64,000 bases of DNA from Comamonadaceae bacterium. GTDB lineage: Bacteria > Pseudomonadota > Gammaproteobacteria > Burkholderiales > Burkholderiaceae_C. The translations under genes were made by a program, and so were the position numbers. This document shows, in pieces, positions 1 to 64,000 of the stretch (the stretch's first letter is position 1; every line of letters starts with the position of its first letter). The stretch covers positions 1 through 64,000 of the forward strand of contig CANBUY010000007.1 of assembly GCA_947372745.1 (NCBI GenBank). Reading direction: 5' to 3'. The notes beneath the pieces are model-generated. The model searched no databases, was not told the DNA's origin, and worked only from the letters and a program-made list of their open reading frames with translations.

Positions 1-298
1 GGTGGTAAAAAGTGGCGACTTCATAGACTACCGCCATCGGGATGTAAATCTCTTTGGCCAGCGCCACCAGATGACGGTCGTGCAATCCTCGGTAGGCGTC
101 GTTGAGTTTGTGCAGGTGTTCAATCAACAAATCCCGGCGGTGCGGAGCAGCACCCACCAGCGACCGAACCTCTAGCAGGGAGGCATCATCGGCCTGGCGG
201 CCTTTGAGTTTGCTCTTGCGGCGAATGCGCTCGCGCATATCGTCCACAGACAGGGTGGCAACAACTGGGAGTTCGCTGGTTTGAGCGGATAAATTCAT
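1..298 (-). CDS. fdsG: NAD-dependent formate dehydrogenase gamma subunit / NuoE-like 24-kDa subunit, N-terminal part
   Basis: Partial gene: about 99 N-terminal residues read leftward off the window edge. The visible end reads MAVVYEVATFYH, the signature just before the [2Fe-2S] cysteines of the NuoE/24-kDa family; the cysteines themselves lie outside. In this family the subunit carries a [2Fe-2S] cluster and passes electrons between the molybdenum subunit and the NADH-binding subunit in the cytoplasm. The reading as the formate dehydrogenase form, rather than complex I NuoE, rests on context: mobA, an OxlT-like transporter and fdhD lie directly upstream. The start ATG (296-298) has a weak GATGAG ribosome site. 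It is the third gene of a minus-strand run mobA, oxlT-like, fdsG, 59 bases after the transporter. An NADP-type hydrogenase diaphorase subunit remains possible. Confidence 0.72.
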   Translation of the reverse strand, partial: MNLSAQTSELPVVATLSVDDMRERIRRKSKLKGRQADDASLLEVRSLVGAAPHRRDLLIEHLHKLNDAYRGLHDRHLVALAKEIYIPMAVVYEVATFYH

Positions 299-311
299 GA
301 ATACTCATCAA

Positions 312-337
312 GCGCCGTACCGTTGAAGGCACGGCGC
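312..337 (-). promoter_or_regulatory. Intercistronic stem-loop between oxlT-like gene and fdsG
   Basis: Inverted repeat with arms GCGCCGTACC and GGCACGGCGC around the loop GTTGAA (plus-strand reading): a 10-bp stem with one mismatch or wobble and a 6-base loop. It fills most of the 59-base gap between the transporter stop and the fdsG start. Neither strand has a T-run after the stem, so it is not a classical intrinsic terminator. It may be an RNA-processing or stability element, or a weak attenuator setting the transporter-to-enzyme ratio; this is inference. Confidence 0.5.
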
Positions 338-357
338 AAATTACTAACAATTAACGA

Positions 358-1998
358 TCAGGCAAAAAACTTGGCCACGCTTTGCAGCGTGCGGTAAACA
401 CCCCAAGCCAAGGGAATGCCCACTGCCGCCCAAGCCAGCGCCACCACCGCTGGGCTGATGGTGTCAGCACCGCCATCGGCACCGCGCACCACCACCGAAG
501 CAGCGGCTTTTTCGTGGGCCAAGCGTTTCTCTACAGCCAGTTCCTCGTCGGTCATGAACCATTTGTCAGCCAATGGTTTCACCATCAGGTTACAAATGAG
601 GCCAATCACCAACATGCCGGTCAGGATGTACATGGTTTGGTTGTACACCTGCTCGCGCGGCAAGCCCAGGCTCAATTGGTACTCGCGCATGTAGTTCACC
701 ACCACGGGGCCCAAGACACCGGCTGTGGCCCACGCGGTCAGCAAGCGGCCATGAATCGCGCCCACCATCTGGGTGCCAAAAATGTCTGCGAGATAAGCCG
801 GCACGGTGGCAAAACCGCCGCCATACATGCTCAAAATAATGCAAAACGCGGACACAAACAACACAATACTGCCAGCGGCTGCACTGCCCGGCACGCTGAA
901 ATACAGCACGCCACCCAAAACAAAGAACACCACGTAGGTCAATTTGCGGCCCAGTTTGTCGGACAAGCTGGCCCAAAAGAAGCGCCCCCCAATATTGAAC
1001 AAACTCAGCAAGGCTGTAAAGCCTGCAGCGACGCTGGCAATGGCGGCGAGTTGCGCTTTGTCAAGCTCACCAAACTTTTTGGCCACCCCAATGAGTGAGC
1101 CGCCAAACACTTCTTGCAACATGGGCGAAGCCATGCCGATCACGCCGATACCCGCACTCACATTCATGCACAGCACCATCCAGATCAACCAGAACTGGGG
1201 AATGCCCCACACTTTGCTGACGTGAACGTGGCGCTGCGTGATCATGGCGTTGGCCGTGGCAGGCGGTGGTGTCCAGCCGGCTGGTTTCCAACCGGTCTCA
1301 GGCACGCGGTAACCAAAGGCACCGGCCATCATGAACACAAAATAAATCAGCGCCATCACCACAAAAGTCTGCATCACGCCGACATTGGTGGGAGAGGCAA
1401 AGTGTTTCATCAGATCAGCGGCCAGGGGCGAACCGATCATCGCACCGCCCCCAAAACCCATGATGGCCATGCCGGTGGCCATGCCACGACGGTCTGGAAA
1501 CCATTTAATCAAAGTCGACACCGGCGAGATGTAGCCCAGGCCCAGCCCGATGCCGCCAATCACCCCAGAGCCCAAAATCATCATCCAGAACTGGTGCATG
1601 TACACACCCAGTGCTGAAAACAACATGCCACCGCACCAGCAGCAAGCCGCTACGACGCCCGCTTTACGGGGACCGGCACGCTCCAACCAACCACCCCAGA
1701 TGGCGGCGCTGGAGCCCAGCAAGACGAAAAACAAGGTGTACATCCAGCCCAGCGTAGAGATTTGCCAGTCGCAGGTGGTGGTGAAAAGTTGCGCAAAAAA
1801 GCCCACCTCAGGGCCACACTTGATGGCATCCTTGATGCCTAGCGCTTTCGACAAAGGCAGCCAGAACACGGAAAATCCGTAAGCCATGCCGATGCACAAA
1901 TGAATTGCCAAAGCGGCGGGCGGAACCAGCCAACGATTAAAGCCAGGCCCGGCAATAATCCGCTCCTTGTCCAAAATGCCTGAAGTTGTAGTTGACAT
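358..1998 (-). CDS. MFS oxalate/formate antiporter-like carboxylate transporter (OxlT family)
   Basis: A 546-residue inner-membrane protein of the major facilitator superfamily with about 12 hydrophobic segments plus one extra C-terminal hydrophobic stretch (roughly 519-546) not usual in 12-helix MFS proteins. The loop 2-3 motif reads GGWLERAGPRKAG (about 102-114) and the second-half copy SDKLGRK (about 346-352). The stretch WFPDRRGMATGMAIMGFGGG is typical of OxlT relatives. The start is taken at 1998, not the upstream in-frame ATG at 2019, because GGAG sits 6-7 bases before it. Placement between mobA and fdsG suggests it moves formate, oxalate or another small carboxylate for the formate dehydrogenase; the substrate cannot be read from sequence. 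A strong palindrome (2081-2108) lies in its promoter region. Confidence 0.8.
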   Translation of the reverse strand: MSTTTSGILDKERIIAGPGFNRWLVPPAALAIHLCIGMAYGFSVFWLPLSKALGIKDAIKCGPEVGFFAQLFTTTCDWQISTLGWMYTLFFVLLGSSAAIWGGWLERAGPRKAGVVAACCWCGGMLFSALGVYMHQFWMMILGSGVIGGIGLGLGYISPVSTLIKWFPDRRGMATGMAIMGFGGGAMIGSPLAADLMKHFASPTNVGVMQTFVVMALIYFVFMMAGAFGYRVPETGWKPAGWTPPPATANAMITQRHVHVSKVWGIPQFWLIWMVLCMNVSAGIGVIGMASPMLQEVFGGSLIGVAKKFGELDKAQLAAIASVAAGFTALLSLFNIGGRFFWASLSDKLGRKLTYVVFFVLGGVLYFSVPGSAAAGSIVLFVSAFCIILSMYGGGFATVPAYLADIFGTQMVGAIHGRLLTAWATAGVLGPVVVNYMREYQLSLGLPREQVYNQTMYILTGMLVIGLICNLMVKPLADKWFMTDEELAVEKRLAHEKAAASVVVRGADGGADTISPAVVALAWAAVGIPLAWGVYRTLQSVAKFFA

Positions 1999-2080
1999 GC
2001 TTGTCTCCGTTGTTATCAATACTCAAGAAACGCTCGTGTGGCGCGGCGCGAGTATGCATTTGACTTCCTAGCTGCGTCCA

Positions 2081-2108
2081 ATTGAATCAGAACATGACTT
2101 GATTCAAT
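2081..2108. promoter_or_regulatory. Perfect 9-bp-arm palindrome, putative operator of the oxlT-like/fds genes
   Basis: Arms ATTGAATCA (2081-2089) and TGATTCAAT (2100-2108) are exact reverse complements with a 10-base spacer. The site lies in the 156-bp gap between the mobA stop and the start of the OxlT-like gene, centred about 96 bases upstream of that start. Geometry and A/T-rich arms suit a dimeric regulator. The LysR-type protein encoded at 3899-4843 is the obvious local candidate, but a FadR/GntR or other protein is equally possible. Confidence 0.55.
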
Positions 2109-2154
2109 AACTAAATGATGCAGTGCAACATGAACAAACGCACAAGCCGACACA

Positions 2155-2784
2155 TCAGGGCATTTCCAGCTGACGCAACTCATCGAGTGTGTTGGCATTG
2201 AAAAATGCCTGAGGGCTATCGCCCGGCAAATTAAAAGGGACTAGCACTGTGTGATGCAAGGCCGTCCAGGCATCAATTTTTCGCCCACCCGCCAGCGTGA
2301 ATTTAGTCAGACTTTCAAGCAACTCAACTTTCAGCAGGCAAAAAACGGGTTGGCTCCGAATTTGCACCTGGCCCTGCCTATCAAGCTCCGGGGCGGCCAC
2401 CATGGAAATGTCAGCGTCTTCGGCCAAGAGCGCTTCGCCCAGTCGCTGAACCAAATCAAGCGAAAACAAAGGGGAGTCGCAGGGCACGGTCAGCAAGTAA
2501 GGGGTTTCGCAGCGTTCAAGTCCTGTCAAAAACCCGGCCAAGGGACCCGCATAATCAGCCAATCCATCGGGCCAGACCGAGACGCCAAACGACGCATAGT
2601 CTGTAATATTTCGATTGGCATTGATCACCACATGCCCCACACCGCCGCCCGCTTGTAGCCGATTCAGGGCGTGAAGCGCCAGCGGCAAGCCATTAAAATT
2701 TTGCAAGCCTTTATCGACACCGCCCATGCGGCTGCCCCGTCCGCCGGCCAAAATAAGGCCGGTTATTTCACTAGGGTTAATCAA
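2155..2784 (-). CDS. mobA: Molybdenum cofactor guanylyltransferase MobA
   Basis: A 209-residue cytoplasmic nucleotidyltransferase joining GMP from GTP to Mo-molybdopterin, the step that makes the guanine dinucleotide cofactor of DMSO-reductase-family enzymes. The N-terminus has the signature [18 protein letters not shown] (about 10-27), the nucleotide-binding loop with its lysine. Length matches the family (about 190-210). It is transcribed leftward ahead of the transporter and fdsG and diverges from fdhD. This fits supply of cofactor to the formate dehydrogenase at the left edge and to NarG (34897-38703). Confidence 0.92.
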
Positions 2785-3033
2785 CTGTCACTCCTTGCTA
2801 ACGATTTCAAAAGCATTCAGTTTAATCCGGGCATGGTGCTTGTGAGGGCTTTGATTCGCTAAATCGACGCCTAGGAAAACTCAAGCACAATCGCAACAAA
2901 CTACGCCACCAGCCGTCCTGTGATTGGCTCAAGATTTAAAAGTCACTATGAAAAAAAACCAATACCCGATGCACACCGTCACCCTTTCCACTTGCTGGGC
3001 GCCGGTGGCGTGAAGACAAATCCACTCAAGCCC

Positions 3034-3879
3034 ATGCTGCCATTTTTAACCCAGGCGACCGCGCCGCTCACCTGTGAAGTCAATGCGGTCAATGAATCAG
3101 GCGAGATTGAAACCGTCTCCATTCCCGCTGAACGGGCCTTGACTGTCTACGTGGACAAACGGGAGTTGGTCACCCTCATGACCTTGGGGGCCCACCCCGA
3201 ACTTCTGGTTTTGGGGTTTCTGAGAAACCAGCGCTTGGTGAAATCTGCGGCCGAGATAGAGTCCATCACGGTGGACTGGGAGGTGGGTGCCGCCGCCGTC
3301 AAAACCCGCCACGGCATCTCGGACATTGAAGCTAAAACCGCCAAACGCGTGGTCACGACAGGCTGCGGTCAAGGCAGTGTTTTTGGCGACTTGATGGCTG
3401 AGGTCGACAGCATTCAGTTGCCTGAAGCCCAACTTGCACAATCGCAACTCTACGGTCTTATCAATGCCATTCGCCTGCAGGAAAGCACCTACAAATCAGC
3501 CGGCTCAGTGCACGGGTGTGCCTTGTTTTGTGGCAAAAAAATGTTGATGTTTGTTGAAGATGTTGGACGCCACAATGCCATCGACACGATTGCCGGATGG
3601 ATGTGGATGCAAGACGCACACGCCATGGAAGGCGATGACAAAATCTTTTACACCACCGGCCGACTGACGAGTGAAATGGTGATCAAGTCGGCGCAAATGG
3701 GCGTGCCTATTGTGGTGTCACGCAGCGGCATTACGCAAATGGGCTTCGATGTGGCCACGCGCATCGGCCTGTGCACCATCGGCCGCGCCACCAACAAACG
3801 CTTTCTTTGCTACACCCAGCCTAGGTGCTTGAAAATGGAAAGCACCCTATCAACCCCAAGCCCGTCACTGAGAGCGTAG
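3034..3879 (+). CDS. fdhD: Formate dehydrogenase accessory sulfurtransferase FdhD
   Basis: FdhD family: transfers sulfur from a cysteine desulfurase to the Mo-bisPGD cofactor, required for formate dehydrogenase activity. Conserved blocks include ALTVYVDKRELVTLMTLG, the catalytic loop TTGCGQGSVFGDLM, GCALF and DVGRHNAIDTIAG. In E. coli the loop carries a CxxC pair; here only the first cysteine is kept (GCGQG). The start is uncertain. ATG 3034 gives 281 residues, the usual size. The frame stays open to GTG 2920, and an internal GTG at 3010 forms a GTGA overlap with the stop of a 21-codon open frame (2948-3013). No start has a clear Shine-Dalgarno. It is divergent from mobA; both serve molybdoenzyme maturation. 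Confidence 0.9.
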   Translation: MLPFLTQATAPLTCEVNAVNESGEIETVSIPAERALTVYVDKRELVTLMTLGAHPELLVLGFLRNQRLVKSAAEIESITVDWEVGAAAVKTRHGISDIEAKTAKRVVTTGCGQGSVFGDLMAEVDSIQLPEAQLAQSQLYGLINAIRLQESTYKSAGSVHGCALFCGKKMLMFVEDVGRHNAIDTIAGWMWMQDAHAMEGDDKIFYTTGRLTSEMVIKSAQMGVPIVVSRSGITQMGFDVATRIGLCTIGRATNKRFLCYTQPRCLKMESTLSTPSPSLRA

Positions 3880-3898
3880 CGCGGCAGTCCATGACTTT

Positions 3899-4843
3899 CT
3901 ACGCCACCAACAAGCCACTGTGTGCGGCGGCATGGCGCAGCCAATCGTCATTATTGGCTAATGCCAAGGCGGCTTCCAGGGCGCGCGAAGGACGCGCTTG
4001 CGCATGAGACATAAACCCGATGGGGGTGCGAATATCAGGACTCACCAAGGGTAAGGCTTCTAACTCCCGGTAGCTTCTCACAGCGCCCACGAGCGCGCCC
4101 GGCAAAACACTGCACACGTCACCGGCCACCACGCTCAGGGCCATCGTCAGTATCGAATTGGTCTCAATGGCGGGAAGAATGGACACGCCCGCCGTAATGA
4201 AAGCGGCGTTCACAATGGCCCGGTTGTGCATCTCGGGGGTCAGCAGGCATAAGGGCAATTTTCCTGCGGTCGCCCACGTCATGGGCGCACCCATTTGCAA
4301 GCCTTTAGGGTCGGGCTTGCTGGCGCGTCGAAGTAAAAAATAATGCTCGGTGTACTGGGCGTGCGCAATCAAGCGCGTGTTATTTAGGCCCATTCGCTCA
4401 GAGTAGCCCAATGCCAAATCAATCGAGAGGTCTTCAAGACCATTCTCCAGTTCGGAAGAACTCATGGACAAGACGATGGGCAGAATCCCGGGATACTGCG
4501 ACTTCAACATGGCCGCAAACCGAGCCGCCACTGGAATGGCGGTCGGGACGGCGCCAATGCGCAGCGGACCCCGTGGCACATTCACGTCACTTTTGAGCGA
4601 CTGCTGCAAAATGGCATGCTCATGCAGCATCAAGTGCGCGGAGGCCAGCACACGCTCCCCCTCAGGCGTGAAGCCAGCATAGGCCCGGTCGCGCTTCACA
4701 ATCACCACATTGAACTCGGCCTCCAACGCACGCAAGGCGTTGGAGAGCGCCGGTTGGGTGATGTGGCAGGCAAGGGCCGCTCGCCCAAAATGCCGATGCT
4801 CATTCAAGGCAACCAAATAGCGCAAGCTCGAGAGCAGGTTCAT
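3899..4843 (-). CDS. LysR-family transcriptional regulator
   Basis: A 314-residue LysR-type regulator. The N-terminal winged helix-turn-helix spans about residues 1-60 (HFGRAALACHITQPALSNAL), followed by a linker helix and a periplasmic-binding-like effector domain (about 90-300). It starts 21 bases after the mrp stop and is probably co-transcribed with it. Its 3' end faces fdhD tail to tail with a 19-base gap. The location beside fdhD, mobA, the OxlT-like transporter and the fds-type gene suggests control of formate metabolism, in the manner of LysR regulators of soluble formate dehydrogenase operons. The effector is unknown. Confidence 0.88.
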   Translation of the reverse strand: MNLLSSLRYLVALNEHRHFGRAALACHITQPALSNALRALEAEFNVVIVKRDRAYAGFTPEGERVLASAHLMLHEHAILQQSLKSDVNVPRGPLRIGAVPTAIPVAARFAAMLKSQYPGILPIVLSMSSSELENGLEDLSIDLALGYSERMGLNNTRLIAHAQYTEHYFLLRRASKPDPKGLQMGAPMTWATAGKLPLCLLTPEMHNRAIVNAAFITAGVSILPAIETNSILTMALSVVAGDVCSVLPGALVGAVRSYRELEALPLVSPDIRTPIGFMSHAQARPSRALEAALALANNDDWLRHAAAHSGLLVA

Positions 4844-4864
4844 ATCAGCAGACTTGACGTCAAA

Positions 4865-5956
4865 TCACGTATCTTTGGAGATTTTGATGGAGGGAAATTT
4901 AGAAGAAAAATCTTTGTTTTTCGCCGCAATCGACACCGCCACCCTGCGGGCAATGGCCTTGTAAATGCCCGCCACATCGCTGTCGGGATCGGACACCACC
5001 GTGGGTTTCCCGTTGTCAGCCTGCAACCTGATCTGCATATTCAGGGGCAAGGCACCCAAATAATCCATGTTGTAGTCAGCAGCCATTTTTTTACCGCCAT
5101 CGACGCCAAAAATATGCTCGGTGTGCCCACAGTTGCTGCACACATGGACCGCCATGTTTTCGACAATACCCAAAATGGGAACACCGACCTTCTCGAACAT
5201 CTTGATGCCTTTTTTTGCATCCAGCAAAGCAATGTCCTGCGGCGTAGTGACTACCACGGCGCCCGTCATGGGCACGCGCTGCGACAGGGTGAGCTGAATG
5301 TCGCCGGTGCCGGGCGGCATGTCGACAATCAAATAATCCAGATCGCGCCAGTTGGTTTGGCGCAGCAACTGGTCCAGCGCCTGGGTGGCCATGGGGCCGC
5401 GCCAGATCATGGCTTCGTCTTGGGCCACCAAAAAACCAATGGACATCACTTGGACGCCATAGTTTTCCAGGGGTTCCATGGTTTGGCCATCAACACTCTC
5501 AGGCTTGCCGGTGATGCCCATCATCATGGGTACGCTAGGGCCGTAGATATCAGCATCCAGCAAACCCACGCTGGCACCTTCAGCGGCCAAGGCCAAAGCC
5601 AGGTTCACGGCGGTCGTGCTTTTACCAACGCCGCCTTTGCCTGAGGCCACGGCCACAATATTCTTCACCTTGGGCAACAACTGCACGCCACGCTGCACCG
5701 AATGGGGCACGATTTTCATGCTGACGTTGACGGACACATTGTCAACACCCGACACGCTCTTGGCTGCAGCAATCAGGTCTTTGCGAAAGCCAGGAATTTG
5801 GCTTTTAGCGGGATAACCCAACTCCACATCAAAAGCGACATCGCCGTCTGTGATGCTGAGGTTCTTGATAGCTTTGGAGGATACAAAATCCTTACCTGTA
5901 TTGGGATCGATCACACTTTTGAGTGCGTCCAGCAAGGTCTGCTCTGTCACTGACAT
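4865..5956 (-). CDS. mrp: Iron-sulfur cluster carrier ATPase Mrp/ApbC
   Basis: A 363-residue cytoplasmic protein of the Mrp/NBP35 ParA-like family, which binds and transfers [4Fe-4S] clusters to apo-proteins. An N-terminal MIP18/DUF59 domain (about 1-85) precedes the deviant Walker A SGKGGVGKST (about 105-115), and the CxxC cluster ligands occur in HVCSNCGHTEH. The start at 5956 is chosen over the ATG at 5977 because AGGAG lies 7 bases upstream. It is followed by the LysR gene 21 bases on. The neighbouring Fe-S molybdoenzyme genes are plausible clients, but the protein is a general maturation factor. Confidence 0.92.
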   Translation of the reverse strand: MSVTEQTLLDALKSVIDPNTGKDFVSSKAIKNLSITDGDVAFDVELGYPAKSQIPGFRKDLIAAAKSVSGVDNVSVNVSMKIVPHSVQRGVQLLPKVKNIVAVASGKGGVGKSTTAVNLALALAAEGASVGLLDADIYGPSVPMMMGITGKPESVDGQTMEPLENYGVQVMSIGFLVAQDEAMIWRGPMATQALDQLLRQTNWRDLDYLIVDMPPGTGDIQLTLSQRVPMTGAVVVTTPQDIALLDAKKGIKMFEKVGVPILGIVENMAVHVCSNCGHTEHIFGVDGGKKMAADYNMDYLGALPLNMQIRLQADNGKPTVVSDPDSDVAGIYKAIARRVAVSIAAKNKDFSSKFPSIKISKDT

Positions 5957-6094
5957 TAAATTCTCCTGTTTGGGCATAGTCTAGCTAAAAGTGCTTTGAC
6001 CTTGCCCGGGCAGGTACATCGGTGTTTACCCGCGCACCCGTCTTTTCGGCACGGATTGACGTCTTGAATCCATGATGCCGTTCATAATGATTTT

Positions 6095-7324
6095 ATGCCC
6101 TTGAACCCAAGCCCATCCACAAGCCAGACCCGCACAACGGGCCTCTTGCTCACAGGTGGTGGGGCGCGTGCAGCGTATCAAGTGGGCGTACTGCACGCCA
6201 TCGCCGACATGCGAAAGGCGACCGGCGACCTGGCGCTGCCCAACCCCTTCCCTATTATTACGGGCACATCAGCAGGCGCTATCAATGCAGCCGCCTTGGC
6301 CTGCGGCGCCGACGACTTTGACACCACGGTTCGGAAAATAGTGGAGGTTTGGCACAACTTTCACGCCGACCAGGTGTATCGCTCCGACTTTTTGGGTGTG
6401 GTTCGTACGGGCGCTACCTGGTTTTCTTTGCTGTCTTTGGGCTGGCTACTGGCTAAATGGCGACGAGTCAAACCCCGTTCGCTGCTGGACAACAGTCCCG
6501 TGCAGGGTTTGCTCGCCCGAATAGTGCCTTTGGAACGATTGCCAGCCCTGATTCGCGATGGCCATTTAAAGGCACTAGCGGTCACCGCTTCGAGCTACAG
6601 CTCTGGGGAACACATCACATTTTTCGAAGGCGAGCCCCAGCTACCGACCTGGCAACGGTCGCAACGGCGCGCAGTCAGGGACCGCATCACGCACGCGCAC
6701 CTGTTGGCGTCCTCGGCTATCCCCTTTATTTTTCCCTCGGTCGCCATCGAGATCGAGGGACACACGGAGTATTTTGGCGACGGCTCCATGCGCCAGTCGG
6801 CTCCTGTGGCGGCGGCGATTCACCTTGGGGCCGAGCGCATTCTGGTCATTGGCGCTGGGCGAATGACCGAGCCCCCCAGCAGCCCCGAGCAACATGCGGC
6901 CCATCACCCGCCTTCGCTGGCTCAAATTGCGGGGCACGCCCTCTCTAATATTTTCCTTGATGCCCTCGCGGTTGATGTCGAGCGGGCACGCCGTATTAAC
7001 CAAACGCTCACGCTCATCCCGCCCGACGCACGGGGCTCAAGCGCCTTGCGTCCCTTGGAAATGCTGGTCATTGCCCCTTCGCAGCGGCTCGATGACATGG
7101 CGGCTCGCCACATTGGCGCTTTGCCAACGGCGGTACGAACACTGCTGGGCGCCATTGGGGTCTCATCTCACGCCGCCGATGCCAAAGGGGCCGCACTGGC
7201 CAGTTATTTACTATTTGAGAGCGATTACACCCGGGAGTTAATGGCGCTGGGTTATCAGGACGCACAAACACAAAGCACTGAAGTTCACGCCTTTTTTGGC
7301 TGGACACAAAATACGACTATTTAA
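6095..7324 (+). CDS. Patatin-like phospholipase
   Basis: A 409-residue patatin-domain hydrolase. The oxyanion loop GGGARAAYQ (about 21-29), the nucleophile elbow GTSAG with Ser59, and the catalytic Asp in GDGS (about 229) form the complete Ser-Asp dyad. No signal peptide is evident, and there is no beta-barrel domain of the PlpD type, so it is probably a cytoplasmic or membrane-associated lipid acyl hydrolase. It stands alone between mrp (divergent) and metG (same strand, 100 bases on). The true substrate, phospholipid or other acyl ester, cannot be told. Confidence 0.88.
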   Translation: MPLNPSPSTSQTRTTGLLLTGGGARAAYQVGVLHAIADMRKATGDLALPNPFPIITGTSAGAINAAALACGADDFDTTVRKIVEVWHNFHADQVYRSDFLGVVRTGATWFSLLSLGWLLAKWRRVKPRSLLDNSPVQGLLARIVPLERLPALIRDGHLKALAVTASSYSSGEHITFFEGEPQLPTWQRSQRRAVRDRITHAHLLASSAIPFIFPSVAIEIEGHTEYFGDGSMRQSAPVAAAIHLGAERILVIGAGRMTEPPSSPEQHAAHHPPSLAQIAGHALSNIFLDALAVDVERARRINQTLTLIPPDARGSSALRPLEMLVIAPSQRLDDMAARHIGALPTAVRTLLGAIGVSSHAADAKGAALASYLLFESDYTRELMALGYQDAQTQSTEVHAFFGWTQNTTI

Positions 7325-7424
7325 ACGGACGCTCCAGTGACAGCCGTCTGATTTGGGTCTTGGTAAAAATGAGACCAACGGGGTGACTAAAATCAGAGCA
7401 ATCCCCCAAAAGCATAAAGTCTTC

Positions 7425-9527
7425 ATGTCACGCCAACTCTTCGTTACCACCGCCCTGCCCTACGCCAACGGAAATTTCCATATCGGTCACATCATGGAGT
7501 ACATCCAGGCCGACATCTGGGTGCGTTACCAGCGAATGATGGACAACCAGGTCAATTTTGTCTGCGCTGACGATACCCACGGCGCGCCCATCATGATCGC
7601 AGCCCAGAAAGTGGGCAAAACGCCCCAAGAGTTTGTGGCCGACATTGCCAGCGGACGCAAGCCCTATCTGGACGGCTTTCACATCAGCTTTGACAACTGG
7701 CACTCGACTGACGCCCCTGAAAACCACGAACTGGCGCGCCAGATTTACCGCGACCTGCGGGACAACAAGGATGGCTCGCTGATCGAGACCAAAACCATTG
7801 AGCAGTTCTTTGACGTTGAAAAGAACATGTTTTTGCCCGACCGCTTCATCAAAGGCGAGTGCCCCAAGTGCCACGCCAAAGACCAGTACGGCGACAACTG
7901 CGAGTCGTGTGGTGCCGTTTACGCGCCCACCGACCTGATCAACCCCTACTCGGCACTGTCCGGTGCCACGCCAATACTGAAAAGCTCGGAGCACTTTTTC
8001 TTCAAACTCTCAGACCCGCGCTGCGTGGCGTTTTTGGAGCAATGGACCCAAGGCAATGACGAGCACGGCAAGCCGCGCCTGCAAGCCGAGGTGGCCAACA
8101 AGGTCAAGGAGTGGTTCTCGGTGCGCACCAACCCGGACGGCAGCAAGAGCGAAGGTCTGGGCGACTGGGACATTTCCCGCGACGCGCCCTACTTCGGCAT
8201 TGAAATCCCGGACGCACCGGGCAAGTATTTTTATGTCTGGCTGGATGCGCCCATTGGCTACCTGGCCTCTTTGAAAAACCTGCTTGAAAAGCGCGGGCAA
8301 AACTTTGAGGCCTACATGGCCGACCCGGCGCTGGAGCAATACCACTTTATTGGCAAAGACATCGTCACGTTTCACACGCTGTTTTGGCCGGCCACGCTGC
8401 ACTTTAGTGGCCGCAAAACGCCCAACAACATCTTTGTGCATGGCTTTTTGACCATCAACAGCGAAAAGATGAGCAAGAGCCGGGGCACGGGCCTAGACCC
8501 GCTCAAATACTTGGACCTGGGCATGAACCCCGAGTGGCTGCGCTACTACATCGCCACCAAGCTGAATTCGCGCAACGAAGACATCGAGTTCAGCCCGGAA
8601 GACTTCATGGCCCGCGTCAACAGCGATCTGGTGGGCAAGTTCATCAACATCGCCTCGCGTGCGGCGGGCTTTATTGCCAAGCGTTTTGACGGTCAACTAG
8701 GCAACATCTCTGAAGATGGCACAGCCCTGCTGGACGTCCTGCGGGCCGAGCGCGCCAACCTGGTGCAGCTGTATGAAGCGCGCGAATTTGCCAAAGCCTT
8801 GCGCGAAACCATGTTGCTGGCCGACCGTGTGAACGCTTACGTGGATGCTAACAAACCCTGGGAACTGGCCAAAAAAGAAGGCATGGAGGCACGCCTGCAC
8901 GACGTTTGTACCGTCTGCATCGAAGCCTTTGCCGTGCTCACCAGCTACCTCAAGCCCGTGCTGCCTGCGCTGGCGGCGCAAGTTGAGAGCTTTTTGCGCG
9001 TGGCACCGCTGACCCTGTCCGAGCCTGCAACCGGCTTGGGAGCCGGTCACCGCATTGGCGACTACCAGCATTTGATGCAGCGCGTGGACATCAAACAACT
9101 TGAAGCCTTGTTTGAAGCTCAAGCCCCCGCAGAAGAAGCTACAGCAGCTATTGAAAAAGTAGCACCTGGCGGCAAAGACATCGCCCCCACTATCGGCATC
9201 GACGACTTCACCAAGATCGACCTGCGCATCGCCTTGATTGTGAATTGCGAGGCCGTAGAAGGCTCCACCAAATTGCTGCGCCTCACCCTCGATGTGGGCG
9301 AAGGCCGCACGCGCAACGTGTTTAGTGGCATTGCCAGCGCCTACCAACCCGCTGATCTAATTGGCAAACTCACCGTGATGGTGGCCAACCTGGCGCCCCG
9401 CAAGATGAAGTTTGGTATCAGCGAGGGCATGGTGCTGGCCGCCAGCCACGCCGATGAAAAGACCCAGCCCGGCATTCACATCCTCAACCCGTGGCCGGGT
9501 GCCACACCAGGCATGCGGGTGAGCTAG
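7425..9527 (+). CDS. metG: Methionyl-tRNA synthetase
   Basis: A 700-residue class I synthetase that charges tRNA-Met. HIGH is read exactly (19-22), the zinc knuckle uses Cys146/149/159/162, and the KMSKS loop is exact (348-352). The C-terminal tRNA-binding OB fold (about 595-700, [17 protein letters not shown]) completes the long dimeric form. The start at 7425 gives [16 protein letters not shown], the expected N-terminus; the frame stays open 72 bases upstream to a TTG. The Ala/Glu-rich linker at about 572-580 is encoded by a sequence matching the local dispersed repeat (see 9138-9164). Confidence 0.97.
9138..9164 (-). repeat. Repeat-family copy A inside the metG linker
   Basis: Read on the minus strand this is GCTACTTTTTCAATAGCTGC followed by TGTAGC. 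It matches the core of the intergenic repeats at 12265, 18987, 34808 and 52574 (GCTAYT-N5-AATAGCTG). Here it is in frame and encodes the low-complexity linker between the catalytic and tRNA-binding parts of methionyl-tRNA synthetase. It could be an old repeat insertion tolerated in a flexible linker, or chance similarity. Confidence 0.4.
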
Positions 9528-9555
9528 CACCCACACAAGGTCCACGGGCTCGACC

Positions 9556-10299
9556 ATGATTCCCTTGATTCGCGGCTGGACGGACCTTAATCGCACCACA
9601 CAGGCCAACACGCGGCTGGGGGTCACCCTCACCTTCGTGGCGGGCGCGGCCAATGCCGGCGGTTTTTTGGCTGTGGGGCAATACACCTCCCACATGACGG
9701 GGGTGGTGTCTTCCATTGCGGACTCGTTGGTGCTGGGTAACTTCACCGTGGCCCTGGTGGGCTTGGTCATGCTGGCCGCCTTTGTAGGGGGCGCCATGTG
9801 CACCGCCATCATGGTGAACTGGGGCCTGCGTCGCCAGCTGAGCAGTGCTTACGGCCTGCCCCTGCTGCTGGAAGCGCTGCTGCTGCTCATTTTTGGCTTG
9901 TTTGGCACCGCCATCAATTTTTCTGCGACCTACTTTATGCCTTTAACGGTGGTGGTCTTGTGTTTCATCATGGGCCTGCAAAACGCAGTGATCACCAAAA
10001 TATCGCGTGCCGAGATTCGAACCACACACGTCACCGGACTGGTGACTGACATGGGCATTGAGCTGGGCAAACTGTTCTACATCAACGCCAACCATGGCGC
10101 GACACCCGTCATTGCCAACCGAGGCAAGCTCTGGCTGCAGGGCAAGTTGATTTCTGGTTTTTTGGTGGGCGGGCTGCTTGGGGCCACCGGGTTCAAATAT
10201 TTAGGCTACATCACCACCGTGCCCCTCGCCCTCATGCTTTTTTTGCTGATCGCAAAACCCTTGTGGAATGATGTCCACCATCGCCTGAAGGCACACTGA
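9556..10299 (+). CDS. DUF1275 (YoaK-type) membrane protein
   Basis: A 247-residue polytopic membrane protein of family DUF1275, function unknown. Family hallmarks are FVAGAANAGGFLAVGQYTSH near the N-terminus and the internal block MGLQNAVITKISRAEI followed by THVTGLVTDMG. About six hydrophobic segments are visible. It begins 28 bases after metG and its stop overlaps the next start (TGATG), so it is probably translationally coupled to the SulP transporter, hinting at a shared role in anion handling. That link is inference. Confidence 0.85.
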   Translation: MIPLIRGWTDLNRTTQANTRLGVTLTFVAGAANAGGFLAVGQYTSHMTGVVSSIADSLVLGNFTVALVGLVMLAAFVGGAMCTAIMVNWGLRRQLSSAYGLPLLLEALLLLIFGLFGTAINFSATYFMPLTVVVLCFIMGLQNAVITKISRAEIRTTHVTGLVTDMGIELGKLFYINANHGATPVIANRGKLWLQGKLISGFLVGGLLGATGFKYLGYITTVPLALMLFLLIAKPLWNDVHHRLKAH

Positions 10300-12014
10300 T
10301 GTCACACGCCAAGCCTGATGCCCCCAAAACAAACTTTTTTTCCTTTTTTCGCCCTCAGATTCTGACGGCGCTTAAAGACTACCACCGAGCGCGATTTTTA
10401 AAAGACCTCGGGGCCGGGCTCACGGTTGGCTTGGTGGCCCTGCCATTGGCCATGGCTTTTGCCATCGCCAGCGGCTTGAAACCTGAGGCGGGCTTGTTTA
10501 CCGCCATTATTGCGGGCCTGCTGATCTCTGCCTTGGGCGGTAGCCGGGTTCAAATTGGCGGGCCAGCCGGGGCATTTGTCGTGATTGTTTACGGTATTTT
10601 GGAGCGCTACGGCTTGGCCAACCTGATCATCGCCACCGCCATGTCCGGGGTGTTGCTGTTTGCCATGGGCTTCTTCAAACTGGGCACGCTGGTGCGTTTT
10701 ATTCCGGTCGCCGTGGTGATTGGCTTCACCAACGGCATCGCCGTGCTGGTCGCACTTTCCCAAATCAAAGACTTTCTGGGCTTGCAAATCACCACCATGC
10801 CAGCCAATTTTTTTGGTGTGCTGCAGGCCCTGGGCCAAGGCCTGCCCACCACCAACCTCTATGCCACAGTGCTGGCGGCCAGTTGCCTTGGTATTTTGAT
10901 TTTTTGGCAATTTTCAATGCCCGCTTTGGCAAAAAAGCAAGGGTGGGCGGCTCGCTTGTCGATGCTGCCAGGGACGGTGGTGGTGCTGGTCTTGGCCACC
11001 CTGAGTGTGGCCTGGCTGAAACTACCGATCGAGACCATTGGAAGCCGTTTTGGAGGGATTCCCTCCAGCTTGCCGGGGTTGGTATGGCCAGAATTTTCTT
11101 TGAAATCTGCCCAGTTTTTATTGATTCCGGCCCTCACTTTAGCCCTGTTGGGAGCCATTGAATCGCTGCTGTGCGCCCGCGTGGCAGACGGCGTAATCCA
11201 TGACCGCCACAACCCCAACCAAGAGCTGATGGCGCAAGGCATTGCCAACTTTGTGACGCCGTTTTTTGGCGGCATGCCCGCCACAGGCACCATTGCCCGC
11301 ACCATGACCAATGTCCGAAGTGGCGCGACCAGCCCCATTGCAGGCATCGTGCATGCGCTCACCTTGTTGCTGATTATTTTGCTGTTTGCCCCGCTGGCGC
11401 AGGATATTCCGTTGGCGGCCATGGCAGCCATTTTGATATTTGTTGCCTGGAATATGGGTGAATGGCGCGAGTTTGTAAATTTGCGCCAATACCGCCTGCC
11501 TTACCGGGCCACCTTGCTGGCGGTGTTTGGCCTCACCGTGGTGTTTGATTTGACCGTGGCGGTGGAAGTCGGTCTGGTGGCGGCCTGCATTACCTTCATT
11601 TACCGCATCTCCAGTCTGTCGCGCTGCGAACCGGTCAGCACCACGGATCACCCATTTTTACAGGGCAAGCAAGACCGCATCGGTGCATACCGGCTTTATG
11701 GCGCGCTGTTTTTTGGCGCCGTCAAGCTGATTGAAGACCTGCAAGACCAGTTGCCGAGCCAAGCCTTGGTGCTGGATTTGGAAAATGTCATTTACGTGGA
11801 CTCCTCGGGCGCCGACACGCTCAATGACTTGGCCCGACTCTGCCACAAAAGCAAGGTACGACTGATCGTGTGTGGGCTCAACCACCAGGCGCTGGACATT
11901 GCACGACGCAGCGGTTTTGTAGAGAACGTCGGGGCTGAGCATATTTTCCAAGATCTGACCCTAGGCTTGGCCGCGCTGCTGTCCGAAGAAAATCCGGTGG
12001 ATGAGTCCCGGTAA
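10299..12014 (+). CDS. SulP-family anion transporter with STAS domain
   Basis: A 571-residue SLC26/SulP inner-membrane permease. The membrane domain (about 30-430) includes the SulP segments PLAMAFAIASGLKPEAGLFT and GGSRVQIGGPAGAF. A cytoplasmic STAS domain follows (about 455-560) with LDLENVIYVDSSGADTL holding the conserved DSSG loop. Family members carry sulfate, bicarbonate or dicarboxylates; the substrate is not readable here. Its ATG overlaps the stop of the DUF1275 gene by one base, indicating coupled translation. Confidence 0.92.
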   Translation: MSHAKPDAPKTNFFSFFRPQILTALKDYHRARFLKDLGAGLTVGLVALPLAMAFAIASGLKPEAGLFTAIIAGLLISALGGSRVQIGGPAGAFVVIVYGILERYGLANLIIATAMSGVLLFAMGFFKLGTLVRFIPVAVVIGFTNGIAVLVALSQIKDFLGLQITTMPANFFGVLQALGQGLPTTNLYATVLAASCLGILIFWQFSMPALAKKQGWAARLSMLPGTVVVLVLATLSVAWLKLPIETIGSRFGGIPSSLPGLVWPEFSLKSAQFLLIPALTLALLGAIESLLCARVADGVIHDRHNPNQELMAQGIANFVTPFFGGMPATGTIARTMTNVRSGATSPIAGIVHALTLLLIILLFAPLAQDIPLAAMAAILIFVAWNMGEWREFVNLRQYRLPYRATLLAVFGLTVVFDLTVAVEVGLVAACITFIYRISSLSRCEPVSTTDHPFLQGKQDRIGAYRLYGALFFGAVKLIEDLQDQLPSQALVLDLENVIYVDSSGADTLNDLARLCHKSKVRLIVCGLNHQALDIARRSGFVENVGAEHIFQDLTLGLAALLSEENPVDESR

Positions 12015-12037
12015 AATGTAATAAAGAGGATTAGTTC

Positions 12038-12244
12038 ATGAATATTTTTTACCGCCCCAAGTACCAATCCGAAGTCACTCAGTTTATTGAGCAACTGAAA
12101 TCAAAAGACCCGGCACTGGAGGCCAAACAACGCCAAGGCCGCGACTTGCTGTGGGACAAAGAAGTCAACCGCAGCGACTGGAGCGACTACCGTGAAGCCC
12201 AGGTCGAGCAAAAAGCTTACGTCTACCAGACCGCATCCAAATAA
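12038..12244 (+). CDS. DUF3460 family small protein
   Basis: A 68-residue soluble, charged protein matching DUF3460, a family known mainly from betaproteobacteria and without assigned function (start MNIFYRPKYQSEVTQFIEQL, end rich in Glu, Gln and Lys). An AAAGAGGA ribosome site lies about 9 bases before the ATG. It is 23 bases after the SulP gene and 69 bases before scpA, with a repeat copy in that second gap. Confidence 0.87.
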   Translation: MNIFYRPKYQSEVTQFIEQLKSKDPALEAKQRQGRDLLWDKEVNRSDWSDYREAQVEQKAYVYQTASK

Positions 12245-12264
12245 TAGATATTTTTGGCATTTAA

Positions 12265-12304
12265 GCCAAGCTAGCGTTGCTTAAGCAGCTATACATATAA
12301 TAGC
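12265..12304 (-). repeat. Repeat-family copy B, DUF3460/scpA gap
   Basis: On the minus strand this begins GCTATTATATGTATAGCTGC and continues TTAAGCAACGCTAGCTTGGC. The core GCTATT-N5-TATAGC is a near-palindrome matching the other copies. It occupies most of the 69-base gap between the DUF3460 gene and scpA and ends nine bases before the scpA GTG, leaving little room for an independent scpA promoter. Confidence 0.55.
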
Positions 12305-12313
12305 AATCATTTC

Positions 12314-13162
12314 GTGACGACTGAACTTCCTGCACTGAGCCCCGCAACTTCTGACGCGCTGGGCATGCCCCTCGTCGTGGACAACGTGGCCGTGGCCCGC
12401 TTGTATGGCGAGCCGCTGTTTGCCATGCCGCGCGACTTGTACATTCCACCGGATGCACTCGAGGTCTTTTTAGAGGCCTTTGAAGGCCCATTGGACTTGC
12501 TGCTGTACCTGATACGCAAGCAAAATTTTAATATTCTCGACATCCCCATGGCCGGCCTCACCCGCCAATACCTGGTGTATGTCGATGAAATCCGGGGGCG
12601 TAACCTGGAGTTGGCGGCCGAATACCTGCTCATGGCGGCTATGTTGATCGAGATCAAATCGCGCATGCTGCTGCCGCCCAAAAACGTGGCGCAAGGCCAG
12701 GAAGCCGAAGACCCCCGGGCCGAACTGGTGCGCCGCCTGCTGGAATATGAGCGCATGAAACTGGCCGGTGCCAAGCTCAACGCGGTGCCCCAGTTTGGCC
12801 GTGACTTCCTCAAAGCCCAGGTTTTCATCGAACAGTCTTTGCAGCCGCGCTTTCCGGATGTCAGTGCTGTGGACCTGCAAGAAGCCTGGGCGGCCATCCT
12901 CAAGCGCGCCAAACTGATTCAAATCCACAAGATCACCCGCGAAGAACTCTCGGTGCGCGAGCACATGACCCTGATCCTCAAGAAGCTCCACGGACGCCGC
13001 TTTGTTGAGTTTGAGGCGCTTTTTGATGCCAGCAAAGGAACGCCAGTGCTGGTCGTGACCTTCATTGCCATGCTGGAGCTGGCCAAAGAAACCCTGATCG
13101 AGATTACCCAGGCCGAGGTATTTGCGCCAATCTACGTTCGACTGGCTTACTCGACCACCTGA
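12314..13162 (+). CDS. scpA: Segregation and condensation protein A
   Basis: A 282-residue kleisin that bridges SMC heads in the bacterial condensin complex with ScpB. Typical ScpA blocks are FEGPLDLLLYLIRKQNFNIL (about 55-75) and YLLMAAMLIEIKSRMLLP (about 97-115), with a C-terminal winged-helix region (about 210-280, VTFIAMLELAKETL). The GTG at 12314 has no clear Shine-Dalgarno; a later in-frame ATG at residue 19 is an alternative. No scpB follows; the next gene is convergent. Confidence 0.93.
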   Translation: MTTELPALSPATSDALGMPLVVDNVAVARLYGEPLFAMPRDLYIPPDALEVFLEAFEGPLDLLLYLIRKQNFNILDIPMAGLTRQYLVYVDEIRGRNLELAAEYLLMAAMLIEIKSRMLLPPKNVAQGQEAEDPRAELVRRLLEYERMKLAGAKLNAVPQFGRDFLKAQVFIEQSLQPRFPDVSAVDLQEAWAAILKRAKLIQIHKITREELSVREHMTLILKKLHGRRFVEFEALFDASKGTPVLVVTFIAMLELAKETLIEITQAEVFAPIYVRLAYSTT

Positions 13163-13206
13163 AGGCGTCTTGCCAGGAAACCAAGCCCAGCCCGTGTTTC
13201 AATAAC

Positions 13207-14121
13207 TCAAGGGCGTGCAGCATTCTCCAGCGCTTTGGCAATTTCATTACCGCCCTGAGCCGAGCCACTTTGTGGCACGGTTTCACCGTTGCGGTTCGTG
13301 ACATCGCTGAGACGTTCTGCCAGGCGCTCTGGCGTCAAGGCATCCGTGCCCAACCAAACGCCTTGGGTCATGGTGATGTGGGCGGCCTCAAACGTACCGG
13401 CCCCCGCGCACAAAATCGTCCGGGTTGGCGCGTCTTTTGAGGCCAAGACCAACATGGCGGGCACCACCGCTTCGGGTTTCAAGGCAGCCAAAACCGCCTC
13501 AGACATCAAGCCTTCGGTCATGCGGGTGGCAGCTGTGGGGGCCAGGCAGTTCACGCGGATGTCATTTTTGGCTCCTTCAATGGAGAGGGTCTGCATCAAG
13601 CCCACCAAAGCCATTTTGGCGGCGCCGTAGTTGGACTGGCCAAAGTTGCCATACAAACCACTCGATGAAGTGGTCATCACAATACGCCCGTACTTTTGCT
13701 CGTTCATCAGGGCCCACACTGCTTTGCTGCAATGCACGGCGCCCATCAAATGAACGTCAACGACCAGTTCAAAGTCAGCCAATTCCATTTTGGCAAAGCT
13801 TTTGTCGCGCAAAATGCCAGCATTGTTGACCAAAATGTCAACGCGCCCCCAAGCATCCACCGCTTGTTTGACCATGGCTTGCACGGCCACAAAATCAGTC
13901 ACTGAGGCGCCGTTGGCCAGAGCCTCGCCCCCCGCAGCCCTGATCTCGGCCACCACAGCATCGGCAGCACTCACCGAGCCTCCTGAGCCGTCGCGAGCGC
14001 CGCCCAGGTCGTTAACCAGCACTTTGGCACCGCGTGCGGCCAGGGCTAAGGCATGTTGGCGGCCCAAACCGCCACCTGCGCCGGTCACGATAGCCACTTG
14101 GCCTTTGAAATCAATCGTCAT
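13207..14121 (-). CDS. SDR-family oxidoreductase (HSD17B4/MFE-2 type)
   Basis: A 304-residue short-chain dehydrogenase/reductase. The cofactor motif TGAGGGLGRQ (about 13-22), NNAG, and the catalytic Ser-Tyr-Lys in TTSSSGLYGNFGQSNYGAAK are all present. The lead VNDLGGARDGSGGS is typical of the (3R)-hydroxyacyl-CoA dehydrogenase domain of multifunctional enzyme type 2, suggesting beta-oxidation or polyketide-like substrates. The start at 14121 is chosen because AGGAT precedes it; the frame is open upstream to 14208. It is convergent with scpA and divergent from the Nudix gene. Confidence 0.87.
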   Translation of the reverse strand: MTIDFKGQVAIVTGAGGGLGRQHALALAARGAKVLVNDLGGARDGSGGSVSAADAVVAEIRAAGGEALANGASVTDFVAVQAMVKQAVDAWGRVDILVNNAGILRDKSFAKMELADFELVVDVHLMGAVHCSKAVWALMNEQKYGRIVMTTSSSGLYGNFGQSNYGAAKMALVGLMQTLSIEGAKNDIRVNCLAPTAATRMTEGLMSEAVLAALKPEAVVPAMLVLASKDAPTRTILCAGAGTFEAAHITMTQGVWLGTDALTPERLAERLSDVTNRNGETVPQSGSAQGGNEIAKALENAARP

Positions 14122-14227
14122 GTTTTTATCCTGAAATGTGGGAGACAAGAAAAGGCCTAAGACTCTGATAGCCTCAAACCTGAAAGCATCTACTTTAATG
14201 CACGACATAAAACCCTATTGAATCGCC

Positions 14228-15115
14228 ATGGAACTTAACTCCGAAGTCATCACCACCCCCCCTCGCGCTGCTGCCACCGTGGTGATGCTGCGCGATACCG
14301 ACGAAGGTTCGCCTGGTATTGAGGTGTTCTTGCTCAAACGCCACAGCTTGTCCCAAGTGCTGGGGGGCGCCTTTGTCTTCCCCGGTGGCAAGGTGGACTT
14401 GGCCGATGAGCAACTCAACATGGACGCCCACCTCGACCAGTCACCGCACGCCCTGCACAGTCGCATGAACGAGCCGATGATTGAACCGCTGACCGCCGCC
14501 AGTTTTTATGTGGCGGCTATTCGGGAGGCTTTTGAAGAGTCAGGCATCTTGTTTGCCCAAGGCGCCACGGCCAGCCATGCTGACGAAGCGGCAGCGCTGC
14601 TCAAAGAAGGCCTGACCTTTTCAGAGATGTTGGCGCAGATGAACTTGCGCTTAAACAGCGAGCTTCTGCTGCCCTGGTCGCGCTGGATCACGCCCAAAGT
14701 GCCCTCGGTCACCAACAAACGATTCGACACTCGTTTTTTTGTCTCGGCCGTGCCTGACACCCAAATCGCCCGGCACGACAACTTCGAGACCACCGAAAGC
14801 GTCTGGCTACGCCCTCGGGTGGCGCTAGAGCAATACTGGGAAGGGAAAATTGAACTCGCGCCGCCGCAAATCATGAGCTTGGTGGGCCTGGTGCGACACC
14901 CCTCGGTTGCCAGTGTGATGCAGGCCGCCCGAAGCCGTCTGCCACCGGTGATTGAGCCCGAACCCTTTGACCAGGACGGCTCCCGCGTCATTTGCTATCC
15001 TGGCGATGAACGGCATTCGGTGCGCACGCAAGCCCTGCCAGGCCCCACCCGGCTGATTTTTAAAAACAAACGTTTTGAGCCTATTAGGGGGTTCGACAGC
15101 CTGTTTGAAGACTAA
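14228..15115 (+). CDS. NUDIX hydrolase, NUDT19-like
   Basis: A 295-residue Nudix protein. The N-terminal half has GGAFVFPGGKVDLADE and the metal-binding REAFEESGILF follows only after about 50 inserted residues, the split arrangement of NUDT19-type CoA or acyl-CoA diphosphatases. The family cleaves nucleoside diphosphates linked to another moiety; CoA derivatives would fit the SDR next door. It diverges from the SDR gene and overlaps the dusC stop by four bases tail to tail. Confidence 0.85.
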   Translation: MELNSEVITTPPRAAATVVMLRDTDEGSPGIEVFLLKRHSLSQVLGGAFVFPGGKVDLADEQLNMDAHLDQSPHALHSRMNEPMIEPLTAASFYVAAIREAFEESGILFAQGATASHADEAAALLKEGLTFSEMLAQMNLRLNSELLLPWSRWITPKVPSVTNKRFDTRFFVSAVPDTQIARHDNFETTESVWLRPRVALEQYWEGKIELAPPQIMSLVGLVRHPSVASVMQAARSRLPPVIEPEPFDQDGSRVICYPGDERHSVRTQALPGPTRLIFKNKRFEPIRGFDSLFED

Positions 15116-16116
15116 TTGGGGGAAACATCCTGTGCCCTTTGGCCATGCTTGTGTAGCCACTGGTTAATCAACGCTGGATCGTTGTAGGTCTTTAGTTCCA
15201 TGTAGGCCAACTCGGCCTGTGGGTAGTGGTGGCGTAAGAAATTAAGCCATTGCTTGAGTCGGCCAGCCTGCTGTTTTCGCTCAAGGCTGGTGCAGACCAC
15301 ACGCCAAAAGTCAGCAATCAAGGGCAATAAACTGTCCCAAGTCACGACGGGCTGAATGGAAGGGTTCGGTGATGAATTGGTCGCAACCTGTGCAGGCGTG
15401 GCCGCCCGAATGGCCAGTGCCAAGCCCGGATTAGTCACCATACCGCGGCCCAGCATCAGCGCATGACAGCCCGACAACTCACGGCAACGCATGGCGTCTT
15501 GTACATTCCAAATTTCACCATTGGCCACCACCGGCACGCGTACCGACTCGCGAATGTCTCCCACACGCGCCCAGTAAGCCGGTGGGCGGTAGCCGTCGGC
15601 CTTGGTTCGGGCGTGCACCACCAGCTCATTGGCGCCACCACTCTCAATCGCCTGCGCGCACTCAATAGCCCGAGAATCGTCGTTGAAGCCCAGGCGCATT
15701 TTGGCGGATACCGGCAGATGGGCAGGCACCGCGCGGCGCACAGCCGACACAATTTTCATGAGCAACTCGGGGTCTTCCAGCAATGCAGCGCCACCGCCAT
15801 GGCGGTTCACCACTTTGGCGGGGCAACCAAAATTGAGGTCAATGCCGTCGGGCCCCAATTCGGCCAGACAAGCCGCGTTTTCAGCCAGGCACACCGGGTC
15901 AGAACCCAGCAACTGTGCCCGCACCGGCACACCAGAAAAGGTTTTTCCATCGGTCAACAATTCGGGAATAACACGAATAAAGGCGCGGTCGGGCAGCAGC
16001 GTATTGGTGACGCGGATGAACTCTGAGACGCATCGATCCACCCCGCCCACCCGGGTCAGGATGTCACGCAAAACAAAGTCGAGCAAGCCCTCCATGGGCG
16101 CGAGAAGAATGGTCAT
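15112..16116 (-). CDS. dusC: tRNA-dihydrouridine synthase (DusC type)
   Basis: A 334-residue FMN-dependent TIM-barrel enzyme reducing uridine to dihydrouridine in tRNA. The N-terminus MTILLAPMEGLLDFVLRDIL holds the FMN-binding APMEG. The catalytic cysteine is in DLNFGCPAK, and VPVVANGEIWN is the phosphate-binding strand. The N-terminal and size pattern fits DusC (U16) rather than DusA or DusB. Its 3' end overlaps that of the Nudix gene. Confidence 0.9.
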   Translation of the reverse strand: MTILLAPMEGLLDFVLRDILTRVGGVDRCVSEFIRVTNTLLPDRAFIRVIPELLTDGKTFSGVPVRAQLLGSDPVCLAENAACLAELGPDGIDLNFGCPAKVVNRHGGGAALLEDPELLMKIVSAVRRAVPAHLPVSAKMRLGFNDDSRAIECAQAIESGGANELVVHARTKADGYRPPAYWARVGDIRESVRVPVVANGEIWNVQDAMRCRELSGCHALMLGRGMVTNPGLALAIRAATPAQVATNSSPNPSIQPVVTWDSLLPLIADFWRVVCTSLERKQQAGRLKQWLNFLRHHYPQAELAYMELKTYNDPALINQWLHKHGQRAQDVSPN

Positions 16117-16230
16117 GAATAGGGTGCAGGAATGGGTCTGGGGTTTGAAATATGGGGAGTTTGACCTTCATCAAGGAGCAAAAAAATTAAGGGCTTAAGC
16201 TGGTGTTTTATCAAAACAAAAAGGAAGAAT

Positions 16231-16617
16231 ATGTCCCACTATCATGCGGTTGTTTGGCTTGATCACTCCGAGGCCCACGTCATGCACATCAGTCGTGAAG
16301 ATGTCGAAAAATCGGTGATTCACACCGCCAAACCCCATGCACACCTGCATTCAAAAAGCGGTACGGTGGGATCAGGCCGCTCGGCTGAGAGCAAGTCTTA
16401 TTATCACGCCGTCGCTGAATCGTTGAAGGGCGCACAGGAGATTTTGGTGGTGGGTCCGGCCCAGGCCAAACTCCAACTGATCAAACACCTGCATGCCCAC
16501 CATCCCGCGATGGCCGAGTTGGTGGTCGGTATCGAAACGGTTGATCACCCCACCGATGGTCAACTGATTGCTTATGCCCGCAAGTACTTCATCGCCAAAG
16601 ACGCGCTCTTGTCCTGA
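16231..16617 (+). CDS. Small eRF1/Pelota-domain-like protein
   Basis: A 128-residue His-rich soluble protein (MSHYHAVVWLDHSEAHVMHI). The pattern HAVVWLD at the start, EILVVGPAQAKLQLIKHL in the middle and VDHPTDGQLIAYARKYF at the end matches a betaproteobacterial family annotated as translational-machinery proteins, because the fold resembles domain 3 of eRF1/Pelota. No experimental role is known to me. AAGGAAGA lies before the ATG. The next gene starts 21 bases on, so the two are probably co-transcribed. Confidence 0.7.
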   Translation: MSHYHAVVWLDHSEAHVMHISREDVEKSVIHTAKPHAHLHSKSGTVGSGRSAESKSYYHAVAESLKGAQEILVVGPAQAKLQLIKHLHAHHPAMAELVVGIETVDHPTDGQLIAYARKYFIAKDALLS

Positions 16618-16638
16618 TTGATAGCCAGCGAGACCCTT

Positions 16639-17109
16639 ATGACCTTTAACGTAACAATTGATTTGGGTTACACATTCAATGTGAAGGCAGGGGTCTCGGA
16701 GGTTTTTGACGTTCTCTCTGACGTCCCCACCTCAGCCAGTTTTTTCCCTCAAGTGGACCGACTGGTCGACTTGGGTGCGAATACTTACCGATGGGAAATG
16801 GCCAAAATTGGCATTGCCCAGATCAATTTGCAAACCATCTACGCCTCAAAATACACCTCAGACAGGAACAAAGGCAGCGTCATCTGGACACCCGTCAAGG
16901 ACGAAGGCAATGCGCAGGTATCAGGCCACTGGAAAATAAGCGAACATCAAGGCGCAACGCACGTCATATTGAACGTCAAAGGTGAACTCGAAATTCCCCT
17001 GCCCAGCCTGATGCGGGTCATCGTGGCGCCATTGGTAGAGTCGACTTTCGAAAAACTAACGGATCAATACATCGAGAACCTGATTCAACGATTTGGTGGC
17101 GAAGCCTGA
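16639..17109 (+). CDS. SRPBCC-family protein
   Basis: A 156-residue protein with the START/Bet v 1-like pattern: a first strand GYTFNVKAGVSEVFDVLSDV, long beta strands, and a C-terminal helix LMRVIVAPLVESTFEKLTDQ. Such folds bind hydrophobic ligands (CoxG, polyketide cyclase and similar); the ligand here is unknown. The start is placed at ATG 16639; the upstream in-frame TTG at 16618 abuts the previous stop and is less likely. Follows the eRF1-like gene on the same strand. Confidence 0.75.
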   Translation: MTFNVTIDLGYTFNVKAGVSEVFDVLSDVPTSASFFPQVDRLVDLGANTYRWEMAKIGIAQINLQTIYASKYTSDRNKGSVIWTPVKDEGNAQVSGHWKISEHQGATHVILNVKGELEIPLPSLMRVIVAPLVESTFEKLTDQYIENLIQRFGGEA

Positions 17110-17187
17110 GACCCTGGGTGCATTGCACTGATAATTGTTGACGCGCTGGGCTCCGCCCACCCACCCCAACTTATCGGAATAAGCACC

Positions 17188-18306
17188 ATGCATCGTGTCA
17201 CCATCAGCAGCACCGGCCTCTATATCCCTCCGTTTGTGATCTCCAATGAAGAGTTGGTCACCGCCTTCAATAGTTTTGCTAATTTAGAAAATGCCGCCCA
17301 CGCGGCTGAGATTGCTGAGGGTACAAAGCAGCCTATCCCCCAGTCCAGCGTTGAATTTATTGAGAAAGCCTCCGGCATCAAGCAGCGCTATGTGATGGAA
17401 AAAACCGGCGTTCTAGACCCGCAGCGCATGCGCCCTCGCCTCCCCACCCGCCCGGACACCGAAATCTCCCTGATGGCAGAAATTGGCGTGGCCGCCGCCA
17501 AAGATGCGCTGGCACGCGCCGGCAAGCAAGCACAAGACATTGACGGCGTGATTTGCGCCTGCGCCAATATGCAGCGCGCCTACCCGGCGCTGGCGATTGA
17601 AATCCAGACGGTTCTGGGGATCAAGGGTTTTGGCTTTGACATGAATGTGGCCTGCTCATCCGCCACTTTTGGCATTGAAATGGCCGTCAACACCGTCAAA
17701 TCCGGCGCGGCACGGGCGGTCTTGGTGATCAGCCCAGAAATCACCTCGCCCCACCTAGCCTGGAAAGACCGGGACTGCCACTTCATCTTTGGCGACGTGT
17801 GCACCGCCGTACTGGTGGAGCGCCTTGAAAACGCAGTGGCAGGCAGCTTTGAGGTGCTGAGCACGCGGCTACTCACCACTTTCTCCAACAACATTCGCAA
17901 CAATGCGGGCTACATGTCCCGCAGTGAAGACCGCAACCCAGAAGACCGGGACCAGTTGTTCTACCAGGAAGGACGTAAAGTTTTCAAGGAAGTTTGCCCC
18001 ATGGCGGCGGAGCACATGAACCAGCACTTGGCGGCACATGGCCTGAGCGCTGCGGATGTGCGACGCTTTTGGCTGCACCAAGCCAATTTAGGCATGAACC
18101 AGTTGATTGCTCGCAAACTGCTGGGCCGCGATGCCACGCCCGATGACGCCCCGGTAATTTTGGATGAATTTGCCAACACAGCGTCTGCCGGCTCCATCAT
18201 TGCTTTTCACCGCCACCATGACGACATCAAAGCCGGCGAGGTGGGGGTGATTTGCTCTTTTGGCGCAGGCTACTCGATTGGCAGCGTGCTGGTGCGACGA
18301 ACCTGA
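17188..18306 (+). CDS. Beta-ketoacyl-ACP synthase III-like condensing enzyme
   Basis: A 372-residue thiolase-fold enzyme related to FabH. The active-site triad is complete: Cys in NVACSSATFG (about 155), His in WLHQANLGMN (about 296) and Asn in DEFANTASAGS (about 329). It is longer than canonical FabH (about 320) because of an N-terminal insertion at about 25-75. That places it with the atypical KAS III enzymes that condense acyl-CoA or acyl-ACP primers. No other fatty-acid synthesis genes are adjacent. Confidence 0.85.
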   Translation: MHRVTISSTGLYIPPFVISNEELVTAFNSFANLENAAHAAEIAEGTKQPIPQSSVEFIEKASGIKQRYVMEKTGVLDPQRMRPRLPTRPDTEISLMAEIGVAAAKDALARAGKQAQDIDGVICACANMQRAYPALAIEIQTVLGIKGFGFDMNVACSSATFGIEMAVNTVKSGAARAVLVISPEITSPHLAWKDRDCHFIFGDVCTAVLVERLENAVAGSFEVLSTRLLTTFSNNIRNNAGYMSRSEDRNPEDRDQLFYQEGRKVFKEVCPMAAEHMNQHLAAHGLSAADVRRFWLHQANLGMNQLIARKLLGRDATPDDAPVILDEFANTASAGSIIAFHRHHDDIKAGEVGVICSFGAGYSIGSVLVRRT

Positions 18307-18319
18307 AGCGGATTGATGT

Positions 18320-18838
18320 TTAGCTCAGGTCGCGTTTCATCCTGATTTCTTCCACCTTGACCGCGCCCATGGGCACGGTCTTGATGCTGGTCATCTCTCG
18401 TTTAAAACCGGCCAGGTCATGAAAACGCAGGGCGCGTTCATTGCCCAGAGGCACCCAGATGGACACCTTGGTGCAACCTTCATCAATCAAACCATCGCGG
18501 GCGGCGTCCCACAACGCCAGACCAACGCCTTGACCCCAATAGTCGGCAGCGGCGTAAATCGCCCAAATTTCGCCCATGGTGTTGGGGGTATTTTTGTCTC
18601 GCGAGCGATCAAAGCCGACAAAACCAACGACTTTTTCACCGTCCACCGCCACGATGACCTGGGGTTCGCAAAATTCAATCGCATCGCGCCAGTAAGCCTG
18701 GCCTTTTTCCACCGAGACAGCGGGGGCGACTTCGCCGGGGAACAGGGCCTTGAAGGCAGCTTGACTGGAACTGGCATGAATTTCGGCAATCGCCTTGGCA
18801 TCGCGCAAGGTGGCGGGACGGACATCAATGTTGGACAT
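18320..18838 (-). CDS. GNAT-family N-acetyltransferase
   Basis: A 172-residue acetyltransferase. The acetyl-CoA loop region is AADYWGQGVGLALWDAARDG (Q-G-x-G-x-A type), and residues 4-20 (IDVRPATLRDAKAIAEI) match the first strand and helix of the fold. The start at 18838 is chosen from the domain boundary; the frame stays open to 18967. Substrate unknown. Convergent with the KAS III gene and downstream of alkB, separated from alkB by a repeat and probable terminator. Confidence 0.8.
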   Translation of the reverse strand: MSNIDVRPATLRDAKAIAEIHASSSQAAFKALFPGEVAPAVSVEKGQAYWRDAIEFCEPQVIVAVDGEKVVGFVGFDRSRDKNTPNTMGEIWAIYAAADYWGQGVGLALWDAARDGLIDEGCTKVSIWVPLGNERALRFHDLAGFKREMTSIKTVPMGAVKVEEIRMKRDLS

Positions 18839-18986
18839 ACGGGGTATAAAAAGCACGAACAAACCCGTGCAAATAGTAAAAATTGGAACTGGATTGTCGC
18901 CGCAATCGGCCAAGACACGGCCGATTTGAAGCAAGCCTGACAAGACTACTGGCGGGCGCAGGGGCAATGGCGTAGAGTTAATTTAT

Positions 18987-19013
18987 AAAAAATAGGCTAC
19001 CAAAGCCCTGTAG
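18987..19013 (-). terminator. Probable intrinsic terminator downstream of alkB
   Basis: On the minus strand, after the alkB stop, the stem CTAC...GTAG (19013-18997; alternatively GGCT-TTGGT-AGCC) is followed closely by six T residues (18992-18987). The element is the tail of repeat-family copy C. A separate 10-bp inverted repeat, CAAGCTTGGT / ACCAAGCTTG (19015-19024 and 19055-19064), lies just upstream on that strand and could form a larger hairpin. Confidence 0.45.
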
Positions 19014-19044
19014 ACAAGCTTGGTAAGCTATTAATTTAATAGCC
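18987..19044 (-). repeat. Repeat-family copy C, alkB/GNAT gap
   Basis: On the minus strand it begins GGCTATTAAATTAATAGC and ends in the A/T-rich tail CCTATTTTTTATAAAT. Both the palindromic head and the A/T tail align with copy D at 34808, which gives the element an apparent full length of about 55-65 bases. Confidence 0.55.
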
Positions 19045-19080
19045 AAACTTATTCACCAAGCTTGGCACACCAACCACATC

Positions 19081-20292
19081 TCAATTGAATATCAAGCCTG
19101 GGGGGGCTGTCCGCTCAACGAGCTGGTACTTGGCCACCAGGCGCTCGCGCTGTCCTGGCGCGAAATTAATCCGGGCCGGATCGTGATCAACAGCGGCAAG
19201 TAACCGCTGGTCCATCACAGCAAACCACAAGGGCGGCAGATAGGCCAAGGGGAACATGCCGAAATAGCCGTTGGGCAGTTGAGGCGCCTCCTCAAAATGC
19301 CGCAAAGACTGAAAACGCCGCCTCGGGTGGGCGTGGTGGTCAGAGTGGCGCTGCAAATGGAAGGTGGCCCAATTGGAGAACATGTGGTTGCTGTTCCAAG
19401 AGTGTTGGGGTTTGCAGGACTCGTAGCTGCCGTTGGTGCCCTTCTGGCGAAGCAGGCCATAGTGTTCAATATAGTTGGCTGAGGTCAGTTGGAAGTTTGA
19501 CCATAAGGCCGCAGGAAGCAAAAACAACAGCACCGACGGGCCCAGCCACAAGCACAAGCCACCCCACAGACCCAGGGTTATTAGTGCAGGCTGGATGATT
19601 TCATTTTGCAGGGACCAAAACGGCTGCCCGTCGATACGCATCCGGTCTCGCTCCAGCATCCAAGCGCGGCGAAACGCACCGGGCATCTCTCGCAACACAA
19701 AGCGCCAGATAGACTCCCCCATGCGCGATGAGGCGGGGTCTTCGGGTGTGGCTACGTCACGGTGGTGGCCGCGGTTGTGTTCCACCGTGAAATGACCGTA
19801 AAAGGTGGGGGCCAATATCAGCTTGGCCAGCCATTTTTCAAGTGGGGCCGACTTGTGGCCAATCTCGTGGCCCAAGTTAATGCAAAACCCACCTACAGCG
19901 CCCGTGGCCAGGATGAGTCCGAGCTGGGCAGCCCAAGACAGGGGCGCGGTTTGGCTAAACCAAGCGGCATAAATGAAGGCACCCCACAGCAGCGGGACTA
20001 GAGCGAACGTGACCCGACGGTAATACGGGTCAGCCTCCAGGGCAGGAACCGCCGACTCTGGGGGGTTGCTGGTGTCTGTGCCCAGCATCCAATCAAATGC
20101 GGGGGCAAACAGATAAAAGAAAATAAACGGTAACCAAAGCATGAGCGTCACTGGGTGGTACTGCCACAGCAGCGGCCCGGTGGCAACCGAGACAGGCACC
20201 AACAGTGAAATCACCCAGGCCAAGCGCTTGCGGTCCCGGTAAGGGGCTGCGGGCTGGACAGGCGGCGAGGCGAAAGGCACGGCATCGGTCAT
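19081..20292 (-). CDS. alkB: Alkane 1-monooxygenase (AlkB-type)
   Basis: A 403-residue integral-membrane non-haem diiron hydroxylase converting n-alkanes to 1-alkanols with rubredoxin as electron donor. The histidine boxes are present in order: LGHEIGHK, EHNRGHHRDVATPEDPASSR, the AlkB-specific NYIEHYGL, and LQRHSDHHAHPRRRFQSL. Several hydrophobic segments precede the first box. Length matches the family (about 400). No rubredoxin gene is seen nearby. Divergent, with a 101-base gap, from a five-heme cytochrome whose C-terminal half resembles alcohol dehydrogenase cytochromes. Related membrane hydroxylases such as xylene monooxygenase are less likely given the NYxEHYGL motif. Confidence 0.93.
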   Translation of the reverse strand: MTDAVPFASPPVQPAAPYRDRKRLAWVISLLVPVSVATGPLLWQYHPVTLMLWLPFIFFYLFAPAFDWMLGTDTSNPPESAVPALEADPYYRRVTFALVPLLWGAFIYAAWFSQTAPLSWAAQLGLILATGAVGGFCINLGHEIGHKSAPLEKWLAKLILAPTFYGHFTVEHNRGHHRDVATPEDPASSRMGESIWRFVLREMPGAFRRAWMLERDRMRIDGQPFWSLQNEIIQPALITLGLWGGLCLWLGPSVLLFLLPAALWSNFQLTSANYIEHYGLLRQKGTNGSYESCKPQHSWNSNHMFSNWATFHLQRHSDHHAHPRRRFQSLRHFEEAPQLPNGYFGMFPLAYLPPLWFAVMDQRLLAAVDHDPARINFAPGQRERLVAKYQLVERTAPPGLIFN

Positions 20293-20393
20293 GGGCGTTT
20301 TCCTAGGTTGGGAACCTTGCGGCTATTTTCGCCGCCAATGGGGCAAGTTGTGAAGTCGTAGTAGCATCAAAGTTCAACTTTTCACCCTAGGCA

Positions 20394-22340
20394 ATGCCAA
20401 ATTCAGGCGCAAACCTTTCTCCTGACGTTATGTTCCGAACTTTCACCCACCGCTTGCTCCTTGCTCTACTGTTTTACATGCCGCTTGCGATGCACGCCGG
20501 GCCCGCTTTTGAAGACAACATGGCGCAGCGCACCCTGGCCTGTGTCGCCTGCCACGGCAAGGAAGGACGCGCCGGACCTGATGGTTATTACCCCCGACTG
20601 GCAGGAAAACCAGCGGGATACCTGTACAACCAACTACTTAATTTTCGGGACGGACGGCGTCACTATGGCTTGATGACGGGCTTGGTACAACCCTTGTCGG
20701 ACGCCTACCTGATGGAGATCGCGCAGTATTTCTCAGCCCTGAATCTTCCCTACCCCGCCCCTCAGCCAGCTATTGCCAGCCAAGAGACCTTGACCCAAGG
20801 GCGCGCACTGGTCATGCAGGGTGATAAAGCCCGAAAATTACCCGCCTGCGTGCAATGCCATGGCCAGGCGATGACCGGCGTGGCCCCCAACTTCCCTGGA
20901 TTACTCGGCTTGTCGAGCGACTACCTGAACGCGCAACTCGGGGGTTGGAAGACCGGGCAGCGCCGCGCCCATGCGCCGGACTGCATGGCTCCGATTGCCA
21001 AACAACTGTCAAACCAGGAAGTGGCCGCCGTCGCCCACTGGCTGGCCGCCCAGCCCTTGCCAGCCCAAACACAGCCTCAAGCCAAACCAAGCCCTTGGCC
21101 AGCGGGTAGCGATCCGATCAACTGTGGCAGCGCTCTGCTCATCCCAGCCAAGCCAAGCGCAGCCACCCCTCAACCCAAACCAGCTTCAGCCCTCGCGGTT
21201 CAGGGCGCCTATCTGGCCCGCGCCGGTAACTGCATGGCCTGCCATACCGCACAAGGCGGCGATGCTTTTGCCGGCGGGCGCGCGATAGCCACACCTTTTG
21301 GCACCGTGTTTTCAAGCAACCTCACGCCCGATCCCCAAACGGGTCTGGGTCGCTGGACAGCCAGTGATTTTTGGCAAGCCCTTCACCACGGTCGCGCCAA
21401 AGACGGACGGCTGCTGAACCCAGCCTTCCCGTATACAAACTACACACAGGTCACGCGGGCCGACTCGGACGCCCTTTATGCGTACCTGCAAACACTGCCG
21501 CCAAGCATCAAGCCAAACAAGGAACACGCCATGCGCTGGCCTTTTGGCACACAAGCGGCACTGGCCACATGGCGCGCCCTCTATTTCACTCCTGGGGAGT
21601 TTCAAGCAGAGCCCTCGCAGCCCGCCGAGTGGAACCGGGGTGCCTATTTGGTGCGTGGCTTGGGCCATTGCGCCGCGTGTCACACACCCCGCAACGCGCT
21701 GGGTGGCAACAAAAACTCGTCCGATCTGGCAGGTGGCATGGTGTCCCAGCAAAACTGGTACGCCCCTTCTCTGCGCAATGTGCAAGAGGGTGGCACCTCG
21801 GAAAATCTTGCTCAGGACATGCTGGCACTGCTTAAAACAGGCATTCACCCCGGTGGCTCGGCCATTGGGCCGATGGCCGAGGTGGTCAAAGGCAGCACGC
21901 AGCACCTGTCCGATGACGATCTGAAAGCGATGGTGGTTTATTTAAAATCACTGACGCCGCCATCAACCCCTACCAGCCTCCCAAGCAAACGCAACGAAGA
22001 GCGCAAGCCTAGCACCGCACTGGGCGCCAAGCTGTACGAAGACCGTTGCATTCAATGCCATGGCGCGCAAGGTGAAGGGGTCAACGGGGCTTACCCCCCT
22101 CTGGCCAACAATCGGGCAGTGACGCTCAACAACCCAGTCAACTTGGTACAAATCGTTTTGTACGGCGGCTACGCGCCCGCGACAACAGGCAACCCCCGCC
22201 CCTACGGCATGCCGCCGTATGTGCTGCAAATGAACGGCAAAGAGACCGCCAGTGTCTTGAACTACATCCGAAATTCCTGGGGCAATCGGGCCCCCGAAGT
22301 GACGGAACTCGACGTTAACCAGGCACGCGAACGACCATAA
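20394..22340 (+). CDS. Five-heme cytochrome c: c4-like head fused to AdhB-like triheme tail
   Basis: A 648-residue periplasmic protein with five CxxCH sites: CVACH (50-54), CVQCH (152-156), CMACH (280-284), CAACH (426-430) and CIQCH (552-556). The first two sit in tandem domains like cytochrome c4/c553 (to about 220). After a Pro/Gln/Ala linker (221-265), the last three follow the order of the triheme cytochrome subunit of membrane alcohol, gluconate or sorbitol dehydrogenases. A signal peptide is visible if translation starts at the second ATG (20430, MFRTFTHRLLLALLFYMP), which is more likely than 20394. No dehydrogenase catalytic subunit lies next to it. Probably passes electrons from a periplasmic dehydrogenase to the respiratory chain; the partner is unknown. 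Confidence 0.85.
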   Translation: MPNSGANLSPDVMFRTFTHRLLLALLFYMPLAMHAGPAFEDNMAQRTLACVACHGKEGRAGPDGYYPRLAGKPAGYLYNQLLNFRDGRRHYGLMTGLVQPLSDAYLMEIAQYFSALNLPYPAPQPAIASQETLTQGRALVMQGDKARKLPACVQCHGQAMTGVAPNFPGLLGLSSDYLNAQLGGWKTGQRRAHAPDCMAPIAKQLSNQEVAAVAHWLAAQPLPAQTQPQAKPSPWPAGSDPINCGSALLIPAKPSAATPQPKPASALAVQGAYLARAGNCMACHTAQGGDAFAGGRAIATPFGTVFSSNLTPDPQTGLGRWTASDFWQALHHGRAKDGRLLNPAFPYTNYTQVTRADSDALYAYLQTLPPSIKPNKEHAMRWPFGTQAALATWRALYFTPGEFQAEPSQPAEWNRGAYLVRGLGHCAACHTPRNALGGNKNSSDLAGGMVSQQNWYAPSLRNVQEGGTSENLAQDMLALLKTGIHPGGSAIGPMAEVVKGSTQHLSDDDLKAMVVYLKSLTPPSTPTSLPSKRNEERKPSTALGAKLYEDRCIQCHGAQGEGVNGAYPPLANNRAVTLNNPVNLVQIVLYGGYAPATTGNPRPYGMPPYVLQMNGKETASVLNYIRNSWGNRAPEVTELDVNQARERP

Positions 22341-22383
22341 TCAGAACTGATGGCCTCTGCCCACTGCACCTAAAAACTCACCG

Positions 22384-24018
22384 ATGAACATCACTCGCTC
22401 AAGCCTTTGTCTTTTAACCATCGCGACGCTTGCCGCTTGCGCGACGCCACCTTCCGGCCCTGAAAAAGACAAGACCTACCGCATCACCATCTTGCATACC
22501 AACGACCACCATGGTCGCTTTTGGAAAAACAACGATGGTGAATACGGCATGTCAGCACGTAAAACCGTGATCGACAGCATCCGACAGGAGGTGGCCTCGG
22601 GTGGTGGATACAGCTTGTTGCTCGATGGTGGCGATGTCAACACCGGCGTGCCCGAGTCTGACCTTCAGGACGCCGTGCCGGACTTCAAGGGCATGAATTT
22701 ACTGGGTTACCAAGCCATGGCGGTGGGCAACCATGAGTTCGACAAGCCGCGCAGCGTGCTCAAAATGCAGCGTGAGCTGGCACAGTTTCCCATGCTGTCA
22801 GCCAATATTTACGAAGATGGGAAGCGCATGTTCACGCCCTACAAAATCTTTGATTTGGGCGGCGTCCGTGTGGGCGTGATGGGGCTGACCACCGAGGACA
22901 CCCACAAAATGGTGCACCCCGACCATGTCAAAAACCTTGAATTTCGCCCCGTGATTGCTGAAGCTACCCAAGTGATCCCCGAGATGCGGCGTCAGGCAGA
23001 CGTGGTGATTGCCGCCACGCACATGGGGCACTATGAAAATGGGGCGCACGGCACGCAAGCACAAGGCGATGTGGAAATGGCGCGCGCGACCCGTGGGATT
23101 GACCTGATTGTGGGTGGCCACACCCAAAACCCCGCATGCATGAAGGCAGAAAACGTTCTTGATCGCGCTTATGTTCCGGGCGCTGAATGCCAGCCCGACC
23201 GTCAACACGGCACCTGGATTGTGCAAGCCCACGAGTGGGGTAAATACGTGGGCCGGGCCGACTTCGATTACCGCAACGGGGCGTTTAGCTTGGTGAAATA
23301 CGCCTTGATCCCGATAAACCTGAAGCAATCGCTCGTCCAAGCAGATGGCAAGACCACACTGCAAACCTACACCCCCGAAATCGTTGAAAACAAAGACATG
23401 CTGGCGCTCTTGTCGCCTTACCAGAGCATGGGGCACGCACGACTAGGCCTGGAAATTGGCAGCACCGATGGTCGACTAGAAGGGGACCGAGTCCTGACTC
23501 GGGTCAAACAAACGGCCATGGGTATTTTGGTGGGCCGCTCCTTGATGGAAAAAACAAACGCAGACTTTGCCGTGACCAATGCCGGCGCGATACGGGATGG
23601 TATCGCCCAAGGCAAGATCACCTATAAAGACGTGCTCAAAGTTCACCCCTTTGGCAACACCATTGCTACGGTTGACCTGAGCGGTGCTGAAGTGTTGGCG
23701 TATTTGGAGGCCATCGTCAAAATGTCACCCGGCTCCGGGGCTTTTCCGCAGTTTGCAGGCATTCAAATGCTGGTCGAGTCGGGCAAAGTGAGTGGCGTCA
23801 GCCTTCAAGGCGCCCCGCTTCAAGCCCAAAAAACCTACCGACTGGTGGTCAATAATTTCCAGGCTGTGGGCGGCGATGGCTACCCCAAACTGACCGGCCA
23901 CCCGAGCTACCAAAACACGGGCTTTGTCGATGCCGATGTCTTGAAGGCATTTATCACGGCGCACAGCCCCATAAAGAGCATGGATTTTGAGCCAGGTGAC
24001 GCTGTGGTGCGTAGATAA
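22384..24018 (+). CDS. ushA: UshA-like UDP-sugar hydrolase / 5'-nucleotidase lipoprotein
   Basis: A 544-residue metallophosphoesterase closely resembling E. coli UshA along its length. Metal-site motifs include HTNDHHGRF, GGDVNTGVP, GNHEFD and ATHMGHYENG; the C-terminal nucleotidase domain has GGDGYPK. It releases nucleosides and phosphate from external nucleotides. The N-terminus ends in a lipobox (LAAC, Cys19), so it is probably anchored as a lipoprotein, unlike the soluble E. coli enzyme. It starts 43 bases after the cytochrome gene. Confidence 0.93.
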   Translation: MNITRSSLCLLTIATLAACATPPSGPEKDKTYRITILHTNDHHGRFWKNNDGEYGMSARKTVIDSIRQEVASGGGYSLLLDGGDVNTGVPESDLQDAVPDFKGMNLLGYQAMAVGNHEFDKPRSVLKMQRELAQFPMLSANIYEDGKRMFTPYKIFDLGGVRVGVMGLTTEDTHKMVHPDHVKNLEFRPVIAEATQVIPEMRRQADVVIAATHMGHYENGAHGTQAQGDVEMARATRGIDLIVGGHTQNPACMKAENVLDRAYVPGAECQPDRQHGTWIVQAHEWGKYVGRADFDYRNGAFSLVKYALIPINLKQSLVQADGKTTLQTYTPEIVENKDMLALLSPYQSMGHARLGLEIGSTDGRLEGDRVLTRVKQTAMGILVGRSLMEKTNADFAVTNAGAIRDGIAQGKITYKDVLKVHPFGNTIATVDLSGAEVLAYLEAIVKMSPGSGAFPQFAGIQMLVESGKVSGVSLQGAPLQAQKTYRLVVNNFQAVGGDGYPKLTGHPSYQNTGFVDADVLKAFITAHSPIKSMDFEPGDAVVRR

Positions 24019-24073
24019 TAAGCGCGCATAGCGTCAATTCGAATCAATGGTTATTTAAATTAGGAGTAAAAAA

Positions 24074-24226
24074 ATGGCAAAAGGTCAGCAAAGCAACAAA
24101 ATGGTTAAAAAACCAAAAAAGGACACCGCTCCACCAAAAACCGTGTCACCTGATGCGGTTCGTCCCACCGTGACCACCGTGGTCCCCGTGCGCGGCAAAC
24201 TAAAAAACGCCCCTAGCAAAGGCTAA
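24074..24226 (+). CDS. Small Lys-rich protein of 50 residues
   Basis: An open frame with the strong ribosome site TAGGAG eight bases before ATG, encoding a basic, Lys/Pro/Val-rich peptide starting MAKGQQSNKMVKKPKKDTAP and ending LKNAPSKG. No hydrophobic segment, no cysteine. It resembles short conserved basic proteins seen in Burkholderiales; function unknown, nucleic-acid binding being an untested guess from its charge. It stands alone between ushA and the hybrid kinase. Confidence 0.7.
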   Translation: MAKGQQSNKMVKKPKKDTAPPKTVSPDAVRPTVTTVVPVRGKLKNAPSKG

Positions 24227-24286
24227 ATGGTCGAGCGGCGCCAAATGTCATTGGCTTTAGATTCATAAGAATCCATCTAAGCATTC

Positions 24287-26359
24287 ATGCGCCGCCCGTC
24301 TCTCCCAAAAAATCTTTATCTGCCAAAGATAATTGAAGATTTACGCAGGTCGCAATCTGAGCTGAAGACTCAAAATATAGCGCTGCAATTCAGTCAAAAC
24401 GCTGCGGAGGGTGCGTCAGAGCGATTTCAAACCCTTTTCTCCAGTGTTCCTCTCGCTTTAATGGTGGTCGATGAACAGGGACTGGTTTTAGAAAGCAATG
24501 CCATGGCGTTGGCACTTTTTAGGCCCCTGGAAACTGATGCACCCCTGAATTTTCTATTTCAACTGATTGATCACCAACAGTTGGGCATTGTTGAAAATGC
24601 TTTCAATATCGCCAAGATAAAGGGCACCAGCGAAACCACTGAACTCATATTTGCCTCAGGCGCCAACGGATTTTTTACGGGTGACCTGCATATGGCACAA
24701 ATAGAAAATCCCACGGATGAGTTGATGCACTTCACCTGTGCCATCGTTGACCAAAGACCCCTGCTTCAAAAACGCCAAGCCCTGCAAGCCAGCGCCGAGG
24801 AATTACTCCGGCGAAATGAAGAGCTGCAAGGCAGTCGAAACAGATTGTCTGCCATCATCAACTCATCGCTGGATGCGATTATTTGCGCGGATCAAACCGG
24901 CGCCATCACTGTTTTTAACCCGGCAGCGGCAGCTCTGTTTCGCGCCAACGCCACGGATGCCATGGGCTCCCAAGTGTCAGCCTTCATGCCGGATTTGACG
25001 CCTGAACGCATGAACGTCCTCTCCGGTACCCAGGAAAAAGTGGCGGAAATGGCCGGAAAAACAAGCGCTGGTGACCCTGTGCTGGTTGAAGCCAGCATGT
25101 CCTACGAGCAACATGTTGAGGGGCACACCACCACCATCTTTGCCCGTGACATCACCGAGCGAATAAAGATGGAGGCCCAACGCAACCGCCTTGAGGGACA
25201 GCTCAGGGAGTCTCAAAAAATGCAAGCTGTAGGCACCATGGCGGGGGGCATCGCACACGATTTCAACAACATCATCAGTGCCATTTTGGGCAATGCTGAG
25301 TTGGCCTTACAAGAAGTCGAAGCCCTCTCTAACGCACGGGTCAGCTTGAACGAAATCGACAAAGCGGGGCGACGCGCCAGAGACCTGGTGGGTCAAATCC
25401 TTACTTTTAGCCGCGATGAATCGCCCAAACGCTCGCCCATTCAACTGGCCGATGTGGTCCATGAAACCATGAATCTCATCAAGGTGACAGTTCCCCCTAC
25501 GATTCAAATGCTGGTCAAGCTCGACCCCAGCACACCCTTTGTGCTGGCGGATGCCACACAGGTTGAACAGGCACTGCTCAACCTGTGTACCAATGCCATT
25601 CAGGCGATTGGCCACCAGCGTGGCAGCATCAGCATTGAGTTGAGCCACAACCTGAATTCGATCCATGTCCAAAACGAACGGCGAAAAGGTGTGCGTGGAA
25701 AACACGTCAAATTGACGGTCACAGACACGGGTGTCGGCATGGACGCAGAGACCGCCAAACGAATTTACGAGCCCTTCTTCACCACCAAGCCCATGGGACA
25801 GGGAACCGGGCTGGGTCTGTCCGTGGTTCATGGTGTCATGCGAACCCATGAAGGCACGGTTGCCGTGCAAAGTACACCAGATATCGGCAGCGTGTTTACC
25901 CTTTGCTTTCCCATATCAACAGAGTCACCGCTTCCGGTCACGGTGCGGGTACCCAGCGTCAATGTCAGTGCTGATTTTGGTTCTGGCAAACACATCATGT
26001 ATGTGGATGATGATGAGGCCTTACTGTTTTTGGTGAAGCGCGCGCTCACAAAAAGAGGCTTTGAGGTCAGCATCTTTCACGACCCGCGCCAGGCTGTCGA
26101 GGCTCTGCGCGAGCGCCCCCTCAACTTTGATTTATTGATCACGGACTACAACATGCCAGGCTACTCAGGGCTTGAAGTCTTGAAGGAGGCGCACTTGATC
26201 CACCCGGAATTACCCATTGCGCTGGCCTCGGGTTATGTGACACCAGAAATTGAGCGAAACGCCTTGGCGGCAGGAGCCCGAGCCCTGATCTACAAGCCCA
26301 ATGATGTGGAAGAAATGTGTGCCACCTTGCAGCGCCTGCTTCAACCGGAGCCAACTTGA
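24287..26359 (+). CDS. Cytoplasmic hybrid sensor histidine kinase (PAS-PAS-HisKA-HATPase-REC)
   Basis: A 690-residue kinase without membrane segments. After a short coiled-coil start come two PAS domains (about 45-160 and 185-300). The H-box MAGGIAHDFNNIISAILGNA (about 322-341) is followed by an HATPase domain with DTGVGM and GTGLGLSVVHG. A C-terminal receiver (about 567-685) carries the phospho-Asp in LLITDYNMPGYSG. No DNA-binding regulator or phosphotransfer gene lies nearby, so the output is not local. The next gene, rluA, overlaps its stop by TTGA. Confidence 0.9.
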   Translation: MRRPSLPKNLYLPKIIEDLRRSQSELKTQNIALQFSQNAAEGASERFQTLFSSVPLALMVVDEQGLVLESNAMALALFRPLETDAPLNFLFQLIDHQQLGIVENAFNIAKIKGTSETTELIFASGANGFFTGDLHMAQIENPTDELMHFTCAIVDQRPLLQKRQALQASAEELLRRNEELQGSRNRLSAIINSSLDAIICADQTGAITVFNPAAAALFRANATDAMGSQVSAFMPDLTPERMNVLSGTQEKVAEMAGKTSAGDPVLVEASMSYEQHVEGHTTTIFARDITERIKMEAQRNRLEGQLRESQKMQAVGTMAGGIAHDFNNIISAILGNAELALQEVEALSNARVSLNEIDKAGRRARDLVGQILTFSRDESPKRSPIQLADVVHETMNLIKVTVPPTIQMLVKLDPSTPFVLADATQVEQALLNLCTNAIQAIGHQRGSISIELSHNLNSIHVQNERRKGVRGKHVKLTVTDTGVGMDAETAKRIYEPFFTTKPMGQGTGLGLSVVHGVMRTHEGTVAVQSTPDIGSVFTLCFPISTESPLPVTVRVPSVNVSADFGSGKHIMYVDDDEALLFLVKRALTKRGFEVSIFHDPRQAVEALRERPLNFDLLITDYNMPGYSGLEVLKEAHLIHPELPIALASGYVTPEIERNALAAGARALIYKPNDVEEMCATLQRLLQPEPT

Positions 26360-27000
26360 CCGTCGACCTGGTCGTCCTCCATGAAGACGAGACCCTGCTG
26401 GTGTTGGACAAGCCCAGCGGACTGCTGTCTGTCCCCGGCCGCGGTGAAGACAAGCAAGACTGCCTGAGTGCAAGAGCGCAAGCCCAATTTCCAGACGCCT
26501 TAATCGTCCACCGCCTGGACATGGCCACCTCCGGACTCATGATATTGGCCCGGGGTCTTGAAATGCAAAGGACGATCAACCATGCGTTTTCCAACAGGCT
26601 GGTCAATAAAACCTATACAGCTGTGGTCGATGGCCTGCTGGCCCCCTCCTCTGAGGAATGGCAATTGATTGATCTCCCCATCATTGTGGATTGGACCAAC
26701 CGCCCTCGTCGCATCATTGACCATGACCTTGGCAAACCCAGCCAAACCCGCTGGCGTGCCGTTTCACAGGACCACGCTGCCAAGACCACGCGACTGGAAC
26801 TTGAGCCCATCACGGGCAGGTCGCACCAACTGCGCGTCCACTTGATGGCCATTGGGCATCCCATCTTGGGCGATGCGCTTTATGCCAGTCCACCAGTTCA
26901 AGCCAAGGCGCAACGCCTGCAACTGCATGCGTGCGCTCTTGAACTCATGCACCCTTTAAGCGGCGAGTCCCTGCGTTTTTTCAGCAAGCCTCCTTTTTAA
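26356..27000 (+). CDS. rluA: RluA-type pseudouridine synthase (23S rRNA 746 / tRNA 32)
   Basis: A 214-residue RluA-family synthase. It has VLDKPSGLLSVPGRG, the catalytic HRLDMATSG with its Asp, IDLPIIVDWTNRPRR, and the C-terminal PITGRSHQLRVHLMAIGHPI. The DLPxIxDWxNRP block and the size match RluA itself rather than RluC or RluD, which carry an S4 domain. The start is set at TTG 26356 because GGAG lies about 7 bases before it, making a TTGA overlap with the kinase stop. An upstream GTG at 26317 is possible. Confidence 0.9.
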   Translation: MTVDLVVLHEDETLLVLDKPSGLLSVPGRGEDKQDCLSARAQAQFPDALIVHRLDMATSGLMILARGLEMQRTINHAFSNRLVNKTYTAVVDGLLAPSSEEWQLIDLPIIVDWTNRPRRIIDHDLGKPSQTRWRAVSQDHAAKTTRLELEPITGRSHQLRVHLMAIGHPILGDALYASPPVQAKAQRLQLHACALELMHPLSGESLRFFSKPPF

Positions 27001-27022
27001 ATAACTCAACTCAAATTTAAAC

Positions 27023-27778
27023 ATGACCTCACATCTCTACATCCTGACAGGCAGCTCACGAGGCATGGGTCTGGCCATGGCAGAACAGTTACTCGGTCCG
27101 CACCACCACTTGCTCTGCATCGCGCGCAACCCCAATGAAGCGTTGACGGCAAGTGCCCAGAAGGTGAACTGCCCCATTGAGCAATGGGCACAGGACCTGG
27201 AACACAGCACTCAGGCCGCTGACCGCTTGGCCCAATGGCTGACACTTCAAGATGCCAGCGACTTATCCAGCGTCACCCTCATTAACAACGCCGGGGCTAT
27301 CCCCCGTATTGCGCCCTTGAGTGGCTCAGACCCTCTCGATCTGGCGCGTGCTTTGCGAGTCGGACTAGAGGCGCCCATGCTCCTGACTGCGGCTTTTTTA
27401 AAGGCCACTCAAGCCTGGAATCTGCCGCGCAAAGTGCTCAATATTTCGTCTGGTCTGGGGCGTCGCGCCATGGCTTCGCAAGCCGCCTATTGCGCTGCCA
27501 AAGCCGGCATGGACCATTTCACACGTTGCGTGGCACTTGACGAAGCCTTAAAACCGCATGGCGCCAAGGTCTGCTCTTTGGCCCCCGGCGTCATTGATAC
27601 CGACATGCAAGTTCAGTTGCGCGGCGCAGATAGCGCTGAATTTCCCGACAAGGCTAATTTTGAAAACCTCAAACTCAAAGGTCAACTGACCTCGCCCGCT
27701 GATGCCGCCAGGCAAGTTCTCAGTTACCTTGCGCGTTCGGACTTCGGCTCGATTCCGGTCGCTGACGTACGAGATTAA
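27023..27778 (+). CDS. SDR-family oxidoreductase (sepiapterin reductase/YueD-like)
   Basis: A 251-residue SDR. It has TGSSRGMGLAMAEQL (cofactor loop, about 8-22), NNAG, SSGLGRRAMASQAAYCAAKA with the catalytic Ser-Tyr-Lys, and APGVIDTDMQ. The arrangement resembles sepiapterin/benzil reductases. It starts 22 bases after rluA. Substrate unknown. A perfect FNR box follows its stop codon. Confidence 0.85.
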   Translation: MTSHLYILTGSSRGMGLAMAEQLLGPHHHLLCIARNPNEALTASAQKVNCPIEQWAQDLEHSTQAADRLAQWLTLQDASDLSSVTLINNAGAIPRIAPLSGSDPLDLARALRVGLEAPMLLTAAFLKATQAWNLPRKVLNISSGLGRRAMASQAAYCAAKAGMDHFTRCVALDEALKPHGAKVCSLAPGVIDTDMQVQLRGADSAEFPDKANFENLKLKGQLTSPADAARQVLSYLARSDFGSIPVADVRD

Positions 27779-27792
27779 TTGATATAAATCAA
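27779..27792 (+). promoter_or_regulatory. FNR box, perfect consensus
   Basis: TTGATATAAATCAA matches TTGAT-N4-ATCAA exactly. It begins just after the SDR stop and is centred about 86 bases upstream of the bktB ATG (27872), ahead of a run of same-strand genes that includes narXL and the nar operon. FNR-type regulators bind such sites when oxygen is low. The position would allow activation of a bktB transcript; whether that transcript reads through into narXL is not visible. Confidence 0.75.
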
Positions 27793-27871
27793 ACAATCAG
27801 TAAGTTACAGGCAACTTTTCTGCCGCACACTTTAGTGCTTTTTCATCACAATTCTTACTAAGGAGATTTTC

Positions 27872-29056
27872 ATGAGTCGTGAAGTCGTTGTTGTTAGTGG
27901 TGTTCGTACGGCCATTGGTACCTATGGTGGCAGCCTGAAAGATATCCCGCCCACCGAGTTGGCCGCCCAAGTTGTGCGCGAGTCGCTGGCCCGTGCGCAG
28001 GTCGATGGCAAAGATGTGGGCCATGTGGTGTTTGGCCATGTGGTGAATACCGAACCCAAAGATATGTATTTATCGCGCGTTGCGGCGGTCAATGGCGGTT
28101 GCGGCGAAGGAACCCCTGCTTTCAATGTCAACCGCTTGTGCGGCTCGGGTTTGCAAGCCATTATTTCAGCCAGCCAAAGCATTTTGCTTGGTGATGCCGA
28201 CATTGCCATTGGTGGCGGCGCAGAAAACATGAGCCGTGGCCCCTACGCCAGTTTGTCGGCCCGCTGGGGTGCCCGCATGGGTGACACCAAAATGATCGAC
28301 ATGGTGGTCGGTGCGCTACATGACCCGTTTCACGCCATTCACATGGGCGTGACCGCTGAAAACATCGCCGCCAAGTGGGGCATCACACGCGAAGAGCAAG
28401 ACGCCATTGCCGTAGAAAGCCACAACCGCGCCCAACGCGCCACGGAAGCGGGTTACTTCACCAGCCAGATCATGCCGGTCATGCTCAAGAGCAAAAAAGG
28501 CGAAGTCGCTTATGCCACAGACGAGCATTTCCGCCCCAACTGCTCCATGGCTGACATGGCCAAACTCAAGCCAGCATTCCTCAAGGAAAATGGCACGGTG
28601 ACCGCGGGCAATGCCTCTGGCATCAACGACGCTGCTGCTGCCGTCGTACTGATGGAAGCGGGCACGGCCAAAGCGCGCGGGCTCAAGCCCATGGCCCGTT
28701 TGGTGGCTTACGCACACGCCGGCGTTGACCCTAAATACATGGGTATTGGCCCCGTACCTGCCACACAACTGGCCCTAAAAAAAGCGGGCTTGACGGTGCA
28801 TGATCTGGATGTGATTGAGGCGAATGAAGCTTTTGCTGCCCAAGCCTGCGCGGTCTCGCGCGACTTGGGTCTTGATCCCGCCAAGGTCAACCCCAATGGT
28901 TCGGGTATTTCGCTGGGTCACCCCATCGGCGCCACAGGTGCACTCATCACGGTGAAGGCCCTTTATGAGCTGGAGCGCATTGGTGGCCGCTACGCACTCG
29001 TCACCATGTGCATTGGTGGTGGCCAGGGTATTGCCGCCATTTTCGAACGCACTTGA
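27872..29056 (+). CDS. bktB: Beta-ketothiolase (BktB-type acetyl-CoA acyltransferase)
   Basis: A 394-residue thiolase nearly collinear with BktB of Cupriavidus necator as I know it (shared blocks VVVVSGVRTAIGT, NVNRLCGSGLQAI, VKENGTVTAGNASG). The nucleophile Cys is in RLCGSG (about 90), with His in GHPIGATGA and Cys in TMCIGGGQG completing the triad. The enzyme condenses acyl-CoAs for polyhydroxyalkanoate or works in beta-oxidation. AAGGAGA precedes the ATG. It lies between an FNR box and narX (31 bases on), an unusual position for a thiolase. Confidence 0.9.
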   Translation: MSREVVVVSGVRTAIGTYGGSLKDIPPTELAAQVVRESLARAQVDGKDVGHVVFGHVVNTEPKDMYLSRVAAVNGGCGEGTPAFNVNRLCGSGLQAIISASQSILLGDADIAIGGGAENMSRGPYASLSARWGARMGDTKMIDMVVGALHDPFHAIHMGVTAENIAAKWGITREEQDAIAVESHNRAQRATEAGYFTSQIMPVMLKSKKGEVAYATDEHFRPNCSMADMAKLKPAFLKENGTVTAGNASGINDAAAAVVLMEAGTAKARGLKPMARLVAYAHAGVDPKYMGIGPVPATQLALKKAGLTVHDLDVIEANEAFAAQACAVSRDLGLDPAKVNPNGSGISLGHPIGATGALITVKALYELERIGGRYALVTMCIGGGQGIAAIFERT

Positions 29057-29087
29057 TCGTGTCAGGGTCTATGGTGGGTGCCAAGCC

Positions 29088-31004
29088 ATGACCCTGCGCA
29101 AGCACTGGAGTCTGGGGGCCAAGCTGGCGTTGCTGGGGGTCCCCTTCCTCTTATTGGCCCTGCTTTCAACCGCGTTAACCCTTTGGGTTTCGTGGCAGCT
29201 TGACGGTGGGGCAGCAGCCGTCAATGAAGCTGGCCGGATGCGCATGCAGTCTTACCGAATGTCTTTGGCCATTGGCACCGGGCAAACAGAGGCACTGGCC
29301 ACCCAAGTCAAAGAATTTGAATCCAGTCTGAACGTCTTGCGAATTGGCGACGCCGACAGACCCTTATTTGTGCCATGGGACGACACCGTGCGCGCAAGGT
29401 TTGAGACCGTAGAAAAAGACTGGCTCAACTACCAAACCCGGTGGATCAATAAACAACCCGTCGCCGTCAGTAATTTGCGCGATGAGACTTTGGCATTTGC
29501 CGCGCACATCGATACCTTTGTGAGTAGCATTGAGTCGCACATCGCCCACTGGACCGCGATGCTTCACATCCTGCAGATGTCCATGTTGGCCATGGCTGTC
29601 ATGGGTGCAGCCGTCTTGCTTTACACAGGCTACCTGTTCGTACTTGAGCCGGTGAGCCAACTCAAACAAGCCATCGAGAAGATTCAACTTGGCGACTTTT
29701 CAGCACGCGTAGAACGAGTAACCACTGACGAATTTGGCACTTTGGCCGACGGTTTCAACGGCATGGCAGAGCACATGCAATCCATGTACCGGAATCTTGA
29801 GCGCAAAGTCGCGGAGAAAACGGCTGAGCTCGAAGAAAAAAACGAACGACTGGAAAGCCTCTACGATGTCACCGCGCTGGTGGCCAAGTCCAGTTCTTTG
29901 GATGAACTGGCCCAAGGGTTTGCCAAACGCATCACCCGAATTGCCCGCGCCGACGGAGTGGCCGTGCGTTGGTCTGACCAAGCCAGCCAGCGCTACCTGT
30001 TGCTGGCAGCCCAAGGATTACCCAAGAGCATGGTCGAGGCCGAGCTGTGCATTGACCGCGGTGACTGCCATTGCGGTGCCGGGCCAAGCGTAGAGAATCT
30101 TCGCGTCATTCCCATCATTTCGCGGGATACACCCCACCTGCCGCACTGCGAAAGAGCTGGGTTTGAGACCGTCGTCAATATTCCCGTGCGCCTGCATGAA
30201 CGCTTGATGGGCGAAGTGGATCTTTTCTACCATGCCAAAGTCAGCCTGGCACCAGCAGAGCGCTCGTTGTTGGAAGCCCTGGGTAGCCACTTGGCCAGTG
30301 GTATGGAAAACTTGCGCCTGACCTCGTTTGAAAAAGAAGCGGCCGTTTCGCAGGAGCGACACCTATTGGCGCGAGAACTGCATGACTCCATTGCCCAGTC
30401 TTTGGCGTTTCTAAAAATTCAGGTGCAGCTCATGCGCGATGCACTTCACTCAGGCAATGCTGCAGAGATAAAGCAGGTGCTGGAAGAAATTGACACGGGG
30501 GTGCGCGAAAGTTATGGCGATGTGCGCGAACTTTTACTGCACTTTCGCACCCGCACCAACACCGAAGACATCGAGCCCGCCCTGGCCACAACCCTGCGCA
30601 AATTTGAGCATCAAAGTGGCATGAAAGCCAGCTTGCACATGCAAGGTCAAGGCATGCCTTTGTCACCCGATTTGCAAATTCAGGCACTGCACATCGTTCA
30701 GGAAGCCTTATCAAATGTCAGAAAACATGCCCGGGCCTCACAAGTATGGCTCGATGTTCAGCAACAGCCGTGCTGGCGTTTTGAGGTGCGTGATGATGGC
30801 GTGGGCTTTTCGACCGAAAACGATGAGCTGGACGAAACCCATGTGGGCTTGCGCATCATGACCGAGCGGGCGCAACGCATTGGCGCTCAACTGGACGTCA
30901 TCTCCACACCAGGCCACGGCAGCTCCATCATTCTCACATTACCCTTACCGGCCCACCCCATGCCCCTCACAAATTCAGTTGCAACCGCAGTTGTCGCCGC
31001 ATGA
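29088..31004 (+). CDS. narX: Nitrate/nitrite sensor histidine kinase NarX
   Basis: A 638-residue membrane kinase. TM1 spans about 13-35. A periplasmic P-box-like segment follows (NEAGRMRMQSYRMSL, about 46-60), close to the nitrate-binding box of NarX. TM2 spans about 161-186, HAMP about 187-240, then a GAF-like domain with a cysteine cluster (Cys321, 327, 329, 354). The HisKA_3 H-box ARELHDSIAQSL has His432, followed by a NarL-type HATPase. It senses nitrate and phosphorylates NarL. The start at 29088 puts TM1 at the N-terminus; the frame is open upstream inside bktB. Overlaps narL by ATGA. Confidence 0.92.
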   Translation: MTLRKHWSLGAKLALLGVPFLLLALLSTALTLWVSWQLDGGAAAVNEAGRMRMQSYRMSLAIGTGQTEALATQVKEFESSLNVLRIGDADRPLFVPWDDTVRARFETVEKDWLNYQTRWINKQPVAVSNLRDETLAFAAHIDTFVSSIESHIAHWTAMLHILQMSMLAMAVMGAAVLLYTGYLFVLEPVSQLKQAIEKIQLGDFSARVERVTTDEFGTLADGFNGMAEHMQSMYRNLERKVAEKTAELEEKNERLESLYDVTALVAKSSSLDELAQGFAKRITRIARADGVAVRWSDQASQRYLLLAAQGLPKSMVEAELCIDRGDCHCGAGPSVENLRVIPIISRDTPHLPHCERAGFETVVNIPVRLHERLMGEVDLFYHAKVSLAPAERSLLEALGSHLASGMENLRLTSFEKEAAVSQERHLLARELHDSIAQSLAFLKIQVQLMRDALHSGNAAEIKQVLEEIDTGVRESYGDVRELLLHFRTRTNTEDIEPALATTLRKFEHQSGMKASLHMQGQGMPLSPDLQIQALHIVQEALSNVRKHARASQVWLDVQQQPCWRFEVRDDGVGFSTENDELDETHVGLRIMTERAQRIGAQLDVISTPGHGSSIILTLPLPAHPMPLTNSVATAVVAA

Positions 31005-31705
31005 ACTCTGCGACCAACATCAGCCCCGTGATTCGCATTTTGGTGGTGGACGATCACACCCTTTTCAGACGAGGACTGATTGCACTCCTGGGGCGAGACC
31101 CACGCCTGAGCGTGGTGGGGGATGCCGCCGATGCCAGTCAGGCACAAAGAAAAGCGCAAGAACTCAAGCCCGATCTAATCCTTCTGGACAACCACTTACC
31201 AGGTGTAAACGGCGTTGACGCCTTGCCGGCCTTGCTGGAAGCAGTGCCCGGCATGCGCGTTTTGATGCTCACTGTGAGCGAAGATGAAAACGATCTGGCC
31301 GCTGCACTACGGGGTGGCGCCGCAGGCTACTTGCTCAAAACTATGGAGGGCGACGACCTCACTGCGGCTATTCAACGGGCCATGCAAGGCAACAATGTGG
31401 TAGCCCCCGAGATGATGAGTAAACTGGTGTCGGCCTATCGTGGTGCAGCCAGCGGCGTCGCCGAGTTGCCAACATCGCCCGAGATTACGGCAACACCCGG
31501 CGATGCCTTGATGGCCAGTCTTTCTCCGCGGGAACGGGATATTTTGCGCGGAATAGCACGAGGTGCCAGCAACAAGGAAATAGCACGCGACCACGGCATT
31601 GCCGAAACCACGGTCAAAATTCATGTTCAACACGTTTTACGCAAGCTTGACGTGAGCTCACGGGTCCATGCGGCCATCATCGCCACCGAGAACGGCCTGC
31701 TTTGA
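31001..31705 (+). CDS. narL: Response regulator NarL
   Basis: A 234-residue regulator: receiver (about 10-130) with acidic pair Asp17/Asp18 and phospho-Asp63 in LLDNHLPG, then a LuxR-type helix-turn-helix (about 170-230, ASNKEIARDHGIAETTVKIH). Its start overlaps the narX stop by four bases, so the two are translationally coupled. A symmetric 7-2-7 site lies 35 bases past its stop, upstream of narK1, as expected for its target. Confidence 0.93.
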   Translation: MNSATNISPVIRILVVDDHTLFRRGLIALLGRDPRLSVVGDAADASQAQRKAQELKPDLILLDNHLPGVNGVDALPALLEAVPGMRVLMLTVSEDENDLAAALRGGAAGYLLKTMEGDDLTAAIQRAMQGNNVVAPEMMSKLVSAYRGAASGVAELPTSPEITATPGDALMASLSPRERDILRGIARGASNKEIARDHGIAETTVKIHVQHVLRKLDVSSRVHAAIIATENGLL

Positions 31706-31715
31706 TTTAGCGCAA
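31702..31715 (+). promoter_or_regulatory. Degenerate FNR-like site
   Basis: TTGATTTAGCGCAA has a perfect left half (TTGAT) and three of five matches in the right half, overlapping the narL stop and 152 bases before narK1. Two mismatches make it weak. Listed because narK promoters often combine FNR and NarL sites. Confidence 0.25.
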
Positions 31716-31739
31716 AGAAGCGCCCAATAGCCACCCCTG

Positions 31740-31780
31740 TAGTTCTTCAGAACTACTGGCTAGAACTCTCAGCTAGTTCT
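31740..31780 (+). promoter_or_regulatory. NarL-type operator: 7-2-7 palindrome plus flanking heptamers
   Basis: TAGTTCT-TC-AGAACTA (31740-31755) has exactly the 7-2-7 spacing of NarL/NarP sites. Each heptamer differs from TACYYMT only at position 3. A further TAGTTCT lies at 31774-31780 and an inverted near-copy AGAACTC at 31762-31768. The block is about 90-130 bases upstream of the narK1 ATG, immediately downstream of narL. The heptamer identity is inferred from symmetry and spacing. Confidence 0.6.
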
Positions 31781-31808
31781 CTTTACCAGCACTTCTGCTC
31801 CTTCAGAG

Positions 31809-31830
31809 GGATGCCATTTTTTCGGCATCC
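31809..31830 (+). promoter_or_regulatory. Stem-loop in the narK1 leader
   Basis: Perfect 7-bp stem GGATGCC / GGCATCC around the loop ATTTTTTC, about 40 bases before the narK1 ATG. Without a following T-run it is unlikely to be a terminator. It may be an mRNA 5' structure or an operator half. Confidence 0.4.
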
Positions 31831-31867
31831 GGCCTAAAGTCTTGTCATGCAACAAAGGAGTTTTGGC

Positions 31868-33121
31868 ATGACAAAAAAAGGGCAAGCGCTCTCAGTGCTG
31901 ATGGTCAGCACACTGGCCTTCACCGTGTGCTTCATGGTCTGGATGATGTTTGGGGTGATCGGCATTCCCATCAAAAAGGTGTTGGGCCTTAACGCCACAG
32001 AATTTGGCCTGCTAACGGCCACGCCCGTCCTGACAGGCTCACTCATTCGGGTGCCCTTAGGAATATGGACTGACAAGTACGGTGGTCGTATCGTTATGAC
32101 CATCCTCATGGCCCTCACCGTGCCCGCGATCTGGTTGATGAGCTATGCCACTGCGTACTGGCACTTCCTCGTCATTGGTCTTTTTGTTGGATTAGCTGGC
32201 GGTGCATTTTCAGTGGGCACACCCTACGTGGCACGTTGGTTTCCAAAAAACCAACAAGGCTTTGCGATGGGCGTTTATGGCGCGGGCAACTCGGGCGCTG
32301 CCGTCAATAAATTTGTCGCACCCGCGCTGGTAGTAGCTTTTGGTTGGGCCATGGTGCCGCAAGTCTATGCGGCCATCATGGCGGCCACAGTCGTGCTATT
32401 TTGGATATTCAGCCACAGCAACCCCGCACATTTGGTACCCAGTAACACCAAATTCAGCGATCAACTCAAATCACTCAAAGACCCCAAGGTATTGAAGTAC
32501 TGCCAGTACTACAGCATCGTGTTCGGGGGCTATGTCGCTTTGTCCTTGTGGATGGTGCAGTACTACGTCGGCGAGTTTGGGCTTGACATTCGCTCGGCGG
32601 CTCTACTGGCAGCCTGCTTCTCATTGCCCGGCGGTGTACTGCGCGCGGCAGGCGGCTGGATGTCAGACAAATGGGGCGCGCACAGCGTGACATGGTGGGT
32701 TCTGTGGGTGAGCTGGATATGCCTCTTCTTGCTCAGCTACCCCCAAACCGACTTCACGGTGGCCACCATCACCGGACCAAAAACCTTTCACTTCGGGCTC
32801 AACATTTACGCCTTCACCGGCCTCATGTTCATCCTGGGTATTGCCTTTGCTTTTGGTAAAGCCAGCGTCTTCAAGTACATCAGCGATGACTACACCCACA
32901 ACATCGGCGCCATCAGCGGCATTGTCGGCCTGGCCGGTGGCTTAGGTGGGTTTGTATTGCCCATTATGTTTGGCGCCCTCATGGACTTCACCGGCATCCG
33001 CTCCAGCGCTTTCATGTTGATGTATGGCGTGGTGTGGGTGTCCCTCATCTGGATGTACTGGACCGAAGTGCGCCGCACCGAACTCCTTGGAAAAAATTCG
33101 GCTGCATTAGGCCTGCAATAA
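31868..33121 (+). CDS. narK1: Nitrate transporter NarK1 (MFS)
   Basis: A 417-residue, 12-helix major facilitator protein of the nitrate/nitrite porter family. The N-terminal helix-2 region VPLGIWTDKYGGR and GLAGGAFSVGTPYVARWFPK are family signatures. The shorter size and first position in a pair match NarK1-type nitrate/proton symporters, paired with NarK2-type antiporters. The start at 31868 follows AAGGAG; the ATG at 31847 is upstream of that site. Heads narK1-narK2-narGHJI with NarL-like sites in its leader. Confidence 0.9.
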   Translation: MTKKGQALSVLMVSTLAFTVCFMVWMMFGVIGIPIKKVLGLNATEFGLLTATPVLTGSLIRVPLGIWTDKYGGRIVMTILMALTVPAIWLMSYATAYWHFLVIGLFVGLAGGAFSVGTPYVARWFPKNQQGFAMGVYGAGNSGAAVNKFVAPALVVAFGWAMVPQVYAAIMAATVVLFWIFSHSNPAHLVPSNTKFSDQLKSLKDPKVLKYCQYYSIVFGGYVALSLWMVQYYVGEFGLDIRSAALLAACFSLPGGVLRAAGGWMSDKWGAHSVTWWVLWVSWICLFLLSYPQTDFTVATITGPKTFHFGLNIYAFTGLMFILGIAFAFGKASVFKYISDDYTHNIGAISGIVGLAGGLGGFVLPIMFGALMDFTGIRSSAFMLMYGVVWVSLIWMYWTEVRRTELLGKNSAALGLQ

Positions 33122-33148
33122 CGAAATCAAATTCACAGAAGGAATCCT

Positions 33149-34777
33149 ATGAGCCAAAGCACACAATCCAGCGCAGACATTGCAGACTGGCGCCCCGAAG
33201 ACGATAGATTTTGGGAAACAACAGGCAAAAAAATTGCTTATAAAAACCTATGGATTTCGATTCCTAACCTCTTGGTTGGCTTCGCCGTTTGGGCCATGTG
33301 GGGCATCATCACGGTGCAAATGCTCAACCTGGGCTTCCCGTTCAAACCGGCTGACCTCTTTACCCTGACCGCCATTTCTGGTTTGATGGGCGCCACCTTC
33401 CGCATTCCGGCCTCCTTCTTCATTCGGTTGGCAGGCGGACGCAACACGATCTTTTTAACCTCAGCCTTGCTCATCATTCCGGCCGTTTGGACGGGTATTG
33501 CGCTTCAAGACAAGAACACGCCTTTGTGGGTGTTTCAGGCTTGCGCGTTTTTGTCGGGCATTGGTGGCGGCAACTTTGCCTGCTCCATGTCCAACATCAC
33601 CGGGTTTTTCCCCAAGCGCCTACAAGGCACCGGCTTGGGTCTGAATGCTGGCCTGGGTAACTTTGGCGTGACCAGCATGCAGATTTTGATTCCGCTGGCC
33701 ATGACGGTGGGCTTGTTTGGCGCTGCGGGCGGCGGCTCCATGGTGCTGACCAAAGACAGCGGCTGGATTTTAGGGAAAATTTTGGCAGGCACGCCAACCT
33801 TCATTCAAAACGCGGGCTTTATTTGGGCTGCTATTTTGATTCCGCTCGTGCTGGCCGCTTGGTTTGGCATGAACAACCTCTTGCCTTTGTCGCCTAACTA
33901 CGGCGGCACCTTGGCCGCCTTCAGCAAAATCGTTTACCTGTGGGGCATGACTTGCGTTATCGGCTTGCTGGGCTTGTACCTCTACCTGCCCGCCCCCACC
34001 GGCCTGGGCTTACTCAATATGTGGGTGGCCTTGCCACTGACCATTGTGGCCACACTGGCCGTCATGAAGCTGGCAGCCTTTGGCGAGATGAAGGGCAATA
34101 TTTCCAAGCAGTTCGAGATTTTCAAGAACAAACACACCTGGTCTTTGACCCTGCTGTACATCGTGACCTTTGGTTCTTTCATCGGCTTCTCGATGGCACT
34201 GCCTTTGTCCATCACCGTTATTTTTGGCGTCAGCCACCTCCCCGATGCAGCCGGGGTCATGCAGCACGTTTTGAAAAATCCTAACGCGCCCTCAGCCCTC
34301 ACCTACGCCTGGATTGGCCCCTTCGTGGGCGCCTTGATCCGCCCTGTGGGTGGCTGGATTGCTGACAAAGTAGGTGGCTCCATCGTCACGCAAGTGATCT
34401 CGGGCGTGATGGTCGTCGCCTCAGGCGCCGTGGGTTACGTGATGATGCAGGCCTACAGCTCGGCCACGCCTGAGCAGTACTTCTCATCCTTCATGTGGCT
34501 CTTTGTGTTGTTGTTTGCCGCAAGTGGCATTGGCAATGGCTCCACCTTCCGCAGCATTGGCGTGATTTTCGACCGCCAACAAGCAGGTCCTGTGTTGGGC
34601 TGGACTTCAGCCGTTGCCGCCTACGGTGCCTTCATTGCACCCGTGGTGATTGGCGCCCAAATCAAAGCGGGCACCCCTGAAATGGCCATGTACGGATTTG
34701 CCATTTTTTACGCCGCTTGCCTGGTGATCAACTGGTGGTTCTACCTGCGCGCCGGTTCAGAAATCAAGAACCCTTAA
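33149..34777 (+). CDS. narK2: Nitrate/nitrite transporter NarK2 (MFS)
   Basis: A 542-residue MFS porter, longer than NarK1 because of an N-terminal extension and loop insertions. Family blocks are RIPASFFIRLAGGRNTIFL and SGIGGGNFACSMSNITGFFP, with RPVGGWIADKVGG in the second half. NarK2-type proteins exchange nitrate for nitrite in denitrifiers. GAAGGA precedes the ATG; 27 bases separate it from narK1. In some relatives the two are one fused protein; here they are separate genes. Confidence 0.9.
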   Translation: MSQSTQSSADIADWRPEDDRFWETTGKKIAYKNLWISIPNLLVGFAVWAMWGIITVQMLNLGFPFKPADLFTLTAISGLMGATFRIPASFFIRLAGGRNTIFLTSALLIIPAVWTGIALQDKNTPLWVFQACAFLSGIGGGNFACSMSNITGFFPKRLQGTGLGLNAGLGNFGVTSMQILIPLAMTVGLFGAAGGGSMVLTKDSGWILGKILAGTPTFIQNAGFIWAAILIPLVLAAWFGMNNLLPLSPNYGGTLAAFSKIVYLWGMTCVIGLLGLYLYLPAPTGLGLLNMWVALPLTIVATLAVMKLAAFGEMKGNISKQFEIFKNKHTWSLTLLYIVTFGSFIGFSMALPLSITVIFGVSHLPDAAGVMQHVLKNPNAPSALTYAWIGPFVGALIRPVGGWIADKVGGSIVTQVISGVMVVASGAVGYVMMQAYSSATPEQYFSSFMWLFVLLFAASGIGNGSTFRSIGVIFDRQQAGPVLGWTSAVAAYGAFIAPVVIGAQIKAGTPEMAMYGFAIFYAACLVINWWFYLRAGSEIKNP

Positions 34778-34807
34778 TCCACTCGACGCCACACTGCTGC
34801 GCTTAAC

Positions 34808-34854
34808 GCTATTTATTTAATAGCTTGTTAAACACAGCGCACATGGCCTAGAGC
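34808..34854 (+). repeat. Repeat-family copy D, narK2/narG gap
   Basis: Starts GCTATTTATTTAATAGC, then TTGTTAAACACAGCGC, then GGCCTAGAGC with an A/T-rich tail up to about 34875. It fills the 119-base gap between narK2 and narG. Head and tail match copy C. No FNR or NarL site is evident in this gap, so narG is probably expressed from upstream. Confidence 0.55.
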
Positions 34855-34896
34855 ATTATTTTATATAAATTTCAAGTTTTTTAAACGAGGACTCCC

Positions 34897-37800
34897 ATGA
34901 GCCATTTTCTGGACCGACTCAGTTACTTTTCACAACCTAGAGAGTCATTCTCGGGCGATCACGGTGTCACCACTGGCGAAGACCGCACTTGGGAAGACGC
35001 TTACCGCACCCGCTGGGCCCACGACAAAATCGTGCGCTCCACACACGGCGTCAACTGCACAGGTTCGTGCTCTTGGAAAATTTACGTCAAAGGCGGCATC
35101 GTCACCTGGGAAACCCAGCAAACCGATTACCCCCGAACGCGCTGGGATATGCCCAACCACGAACCCCGAGGCTGTGCCCGTGGCGCCAGCTACAGCTGGT
35201 ATTTGTACAGCGCCAACCGCGTGAAATACCCCTTGGTTCGCGGCCGCTTGCTCAAGCTCTGGCGTGAAGCGCGCCTGTCCATGCAACCCGTGGACGCCTG
35301 GGCCTCCATTGCCCAGTCTGACGAAAAACGCCGCGGCTACCAAACCGTGCGCGGCTTGGGTGGCTTTGTGCGCTCGGGTTGGGAAGAAGTCAACGAGATG
35401 ATCGCAGCCGCCAATGTGTACACCATCAAAAAACACGGCCCAGACCGGATTGTGGGCTTCTCCCCCATTCCTGCCATGTCGATGGTCAGCTACGGCGCGG
35501 GTAGCCGCTACCTCAGCTTGATTGGGGGTGTTCCCTTAAGCTTTTACGACTGGTATTGCGACTTGCCACCGGCCAGCCCACAAGTCTGGGGTGAGCAAAC
35601 CGACGTGCCAGAGTCGGCTGATTGGTACAACTCCACGTTCATCATTGCCTGGGGCTCCAACGTGCCCCAAACCCGCACGCCCGATGCGCACTTCTTCACA
35701 GAAGTTCGCTACAAAGGTACCAAGACCGTGGCGGTCACGCCAGATTACTCAGAAGTCGCCAAGCTGTCCGACATCTGGATGAAGCCCAAGCAAGGTACCG
35801 ATGCCGCCGTGGCCATGGCCATGGGCCACGTGATTCTCAAAGAGTTTTATTTCCCCGATGGCGACAAACCCCGCAGCGCCTACTTTGACAACTACGTGCG
35901 CCGCTTCACTGACATGCCCATGCTGGTGATGCTCAAAGAGCACCAGTTGCCCAATGGCGACACCGTGATGGTGCCCGACCGCTACGTGCGCGCCTCGGAC
36001 TTCAATGGCAAGTTGGGTGCCGCCAACAACCCGGATTGGAAAACTGTTGCGTTTGACGAATCAGGCAAAGTCGTGCTGCCCAACGGTGCCATTGGCTTCC
36101 GCTGGGGACCAGACGGACGCGCCGACGAAGGCCAGTGGAATCTGGAAGCCAAAGAAGCACGCCACGGCACTGAGGTCAAACTCAAACTGTCCGTCATGGA
36201 AGGTGACAACCCAAGCCTTGAGACCGCCAAAGTGGGCTTCCCCTACTTCGGTGGCATCGTCAGTGAGCACTTCCCCAACAACGCCACCGGCGATGCAGCC
36301 AAAGACGTGTTGGTGCGCACTGTGCCCGTTCAGCGCATCTCGCTGGGCAAGGAAGGCGACAAACGCGAAGCCCTGGTGGCCACGGTGTTTGACTTGCAAG
36401 TGGCCAACTACGGCGTAGCACGCGGACTTCCAGGCGAACTCGCCGCCAAAGACTTCAACGACGACACCCCTTACACCCCCGCCTGGCAAGAGCGCATCAC
36501 CGGCACGCCGCGTGAGCAACTCATTACCGTTGCACGTCAGTTTGCCGAGAACGCCGACAAGACACATGGCAAATCCATGGTCATCATCGGTGCGGCCATG
36601 AACCACTGGTACCACGCCGACATGAACTACCGCGGCGTCATCAACATGTTGATGATGTGCGGGTGTATCGGCCAATCCGGCGGCGGCTGGGCGCACTATG
36701 TGGGTCAGGAAAAACTCCGTCCTCAAACCGGCTGGACGGCGCTGGCCTTTGCACTCGACTGGGTGCGCCCACCCCGGCAAATGAATGGCACCAGCTTTTT
36801 CTACGCCCACACCGACCAGTGGCGCTACGAAAAACTGGGCATGGACGAAGTGCTCTCGCCCTTGGCTGACAAAAAGCTCTATGGCGGCAGCATGATCGAC
36901 TACAACGTGCGTGCCGAACGCATGGGCTGGTTGCCGTCGGCACCGCAACTCAAGACCAACCCATTCCAGGTGGTCAAGGACGCAGAAGCCGCCGGCATGA
37001 GCCCGGTAGACTACACCGTCAAAAGCCTGAAGGACGGCTCATTGGCCATGAGTTGCGAAGACCCAGACCACCCCAACAACTGGCCGCGCAATATGTTTGT
37101 GTGGCGCTCCAACATTTTGGGCTCCAGTGGCAAGGGCCATGAATACTTCCTCAAACATTTGCTCGGCACCACCCACGGCGTGCAGGGCAAAGACTTGGGC
37201 GCCGACGAAGCCAAACCCACCGAGGTGGTATGGCACAAGGAAGCACCTGAAGGCAAATTGGACCTCGTGGTCACGCTTGACTTTAGGATGAGCACCACCT
37301 GCTTGTACTCTGACATCGTGCTGCCCACTGCCACCTGGTACGAGAAAAACGACCTTAATACGAGCGACATGCACCCGTTCATCCACCCGCTCTCGACGGC
37401 GGTGGACCCCGCTTGGCAGTCACGTAGCGACTGGGATATTTACAAAGGTTTCGCCAAAAAATTCAGCGAACTCTGTGTCGGTCATTTGGGGGTTGAGCGC
37501 GAAATGGTGTTGACACCACTGATGCACGACACGCCTGCTGAATTGGCCCAGCCCTTCGGCGTGCAAGACTGGAAAAAGGGCGAGATTGATCTCATCCCAG
37601 GCAAAACCGGCCCCAACATGGCCGTGGTGGAACGCGACTACCCCAATGTCTACAAACGCTTCACGGCGCTTGGCCCCCTGCTCAACAAGATGGGCAACGG
37701 CGGCAAAGGCATCGGCTGGAATACACAACTTGAGGTCAAACAACTCGGCGAACTCAATGGCTTGGTGACCGAAGAAGGTGTGACCTGTGGCATGCCCAAG

Positions 37801-38703
37801 ATTGAGACCGACATTGACGCTTGCGAAGTCATTTTGCAACTCGCCCCTGAGACCAATGGCACGGTGGCGGTCAAAGCCTGGAAGGCGCTGGGCAAGCAAA
37901 CCGGACTGGACCACACGCACCTGGCGATCTACCGCGAAGACGAAAAAATTCGTTTTAGGGATATTCAGGCGCAACCCCGCAAGATCATCAGCTCCCCCAC
38001 CTGGAGCGGTATTGAGTCGGAGACTGTGTCCTACAACGCGGGCTACACCAACGTGCACGAGTCGATCCCATGGCGCACCCTCACCGGTCGCCAGCAGTTT
38101 TACATGGATCACCCGTGGATGACTGCATTTGGTGAAGGCTTCAGCAGCTACCGTCCGCCTGTTGATTTGAAAACCACCGTTGGTATTCAAAACATCAAGC
38201 CCAATGGCCACAAGGAAATTGCGCTCAACTTCATCACACCGCACCAAAAGTGGGGCATTCACTCCACCTACAGTGACAACCTGATGATGCTCACCCTGAA
38301 CCGAGGCGGCGCTGTGATTTGGCTGAGTGAAGACGACGCCAAATCAGTCGGCATCGAAGACAACGACTGGGTTGAACTTTTCAACATCAACGGCGCCATT
38401 GCCGCCCGCGCCGTGGTCAGCCAGCGTGTCAACAACGGCATGGTCATGATGTACCACGCCCAAGAAAAAATCGTCAACGTGCCAGGGTCTGAGATCACCG
38501 GCACACGCGGCGGCATTCACAACTCAGTCACCCGCATTGTGCTTAAGCCCACCCACATGATTGGCGGCTACGCACAGTTCAGCTACGGCTTTAACTACTA
38601 CGGAACCATCGGCACCAACCGCGATGAGTTTGTGGTAGTTCGCAAGATGAACAAAGTGGACTGGCTCGATGACGAACCCAGCTCAACCGAATCCCAAGCC
38701 TAA
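34897..38703 (+). CDS. narG: Respiratory nitrate reductase alpha subunit NarG
   Basis: A 1268-residue Mo-bisPGD catalytic subunit reducing nitrate to nitrite on the cytoplasmic side of the membrane. The FS0 [4Fe-4S] ligands His50, Cys54, Cys58 and Cys93 align within one residue of the E. coli positions, and the molybdenum ligand Asp222 lies in YCDLPP. The short N-terminus with twin-Arg remnant loss is as in other NarG. The ribosome site is ACGAGGA. narH overlaps only as an open frame; its true start is 10 bases after the narG stop. Needs FdhD-independent cofactor insertion by NarJ. Confidence 0.98.
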   Translation: MSHFLDRLSYFSQPRESFSGDHGVTTGEDRTWEDAYRTRWAHDKIVRSTHGVNCTGSCSWKIYVKGGIVTWETQQTDYPRTRWDMPNHEPRGCARGASYSWYLYSANRVKYPLVRGRLLKLWREARLSMQPVDAWASIAQSDEKRRGYQTVRGLGGFVRSGWEEVNEMIAAANVYTIKKHGPDRIVGFSPIPAMSMVSYGAGSRYLSLIGGVPLSFYDWYCDLPPASPQVWGEQTDVPESADWYNSTFIIAWGSNVPQTRTPDAHFFTEVRYKGTKTVAVTPDYSEVAKLSDIWMKPKQGTDAAVAMAMGHVILKEFYFPDGDKPRSAYFDNYVRRFTDMPMLVMLKEHQLPNGDTVMVPDRYVRASDFNGKLGAANNPDWKTVAFDESGKVVLPNGAIGFRWGPDGRADEGQWNLEAKEARHGTEVKLKLSVMEGDNPSLETAKVGFPYFGGIVSEHFPNNATGDAAKDVLVRTVPVQRISLGKEGDKREALVATVFDLQVANYGVARGLPGELAAKDFNDDTPYTPAWQERITGTPREQLITVARQFAENADKTHGKSMVIIGAAMNHWYHADMNYRGVINMLMMCGCIGQSGGGWAHYVGQEKLRPQTGWTALAFALDWVRPPRQMNGTSFFYAHTDQWRYEKLGMDEVLSPLADKKLYGGSMIDYNVRAERMGWLPSAPQLKTNPFQVVKDAEAAGMSPVDYTVKSLKDGSLAMSCEDPDHPNNWPRNMFVWRSNILGSSGKGHEYFLKHLLGTTHGVQGKDLGADEAKPTEVVWHKEAPEGKLDLVVTLDFRMSTTCLYSDIVLPTATWYEKNDLNTSDMHPFIHPLSTAVDPAWQSRSDWDIYKGFAKKFSELCVGHLGVEREMVLTPLMHDTPAELAQPFGVQDWKKGEIDLIPGKTGPNMAVVERDYPNVYKRFTALGPLLNKMGNGGKGIGWNTQLEVKQLGELNGLVTEEGVTCGMPKIETDIDACEVILQLAPETNGTVAVKAWKALGKQTGLDHTHLAIYREDEKIRFRDIQAQPRKIISSPTWSGIESETVSYNAGYTNVHESIPWRTLTGRQQFYMDHPWMTAFGEGFSSYRPPVDLKTTVGIQNIKPNGHKEIALNFITPHQKWGIHSTYSDNLMMLTLNRGGAVIWLSEDDAKSVGIEDNDWVELFNINGAIAARAVVSQRVNNGMVMMYHAQEKIVNVPGSEITGTRGGIHNSVTRIVLKPTHMIGGYAQFSYGFNYYGTIGTNRDEFVVVRKMNKVDWLDDEPSSTESQA

Positions 38704-38713
38704 GGAGAAAAAA

Positions 38714-40237
38714 ATGAAAATACGCGCACAAATAGGCATGGTTTTAAACCTGGACAAGTGCATTGGTTGCCACACTTGCTCAGTCACCTGCAAAAACGTC
38801 TGGACCAGCCGTCCAGGTATGGAATACGCTTGGTTCAACAACGTCGAGACCAAGCCTGGCATTGGTTACCCCAAAGAATGGGAAAACCAGGACAAGTGGA
38901 ATGGCGGCTGGATTCGCAAAGCCAATGGCAAGATTGAGCCCCGTCAGGGCGCCAAGTGGAAGCTGCTCATGCGCATCTTCGCCAATCCCAACATGCCCGA
39001 GATTGACGACTACTACGAGCCCTTCACTTTCGATTACGACCATCTTCAGTCGGCTCCTGAATCAAAAGCGCCCCCAACCGCACGCCCACGCAGCCTGATC
39101 ACGGGCAAGCGCATGGAAAAAATTGTCTGGGGTCCCAACTGGGAAGAAATTCTGGGCGGAGAGTTCTCGAAACGCAGCAAAGACAAAAACTTTGATGACA
39201 TCCAAAAGGACATCTACGGCCAGTTTGAAAATACATTCATGATGTATTTGCCACGCCTGTGTGAGCACTGCCTGAACCCTGCTTGTGTGGCGAGCTGCCC
39301 TTCGGGCTCCATCTACAAACGCGAAGAAGACGGCATTGTGCTCATTGACCAGGACAAGTGCCGTGGTTGGCGCATGTGCGTCAGCGGATGCCCTTACAAA
39401 AAGATTTACTACAACTGGAAATCTGGCAAGGCTGAAAAGTGCATCTTCTGCTACCCCCGCATTGAAGCCGGTCAACCCACCGTCTGCAGTGAAACCTGCG
39501 TCGGTCGCATTCGTTACCTGGGCGTTCTTTTGTATGACGCAGACCGCATTCAGGAAGCCGCCAGCGTGGAGCATGATCGCGACCTGTACCAGGCCCAGCT
39601 CGACATCTTCCTGAACCCGAATGACCCAGCAGTCATCGAGCAAGCACGCATTGACGGCATTCCTGACAAATGGATGGAAGCCGCCCGCAAGAGCCCGGTG
39701 TACAAAATGGCCGTGGACTGGAAAGTGGCCCTGCCCCTGCACCCCGAGTACCGCACGCTGCCCATGGTTTGGTATGTGCCGCCCCTCTCGCCGATCAGTG
39801 CAGCAGCCAACGCTGGGCACATCGGCATCAACGGCGAGATACCAGACGTCAAACAGTTGCGGATCCCGGTCAAGTACCTGGCCAACCTGCTCACGGCGGG
39901 CGACACCCAACCGGTGGAGCGTGCGCTGGAGCGCATGCTGGCCATGCGCGCCTACCAGCGTGAAAAGCATGTCGATGGACGCATCAACACCGCAGCGCTG
40001 GATCAGGTCCAAATGAGCCAGAAAGACGTCGAAGAGATGTACCACGTCATGGCGATTGCGAACTACGAAGACCGCTTTGTCATCCCAAGCACGCACCGCG
40101 AGTACGCTGAGAATACCTTTGATATGCGCGGTGGCTGCGGCTTCTCGTTTGGCAACGGTTGCTCAGATGGCGCCACTGAAACCAGCTTGTTTGGCAGCAG
40201 CAAACGCCGCACCATTCCTATCAAGGCGGGAGTCTAA
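38714..40237 (+). CDS. narH: Respiratory nitrate reductase beta subunit NarH
   Basis: A 507-residue electron-transfer subunit with four iron-sulfur clusters. Cluster ligands start at Cys16, 19, 22 and 26 (CIGCHTCSVTC). The second set is in CEHCLNPACVASCP; the third in CRGWRMCVSGCP, where Trp replaces a Cys, giving the [3Fe-4S] centre; the fourth in CIFCYPR with CSETCVGR. The start 38714 follows AAGGAG; the frame is open back into narG. Three-base gap to narJ. Confidence 0.98.
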   Translation: MKIRAQIGMVLNLDKCIGCHTCSVTCKNVWTSRPGMEYAWFNNVETKPGIGYPKEWENQDKWNGGWIRKANGKIEPRQGAKWKLLMRIFANPNMPEIDDYYEPFTFDYDHLQSAPESKAPPTARPRSLITGKRMEKIVWGPNWEEILGGEFSKRSKDKNFDDIQKDIYGQFENTFMMYLPRLCEHCLNPACVASCPSGSIYKREEDGIVLIDQDKCRGWRMCVSGCPYKKIYYNWKSGKAEKCIFCYPRIEAGQPTVCSETCVGRIRYLGVLLYDADRIQEAASVEHDRDLYQAQLDIFLNPNDPAVIEQARIDGIPDKWMEAARKSPVYKMAVDWKVALPLHPEYRTLPMVWYVPPLSPISAAANAGHIGINGEIPDVKQLRIPVKYLANLLTAGDTQPVERALERMLAMRAYQREKHVDGRINTAALDQVQMSQKDVEEMYHVMAIANYEDRFVIPSTHREYAENTFDMRGGCGFSFGNGCSDGATETSLFGSSKRRTIPIKAGV

Positions 40238-40240
40238 ATC

Positions 40241-40948
40241 ATGGCCTTACCCAACGCCTCCATGAGCCTGCGCGTGTTGGCCCGCCTGCTGGCCTACCCC
40301 GACGCTGAACTGCGCAGCCAGTTGCCCGACCTGCGCCAAGCCCTGCAGGAAGACAAGGTTGTCAAAGGCGCCCGCTTGGCCGAGCTCAACGCGCTGATGA
40401 CCCACCTGGCAGGTGGCGACGCGCTTGAGAATGAAGCCGACTACGTTCAGATTTTTGACCGGGGCCGTGCCACGTCCTTGCATCTCTTTGAGCACGTACA
40501 CGGCGACTCCCGCGAGCGCGGTCCGGCCATGATTGACCTGACGCAAACCTACGAGAAAGCCGGGCTCTTTTTAGGCCCAGATGAAATGCCGGACTATCTG
40601 CCCGTGGTGCTTGAATTTGTGTCCACCCAGCCCGCCGTGGAAGCCCGTGCTTTCCTGGGTGAAATGGCCCACATTTTTAACGCCATTTTCAGCGCGCTGG
40701 ACAAGCTAGACAGTGCCTACGGCAGCGTCATCGGTGCCCTCTTGGAGATCGCCGGTGAAACGGCCCATGCGGTCAAAGTCACACCTGATGAGCCTGTGGA
40801 CGCCACTTGGGAAGAACCTGTTGTTTTTGATGGCTGCTCTACCAAGGGGCAGGCCAAACCCGGTGACGCCCAACCCATGCACTTTGTCAAACAGGTAGCG
40901 ACTGCCTCTAGCGCCAAGATGGCAACAACACAAGGAGTAACCCCATGA
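40241..40948 (+). CDS. narJ: Nitrate reductase assembly chaperone NarJ
   Basis: A 235-residue all-helical chaperone of the TorD/NarJ type that holds apo-NarGH for molybdenum cofactor insertion and membrane docking. Typical blocks are LARLLAYPDAELRSQLPDL near the start and YVQIFDRGRATSLHLFEHVH (about 67-86). GGGAG is about 8 bases before the ATG. The last codons overlap narI by ATGA. The C-terminal tail after about residue 180 is Pro/Lys-rich and probably disordered. Confidence 0.95.
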   Translation: MALPNASMSLRVLARLLAYPDAELRSQLPDLRQALQEDKVVKGARLAELNALMTHLAGGDALENEADYVQIFDRGRATSLHLFEHVHGDSRERGPAMIDLTQTYEKAGLFLGPDEMPDYLPVVLEFVSTQPAVEARAFLGEMAHIFNAIFSALDKLDSAYGSVIGALLEIAGETAHAVKVTPDEPVDATWEEPVVFDGCSTKGQAKPGDAQPMHFVKQVATASSAKMATTQGVTP

Positions 40949-41679
40949 ATGCCCTCGATAATTTTCTGTTTGGCCTGTACCCTTATATCGCCCTCACCGT
41001 ATTCTTACTGGGCAGCCTGATCCGCTTTGACCGCGACCAATACACCTGGAAAAGTGACTCATCGCAGCTGCTCAAAGCGGGGCAATTGCGGGTGGGCAGC
41101 AACCTGTTTCATATCGGTGTCCTGTTCCTGTTTTTTGGCCACTTCTTTGGCATGTTGACCCCTCACTTTGTGTACGAGTCCTTCATCAGTGCAGGCAACA
41201 AGCAAGTGATGGCGATGGTCTCAGGCGGAGTGGCCGGTGTGCTGGGCTTTATCGGTGTCACCGTGCTCTTGCACCGCCGCTTGTTTGAGCCACGTATTCG
41301 CATCAACTCCAAAACCAGCGACATTGTTTTGCTGATCTTGTTGTGGCTGCAACTGGCCTTGGGCCTGGCCACCATTCCCTTGTCTGCACAGCATCTGGAT
41401 GGCAGCATGATGATGAAACTGGCAGGCTGGGCACAACACATTGTGACGTTTCAGGCAGGTGCGCCTGAGTTATTGGCTGAAGCAGGTTGGATTATTAAAA
41501 TGCACATGTTCTTGGGCATGAGTATTTTCTTCATCTTCCCGTTTACGCGTCTGGTTCATGTGTGGAGTGGCTTTGGTGCGGTGGCCTATTTGGTTCGGCC
41601 TCACCAGGTGGTTCGCTCGCGCCGCTTGAATGTGCCGGCAGGTCAAAACCAACCTCGCCGCCCCGGCTCTGGTGTTTAA
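40945..41679 (+). CDS. narI: Respiratory nitrate reductase gamma subunit NarI (cytochrome b)
   Basis: A 244-residue, five-helix diheme cytochrome b that oxidises quinol at the periplasmic side. The heme-ligand histidines occur at His56, His66, His187 and His205, the same numbers as in E. coli NarI. A Pro/Arg-rich C-terminal tail (about 231-244) extends beyond the E. coli protein. Coupled to narJ by ATGA overlap; the next gene begins 10 bases on. Confidence 0.97.
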   Translation: MNALDNFLFGLYPYIALTVFLLGSLIRFDRDQYTWKSDSSQLLKAGQLRVGSNLFHIGVLFLFFGHFFGMLTPHFVYESFISAGNKQVMAMVSGGVAGVLGFIGVTVLLHRRLFEPRIRINSKTSDIVLLILLWLQLALGLATIPLSAQHLDGSMMMKLAGWAQHIVTFQAGAPELLAEAGWIIKMHMFLGMSIFFIFPFTRLVHVWSGFGAVAYLVRPHQVVRSRRLNVPAGQNQPRRPGSGV

Positions 41680-41689
41680 GGAACTAAGC

Positions 41690-42475
41690 ATGGAAACCAC
41701 CACCCTCGCCCCTATCGCCAGCATCAATGGTGTGGCGCTTAACACTGAAAACGACATCTTGAGTGCCGACGATCTCCGCCAGCGGGCCTACTCAGAGCTG
41801 TTGCGCCAAGCGGCCAAAGCCAGCGGTTTGCTCGCGGCCGATGATGCCCCTGCTACAGATGGCGTTTTGAGCGAAGAAGCCTCCAGCGCCATTGAAGCCT
41901 TGCTGGAAAAAACGCTGCTCATTCCTGAACCCTCAGAAGAGGCGTGCCAGCGCCACCATGCCGCCAATGTGGCAACCTACAGCACCGGTGAGCGCCTGAA
42001 CGTGCGCCACATCCTGTTTGCAGTCACGCAAGGGGTCGATGTGGTGGCCCTGCGCAACCGCGCTGAAACCACGCTGCTGGATGTCCGCTGCCACGATGGC
42101 AAAAACCAGGAAGATAGCTTTGCAAAATCAGCCAGCACCCTGTCCAACTGCCCCAGCGGCGCCGAGGGCGGCAGCTTGGGATGGCTCACCGCTGCAGACT
42201 GCGCGCCAGAGTTTGCCAAAGAACTTTTTGGCCATATTGAGGTGGGCGTTTTACCCCGCTTGGTACACAGTCGGTTTGGCTTGCATGTGGTGGAGGTTCT
42301 GGAGCGCGTGCCCGGTATGGCGCAAGCCTATGACGCCGTGCGCGGCGCCGTGGCGATGTCGCTTCGCCAAAAAACTTATGTCACCGCGCTGCGCCAGTAC
42401 TTGAGTCTTCTGGCTGGTGAAGCCACTGTCGTGGGTGTGGACCTAGAGGCGTCTGAAACACCGCTGGTGCAGTAG
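41690..42475 (+). CDS. Parvulin-type peptidyl-prolyl isomerase of the nar operon
   Basis: A 261-residue protein with a C-terminal parvulin domain (about 100-225: NVRHILFAVTQG, GGSLGWLTAADCAPEFAK, SRFGLHVVEVLER) and an N-terminal helical part like NifM/SurA-type PPIases. No signal peptide, so it is cytoplasmic. It sits in the nar operon after narI (AAGGAAC ribosome site, 10-base gap). Such genes are common there in betaproteobacteria and probably help fold NarGHI. Confidence 0.87.
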   Translation: METTTLAPIASINGVALNTENDILSADDLRQRAYSELLRQAAKASGLLAADDAPATDGVLSEEASSAIEALLEKTLLIPEPSEEACQRHHAANVATYSTGERLNVRHILFAVTQGVDVVALRNRAETTLLDVRCHDGKNQEDSFAKSASTLSNCPSGAEGGSLGWLTAADCAPEFAKELFGHIEVGVLPRLVHSRFGLHVVEVLERVPGMAQAYDAVRGAVAMSLRQKTYVTALRQYLSLLAGEATVVGVDLEASETPLVQ

Positions 42476-42497
42476 GATTTTTGTAGGAATTTGCCCT

Positions 42498-43235
42498 GTG
42501 CCTGATGAACTTTTAGCGCGAATCCGTCGGTTTCATGACCATACCTTTCCCGGCGTTCAAGAACATTTTGAGAGCTTGGTCCGAGATGGTCAGCACCCGA
42601 CTATTTTATTTATCGGGTGTTCAGACTCCCGCCTGGTTCCTTACCTCTTGACAGGCACCGGCCCCGGCGAATTGTTTTTGGTGCGCAACGTGGGGGCCTT
42701 TGTGCCACCTTATGACGGATCGGCGGGCTACCACGGCACCTCGGCCGCTATTGAGTTTGCGGTGTTAAACCTGAAAGTGTCGCGCATTATTGTTTGCGGC
42801 CACAGCCATTGTGGTGGCATTCGCGCCTTGTATGAAGAGGTTGATCCCCGCGCCAAAAATCTGGCCGCTTGGCTAGAGCTGGGGCGTGAAGCCGCACTGC
42901 CCGTGCAAGTCACGCCCGAAGCCTTGCGCCGCACCGAACAGCGCGCTGTGGTGCTTCAACTGGAGCGCCTCATGGGCTACCCCATGGTGCGCGAACAGGT
43001 GGAGCTAGGCGCCGTGACCTTGCACGGCTGGCACTACGTGATTGAAGAGGGTGAGGTGCATGTGTTTGATGTGAAGCTGGGGGAATTTATTCCCGCCTCC
43101 AGTGCATCCCACAGTGGCACAGGGCCCTACATAGCCCATGAAGATGCAATGTCCACACCCATCTTCAACGAGATTGACGAGAGCTATGCCAGCCCGAGCA
43201 CAGCCAAAGCTGCCGGGCTCATTTCGAAGTCTTAG
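42498..43235 (+). CDS. Beta-class carbonic anhydrase
   Basis: A 245-residue zinc enzyme interconverting CO2 and bicarbonate. The zinc and catalytic motifs are FIGCSDSRLVPYL (Cys, Asp-Arg dyad) and CGHSHCGGIRAL (His, Cys). The GTG at 42498 is preceded by TAGGAA. It begins 22 bases after the PPIase gene, so it may be the last gene of the nar transcript. It overlaps the oppositely directed small gene by four bases at the stops. Confidence 0.93.
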   Translation: MPDELLARIRRFHDHTFPGVQEHFESLVRDGQHPTILFIGCSDSRLVPYLLTGTGPGELFLVRNVGAFVPPYDGSAGYHGTSAAIEFAVLNLKVSRIIVCGHSHCGGIRALYEEVDPRAKNLAAWLELGREAALPVQVTPEALRRTEQRAVVLQLERLMGYPMVREQVELGAVTLHGWHYVIEEGEVHVFDVKLGEFIPASSASHSGTGPYIAHEDAMSTPIFNEIDESYASPSTAKAAGLISKS

Positions 43236-43636
43236 CTCAACATCACCGGACGACCTTCCCGGTCAAAGGGGATGTACGAACCCAAGGTGCCCGCCTTGAT
43301 GGCTTCCACCATTTTTTGCAATTGTTTCTCAGCTGCTTCGCTGCTGGGTTGAGTGCCATCGTTGCTGGACATCGCAGCGGCGAAAACAATTTTCCAAGGC
43401 TTGCCAAACTCAAGCGACTCTTTGACCAGGTCAGCGAATGAGTTGAGTTCTTGCGGCGTTTTATCAACGCACATCATGGGTACCAAGGCACCGCCATCGC
43501 CGTTTAAAAACTGTGCCCTTTGCGCCACAGTGCTGTCATCGGGCAGTTCGGCGCCGGCAAATACAAAAAGTAAGCGTTGTGGTTCAGGCTGTTGACGGGC
43601 AGCTTGTAGCAAATCATCAAAACTGGAAATATTCAT
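43232..43636 (-). CDS. Conserved small protein divergent from class II ribonucleotide reductase
   Basis: A 134-residue soluble protein, starting MNISSFDDLLQAARQQPEPQ, with a strand LLFVFAGAEL, then ALVPMMCVDKTPQEL and the ending YIPFDREGRPVML. I recognise it as a family found in Comamonadaceae beside this reductase and sometimes labelled ribonucleotide reductase alpha subunit. No catalytic RNR motif is present, so that name is probably inherited from the neighbour. The start 43636 is chosen by family N-terminus. Function unknown. Confidence 0.72.
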   Translation of the reverse strand: MNISSFDDLLQAARQQPEPQRLLFVFAGAELPDDSTVAQRAQFLNGDGGALVPMMCVDKTPQELNSFADLVKESLEFGKPWKIVFAAAMSSNDGTQPSSEAAEKQLQKMVEAIKAGTLGSYIPFDREGRPVMLS

Positions 43637-43717
43637 GGTTAAAGCATTCTTTATTGTGTAACTGGGTTCAATGAACATTATCTGTGCTCTAAATAGACAA
43701 CTCTAAATATGAACCCT

Positions 43718-43756
43718 GCTGAATTTATTGTTCAGCCCATTCTTGCTTCAAGTCAA
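43718..43756. promoter_or_regulatory. Inverted repeat and weak FNR/Dnr-like site upstream of nrdJ
   Basis: GCTGAA / TTCAGC (43718-43723 and 43731-43736) form a perfect 6-bp inverted repeat with a 7-base spacer. Close by, TTGCT-TCAA-GTCAA (43743-43756) differs from TTGAT-N4-ATCAA at two positions and resembles Anr/Dnr-type sites. Both lie in the 170-base gap between the small divergent gene and nrdJ. I saw no cobalamin riboswitch signature. Confidence 0.3.
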
Positions 43757-43806
43757 TGAAAGTCAGACGCTCGACTCGTAACATCTTTGAAATTTCAGGA
43801 AAAAGC

Positions 43807-46731
43807 ATGTCGCAAAAAACGTCACCTCAATCAAATAAAGATAAGACTACGGTCACCCCTTTGATGCCCCAGCAGATTAGCGAAGAAGTGCTGCTTGAAA
43901 AGTACAGCAAAGGATCAGAAAAAACTATTCTTGATGTCAATCGACGCGTGGCACGGGCTTTAGCCAAGGTTGAAACACCCGCCCATCAAGCCAAATGGGA
44001 GTCTAAATTTTTAGACGTTCTGCAGAACGGTTTTTTACCTGCAGGGCGCATTCAATCAGCTGCGGGCACTGACCTGGCCGCCACACTTATTAATTGCTTT
44101 GTTCAACCGGTAGGCGACTCCATCTCACACCTGGAAGACGGCCACCCCGGCATTTACACCGCTCTCACTGAAGCGGCCGAAACCATGCGGCGCGGTGGTG
44201 GCGTGGGCTATGACTTCTCGCGCATTCGCCCCCGTGGTGCCTGGGTGGGCAGCACGCAAAGCAGTGCCTCCGGCCCGGTCAGTTATATGCGCGTGTTTGA
44301 CCGCTCATGCGAAACCGTTGAATCGGCGGGCGCACGACGTGGCGCACAAATGGGCGTCTTGCGTTGCGACCACCCGGACATCGAAGAGTTCATCCATGCG
44401 AAAGACACCGGTGATTTGAAAAATTTCAATATTTCCGTTGGCATCAGTGACGCGTTTATGGAAGCCGTTCAAAAAGATGGCGAGTTCACCCTGCTCCACC
44501 GCGCCGAGCCAGGCACCGCGCAAAAAGAAGCTGGCGCCTATCAGGTGAAGGAAAGCGGATTATGGATTTACCGCAAACTGCAAGCACGCGACTTGTGGGA
44601 CCAAATCATGCGCTCCACCTACGACCACGCTGAACCGGGCGTCTTGTTTTTAGACCACATCAACCGCGACAACAACCTCTCTTATTGCGAAACCATAGCC
44701 ACCACCAATCCTTGCGCCGAGCAGCCGCTCCCCCCATACGGATGCTGCTGCTTGGGCTCGATCGACCTGACGCGTTTTATTCAAAACCCGTTTGAAGCCC
44801 ATGCCCGGTTTGACGAAGTTGCATTTTCCGACTTGGCCCGCGTTGCCACCCGCATGCTGGACAACGTACTCGACGTCACCTTTTGGCCCTTGCCACAACA
44901 GCAGGAGGAAGCCCGCAGCAAGCGCCGTGTCGGCTTAGGCTTTACCGGCTTGGGTGACGCGCTGGTCATGCTGAACCTGCGCTACGACACACCAGAAGCG
45001 CGCACCATGGCCGGCAAAATTTCCGAATTGATGCGCGACACGGCCTATGACGCCTCGGTTGAACTCGCCATTGAGCGCGGTGCCTTTCCCTTGTTTAATG
45101 CCGACCTTTACCTGAGCGGTCAAACCTTTGCTTCGCGCTTGCCTGCAGCCCTCAAGGAGCGCGTGCGCACCCACGGGTTGCGCAACTCGCACCTGCTCTC
45201 CATTGCGCCTACCGGAACCATCAGCTTGGCCTTTGCCGACAATGCCAGCAACGGCATTGAACCCCCCTTTAGCTGGACCTACACCCGCAAAAAACGCATG
45301 CCCGATGGCAGCTTCAAGGAATATGCGGTGGAAGACCACGCCTGGCGTTTGTACCGTCATCTGTTTGGAGAAAAAGTAGCGCTGACGCCCGCTTTTGTCA
45401 CCGCCCTTGAAATGAGCGCCCAAGCCCACGAAGCCATGGTGGCTGCGGTGGCTCCATTCATTGACACCGCTATTTCCAAAACCGTCAATGTGCCGGCCGA
45501 CTACCCTTATGAAGACTTCCAGCATTTGTACATGGAAGCGTGGCAATCCGGCTTGAAAGGCCTGGCCACCTACCGCCCCAACGCTATTTTGGGCTCCGTG
45601 TTGAGCCTCACACCCTCGTCAACAGCAACCGTTCCAGCAGCAGCTTCTGCGAGCCCCCTGCAAGTCGAAGGTGCCAATCAGCGCCTCGCGCTGGCTCGAC
45701 TGCCTGCACCCGTCTTGTCCTCTCTTCGCTGGCCCAGCCGCCCCGAGCTGCCGGCTGGCAACCCGGCTTGGACGTTTATGGTTCACCACCCCTTTGGTGA
45801 CTTTGCACTTTTTGTGGGTGAACTGGCAGGCGACGATGGCGGTGCACCCAGGCCTTTTGAAGTGTGGGTGAACGGCACCGACCAGCCCCGCGGCTTGGGC
45901 GCCTTGTCCAAAACCCTGTCCATGGATTTGCGCGCCAATGACCCCGCCTGGCTGCAACTCAAGCTAGACGCGCTGGCCACCGTGGCGGAAGAGCACTCGT
46001 TTGAGATGCCCTTCCCGCCGCATGGGGAACTTCGTTTATTCCCAGGCGTTGTGGCGGCCACAGCGGCCGTCATTCGTTGGCGCTGCGACCAACTCAAAGC
46101 CTTGCCCGGTGGAGACGCCCCGGTATCAACGCCCGTGATGGACGCCATGTTCAGCCGGGGTGAGCCGCAAACCGGCCCTTCCGGCACGTTGGCCTGGTCG
46201 GTGGATGTGGACAACCCTGCCACCGGGGAAGCCTTCACAGTCACGCTCAAGGAAGTCAACCTGCAAGGCCATGACGGCGCTGTGGTCACCCGTCCCTGCT
46301 CGGTGGGCTTCTCAGGCAACTACCCGCGCGCGCTAGACGGCTTGGCCCGCCTGCTGTCACTCGATATGCGAGTGATCGACCCCGCCTGGATCGGCATGAA
46401 GTTGCGCAAACTGCTCAACTACGCCGAGCCCCTGGGCCACTTTATGGCCTTTGTGCCGGGCCTGACCCACGGGGAGCGCCGCCAGCAAACCTGGCCGTCC
46501 ACCGTGGCCTACATTGCGCGCCTCATCATTCACCGCTACGCCATGCTGGGCGTGCTCAACGAAGAAGGTTTTCCACTGCGCGACATGGGCGTGCTCGATG
46601 CGCCAAAAAACACCACCGCCCCCACTACCATGGCCGGCAAAGTGTGCCCTGAATGCGGCAACCCCACGGTGATTCATAAAGACGGCTGTGATTTTTGTAC
46701 GGCTTGTGGGTATGTTGGGCAGTGCGGGTGA
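43807..46731 (+). CDS. nrdJ: Adenosylcobalamin-dependent (class II) ribonucleoside-diphosphate reductase
   Basis: A 974-residue oxygen-independent reductase converting ribonucleotides to deoxyribonucleotides with B12 as radical source. Substrate-site motifs are LINCFVQPVGDS (Cys97), NPCAEQPLPPYGCCCLGSID (Asn301, Cys303, Glu305) and IAPTGTISL. The C-terminal half holds two related TSCPD-like repeats (about 640-755 and 780-895, each with L-D-R-DPAW) and a four-cysteine tail (CPECG and CTACG). The start 43807 follows AGGA. No nrdB-like small subunit is near, as expected for class II. Confidence 0.92.
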   Translation: MSQKTSPQSNKDKTTVTPLMPQQISEEVLLEKYSKGSEKTILDVNRRVARALAKVETPAHQAKWESKFLDVLQNGFLPAGRIQSAAGTDLAATLINCFVQPVGDSISHLEDGHPGIYTALTEAAETMRRGGGVGYDFSRIRPRGAWVGSTQSSASGPVSYMRVFDRSCETVESAGARRGAQMGVLRCDHPDIEEFIHAKDTGDLKNFNISVGISDAFMEAVQKDGEFTLLHRAEPGTAQKEAGAYQVKESGLWIYRKLQARDLWDQIMRSTYDHAEPGVLFLDHINRDNNLSYCETIATTNPCAEQPLPPYGCCCLGSIDLTRFIQNPFEAHARFDEVAFSDLARVATRMLDNVLDVTFWPLPQQQEEARSKRRVGLGFTGLGDALVMLNLRYDTPEARTMAGKISELMRDTAYDASVELAIERGAFPLFNADLYLSGQTFASRLPAALKERVRTHGLRNSHLLSIAPTGTISLAFADNASNGIEPPFSWTYTRKKRMPDGSFKEYAVEDHAWRLYRHLFGEKVALTPAFVTALEMSAQAHEAMVAAVAPFIDTAISKTVNVPADYPYEDFQHLYMEAWQSGLKGLATYRPNAILGSVLSLTPSSTATVPAAASASPLQVEGANQRLALARLPAPVLSSLRWPSRPELPAGNPAWTFMVHHPFGDFALFVGELAGDDGGAPRPFEVWVNGTDQPRGLGALSKTLSMDLRANDPAWLQLKLDALATVAEEHSFEMPFPPHGELRLFPGVVAATAAVIRWRCDQLKALPGGDAPVSTPVMDAMFSRGEPQTGPSGTLAWSVDVDNPATGEAFTVTLKEVNLQGHDGAVVTRPCSVGFSGNYPRALDGLARLLSLDMRVIDPAWIGMKLRKLLNYAEPLGHFMAFVPGLTHGERRQQTWPSTVAYIARLIIHRYAMLGVLNEEGFPLRDMGVLDAPKNTTAPTTMAGKVCPECGNPTVIHKDGCDFCTACGYVGQCG

Positions 46732-46749
46732 GCGAGCGAAGATGATGGC

Positions 46750-46791
46750 TTCCCGCCTACGCGGGAATGACGAGGGGGCGTGGGAATGACG
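46750..46791 (+). repeat. Hairpin and direct repeat downstream of nrdJ
   Basis: TTCCCGC-CTAC-GCGGGAA (46750-46767) is a perfect 7-bp stem with a 4-base loop. The flank GGGAATGACGA occurs twice in tandem, once after the stem and again about 18 bases on. The motif resembles the CCCGC...GCGGGAATGACG element scattered in many proteobacterial genomes. It lies between convergent nrdJ and LysR genes and could serve as a terminator without T-run. Confidence 0.55.
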
Positions 46792-46818
46792 AAGGAGCGC
46801 TGGGGCGTCAACTCCCGG

Positions 46819-47724
46819 TTAATCCACCAAACGACTACTCACAAACTCCCTGAACACCTGCATCACCGGCAACTCGGTGCGCCCGACCAGAGTGACGATC
46901 GCGAGGCGAGCGCCTGATCGAAAGGGGGGATTCATGGCCAGCTCTTGCAGTGTGCCGTTGGCAAGACCTTGGCGAGCAGCGCCCAAAATACCCAGATAAA
47001 TTGCATCGGTCTGACTCACGGTGTCAATCAGGCTGGCAATGTCTTCGCATTGCAAAGAGGTCATTTGCGCCGGGTTGGCCTTGGGGCCGTAATGCTCCAC
47101 CATGATGCGGGCCACCTCCTGCGACAAAGGCGATGAGGCCACGGGGTAATCGAGCACCGACTCAAACGGTACGCCGTCTGGATGCCGGCTCAAAATCGGG
47201 TGCCCCTGGCGACAGACAAAACCAGCACGCATTTCCACCGTATGCGTGATGTTCAGGTCAGACGCAGCCACCAGTCGCCGTACATCCACCACCAAGACAT
47301 CAAGCTGGCGCTCACGCAGTTGCATGAGTTGCAATTCGGTCGAACCCCGCGACACCGACACATGCACCGTGGGATGGTGCACCGCCATGTATTGCAACCA
47401 CGGCGTCATCAGCATCACGCCCGGCCCCGAGCCGAGGCCCACGCGCAAGCTGCCCAAACCGCCCTGCTGAAACAGCGCTGCGCCTTGCTTGAGCTCTTGC
47501 GCCTCATGCACGATGCGCCGGGCCCGCTCCAAAACAAAAATACCCAAAGGCGTCAACTCATTCTTCTTGCCAACGCGGTCCACCAACGGCCCGCCCAACT
47601 CATCTTCAAGCCCCTGAATGCTGCGGCTCAGCGCCGACTGGGTGATGTGCAGCTTTTCAGCCGCCCGACTGAATGAGCCGGTCTCGGCCAAGGCCAGCCA
47701 GTGGGCCAGATGTTTGAGGTTCAT
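46819..47724 (-). CDS. LysR-family transcriptional regulator
   Basis: A 301-residue LysR regulator: HTH in the first 60 residues (SFSRAAEKLHITQSALSRSI) and an effector domain from about residue 90. It is divergent from the Bug-type binding protein gene, with a T-N11-A dyad one base upstream of its own start codon. It most likely controls the Bug/M20 pair and itself. Effector unknown. Confidence 0.9.
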   Translation of the reverse strand: MNLKHLAHWLALAETGSFSRAAEKLHITQSALSRSIQGLEDELGGPLVDRVGKKNELTPLGIFVLERARRIVHEAQELKQGAALFQQGGLGSLRVGLGSGPGVMLMTPWLQYMAVHHPTVHVSVSRGSTELQLMQLRERQLDVLVVDVRRLVAASDLNITHTVEMRAGFVCRQGHPILSRHPDGVPFESVLDYPVASSPLSQEVARIMVEHYGPKANPAQMTSLQCEDIASLIDTVSQTDAIYLGILGAARQGLANGTLQELAMNPPFRSGARLAIVTLVGRTELPVMQVFREFVSSRLVD

Positions 47725-47725
47725 A

Positions 47726-47742
47726 TATTCTTAAAACGAATA
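47726..47742. promoter_or_regulatory. LysR-type box
   Basis: TATTC-TTAAAAC-GAATA: 5-bp dyad arms with a 7-base spacer, containing a T-N11-A core, in the 121-base gap between the LysR gene and the divergent Bug gene. Next to the regulator start, as expected for autoregulation. Short arms, so chance occurrence is possible. Confidence 0.45.
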
Positions 47743-47845
47743 CTTATCAGGAAAATAATTCATTGGACACATCATAGGCCGCTTTTTACTATCGGTCTCG
47801 GTAGTTCAATTTTTTCCATTCCTAACCCAATTTGGAGTCAAGCAC

Positions 47846-48841
47846 ATGACGACCTCTCGCCTTTTAAAACATTTGATCGCCGCCAGCCTGACCGGTCTGG
47901 TGCTGACCCAAGCCGCTGTGGCGCAAACATTCCCCGCCAAGCCCGTCAACCTGATGGTGCCCTACCCCGCAGGCGGCTTGTCGGACGTGATTGCCCGCAT
48001 GGTCAACGTGCCGCTGGGCAAGCAGTTGAACCAGCCCGTGATCATCGAAAACCTGGGTGGTGCCAGCGGTGCCATTGCGGCGCAAAAAGTGCTGAGCGCC
48101 CCAAGCGACGGTTACTACTTGTTCCAAGGCTCGCCCAATGAGCTGATTTTGTCGCCCTTGGCCAATGCGGCGGTCAAACTCAAGAGCGAAGACTTCCGTC
48201 TGGTGCAAATCGTGGCCTCGGCCCAAATCGCATTTTTGGCCCGCAAAGACATTCCCGCCAACACGGTGGATGAGCTGCTGGACTACGCCCGCAAAATGGC
48301 CAAAGAAGGCAAACCCCTCACCTACGCCTCGGTCGGCCATGGCTCGTTCTACCACTTGCTGGGCGAGAAATTATCCAAAGACACCGGCATCGAGATGATT
48401 CATGTGCCTTACAAAGGGATGGCGCCCGCCAACCAAGACATCATCGGTGGACAGGTTGACATTTTTCTGGCCCCGTTTGGCAAGAGTTACACCGACTTGG
48501 CCAAAGACGGACGTCTCAAAATTTTGGCCATGCTGAACAAAGAGCGCCTGGAAGGACTCAAAAACATCCCAGTCATCTCTGAAAACAAGCAGCTCAAAAA
48601 CTTTGAATTCAGTATCTGGGCTGGCTATTTCGTCAAGAAAGACACCCCAGAAGCCATCGTGCAGACCCTGCACAAGGCGCTGACCGAAACACTGAATGAC
48701 GCTGGTGTGCGCCACGGCTTGGAGCTCAACAGCCAACTGATCGCAAAACCCTTGCCCTTGACCGATTTGAACAAGGTTTATGCCGACGGCATCGCCCAGT
48801 TCCGGGGCATCGCCAAGTCGATCAACCTGCAACCTCAATAA
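47846..48841 (+). CDS. Bug-family (TctC-like) periplasmic binding protein
   Basis: A 331-residue extracytoplasmic binding protein with a signal peptide (cleavage near Ala-Val-Ala-Gln, residues 24-27). The Bug signature VPYPAGGLSDVIARMV (about 38-53) and ASVGHGSFYHLLGEKL are family features. Such proteins bind carboxylates, amides or amino-acid derivatives for TctAB-type transporters or signalling. No tctAB genes are adjacent, which is common for Bug proteins. It precedes an M20 amidohydrolase by 15 bases, so an acylated amino acid is a reasonable ligand guess. Confidence 0.88.
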   Translation: MTTSRLLKHLIAASLTGLVLTQAAVAQTFPAKPVNLMVPYPAGGLSDVIARMVNVPLGKQLNQPVIIENLGGASGAIAAQKVLSAPSDGYYLFQGSPNELILSPLANAAVKLKSEDFRLVQIVASAQIAFLARKDIPANTVDELLDYARKMAKEGKPLTYASVGHGSFYHLLGEKLSKDTGIEMIHVPYKGMAPANQDIIGGQVDIFLAPFGKSYTDLAKDGRLKILAMLNKERLEGLKNIPVISENKQLKNFEFSIWAGYFVKKDTPEAIVQTLHKALTETLNDAGVRHGLELNSQLIAKPLPLTDLNKVYADGIAQFRGIAKSINLQPQ

Positions 48842-48856
48842 TCTAACAGGCCCGCC

Positions 48857-50068
48857 ATGAACGCACCCCGGGAAGCTTTTATGCACGACAAAATCCAGGC
48901 TTTACAGCTTGACGCACCAGCCTTCATCGCGGTGCGCCGTGATATTCACCAACACCCCGAAATGGGGTTTAAAGAAGTTCGCACCAGCGAGCTCGTTGCT
49001 GAGAAGCTGAGCGCCTGGGGCTATGAAGTCACACGCGGACTGGGGGGCACCGGCTTGGTCGGGCAGCTTAAAAAAGGCTCGGGTAAGGCCTCCATCGGCA
49101 TTCGTGCCGACATGGATGCGCTCCCTATTGACGAGGCCACCGGCCTGCCCTACACCAGTTGCCACGCCGGCATCATGCACGCCTGCGGCCATGACGGCCA
49201 CACCGCCATGCTGCTGGCGGCGGCCCAACACATCGCCGAAAAGGGCGAATTTTCGGGCACCGTCAACCTGATTTTTCAACCCGCTGAAGAAGGCTTGGGC
49301 GGGGCCAAAAAGATGATGGAAGACGGCCTGTTTAAGCAATTTCCGTGCGACGCCATCTTTGCCATGCACAACATGCCTGGTCACCCGCAAGGCCACCTGG
49401 TCTTGCGTGACGGCCCGGCCATGGCGTCCTCGGACAACGTGAGCATCACCTTGCACGGCAAGGGCGGGCATGGCGCCATGCCACACCTATCGGCTGACCC
49501 GGTGGTGGCCGGTTCGGCTATTGTCATGGGCTTGCAAAGCATCGTGGCGCGCAATATTGACCCGCAGCAAATGGCCATCATCACCGTGGGCGCGTTCAAC
49601 GCAGGGGTTGCCAACAACGTCATCCCGCAAACGGCCAACCTCAAACTCAGCGTGCGCTCGCTCGACCGAGAGGTGCGCACCTTGCTCAAAAAACGCATCA
49701 TCGAACTGGTGAATGCGCAGGCACAAAGCTACGGCGTAACAGCCGAGATTGACTACCAATCGGGCTACCCGGTGCTGGTCAACCCGATCGACCAGACTGA
49801 CTTTGCCCGCGCCGTGGCCGAAGAATTGGTGGGCCCTGAGCGCGTGGTGCGCCAAGGCCCGGCCCTCACGGGCAGTGAAGACTTTGCCTTCATGCTTGAC
49901 GCCGTACCTGGCAGCTATCTGTTAATCGGCAACGGTGACGGCGCCAGCGGCGGCCACGGGGCCTGCATGGTGCACAACCCCGGCTACGACTTCAACGACG
50001 ACAACGTTGCCATTGGCGCGGCCTATTGGGCTTTGCTGGTGGAGCGGTTTTTGCCGACCAAGGCCTGA
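48857..50068 (+). CDS. M20-family amidohydrolase (hippurate hydrolase/aminoacylase type)
   Basis: A 403-residue zinc peptidase-fold enzyme that removes acyl groups from amino acids. Metal-site motifs are RADMDALP, HACGHDGHTAML and FQPAEEGLGGAK, with MHNMPG and the dimerisation domain HGKGGHGAMPH; the final ligand is in TGSEDFAFML. The start could instead be ATG 48881 (MHDKIQ). Operon with the Bug binding protein; together they suggest import and hydrolysis of N-acyl amino acids or similar amides. Confidence 0.9.
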   Translation: MNAPREAFMHDKIQALQLDAPAFIAVRRDIHQHPEMGFKEVRTSELVAEKLSAWGYEVTRGLGGTGLVGQLKKGSGKASIGIRADMDALPIDEATGLPYTSCHAGIMHACGHDGHTAMLLAAAQHIAEKGEFSGTVNLIFQPAEEGLGGAKKMMEDGLFKQFPCDAIFAMHNMPGHPQGHLVLRDGPAMASSDNVSITLHGKGGHGAMPHLSADPVVAGSAIVMGLQSIVARNIDPQQMAIITVGAFNAGVANNVIPQTANLKLSVRSLDREVRTLLKKRIIELVNAQAQSYGVTAEIDYQSGYPVLVNPIDQTDFARAVAEELVGPERVVRQGPALTGSEDFAFMLDAVPGSYLLIGNGDGASGGHGACMVHNPGYDFNDDNVAIGAAYWALLVERFLPTKA

Positions 50069-50073
50069 AGCCT

Positions 50074-50511
50074 TTAGTCCCGCACCACTAAAACCGGGCA
50101 TTTGGTGTGGGACAGCACGGCTTGTGTGACGCTGCCCAGCACCAGCTTTTCTAGCCCACTGCGGCCGTGGGAGCCCATGACGATCAGGTCGGCTTGTCTG
50201 GATTCGGCGGCTTGCACCACCCCGCGCCAAGCGGCGTGGGCTTCGACCACTTCGGTTTCCACGGCCACGCCTGCGGCCTCAAATTGGGTTTTGGCGGTTT
50301 TGATGGCCGCGTTGGCCTCGGCGGTGGCGGCGCTTAAATACTCAGCCTGCCCATAGGCAAAGTCGGTGCCGACGCCAGTGAAGGGATAGGGGTCGATGAC
50401 AAAAATGGCGCTGACTCGGCTGTCAAATTTTTGCGCCAGACCAATGGCTTTTTCTACGGCCAACTGAGAGGTTGATGAGCCATCAACCGGGACAAGAATG
50501 TGTTTGAACAT
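50074..50511 (-). CDS. Universal stress protein (UspA family)
   Basis: A 145-residue cytoplasmic UspA-fold protein. It starts MFKHILVPVDGSSTSQLAVE, with the ATP-binding loop GSHGRSGLEKLVLGSVTQAV near residue 112-131 (G-2x-G-9x-G-S/T), so it probably binds ATP. The start at 50511 follows GAGGAG. Convergent with the M20 gene. Confidence 0.92.
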   Translation of the reverse strand: MFKHILVPVDGSSTSQLAVEKAIGLAQKFDSRVSAIFVIDPYPFTGVGTDFAYGQAEYLSAATAEANAAIKTAKTQFEAAGVAVETEVVEAHAAWRGVVQAAESRQADLIVMGSHGRSGLEKLVLGSVTQAVLSHTKCPVLVVRD

Positions 50512-50580
50512 GGTGAAATCTCCTCTGCTAAAACCCCAGTGTCTGCCCAGTTCCCCTTGCAAACCTTGACCTTCATCAAC

Positions 50581-51333
50581 TCAGATCCTGTCTGCCTGAA
50601 AAGCCGCGGCCCGCAAGGTGATGACCAGCGTGTCGCGGTGCCCATCTGTCGCGTCAGGCGTGAGGGGTTGTATCGGGGTGGATTCGTGAATGACGCGGGC
50701 ATCGTCAAGCAGCAACACCGACCAGGGCTCACTCAGGGTGAAGCGCTGCCCGTTGGGTCCGTCAGCCTCAAACACCCGGGTTTCGCCGCCTTTGACGCCA
50801 GCGCGGGCCACCATGAACACCGCCACCATGTCCACACCGTCCCGGTGCGCGCCCTCGGGCGTGGGGCGGCCAATGCCGTCAGTGGTGTCAATGCGAAACT
50901 GGTGCGCCTCCACAAACCACGGCTTGTCGCCCTTTAAAGCAGAGCAAACATGTCCCAACCAAAGTAACAAGTTCGGCCATGCCGGTTGCGACACCAAATC
51001 TGGCGACATCGACTCAAACAGGCGCTCCATGCCGCCATGCAGGGCGTTGTACTCAAGCGGCTGCCAATGCGCCCGGTGCGGCATTTGGGTAACTTGCCCG
51101 CCGTCCACCACAAAGCAGGAATGCCGACGCCGACGGTAACGACCTCCATCTTTTAGAAATTGGTCAGGCGGGAGATCAGTCCAATAAGGCGTCAGAGTGG
51201 CCAAGGATTCAGGCGAACAAGCCGCCAAAGCATGCACGCTTGAGGCATTTAAAACACTGTAGCCCTGCAGAAGAAGTACATCATCCAATGTGGAAAGATC
51301 AAGCAAGACAGGAGGAGAAAACGTGGTGGTCAT
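50581..51333 (-). CDS. 2-oxoglutarate/Fe(II) dioxygenase-family protein
   Basis: A 250-residue protein of the 2OG-Fe dioxygenase family (PF10014-like), related to enzymes hydroxylating free amino acids. The iron site is H-x-D in AHRDGVDMVAVFM and the distal His in LLLDDARVIHESTPI; an Arg near the end (DTLVITLRAA) may bind 2-oxoglutarate. The start is placed at ATG 51333; an upstream TTG at 51360 is weaker. Substrate unknown. Divergent from the hemerythrin gene. Confidence 0.8.
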   Translation of the reverse strand: MTTTFSPPVLLDLSTLDDVLLLQGYSVLNASSVHALAACSPESLATLTPYWTDLPPDQFLKDGGRYRRRRHSCFVVDGGQVTQMPHRAHWQPLEYNALHGGMERLFESMSPDLVSQPAWPNLLLWLGHVCSALKGDKPWFVEAHQFRIDTTDGIGRPTPEGAHRDGVDMVAVFMVARAGVKGGETRVFEADGPNGQRFTLSEPWSVLLLDDARVIHESTPIQPLTPDATDGHRDTLVITLRAAAFQADRI

Positions 51334-51436
51334 GGGAGCGTAACAGGGCAGTTTTTTCAATATTTCATGACATTCGTCAAGCCAGAAAAGTGTGAATATT
51401 TGTATTCTTCATCCACTTTTATTGGGGAACCTCATT

Positions 51437-51952
51437 ATGTCCACACTTCAATGGTCAGAGTCGCTGGTACTGGGCTTGCCCTTCATGGACGACACCCATG
51501 AGGAATTTGTCGATTTACTGGCACAAGTAGTCAAGTCAACCGACAACGAATTGCTCGCCAAATGGCAGACATTGATTGAGCATACCGACCTGCATTTTGG
51601 TCAGGAAGACCGGTGGATGCAGAACACCCGGTTTTCCTCAAGCAACTGCCATTCGATGCAGCACAAGGTTATTTTGCAAGTCATGCGTGAAGGAGATCAA
51701 CGGGGTAAAAATGGCGAATTGGGCGTGGTGCGCCAAATGGCCTATGAGCTCGGCCTGTGGTTTCCTCAGCATGCCCAAAGCATGGATGCTGCTTTGGCCC
51801 TGCACCTGCGCAGTGTCGGTTTTGATGCCGCCACGGGCCAGGTTCACGCCCCGGAGTCTTTGCCAGAAGAAGAGATCCATGGCTGCGGTGGCGCGACCTG
51901 CTCCAGCCCAGCACCCAGACCAATGACAACGTCAGCCAGTTTTGCAGCCTGA
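51437..51952 (+). CDS. Bacteriohemerythrin-like protein
   Basis: A 171-residue hemerythrin-domain protein. Diiron ligands can be assigned in HEEFVDLL, HTDLHFGQED, HSMQH and HAQSMDA. The four-helix domain covers about 5-130. The C-terminal 40 residues carry a Cys/Ser/Pro-rich tail of unknown role (GCGGATCSS). The start follows GGGGA. Binds O2, or buffers iron or NO in relatives. Its stop overlaps the next gene by 11 bases. Confidence 0.87.
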   Translation: MSTLQWSESLVLGLPFMDDTHEEFVDLLAQVVKSTDNELLAKWQTLIEHTDLHFGQEDRWMQNTRFSSSNCHSMQHKVILQVMREGDQRGKNGELGVVRQMAYELGLWFPQHAQSMDAALALHLRSVGFDAATGQVHAPESLPEEEIHGCGGATCSSPAPRPMTTSASFAA

Positions 51953-52571
51953 AGTCGTCGTTGCGCCAGCGCTCCCCACGCTACACCACCTGCCCTATGA
52001 GGATGTTCAGGCGCTAATCACCGGCACGCTGTTTGTTGCCTTGGGGGTGGTGATGTTTGGCCACTCTGGCTTATTGACCGGGGGCACGGCGGGCATTGCA
52101 TTTTTGATTCACTACGCCACGGGTTGGAATTTTGGCCTCGTCTTTTTTCTGATCAACCTGCCCTTTTATGGCTTGGCGTTGAAGCGCATGGGCAAAGCTT
52201 TCACCTTGAAAACCTTTGCGGCGGTGGGTTTGTTGTCGGTGTTTGTGAATGTGTTTCCCGGACTGCTTCAGTTCCAGACCTTGTCTGCCCCTTTTGCGGC
52301 GGTGTTGGGCGGCTTGCTGATGGGCGCGGGGATGTTGATGCTGTTTCGCCACCGGGCCAGCTTGGGCGGGTTTAATGTGCTGGTGCTGTATTTGCAGGAT
52401 CGTTTTGGCTGGCGGGCGGGCCGCATTCAAATGGGCTTTGACTGCGCGATTGTGCTGGGCTCTTTTGCCGTGGTGGACTGGCAGCACATCGCTCTCTCCG
52501 TCCTGGGCGCGGTCATTATGAACCAAACCTTGGCCACCAACCACCGAACCGGGCGTTACATCACACTCTAG
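51942..52571 (+). CDS. YitT-family membrane protein (DUF161)
   Basis: A 209-residue polytopic protein with about five hydrophobic segments. Family blocks are GVVMFGHSGLLTGGTAGIAF and FRHRASLGGFNVLVLYLQDR. The start is TTG 51942, inside the hemerythrin 3' end; no in-frame ATG exists before residue 38, which would cut into the first segment. Function of the family is unsettled. Overlap suggests coupling to hemerythrin translation. Confidence 0.82.
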   Translation: MQPEVVVAPALPTLHHLPYEDVQALITGTLFVALGVVMFGHSGLLTGGTAGIAFLIHYATGWNFGLVFFLINLPFYGLALKRMGKAFTLKTFAAVGLLSVFVNVFPGLLQFQTLSAPFAAVLGGLLMGAGMLMLFRHRASLGGFNVLVLYLQDRFGWRAGRIQMGFDCAIVLGSFAVVDWQHIALSVLGAVIMNQTLATNHRTGRYITL

Positions 52572-52573
52572 GT

Positions 52574-52617
52574 GCTATTTAAATAATAGCTGGTTAAGCA
52601 CGCATTCAGACGCTTAT
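52574..52617 (+). repeat. Repeat-family copy E, YitT/serine-hydrolase gap
   Basis: Begins GCTATTTAAATAATAGCTGG and continues TTAAGCACGCATTCAGACGC; a partly repeated CTTATAAACC follows. It occupies the gap between convergent genes. Its 17-base head is a near-perfect palindrome and, with copy D, the best-preserved head in the window. Confidence 0.6.
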
Positions 52618-52641
52618 AAACCTATTACTTATAAACCTCCC

Positions 52642-53865
52642 TCAATCAACCAGCGTCGCGTACACCAGGTTTCTGAACAACAGACGGTAGTACTCGCGCT
52701 GGTTGGGCGCCTGCAACATGAGGGTGGCGCAGAGGTCTTCCTGGGGGTCAATAAAGAAGGTAGTGCCGGCCATGCCGCCCCAAAAATAAGACCCCACCGA
52801 ACCTGGCGTCGTGGCTACACCTTGGTGTTTGCGCACCGCAAAGCCCAAGCCGAAGCCGTGGCCTTCGGGCAGCAAGGCACGCGAGGCGGGGCTAAACACC
52901 GGAATCTCACCAAGGTGGTCGGCGGTCATGAACTCAACCGTGCGGGGGCCAAGCAGACGCACACCGTCTAGTTCGCCTTTGTTGAGCATGAACTGCATGA
53001 ACCGGGCGTAATCCGTGGCGGTAGAGGCCAGCCCGCCGCCGCCCGACTCCAGCGCGGGTTGCTCGCGCAAGTCAATCACACGCATTTGCACGCCGCCCTC
53101 GGGGTCACGGGCAAAGGGTTCGGCGATACGGGCGTGGTCTTTTTCGGGCACTGAAAAACCGGTATCCACCATGCCCAGCGGTTTGAAAATGTGCTCGGCC
53201 AAGTAGTCACCCAGCGTTTGCCCACTGACCACCTCCACCACGCGACCCAGCACGTCGGTAGCGCGGCCATATTCCCAGGCGCTGCCGGGCTCAAACATCA
53301 AGGGCAAAGCGGCTAATTCATGAGAAAACTCTGCATTCGTGCGGTCACGGGAGCCAATGCGGGCCTGCGCATATTGCCGCTGCGCCGGGGCACTGCCCAT
53401 GAATTCATAGGTCAAGCCCGCTGTGTGGCGCAACAAATCTTGCACCGTGGCGTTTTGCCGAACGTCTTGCAAGTGCACCGCGCCATCCACCAGCGTAGCC
53501 ACTTTTTGACGCGCATATTCAGGCATGTACTTGGCCACGGGGTCGCTCAGCAGCAACTTGCCTTGTTCCATCAGCATCAGTACCGCCACCGAGACGATGG
53601 GCTTGGTCATGGAGTAGATACGAAAAATGGCATCGAGCGCCATGGGACTTGGGGTGGCCGTGTCGGGATCACGCGCGCCCAGGCTCTCAAACAAAGCGAC
53701 TTTGCCGTGGCGGGCAATCAAGACCACGGCACCCGGCAGGCGCTGGCGGTCCACCTCAGACTGCAGCACCGACATCAATTGCGCTGTGCGTTCAGGGCAC
53801 AAGCCCAGTTCGGCAGGCGAGGCGGTGGCCATATTTTTTGGCGGTTTGTGTTTTGCGTGGGTCAT
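52642..53865 (-). CDS. Serine hydrolase, class C beta-lactamase fold (EstB-like)
   Basis: A 407-residue penicillin-binding-fold hydrolase. The nucleophile motif SMTK (Ser85-Lys88) and the Tyr199 motif YGRA are present; the third motif is near the C-terminus in a Trp-Gly-Gly (WGGMAGT). No signal peptide, so it is probably a cytoplasmic esterase rather than a secreted beta-lactamase. Last gene of a three-gene minus-strand operon, 7 bases after the core-MetE gene. Confidence 0.87.
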   Translation of the reverse strand: MTHAKHKPPKNMATASPAELGLCPERTAQLMSVLQSEVDRQRLPGAVVLIARHGKVALFESLGARDPDTATPSPMALDAIFRIYSMTKPIVSVAVLMLMEQGKLLLSDPVAKYMPEYARQKVATLVDGAVHLQDVRQNATVQDLLRHTAGLTYEFMGSAPAQRQYAQARIGSRDRTNAEFSHELAALPLMFEPGSAWEYGRATDVLGRVVEVVSGQTLGDYLAEHIFKPLGMVDTGFSVPEKDHARIAEPFARDPEGGVQMRVIDLREQPALESGGGGLASTATDYARFMQFMLNKGELDGVRLLGPRTVEFMTADHLGEIPVFSPASRALLPEGHGFGLGFAVRKHQGVATTPGSVGSYFWGGMAGTTFFIDPQEDLCATLMLQAPNQREYYRLLFRNLVYATLVD

Positions 53866-53872
53866 GGCAGTT

Positions 53873-54904
53873 TTAGCTCAGTGTGGCGCCGTAGCGCTGG
53901 CGGGCCAGGGCGGCACCAGCGGCCAGTGCTTCCAGTTTTTTAAGCGCAATGTCGCGGCTCATGGGCGCCAGGCCGCAATTGGTACAGGGAAACAATCTGT
54001 TTTTAGGCACAAACTGCAAGGCACGCCCGATGGTGTCGGCCACCTGCTCCGGGGTTTCCACCACGTCACTGGCCACGTTGATCACGCCCACCATCACGTC
54101 TTTGCCTTCGAGCAGCTTCATGAGCTCTGGGGGCACATGGGACTGGTAGCACTCCAGGCTAACTTGCTGAATGCTGCTTTTAGCCAGGGCCGGAAAGATG
54201 GCTTCGTACTGGCGCCACTCGTTGCCCAGGGTATCTTTCCAGTCCACATTGGCTTTGATGCCGTAGCCGTAGCAAATGTGAACGGCGGTGGTGCAGGTCA
54301 GGCCACGGGCGGCGCGCTCAAGGGCTTTGACACCCCAATCGGCGGCATCGGCCGTGTAGACATTGAAGGCGGGTTCGTCGAATTGAATGATGTCCACGCC
54401 ATCCGCTTGCAGGGCCAGCGCTTCCTCGTTGAGCAACTCGGCAAACGCCATGGCCATGTCGATCTTGCTGCCATAAAAGCGGTCGGCCACGGTGTCCACA
54501 ATGGTGAGCGGACCGGGCAAGGTGAATTTGAGCTTTTTGCTGGTGTGCGCCCGCGCCAGTTGCGCCTCAAAGGCGTGCACTCGGCCTTTGAGTTTGAGCG
54601 GGGCAATGACCTGGGGCACTTGGGCGTCATAACGGCCATTGCGAATGCCCATGGTGACTTTGTTTTCAAAATCAATGCCCTCGACCTGCTCCAGAAAGCC
54701 GTGCACAAAGTGTTGGCGCGACTGCTCGCCATCGCCAATGATGTCGAGCCCGGCGTCTTCCTGGGCCTTGATCCACAACAAAGTGGCATCGGCTTTGGCT
54801 TGCTGCAGCTCAGCGCCCTGCGCCTTCCACTGCGGCCAGAGTTTTTCGGTCTCGGAGAGCCAGGCGGGTTTGGGCAAGCTGCCCGCAATTGAGGTTTGAA
54901 ACAC
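53873..54904 (-). CDS. Short core-MetE methionine synthase (folate-independent type)
   Basis: A 343-residue protein equal to the C-terminal catalytic half of MetE, lacking the N-terminal folate-binding half. Zinc-ligand motifs are VHICYG (His, Cys), SLECYQSH (Glu) and PCTNCGLAP (Cys). TSIAGSLPKPAWLSE and ADGVDIIQFDEPAF are family blocks. It resembles the MesD group of folate-independent methionine synthases, which in Acinetobacter work with the DUF1852 protein MesX; no such gene is in this window. GTG start at 54904 with GAGAG upstream. It lies between an acyl-CoA ligase and a serine hydrolase. The methyl donor is uncertain. Confidence 0.82.
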   Translation of the reverse strand: MFQTSIAGSLPKPAWLSETEKLWPQWKAQGAELQQAKADATLLWIKAQEDAGLDIIGDGEQSRQHFVHGFLEQVEGIDFENKVTMGIRNGRYDAQVPQVIAPLKLKGRVHAFEAQLARAHTSKKLKFTLPGPLTIVDTVADRFYGSKIDMAMAFAELLNEEALALQADGVDIIQFDEPAFNVYTADAADWGVKALERAARGLTCTTAVHICYGYGIKANVDWKDTLGNEWRQYEAIFPALAKSSIQQVSLECYQSHVPPELMKLLEGKDVMVGVINVASDVVETPEQVADTIGRALQFVPKNRLFPCTNCGLAPMSRDIALKKLEALAAGAALARQRYGATLS

Positions 54905-54942
54905 GGATCGATCTCTCAAAAATTTAATGAAACAACAGGCGC

Positions 54943-56676
54943 TTAGGCTTTCTCGGCTTCCTGGAGTGTTCGCCACATGACTTTGCCGGCCCCACTTTTG
55001 GGCAGGGCTTCTACAAACTGCACCACGCGGGGCACTTTGTACACGGCCATATTGTCGCGGCACCAGTCGATGAGCTCTTGCTCGGTCACCAAATCCCGGT
55101 GGCTGGGCCGTAAAACAATGACCGCCTTGACCGACTCACCCCGGTAGGCATCCTGCGTGGCAATGATGCAGGCCTCTTGAATGGCAGGGTGCCTGAACAT
55201 CAAAGCTTCTACCTCGGCCGGCCAGACCTTGAAGCCCGAGGCGTTGATCATGCGTTTGAGCCGATCGGTCAAAAAGAAATAGCCTTCCGCATCCACATGT
55301 CCCAAATCGCCTGAGCGGAAGAAGCGCTTGCCTTCCAGTTCAATAAAGGCGGCTTCGGTCGCATCCGGACGCTTCCAGTAGCCCTGAAACACCTCGGGGC
55401 CGTGCATGATGATTTCGCCCTGCTCGCCCACCGGCATCTCGGCCAGGGTGTCGGGGTCAATCACGCGGGCGTCCGTGCTCATGAACGGAATGCCCAGGCA
55501 CTGCTGCTTGGGCGCATCGGGCGGGTTGCTGTGCGAAGGGGCAGCGGTTTCGGTCAGGCCGTAGCCCTCGATGTAGCGCAAGCCATATTGCTCAAACAGT
55601 CGCTGGGCCACCGCTTGCGGCATGGCGGCTCCACCACCGCCAATGTAGACCAAGCTGGTTAAATCAAAACTCGCAAAGTTGGGGCTGCCCAACAGGTCAA
55701 TCACCATCGTCGGGATATTGGTCCAGTGCGTGACTTGCCAGCGCGAGATCAGGCGTCCGGCCAGTTCGCGGTCCCAGCGCGGCATCATGATGAGTGTGGC
55801 GCCCGCCCGGATGCTGGTGTGCATCAGGCTGACCATGCCGGTGATGTGAAACATGGGCACCACGCTCAGCACCACGTTTTCGGCTGAGCCATTGCCCCAC
55901 AGACCGCTGGCAATGGCGTTGTGCATGATGCTGGCATGGGTATGCATGCAGCCCTTGGGCAGACCGGTGGTGCCACTGGTGTAGGGCAATATTGCTAAAT
56001 CCGTCGGGCCCACGGTCTGCGCCGGGGCGTCACCCGTGGTTTGCAGGGCGGCTTCCCAGGTGTGTACTTGGCCGTCTTGCAAGGGGGGGAGCGCATGGCG
56101 CGTCATCAGCCAGTCGTTCCAGGCCTGGGGGGGCGCGTCATCGGGTGCGCAATCAGCATCAAATCCGTCGGTAAAGTGGGTCACGATCAGGTGCGCCAGA
56201 CGCTGCGCTGGGGGCAGTGCATCGCTAGCACGGGCCAGTTCAGGCGCCAGGTCCGAGGTGGTCAAGGCCACTTTGGCATCCGGGTCAACGATGTAATGTT
56301 TGAGCTCTTCGGCGCGATTCATCGGGTTGACCGGCACCACCACGGCATTGGCCCGCAGAATGGCAAAGTGGGCAATCACCAATTGGGGGCAGTTTTGCAT
56401 GCTGAGCACCACTCGATCACCCTTTTTGACACCCAAGCCATGCAGACAGGCCGCAAGCCGCTCTGCTTTTTGTAGCAATTGACTGTAAGTGAGCACGCGC
56501 CCAAAAAATACGATGGCAGTTTTGTGAGGGTAGCGGCGGGCACTGGTTTCCAGGTTGTCCCACAGCGCGGTCTCAGGCAAGGTGATGGCGTGGGGCAGGC
56601 GCTTGGGCCAAAACGGATAGTGAGCTCGGGGCCTTGCCTTTGCGGGGGCCACTGACGAATTGACAGACGATTCCAT
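54943..56676 (-). CDS. Long-chain acyl-CoA synthetase (AMP-forming)
   Basis: A 577-residue adenylate-forming ligase activating a fatty or aromatic acid to its CoA thioester. The ATP loop YTSGTTGLPKGCMHTH (about 230-245), GYGLTETAAP, the hinge DRLKRMINASGFKVWPAEVE and the C-terminal catalytic Lys in PKSGAGKVMWR are all intact. CAGGAG precedes the ATG. First gene of a three-gene minus-strand operon with core-MetE and the serine hydrolase. Substrate not predictable. Confidence 0.88.
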   Translation of the reverse strand: MESSVNSSVAPAKARPRAHYPFWPKRLPHAITLPETALWDNLETSARRYPHKTAIVFFGRVLTYSQLLQKAERLAACLHGLGVKKGDRVVLSMQNCPQLVIAHFAILRANAVVVPVNPMNRAEELKHYIVDPDAKVALTTSDLAPELARASDALPPAQRLAHLIVTHFTDGFDADCAPDDAPPQAWNDWLMTRHALPPLQDGQVHTWEAALQTTGDAPAQTVGPTDLAILPYTSGTTGLPKGCMHTHASIMHNAIASGLWGNGSAENVVLSVVPMFHITGMVSLMHTSIRAGATLIMMPRWDRELAGRLISRWQVTHWTNIPTMVIDLLGSPNFASFDLTSLVYIGGGGAAMPQAVAQRLFEQYGLRYIEGYGLTETAAPSHSNPPDAPKQQCLGIPFMSTDARVIDPDTLAEMPVGEQGEIIMHGPEVFQGYWKRPDATEAAFIELEGKRFFRSGDLGHVDAEGYFFLTDRLKRMINASGFKVWPAEVEALMFRHPAIQEACIIATQDAYRGESVKAVIVLRPSHRDLVTEQELIDWCRDNMAVYKVPRVVQFVEALPKSGAGKVMWRTLQEAEKA

Positions 56677-56799
56677 GAAACGATGCTCCTGATATTTAAT
56701 CTATTTAGCCTAAGACCTGCAAGCGCCGAGAATACGAGACCTTGCGACCACTTGACACAAGCCCTTGTCCCGGGCGGGACGCGTATCAAACCCCGCCAA

Positions 56800-56816
56800 T
56801 GCACCAAATTGGCGTT
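56800..56816 (+). promoter_or_regulatory. NtrC-like enhancer site
   Basis: TGCACCAAATTGGCGTT matches the NtrC consensus TGCACYWWWWTGGTGCA at 14 of 17 positions, with a perfect left half. It lies about 70 bases upstream of the expected start point of the sigma-54 promoter. The overlapping palindrome CGCCAAT-N7-ATTGGCG could mean a different protein binds here. Confidence 0.4.
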
Positions 56817-56853
56817 TAAGAACCACTTCCTCCCTCACAGTCGCAACGAAAGC

Positions 56854-56869
56854 TGGCACAAATCATGCT
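56854..56869 (+). promoter_or_regulatory. Sigma-54 (RpoN) promoter of aapJQMP
   Basis: TGGCACAAATCATGCT matches TGGCACG-N4-TTGCW at all invariant positions (GG and GC at the required spacing), with two mismatches at less strict positions. Transcription would begin near 56880, giving a leader of about 150 bases. Control of amino-acid uptake by nitrogen status through NtrC is a common arrangement. Confidence 0.6.
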
Positions 56870-57030
56870 GATGCCTATATGAGCAGCCCTATTAGGTAAT
56901 GAATAATTTGCATACATATAAAGAGTAAACCCCGATACAGATCACCCCTTGGTGCTGCTAAAGTCTGCATCCTGTAGTCGTAGCGTCATCGCGGCGCTAC
57001 AAACCATTTTTTAAACCGGAGTATTTCCAA

Positions 57031-58065
57031 ATGAATTTGAATCAATTGAAAACCGTTGCCGTTGCCATCGCCGCACTTGGCGCCTTGATGGCAGCCCCTG
57101 CCCATGCAGGCAAAACCCTCGACAACATCAAGGCCAAAGGCCAAGTGGTGTGTGGTGTGAACACCGGCTTGGCTGGCTTTGCCGCTGCTGACTCTGCGGG
57201 CAAATGGTCCGGCTTGGATGTGGACGTTTGCCGCGCCTTGGCAGCTGCCGTGTTGAGCGACCCTGAAAAAGTGAAATTTGTGCCCCTGAATGCACAACAG
57301 CGTTTCACCGCTTTGCAGTCTGGCGAAGTCGATATTTTGTCGCGCAACACCACCTTCACCCTGACCCGTGACGCCTCATTGGGTCTGAGTTCCACCGTGG
57401 CCAACTACTATGACGGCCAAGGCTTCATGGTCACTGCCAAGAGCAAGATCAAGAGCGCCAAGCAGCTCAAAGGTCAAACGGTTTGCGTGCAATCTGGCAC
57501 TACCACCGAGAAAAATCTGACCGATTACTCCAAAGCCAACGGCCTGAACATCAAGCCTGTCGTGTTCGAGAAACTCGAAGCGGCTGAAAATGCTTACTTC
57601 ACCGGCCGATGCGTGTCTTACACCACCGACGCCTCGGGCCTGTCGTCTACCCGCAGCAAAGTAGCCAAAGACCCCAAAGACCACGTCATTCTTCCTGACC
57701 TGATCTCCAAAGAGCCTCTCGGCCCTGTGGTGCGTCGTGGTGATGACGAGTGGTTTGCCATCGTCAAATGGGTGATGTATGGCCTGTTGGAAGCCGAAGA
57801 AAATGGCATTACACAAGCCAACGTTGAGCAAATGAAAGCCAGCACAAGCCCTGTGGTGCAACGCCTGCTGGGCGGCGGTACGGAAGACACCGGCAAATTG
57901 CTGGGTCTGGACAAAGAGTGGTTGGCACGCGCCATCAAGGCCACGGGCAACTACGGTGAGAGCTTTGAGCGCAACGTCGGACCGAAGTCACCTTTGGGCC
58001 TGCCACGCGGTTTGAACAATTTGTGGAACAAGGGCGGCCTGATGTACGCCTACCCCGTTCGCTAA
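57031..58065 (+). CDS. aapJ: General amino-acid ABC transporter, periplasmic binding protein AapJ
   Basis: A 344-residue solute-binding protein with a signal peptide (cleavage after APAHA, about residue 26). Blocks GVNTGLAGFAAADSAGKWSG, RFTALQSGEVDILSRNTT and TDASGLSSTR match the AapJ/BztA family for L-amino acids. First gene of aapJQMP behind a sigma-54-type promoter; a hairpin terminator follows, likely giving excess binding protein over permease. Confidence 0.93.
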   Translation: MNLNQLKTVAVAIAALGALMAAPAHAGKTLDNIKAKGQVVCGVNTGLAGFAAADSAGKWSGLDVDVCRALAAAVLSDPEKVKFVPLNAQQRFTALQSGEVDILSRNTTFTLTRDASLGLSSTVANYYDGQGFMVTAKSKIKSAKQLKGQTVCVQSGTTTEKNLTDYSKANGLNIKPVVFEKLEAAENAYFTGRCVSYTTDASGLSSTRSKVAKDPKDHVILPDLISKEPLGPVVRRGDDEWFAIVKWVMYGLLEAEENGITQANVEQMKASTSPVVQRLLGGGTEDTGKLLGLDKEWLARAIKATGNYGESFERNVGPKSPLGLPRGLNNLWNKGGLMYAYPVR

Positions 58066-58099
58066 GGCTTAGCTGATTCCGGTCAGCATGAACTCGCTG

Positions 58100-58138
58100 C
58101 TGCCGGTGCAACCCGTTTGTACCGGCAGTCCTTTTTTT
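58100..58138 (+). terminator. Intrinsic terminator between aapJ and aapQ
   Basis: Stem CTGCCGGT / ACCGGCAG (8 bp, extended to about 12 with inner pairs CAA/TTG) followed by TCC and seven T residues (58132-58138). It lies 35 bases after the aapJ stop and 55 before aapQ. Because aapQMP belong to the same system, it probably acts as a partial terminator. Confidence 0.8.
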
Positions 58139-58192
58139 AGCGATTCGTTTTTCCCCGCCCCATTTCAGACCGTTCGTTGAGAACACCACCAC

Positions 58193-59368
58193 ATGACCCA
58201 GAAGTCCCCCCCCAATAAAAAAAGCTGGTCCTGGCGCAGTCAGGCGTTCAGAGGCTTGATGTACCAGTTGATCGCCCTTGGCCTGATCGTGGCTGTGGTT
58301 TGGTTTATTGCGCACAACACGCTCTTCAACATGAAGATGCGCGGCATCCAGAGTGGCTTTGATTTTTTGACTGGCCCTGCGGGCTTTGATATTGGCGAAA
58401 GTCTCTACGCCTTTGACTCGGCCCAGCCTTACTGGCAAGCCTTCTTGGTCGGCTTGTCCAACACCTTGCGCGTCGCCATTTTGGGCATTATTTTGACCAC
58501 CGTGCTGGGCACCTTGTTGGGTGTGGGCCGCTTTTCTCGCAATGCGCTGGTGCGCGGCGTTTGCTACGCCTACGTTGAATTTTTCAGGAACGTGCCCGTT
58601 TTGCTGCAGTTGCTGATGTGGTATTTGTTTTTTACCGAGGCCCTGCCTGCCGCGACCGAGGCCTGGACCCTGGGGCCGCTCTTTTTGAGCAAAGGTGGCC
58701 TGAGTTTTCCCGTGCCTGTGTGGGCTGCTGGCCATTTGTGGGCCTTGTTTGGCCTGATCGCCGGCCTTGGGCTGGCCGTGGTCTATCGCCAATGGGCGCG
58801 CCGACAATTTGAAGCGACCGGTCATTTGAAAAGCATGTTTTGGGTTCCCGTGGCTATTTGCCTCATGGGCTGCCTGCTGGGCTGGCTGGCCGGTGGAGCG
58901 CCGATGGCGCTTGATTCGCCCATGAAAGGCGAGTTTGCGATTGAAAAAGGCGGCTCTTTGACACCTGAGTTTCTGTCGGTGTTGCTGGGCTTGAGCATTT
59001 ACACCGCCGCCTTTGTGGCCGAAGTGGTGCGCTCGGGTATCCAGTCCGTGGCGCTCGGGCAAAGCGAAGCAGCGGCTGCCTTGGGGCTCAACCCCGGTCA
59101 GTCCATGCGCCTGGTGATGTTGCCGCAAGCCCTGCGGGTCATCATTCCGCCGATGACTAACCAGTTTTTGAACCTCACCAAAAACTCTTCCCTTGCGGTG
59201 GCCATTGGCTACCCGGATGTGGTCTCCATTGCCAACACCGCGCTGAACCAGACCGGGCGCGCGGTGGAATGTATTTCCATTGTCATGCTGGTGTACCTCT
59301 GTACCTCGCTCTCGACCTCGATGCTTATGAACTGGTACAACACCCGTTCTGCCATCCAGGAACGATGA
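58193..59368 (+). CDS. aapQ: General amino-acid ABC transporter, permease AapQ
   Basis: A 391-residue inner-membrane permease of the HEAAG/His-Glu-Arg type. About eight hydrophobic segments, with the EAA loop in SEAAAALGLNPGQSMRLVML (about 290-310). The extra N-terminal length compared with simple polar amino-acid permeases, with a large inserted segment (about 135-235), is typical of AapQ/BztB. Follows the aapJ terminator; 25 bases before aapM. Confidence 0.92.
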   Translation: MTQKSPPNKKSWSWRSQAFRGLMYQLIALGLIVAVVWFIAHNTLFNMKMRGIQSGFDFLTGPAGFDIGESLYAFDSAQPYWQAFLVGLSNTLRVAILGIILTTVLGTLLGVGRFSRNALVRGVCYAYVEFFRNVPVLLQLLMWYLFFTEALPAATEAWTLGPLFLSKGGLSFPVPVWAAGHLWALFGLIAGLGLAVVYRQWARRQFEATGHLKSMFWVPVAICLMGCLLGWLAGGAPMALDSPMKGEFAIEKGGSLTPEFLSVLLGLSIYTAAFVAEVVRSGIQSVALGQSEAAAALGLNPGQSMRLVMLPQALRVIIPPMTNQFLNLTKNSSLAVAIGYPDVVSIANTALNQTGRAVECISIVMLVYLCTSLSTSMLMNWYNTRSAIQER

Positions 59369-59393
59369 ACCCGCCCAAAGACTGATCATCACC

Positions 59394-60497
59394 ATGACTG
59401 CACAAACTTTTCAACCTATCGCCCCGCGCCCGGCCCCGACTCGAAACAGCGGCCCCCTCGCGTGGATTCGCTCCAACCTGTTCAGCGACTGGTCTACCGC
59501 GCTGATGACGCTCATCATTGGCAGCGCGCTGCTTTACCTGGTCCCTCAGCTCTTGAGCTGGGCTATCTTTCGGGCCTCCTGGCTTCCCAACTTTGAGGCT
59601 TGCCGGGTCGACGGCGTGGGCGCCTGCTGGGGCGTGGTCACCGAGAAATACCGCATCATCCTGTTTGGCCGCTACCCGTTTGAACAGCAATGGCGTCCCT
59701 TGGTAGCCACCACGCTGATGCTGGGATTACTGGTCGCCAGTTGCACCCGTGCCTTCTGGCGAGTGTGGCTGCTGGGCGCCTGGGTCGTGGTGCTGTCGCT
59801 CTTTTTCATGCTCATGTATGGCAATGTGCTGGGCCTGAGCAAGGTCGAAACAGACCGCTGGGGTGGCCTGCCCCTCACCATTTTGTTGTCTACGCTCTCG
59901 ATGGCCATGGCGTTCCCGATTGCCTTGGTCGTGGCGCTGGGGCGCCGCTCCAACCTGCCGGCTATTCGTACCTTTTGCACCATTTATGTCGAGCTGATTC
60001 GGGGCGTGCCCTTGATTTCGGTGCTGTTCATGGCCTCGTTCATGTTCCCTCTGTTCATGCCGCAGGGCTTCACCATTGACGTGTTGATTCGCGTGCTGGT
60101 CGGCATCACCTTGTTTGCCGCAGCCTACATGGCCGAGGTCATTCGCGGCGGTTTGCAGGCGGTGCCCAAAGGGCAAATTGAAGCGGCCGCCACGTTGGGT
60201 CTGTCTTACTGGCAAACACAGGGCAAGATTGTGTTGCCCCAAGCCCTGGCGATGGTGGTGCCCAGCATCATGAACAACTTCATCTCCACCTTCAAAGACA
60301 CCTCGCTGGTGACGATTGTGAGCTTGTACGAGTTGACCGGCGCTTTGTCGCTGGCCCTCAACTCTGACTCTGACTGGCGGCCTTTCAAGATTGAAGGCTA
60401 CTTGTTCATTGCCATGATTTACTTCATTTTCTGCTTCTCCATGTCGCGCTACAGCATCTGGGTTGAAAAGCAGGTCAACCGCGGCCGCCAGCGCTAA
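59394..60497 (+). CDS. aapM: General amino-acid ABC transporter, permease AapM
   Basis: A 367-residue permease. The EAA loop lies in IEAAATLGLSYWQTQGKIVL (about 263-282), and YVELIRGVPLISVLFMASFM (about 197-216) is a family block. It pairs with AapQ to form the transmembrane channel. Start ATG 59394 lies 25 bases after aapQ; 48 bases before aapP. Confidence 0.92.
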   Translation: MTAQTFQPIAPRPAPTRNSGPLAWIRSNLFSDWSTALMTLIIGSALLYLVPQLLSWAIFRASWLPNFEACRVDGVGACWGVVTEKYRIILFGRYPFEQQWRPLVATTLMLGLLVASCTRAFWRVWLLGAWVVVLSLFFMLMYGNVLGLSKVETDRWGGLPLTILLSTLSMAMAFPIALVVALGRRSNLPAIRTFCTIYVELIRGVPLISVLFMASFMFPLFMPQGFTIDVLIRVLVGITLFAAAYMAEVIRGGLQAVPKGQIEAAATLGLSYWQTQGKIVLPQALAMVVPSIMNNFISTFKDTSLVTIVSLYELTGALSLALNSDSDWRPFKIEGYLFIAMIYFIFCFSMSRYSIWVEKQVNRGRQR

Positions 60498-60545
60498 GCC
60501 CACTGCGCCACCGCCCTCCCCCCCATTAATTTCAAGAGTTTTCCC

Positions 60546-61289
60546 ATGACAGAACCCATCATCAAATTCGACAAGCTCAACAAGTGGTACGGCAACAACT
60601 TTCATGTCTTGCGCGATATTGACCTGACCGTGACCCCCGGCGAACGCATTGTGGTGTGCGGACCTTCGGGCTCCGGCAAATCCACCCTGATTCGCTGCAT
60701 CAACCGTCTTGAAGAGCACCAGCAAGGCCACCTGTGGGTGGACGGCGTGGAACTGACCGACGACGTGAAAGCCATTGACGACATCCGCAAAAAAGTGGGC
60801 ATGGTGTTTCAACAGTTCAACCTATTCCCGCACCTCACCGTGCTGGAAAATCTCACGCTCTCCCCCATGTGGGTCGGCAAGATGCCCAAAAAAGAAGCCG
60901 AAGAACGCGCCATGGCGCAGCTGCAACGCGTGCGCATTGCCGAGCAAGCCCACAAGTACCCACTGCAACTCTCGGGCGGCCAGCAGCAGCGCGTGGCGAT
61001 TGCGCGCGCCTTGTGCCTCAAGCCCAAGATCATGCTGTTTGACGAGCCCACCTCGGCGCTGGACCCTGAGATGATCAAGGAAGTGCTGGATGTGATGATT
61101 GAGATGGCCAGCGGCGGCATCACCATGATTTGCGTCACCCACGAAATGGGCTTTGCCAAGGCTGTAGCCGACCGCGTGATCTTCATGGACCAAGGGCAAA
61201 TTGTGGAACAAAACAACCCCCACGACTTCTTCAACAACCCGCAAAACGAGCGCAGCAAAGACTTTTTGTCCAAAATTTTGGGGCATTAA
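60546..61289 (+). CDS. aapP: General amino-acid ABC transporter, ATPase AapP
   Basis: A 247-residue ABC ATPase. Walker [10 protein letters not shown] (about 39-47), signature [15 protein letters not shown] (about 143-157), Walker [13 protein letters not shown] (about 165-176), and the switch His in CVTHEMG (about 199-205) are complete. Last gene of aapJQMP; the czcI-like gene begins 47 bases on. Confidence 0.95.
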
Positions 61290-61336
61290 CCGACCAGATC
61301 AAACGATTGGGCGATCAGCCAACGTATCATGACGGC

Positions 61337-61786
61337 ATGCGCTTCCTACTCCTCGCCCTGATGTTTGCCTTGCTGCCTTTGTGCGGCTTGGCAAGCAGTG
61401 GGGTGCCAGCAGGTCATCTTTCGATTCAAATCATTGCTACAAAAAACAGTGCTGCTCACGCAATGCCTGTGGCCCTCAGAGCCCAATTCGGCGCACACAA
61501 CACCTCCCCACACCGCGACTGCAACGAACATGTGCATGCCAAACCGGCGGTCATGGCAAGCATCACCGTGCCAGCCCCCCTGGACTTGGCCAGCCTGACT
61601 GAACACCCAGTCTCAAACAAGCCTTGCTCGTCTTGCGGCGATTGCTCACTGTGCCACTCCCTGGCCCTGATGTCCGCCCCCCGCATGGCCGTGCCCTCTC
61701 CGCGCCCTCACTGGCAGCGCCCAAGCCAAAGCGCCCGGTTTGCCAGCGCCCTGTCGGCGCTCCGCCTGAAGCCGCCCATTGCCTGA
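61337..61786 (+). CDS. CzcI/DUF2946-like small exported Cys/His protein
   Basis: A 149-residue protein starting with a hydrophobic signal MRFLLLALMFALLPLCGLAS, then a region with His and Cys (HRDCNEHVH) and a Cys cluster CSSCGDCSLCH (about 97-107). This layout resembles the small CzcI-type proteins at the head of Czc/Cus metal-efflux operons, here before a TolC-family gene. The stretch encoding about residues 34-49 comes from a repeat-family copy (61435-61483). Role probably metal sensing or binding in the periplasm; the exact family is uncertain. Confidence 0.6.
   Translation: MRFLLLALMFALLPLCGLASSGVPAGHLSIQIIATKNSAAHAMPVALRAQFGAHNTSPHRDCNEHVHAKPAVMASITVPAPLDLASLTEHPVSNKPCSSCGDCSLCHSLALMSAPRMAVPSPRPHWQRPSQSARFASALSALRLKPPIA
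61435..61483 (+). repeat. Repeat-family copy F inside the czcI-like gene
   Basis: Reads TGCTACAAAAAACAGTGCTG, then CTCACGCAATGCC, then GGCCCTCAGAGCC. It keeps the GCTAY head, the GCTGCT-CACGC middle and the GGCC...AGAGCC end of the family, but the GCTAC...GTGC palindrome is decayed. It is translated in frame as part of the presumed CzcI-like protein. Confidence 0.45.
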
Positions 61787-61888
61787 ACTTTGAAGCCCGA
61801 GGTCCGTCTGCACTTCACCATTCCAGGCTGAAGGTGTGGCGACCCTGGTGATGCCTGCATCACCCGTTCAACTGTTCAGGAGTTCTCT

Positions 61889-63093
61889 TTGAGAAAATTA
61901 TTGTTTTCCGCAGCCGTGATGGCCTGCGCGCCGCACTGGGTGTTGGCGCAAGCGCTGACGAGCGACCCCAGCGTGACCGTTCGACCTGTCGATTACCTCT
62001 CTGCGTTTGGTTCGGCCAAAGTGCAAACCAAACCCAATCCCAAATCAGCGACCAGCACGCCGCTTTCACCCGAGCAAGCCCTGCAACTCGCCTTGCTAAA
62101 ACAGCCCGCACTGTTTATTCAACCCTACGCACCCAGCCAGGAGCGCGCTGAAATTCAGGCCGCTTTTACGCAGTTGACGCACAGCGTTTACCGCGACTGG
62201 ATTGAGGCGGTGACGGCGCAGCAAAGCCTGGGCACTGTCCGTGAGGTGCATGAGGCCGCGCAGACCGCCGCTGAACTGGCACAGCGCATGGTGCAAGCGG
62301 GCAACTGGAGCAAAGTCCCCCTCTTGCAGGCGCAAGTGCTGGCCTCCAGCACGGCTACCCAGGTGGCACAGGCGCAAGTGCAGGCATTTAGCGCGCGTGA
62401 AAAGTTGCTCAGGCGTCTTGGGCTTTGGGGTTCGCAGGTCAACATTGACCTGCCCCAGCAACTCCCCAAACTGCCCGATGCGCCACAGCCTTGGGCCGAC
62501 TCAGAAAATCTGGCGCTGCACAACAAACTTGAACTGAGCACTGCGGCGTTCAACGCCCGCTTGGCGCAAGCCAAGGTCAACCCGTCCGATGTGCTGGAGA
62601 CGCAAAATACCATGATGGAGGCCACAACGCCTTTGACGGTGCCCACATTAAAGACGCTGGAGATCGGACACTTGAGTGCGCCCACACTGCCAAGAAACCG
62701 CGCCAGCACGAATCCGGTGCTCATCAATGCCGCCACCGAACAAGCCCACGCCGACATGCTGGCGGCCAACACCCGCAGCCAAGCCCGCGAGGCGTGGTTT
62801 CGTTACCGCACCGCCTGGGACCTGGCGCGCCACCAGCGTGTGTCGCCCTCCCCTTGGCAGCCGCCTTGCAAGAAGAAACCCAACTGCGCTACAACGGCAT
62901 GTTGCAAAGCACTTGGGACTTGCTGGCCAGCGCCCGCGCCCGGCTCGACAGCGTCAACGCCGTGACACAGTCTCAGCGCGACTTCTGGCTGGCCCACATC
63001 GATTTTCAAGCCGTGCTGGCGGGTGTGGAGGTGGCATTCAGCGCCCCGAACGGCCCCAGCAACAGTGGCGCCAACGGCGCCCAAGGACACTGA
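61889..63093 (+). pseudogene. TolC-family outer-membrane factor (CzcC-like) with a frameshift
   Basis: A TTG start with AGGAG seven bases upstream and a signal peptide (residues 1-21). The frame encodes an outer-membrane-factor-type helical protein up to about residue 317 (WFRYRTAWDLARHQR). There the reading continues in another frame: ALPLAAALQEETQLRYNGML and DFWLAHIDFQAVLAGVEVAF, the expected C-terminal half of the family, end at 63093 just before the oxidase. The shift lies within 62838-62847, at GTGTGT, and equals a one-base deletion. The uninterrupted first frame stops at 62965. It may be a true mutation or a sequencing error. Expected role: outer-membrane channel of a Czc/Cus efflux system. 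Confidence 0.85.
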
Positions 63094-63095
63094 CC

Positions 63096-64000
63096 ATGAA
63101 CCGCCGTAACTTTTTCCAATCCGCCGCCATCACCGCAGTGACCACCGCCAGCGTGAGCCGGGTCGCGATGGCTGCACTGCCTGAACCAGTCATCATGACG
63201 CAGGCCAGCACCGCGCCGCCGCTGATTCCGCCCAACGGGCGCCCCTATAACCCGGTGGTGACGCTCAACGGCTGGACCTGTCCGTGGCGCATGAACCAAG
63301 GCGTAAAAGAATTCCATCTGGTGGCCGAGCCCGTGGTGCGCGAGATTGCGCCCGGCATGAAAGCCACGCTCTGGGGCTACAACGGCCAAAGCCCCGGCCC
63401 CACGATTGAGGTGGTCGAGGGCGACCGCGTGCGCATCTTCGTGACCAACAAACTGCCCGAGCACACCACCATGCACTGGCACGGTCAGCGCTTGCCTAAC
63501 GGCATGGACGGCGTGGGGGGTCTTACCCAGCCGCAAATCCCGATGGGCAAAACTTTTGTTTATGAGTTTGAGGCCCGCCGCCCTGGCACCTTCATGTACC
63601 ACCCGCACGCCGATGAAATGACGCAAATGGCGATGGGCATGATGGGTTTTTGGGTCACGCACCCCAAAACCAAGCACCCGCTCATTAGCGAGGTGCAGCG
63701 CGACTTTTGCTTCCTTCTCAATGCCTACGATGTGGAGCCCGGCGCCAGCACGCCCAAACCCAACACCATGCTCGACTTCAACCTGTGGACCTGGAACAGC
63801 CGTGCCTTCCCCGGCATTGACTCGCTCAACGTGCGCTTGGGCGACAAAGTGCGCATTCGCGTGGGCAACCTCACCATGACCAACCACCCGATTCACCTGC
63901 ACGGCCATGAGTTTGCCGTAACCGGCGGCGACGGCGGCCCTTGGCCCCTGGCCGCGCGCTGCCCCGAGGTGACCACCGACGTGGCCGTGGGTCAGATGCG
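63096..64000 (+). CDS. Multicopper oxidase, N-terminal part, Tat-exported
   Basis: Partial gene: about 301 residues, running off the right edge. A twin-Arg signal (MNRRNFFQSAA) precedes cupredoxin domains. Copper-ligand motifs are HWHG (127-130), HPH (169-171) and HPIHLHGH (264-271), so types 1-3 copper sites are starting to form; the last set lies outside. AAGGA precedes the ATG. Adjacent to the TolC-family and CzcI-like genes it suggests a periplasmic copper (cuprous) oxidase for metal tolerance, but a laccase-type or manganese oxidase is possible. Confidence 0.88.
   Translation, partial: MNRRNFFQSAAITAVTTASVSRVAMAALPEPVIMTQASTAPPLIPPNGRPYNPVVTLNGWTCPWRMNQGVKEFHLVAEPVVREIAPGMKATLWGYNGQSPGPTIEVVEGDRVRIFVTNKLPEHTTMHWHGQRLPNGMDGVGGLTQPQIPMGKTFVYEFEARRPGTFMYHPHADEMTQMAMGMMGFWVTHPKTKHPLISEVQRDFCFLLNAYDVEPGASTPKPNTMLDFNLWTWNSRAFPGIDSLNVRLGDKVRIRVGNLTMTNHPIHLHGHEFAVTGGDGGPWPLAARCPEVTTDVAVGQM

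Follow-up and report, generated by a model that had tools for sequence, protein, structure and literature searches.

The window analysed here, a stretch of 64,000 nucleotides, carries on its plus strand a beta-ketothiolase gene, bktB (27872-29056), the product of which scored 763.2 bits against the NCBIfam BktB model NF042999 (cut-off, 725). Upstream of bktB lies an ORF for an SDR-family oxidoreductase (27023-27778, plus strand; 257.7 bits to NCBIfam NF005436, its best match, with a cut-off of 292), and an SDR gene is found 5' of bktB in many relatives as well. The base directly after the stop codon of the SDR gene is the first base of an exact FNR box, TTGATATAAATCAA, at 27779-27792 (no strand assigned), which was read directly from the sequence and the pattern of which was counted genome-wide. 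All 10 of the 10 bases specified by the FNR consensus TTGATNNNNATCAA, an inverted repeat, are matched, and the centre of the box (27785.5) is located 86.5 bases 5' of the bktB ATG (27872), in agreement with the first-pass annotation, which had placed a perfect consensus ~86 bases ahead of bktB. The window contains a second exact match at 12644-12657, within open frames on both strands, and a one-mismatch FNR-like 14-mer, TTGACCTTCATCAA, appears at 16161-16174 and 50566-50579 as well as ahead of bktB in the locus L176.

A gap of 31 bases (29057-29087, plus strand) separates bktB from a gene for a nitrate/nitrite sensor kinase-like protein, narX (29088-31004), which is followed by a response regulator gene, narL (31001-31705), overlapping narX by 4 bases; both are on the plus strand. 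The best NCBIfam matches of the narX product were NarQ (297.7 bits; cut-off, 553) and NarX (210.6 bits; cut-off, 578), so that the equivalog level was not reached, and the best match of the narL product was the NarL model with 192.7 bits against a cut-off of 250. As these scores are below the curated cut-offs, the names narX and narL rest partly on gene order and should be read as "narX-like" and "narL-like". Frames for nitrate transport and reduction occupy 31847-41679, with narK1, narK2, narG and narH starting at 31847, 33149, 34897 and 38669, respectively, all on the plus strand. The products of narG and narH exceeded their NCBIfam cut-offs, the NarK family score was below its cut-off, and narJ and narI were assigned purely from gene order. 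The order bktB, narX, narL, narK1K2 and narGHJI on a single strand, with 31 bases between the first two genes, thus stands as originally annotated on the basis of ORFs and profile scores, with the "-like" qualification for narX and narL. After the nar cluster, we noticed a gene for an adenosylcobalamin-dependent ribonucleotide reductase of the NrdJ type (43756-46731; above the TIGR02504 cut-off), an enzyme which would suit anaerobic growth.

BktB generally prefers longer 3-ketoacyl-CoA. Elsewhere in the genome, contig C6 carries a gene for a class I PHA synthase, and BktB is probably an accessory thiolase here, because that synthase gene adjoins the gene for a different thiolase.

Linkage of bktB to narX, narL and the reductase genes

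We found no terminator-like site in the 31-base gap by a terminator scan, the nearest plus-strand match being at 29135, inside narX, and a simple consensus search detected no sigma-70 promoter on the plus strand between 26900 and 32000. The first-pass annotation had named both a strong terminator in this gap and the gene order in relatives as points to be examined. The former was not found by the scan, and the latter proved to be conserved. In the genus set of 89 genomes, which includes the window's own, BktB was present at the set threshold in 61 and a narX match in 63, the narX counts taking in a few matches of 50-53% identity that are possibly paralogues. Fourteen genomes had BktB only, 16 had narX only and 47 had both. 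Among these 47, narX was found less than 200 bp downstream of bktB in 34 and within 3 kb in 36, the former being a lower bound, as broken contigs can mask adjacency. The space between the matched ends was 22-62 bases in 33 of the 35 adjacent places. The same order was found in L009 (Rhodoferax sp.), the bktB of which is identical to that of G329, and narX was downstream in 4 of the 80 BktB loci retained from a named genome collection. The pair bktB-narX thus lies on one strand with a short, terminator-free gap and a conserved order, as is expected of a predicted bktB-narXL operon.

In a bktB tree of 73 rows, nine of which came from outside the genus (five of them picked for having a box), the presence of the narX neighbour was clustered, requiring 14 changes where shuffled labels required 24.7. 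Because of this clustering, we regard the bktB-narX pairing as old in the genus and as having been lost or regained in places, on the evidence of the sequences compared. The combination of SDR gene and bktB, often together with rluA, occurs without narX in many relatives. In G340 and G341, bktB and narX are 1.3 kb apart, and the gene between them in G340 (locus L271) is presumably NnrS-like, judging from a stretch FLRLGFRPFYL. By the same motif, what we take to be an NnrS-like gene lies just before narX in five other genus genomes (L254, L260, L261, L262 and L266), where narX is not behind bktB. In G328, a single-contig relative, the nar genes at G328:C1:1790973-1792864 and 1796738-1800508 show narX matches split into two pieces and a narG with an in-frame TGA, pointing to either a decaying nar module or sequence errors.

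The reductase genes appear to be a separate matter. The narL-narK gap of the window is 141 bases long, and a pattern scan combined with comparison of relatives revealed a second FNR-like site, TTGATTTAGCGCAA, with two mismatches at 31702-31715 (no strand assigned). In each of the 10 loci in which narK closely follows narL (nine from relatives, and the window), an FNR-like site is centred 136-139 bases before narK; two of these sites are exact, one has one mismatch, four including that of the window have two, and three have three. The exact ones are in L009 and L183, and the L009 copy is letter-identical to the box ahead of bktB in the window. Two other loci, in which narK lies 2-4 kb from narL, are devoid of such a site. 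Since the left half of the window's junction site shares bases with the narL stop codon, coding constraint may account for some of the conservation. FNR-activated narK-narGHJI promoters are known, and the junction site, which is separate from the box before bktB, fits that pattern. Most likely, narK1K2-narGHJI are under an FNR promoter of their own. Several members of the genus carry bktB-narX-narL without narK or narG directly behind. In L162 and L155, the cluster gives way to convergent frames, though narG may be located at a greater distance on the contig, as it is in G121 and G304. Because the junction site was kept in 10 of 10 loci and such members exist, bktB probably heads narXL only, and not the reductase genes. 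The proposal that a thiolase heads the nitrate regulon is therefore supported as regards the close and conserved bktB-narX pair, but not as regards narK1K2-narGHJI, which lie behind their own FNR-like site.

FNR boxes in the genome and upstream of bktB

The assembly to which the window belongs comprises 3.6 Mb in 217 contigs and is ~86% complete. The exact FNR pattern was detected at 21 places in the whole genome, against 1 for a reversed control pattern. Of the 19 exact sites beyond the window, rough gene calls assigned 13 to intergenic stretches and 6 to frames; one of these six is the fnr box, at which the start of the frame is ambiguous. The same genome encodes an FNR homologue (C77:5504-6199; 236 bits against the NF008365 cut-off of 228), and an exact box is located 89 bases 5' of the match. 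Given 21 exact against 1 reversed match, mostly outside frames, a chance origin of an exact intergenic box is unlikely as far as such counts can tell. The predicted FNR box before bktB is probably real, with the caveat that exact matches within genes occur too.

Conservation of the box is another matter. Nearly all relatives that share the gene order lack the box, among them G322, the BktB of which is 97% identical, as well as G328 and G329, neighbours of the window in the bktB tree. The first-pass annotation had counted beforehand against its own reading an absence of the site from close relatives, and this absence is what we found. An alignment of 22 upstream regions gave no counterpart of the box in the tree neighbours of the window, which speaks against a conserved but diverged box.

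We then counted boxes within 300 bases upstream of bktB in 126 distinct regions, having dropped those in which bktB had less than 74% identity or a start more than 3 residues off, or which had an N, too little upstream sequence or duplicate last 60 bases. Four exact and five one-mismatch boxes were present, whereas 19 permuted palindromes gave no exact box in the same regions and at most 2 one-mismatch boxes for any of them; this excess is measured against permuted patterns and would be smaller against the general intergenic density of boxes. The nine boxes were scattered on the bktB tree, except for those of the sisters L012 and L016. In three of the nine (the window, L170 and L176) narX lies within 1.6 kb, and in six it does not. 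The boxes at -214 in L012 and at -150 in L016, the latter near an opposite-strand frame start, may serve other genes. The scattering, and the lack of narX behind six of the nine, suggest that FNR input to bktB seems to arise repeatedly, irrespective of nar genes. Common descent of the boxes with many losses may also apply, because two loci of another clade, L128 and its relative L122, have boxes near the distance seen in the window (-86): that of L128, with one mismatch, is at -83, and that of L122, with two, is at -82. The idea that narX usually brings its own FNR box was rejected: where narX is not directly behind bktB, none of 20 narX upstreams had a box of one mismatch or less within 500 bases. 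Altogether, the link from FNR and low oxygen to the thiolase advanced by the first-pass annotation is plausible, the box count being above chance, but the box itself is only patchy in the genus.

The bktB promoter and its Pho-like repeat

By alignment with the CANACT/TAAGAT hexamers of relatives, the candidate -10 hexamer of the bktB promoter in the window is CACACT (27826-27831, plus strand). In relatives, these hexamers are mostly 40-52 bases from the bktB ATG; the nearest relatives of the window have TAAGAT at -66 to -74 and a CANACT-like hexamer nearer the ATG. The predicted -10 puts the centre of the FNR box near -52.5. The usual activating FNR centres are -41.5 and -61.5. By predicted -10 hexamers, the exact boxes of L026 and L170 are both centred near -59.5, and that of L012 near -186.5. 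For an FNR-type class II promoter, passages of one study place the site at -42 (PMC5934665).

Many relatives (e.g., L152, L109 and L030) have, about -90 to -40 from the bktB ATG, a direct repeat stepped by 11 bases and set 10 bases ahead of the -10, as in the pstS Pho-box promoters of the genus. We built a Pho profile from pstS Pho boxes of the genus, 23 of them for the register test, from which a doubtful site that was part of the profile in the score test had been removed. The exclusions made for the box count also applied to the listing of hexamers and to both Pho tests. In the register test, which was restricted to regions carrying a single such hexamer in place (32, 22 and 8 of 124) and in which the hexamers were chosen after the upstream listing had been viewed, the profile peaked on bktB regions at the pstS register: the mean was -15.8 against -22.4 at the next-best shift for the genus (n = 32), and -8.8 against -16.4 outside the genus (n = 22). 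The eight genus regions of the window's CANACT type gave no clear peak (-18.2 at the register, -17.3 at another shift). Mean best Pho-box scores exceeded those of shuffled sequences with z of 3.5 (48 non-genus regions) and 3.4 (59 genus regions), and 0.4 in 18 distant ones. Scores of 8 or more were seen in one of the 48 non-genus regions and one of the 59 genus regions, where 0.5 and 0.6 were expected, giving no excess of strong sites. By sequence score, the case for strict Pho boxes is mixed, the mean being in excess and the strong sites not; the register test was the clearer of the two.

Unlike the pstS Pho boxes, which have TGTCAC, the half-sites before bktB read GTCAG/TGTAG. The window does not carry both: CAGTAAG is kept and the second half is lost, with AGGCAAC at the expected place, leaving a possible degenerate remnant of the direct repeat (27798-27815, plus strand) that we infer from the register. 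From these results we read the bktB promoter in the family as putatively Pho-type, or at least PhoB/OmpR-type. Phosphate control of a PHA thiolase would be possible in family members with the repeat before bktB. Self-control of the bktB promoter by NarL was also considered and rejected: NarL heptamers (TACYNMT) occurred 10 times in 63 genus upstreams, whereas 360 permuted patterns averaged 17.3 and 282 of them reached 10, and no full 7-2-7 pair was found in the 63 upstreams, two regions being within two mismatches.

Interpretation of the bktB-narX-narL unit

The explanation that we favour, with modest confidence, is that a local FNR box was gained in the lineage of the window ahead of an old bktB-narX-narL transcript. 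At low oxygen, FNR would bind 27779-27792 and change the transcription of bktB, and read-through of the 31-base gap would change that of narXL too, while narK1K2-narGHJI would answer FNR mainly through the site at their own junction. As respiration slows, the thiolase would supply or drain 3-ketoacyl-CoA, being made together with the nitrate sensor. Binding, its direction, read-through and benefit are all things we infer from the DNA, activation being more likely than repression. This scenario is supported by the exact box, the genome-wide count, the presence of an FNR homologue, and the short, conserved gap free of terminators, and further by the recurrence of the box before bktB (9 of 126 regions), the class I PHA synthase in the genome and the precedent in Herbaspirillum seropedicae described below. 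It is weakened by the absence of the box from close relatives and by a centre near -52.5, off the standard positions, as well as by the 6 of 19 other exact sites that lie in frames and by boxes so far upstream of bktB that some may serve other genes.

The position of the box brings up an alternative that we deem unlikely, in which FNR binds at a place overlapping, or immediately 5' of, the RNA polymerase site of the inherited promoter and represses or tunes it, so that low oxygen would lower bktB-narXL expression or have little effect on it. Activating FNR sites are not normally centred near -52.5, and a few bases separate the box from the remnant of the direct-repeat promoter that follows it; were TAAGTT (27801-27806) the -10, the box would overlap the -35. 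Nevertheless, the start site is a prediction, and the exact boxes of L026 and L170 are close to the class I position, although the third, in L012, is far upstream. Still less likely, in our view, is a box that controls bktB alone, with narXL driven from a separate internal promoter and adjacency being inherited order without joint regulation. The many relatives with SDR-bktB and no narX, the six of nine boxes before bktB without narX within 1.6 kb, and the two genomes with 1.3 kb spacing, one of them with the presumed NnrS-like gene in between, are in line with this view; on the other hand, the spacing of 22-62 bases that 33 of the 35 adjacent places show between matched ends, a window gap without a terminator-like site, and the 0 of 20 narX upstreams with a box, which indicates that narX rarely brings its own, speak for joint transcription. 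That the box arose by chance, as a palindrome to which no regulator binds, we regard as very improbable: its lack of conservation in the closest relatives and the second exact match at 12644 inside open frames would fit, but 21 exact against 1 reversed match in the genome, and 9 of 126 regions before bktB against 2 or fewer for permuted palindromes, would not.

Returning to the favoured reading of a gained FNR box ahead of an old transcript, the linkage of FNR to such genes is less unusual than the first-pass annotation supposed. In passages on H. seropedicae, a betaproteobacterium, phaC1 and the thiolase gene phbA2, which encodes a PHB-type acetyl-CoA acetyltransferase, are described as direct targets of Fnr1, and narXL as a direct target of Fnr3 (PMC5934665); PHB synthesis in this species depends on Fnr1 and Fnr3 (PMC5862806). 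FNR input to storage-polymer genes and FNR input to nitrate sensing are thus each already known. The window differs in that the thiolase and sensor genes adjoin behind one box, a linkage that those H. seropedicae passages do not give. Similarly, a review tabulates Anr-dependent PHB for Pseudomonas extremaustralis, in which, at low oxygen, this FNR-type regulator increases the expression of storage-polymer genes, acting on phaR and phaC and not on a bktB-narXL unit (PMC9049629). Among the literature matches listed, which give partial coverage, the bktB-narXL pair was not named in titles or the starts of abstracts, and where bktB and narX were co-mentioned, the excerpts name the genes in separate sections only.

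A further idea, which we raise tentatively and consider somewhat unlikely, is that the ancestral bktB-narXL promoter was Pho-type, so that phosphate shortage and carbon storage would have set the amount of nitrate sensor, and that single lineages added or swapped in FNR, rewiring the promoter from phosphate to oxygen. A conserved unit joining a thiolase and a nitrate sensor would couple carbon storage with electron-acceptor choice in these bacteria, and the patchy boxes together with the Pho-like repeats make the family a natural series in which to watch a promoter change its signal.
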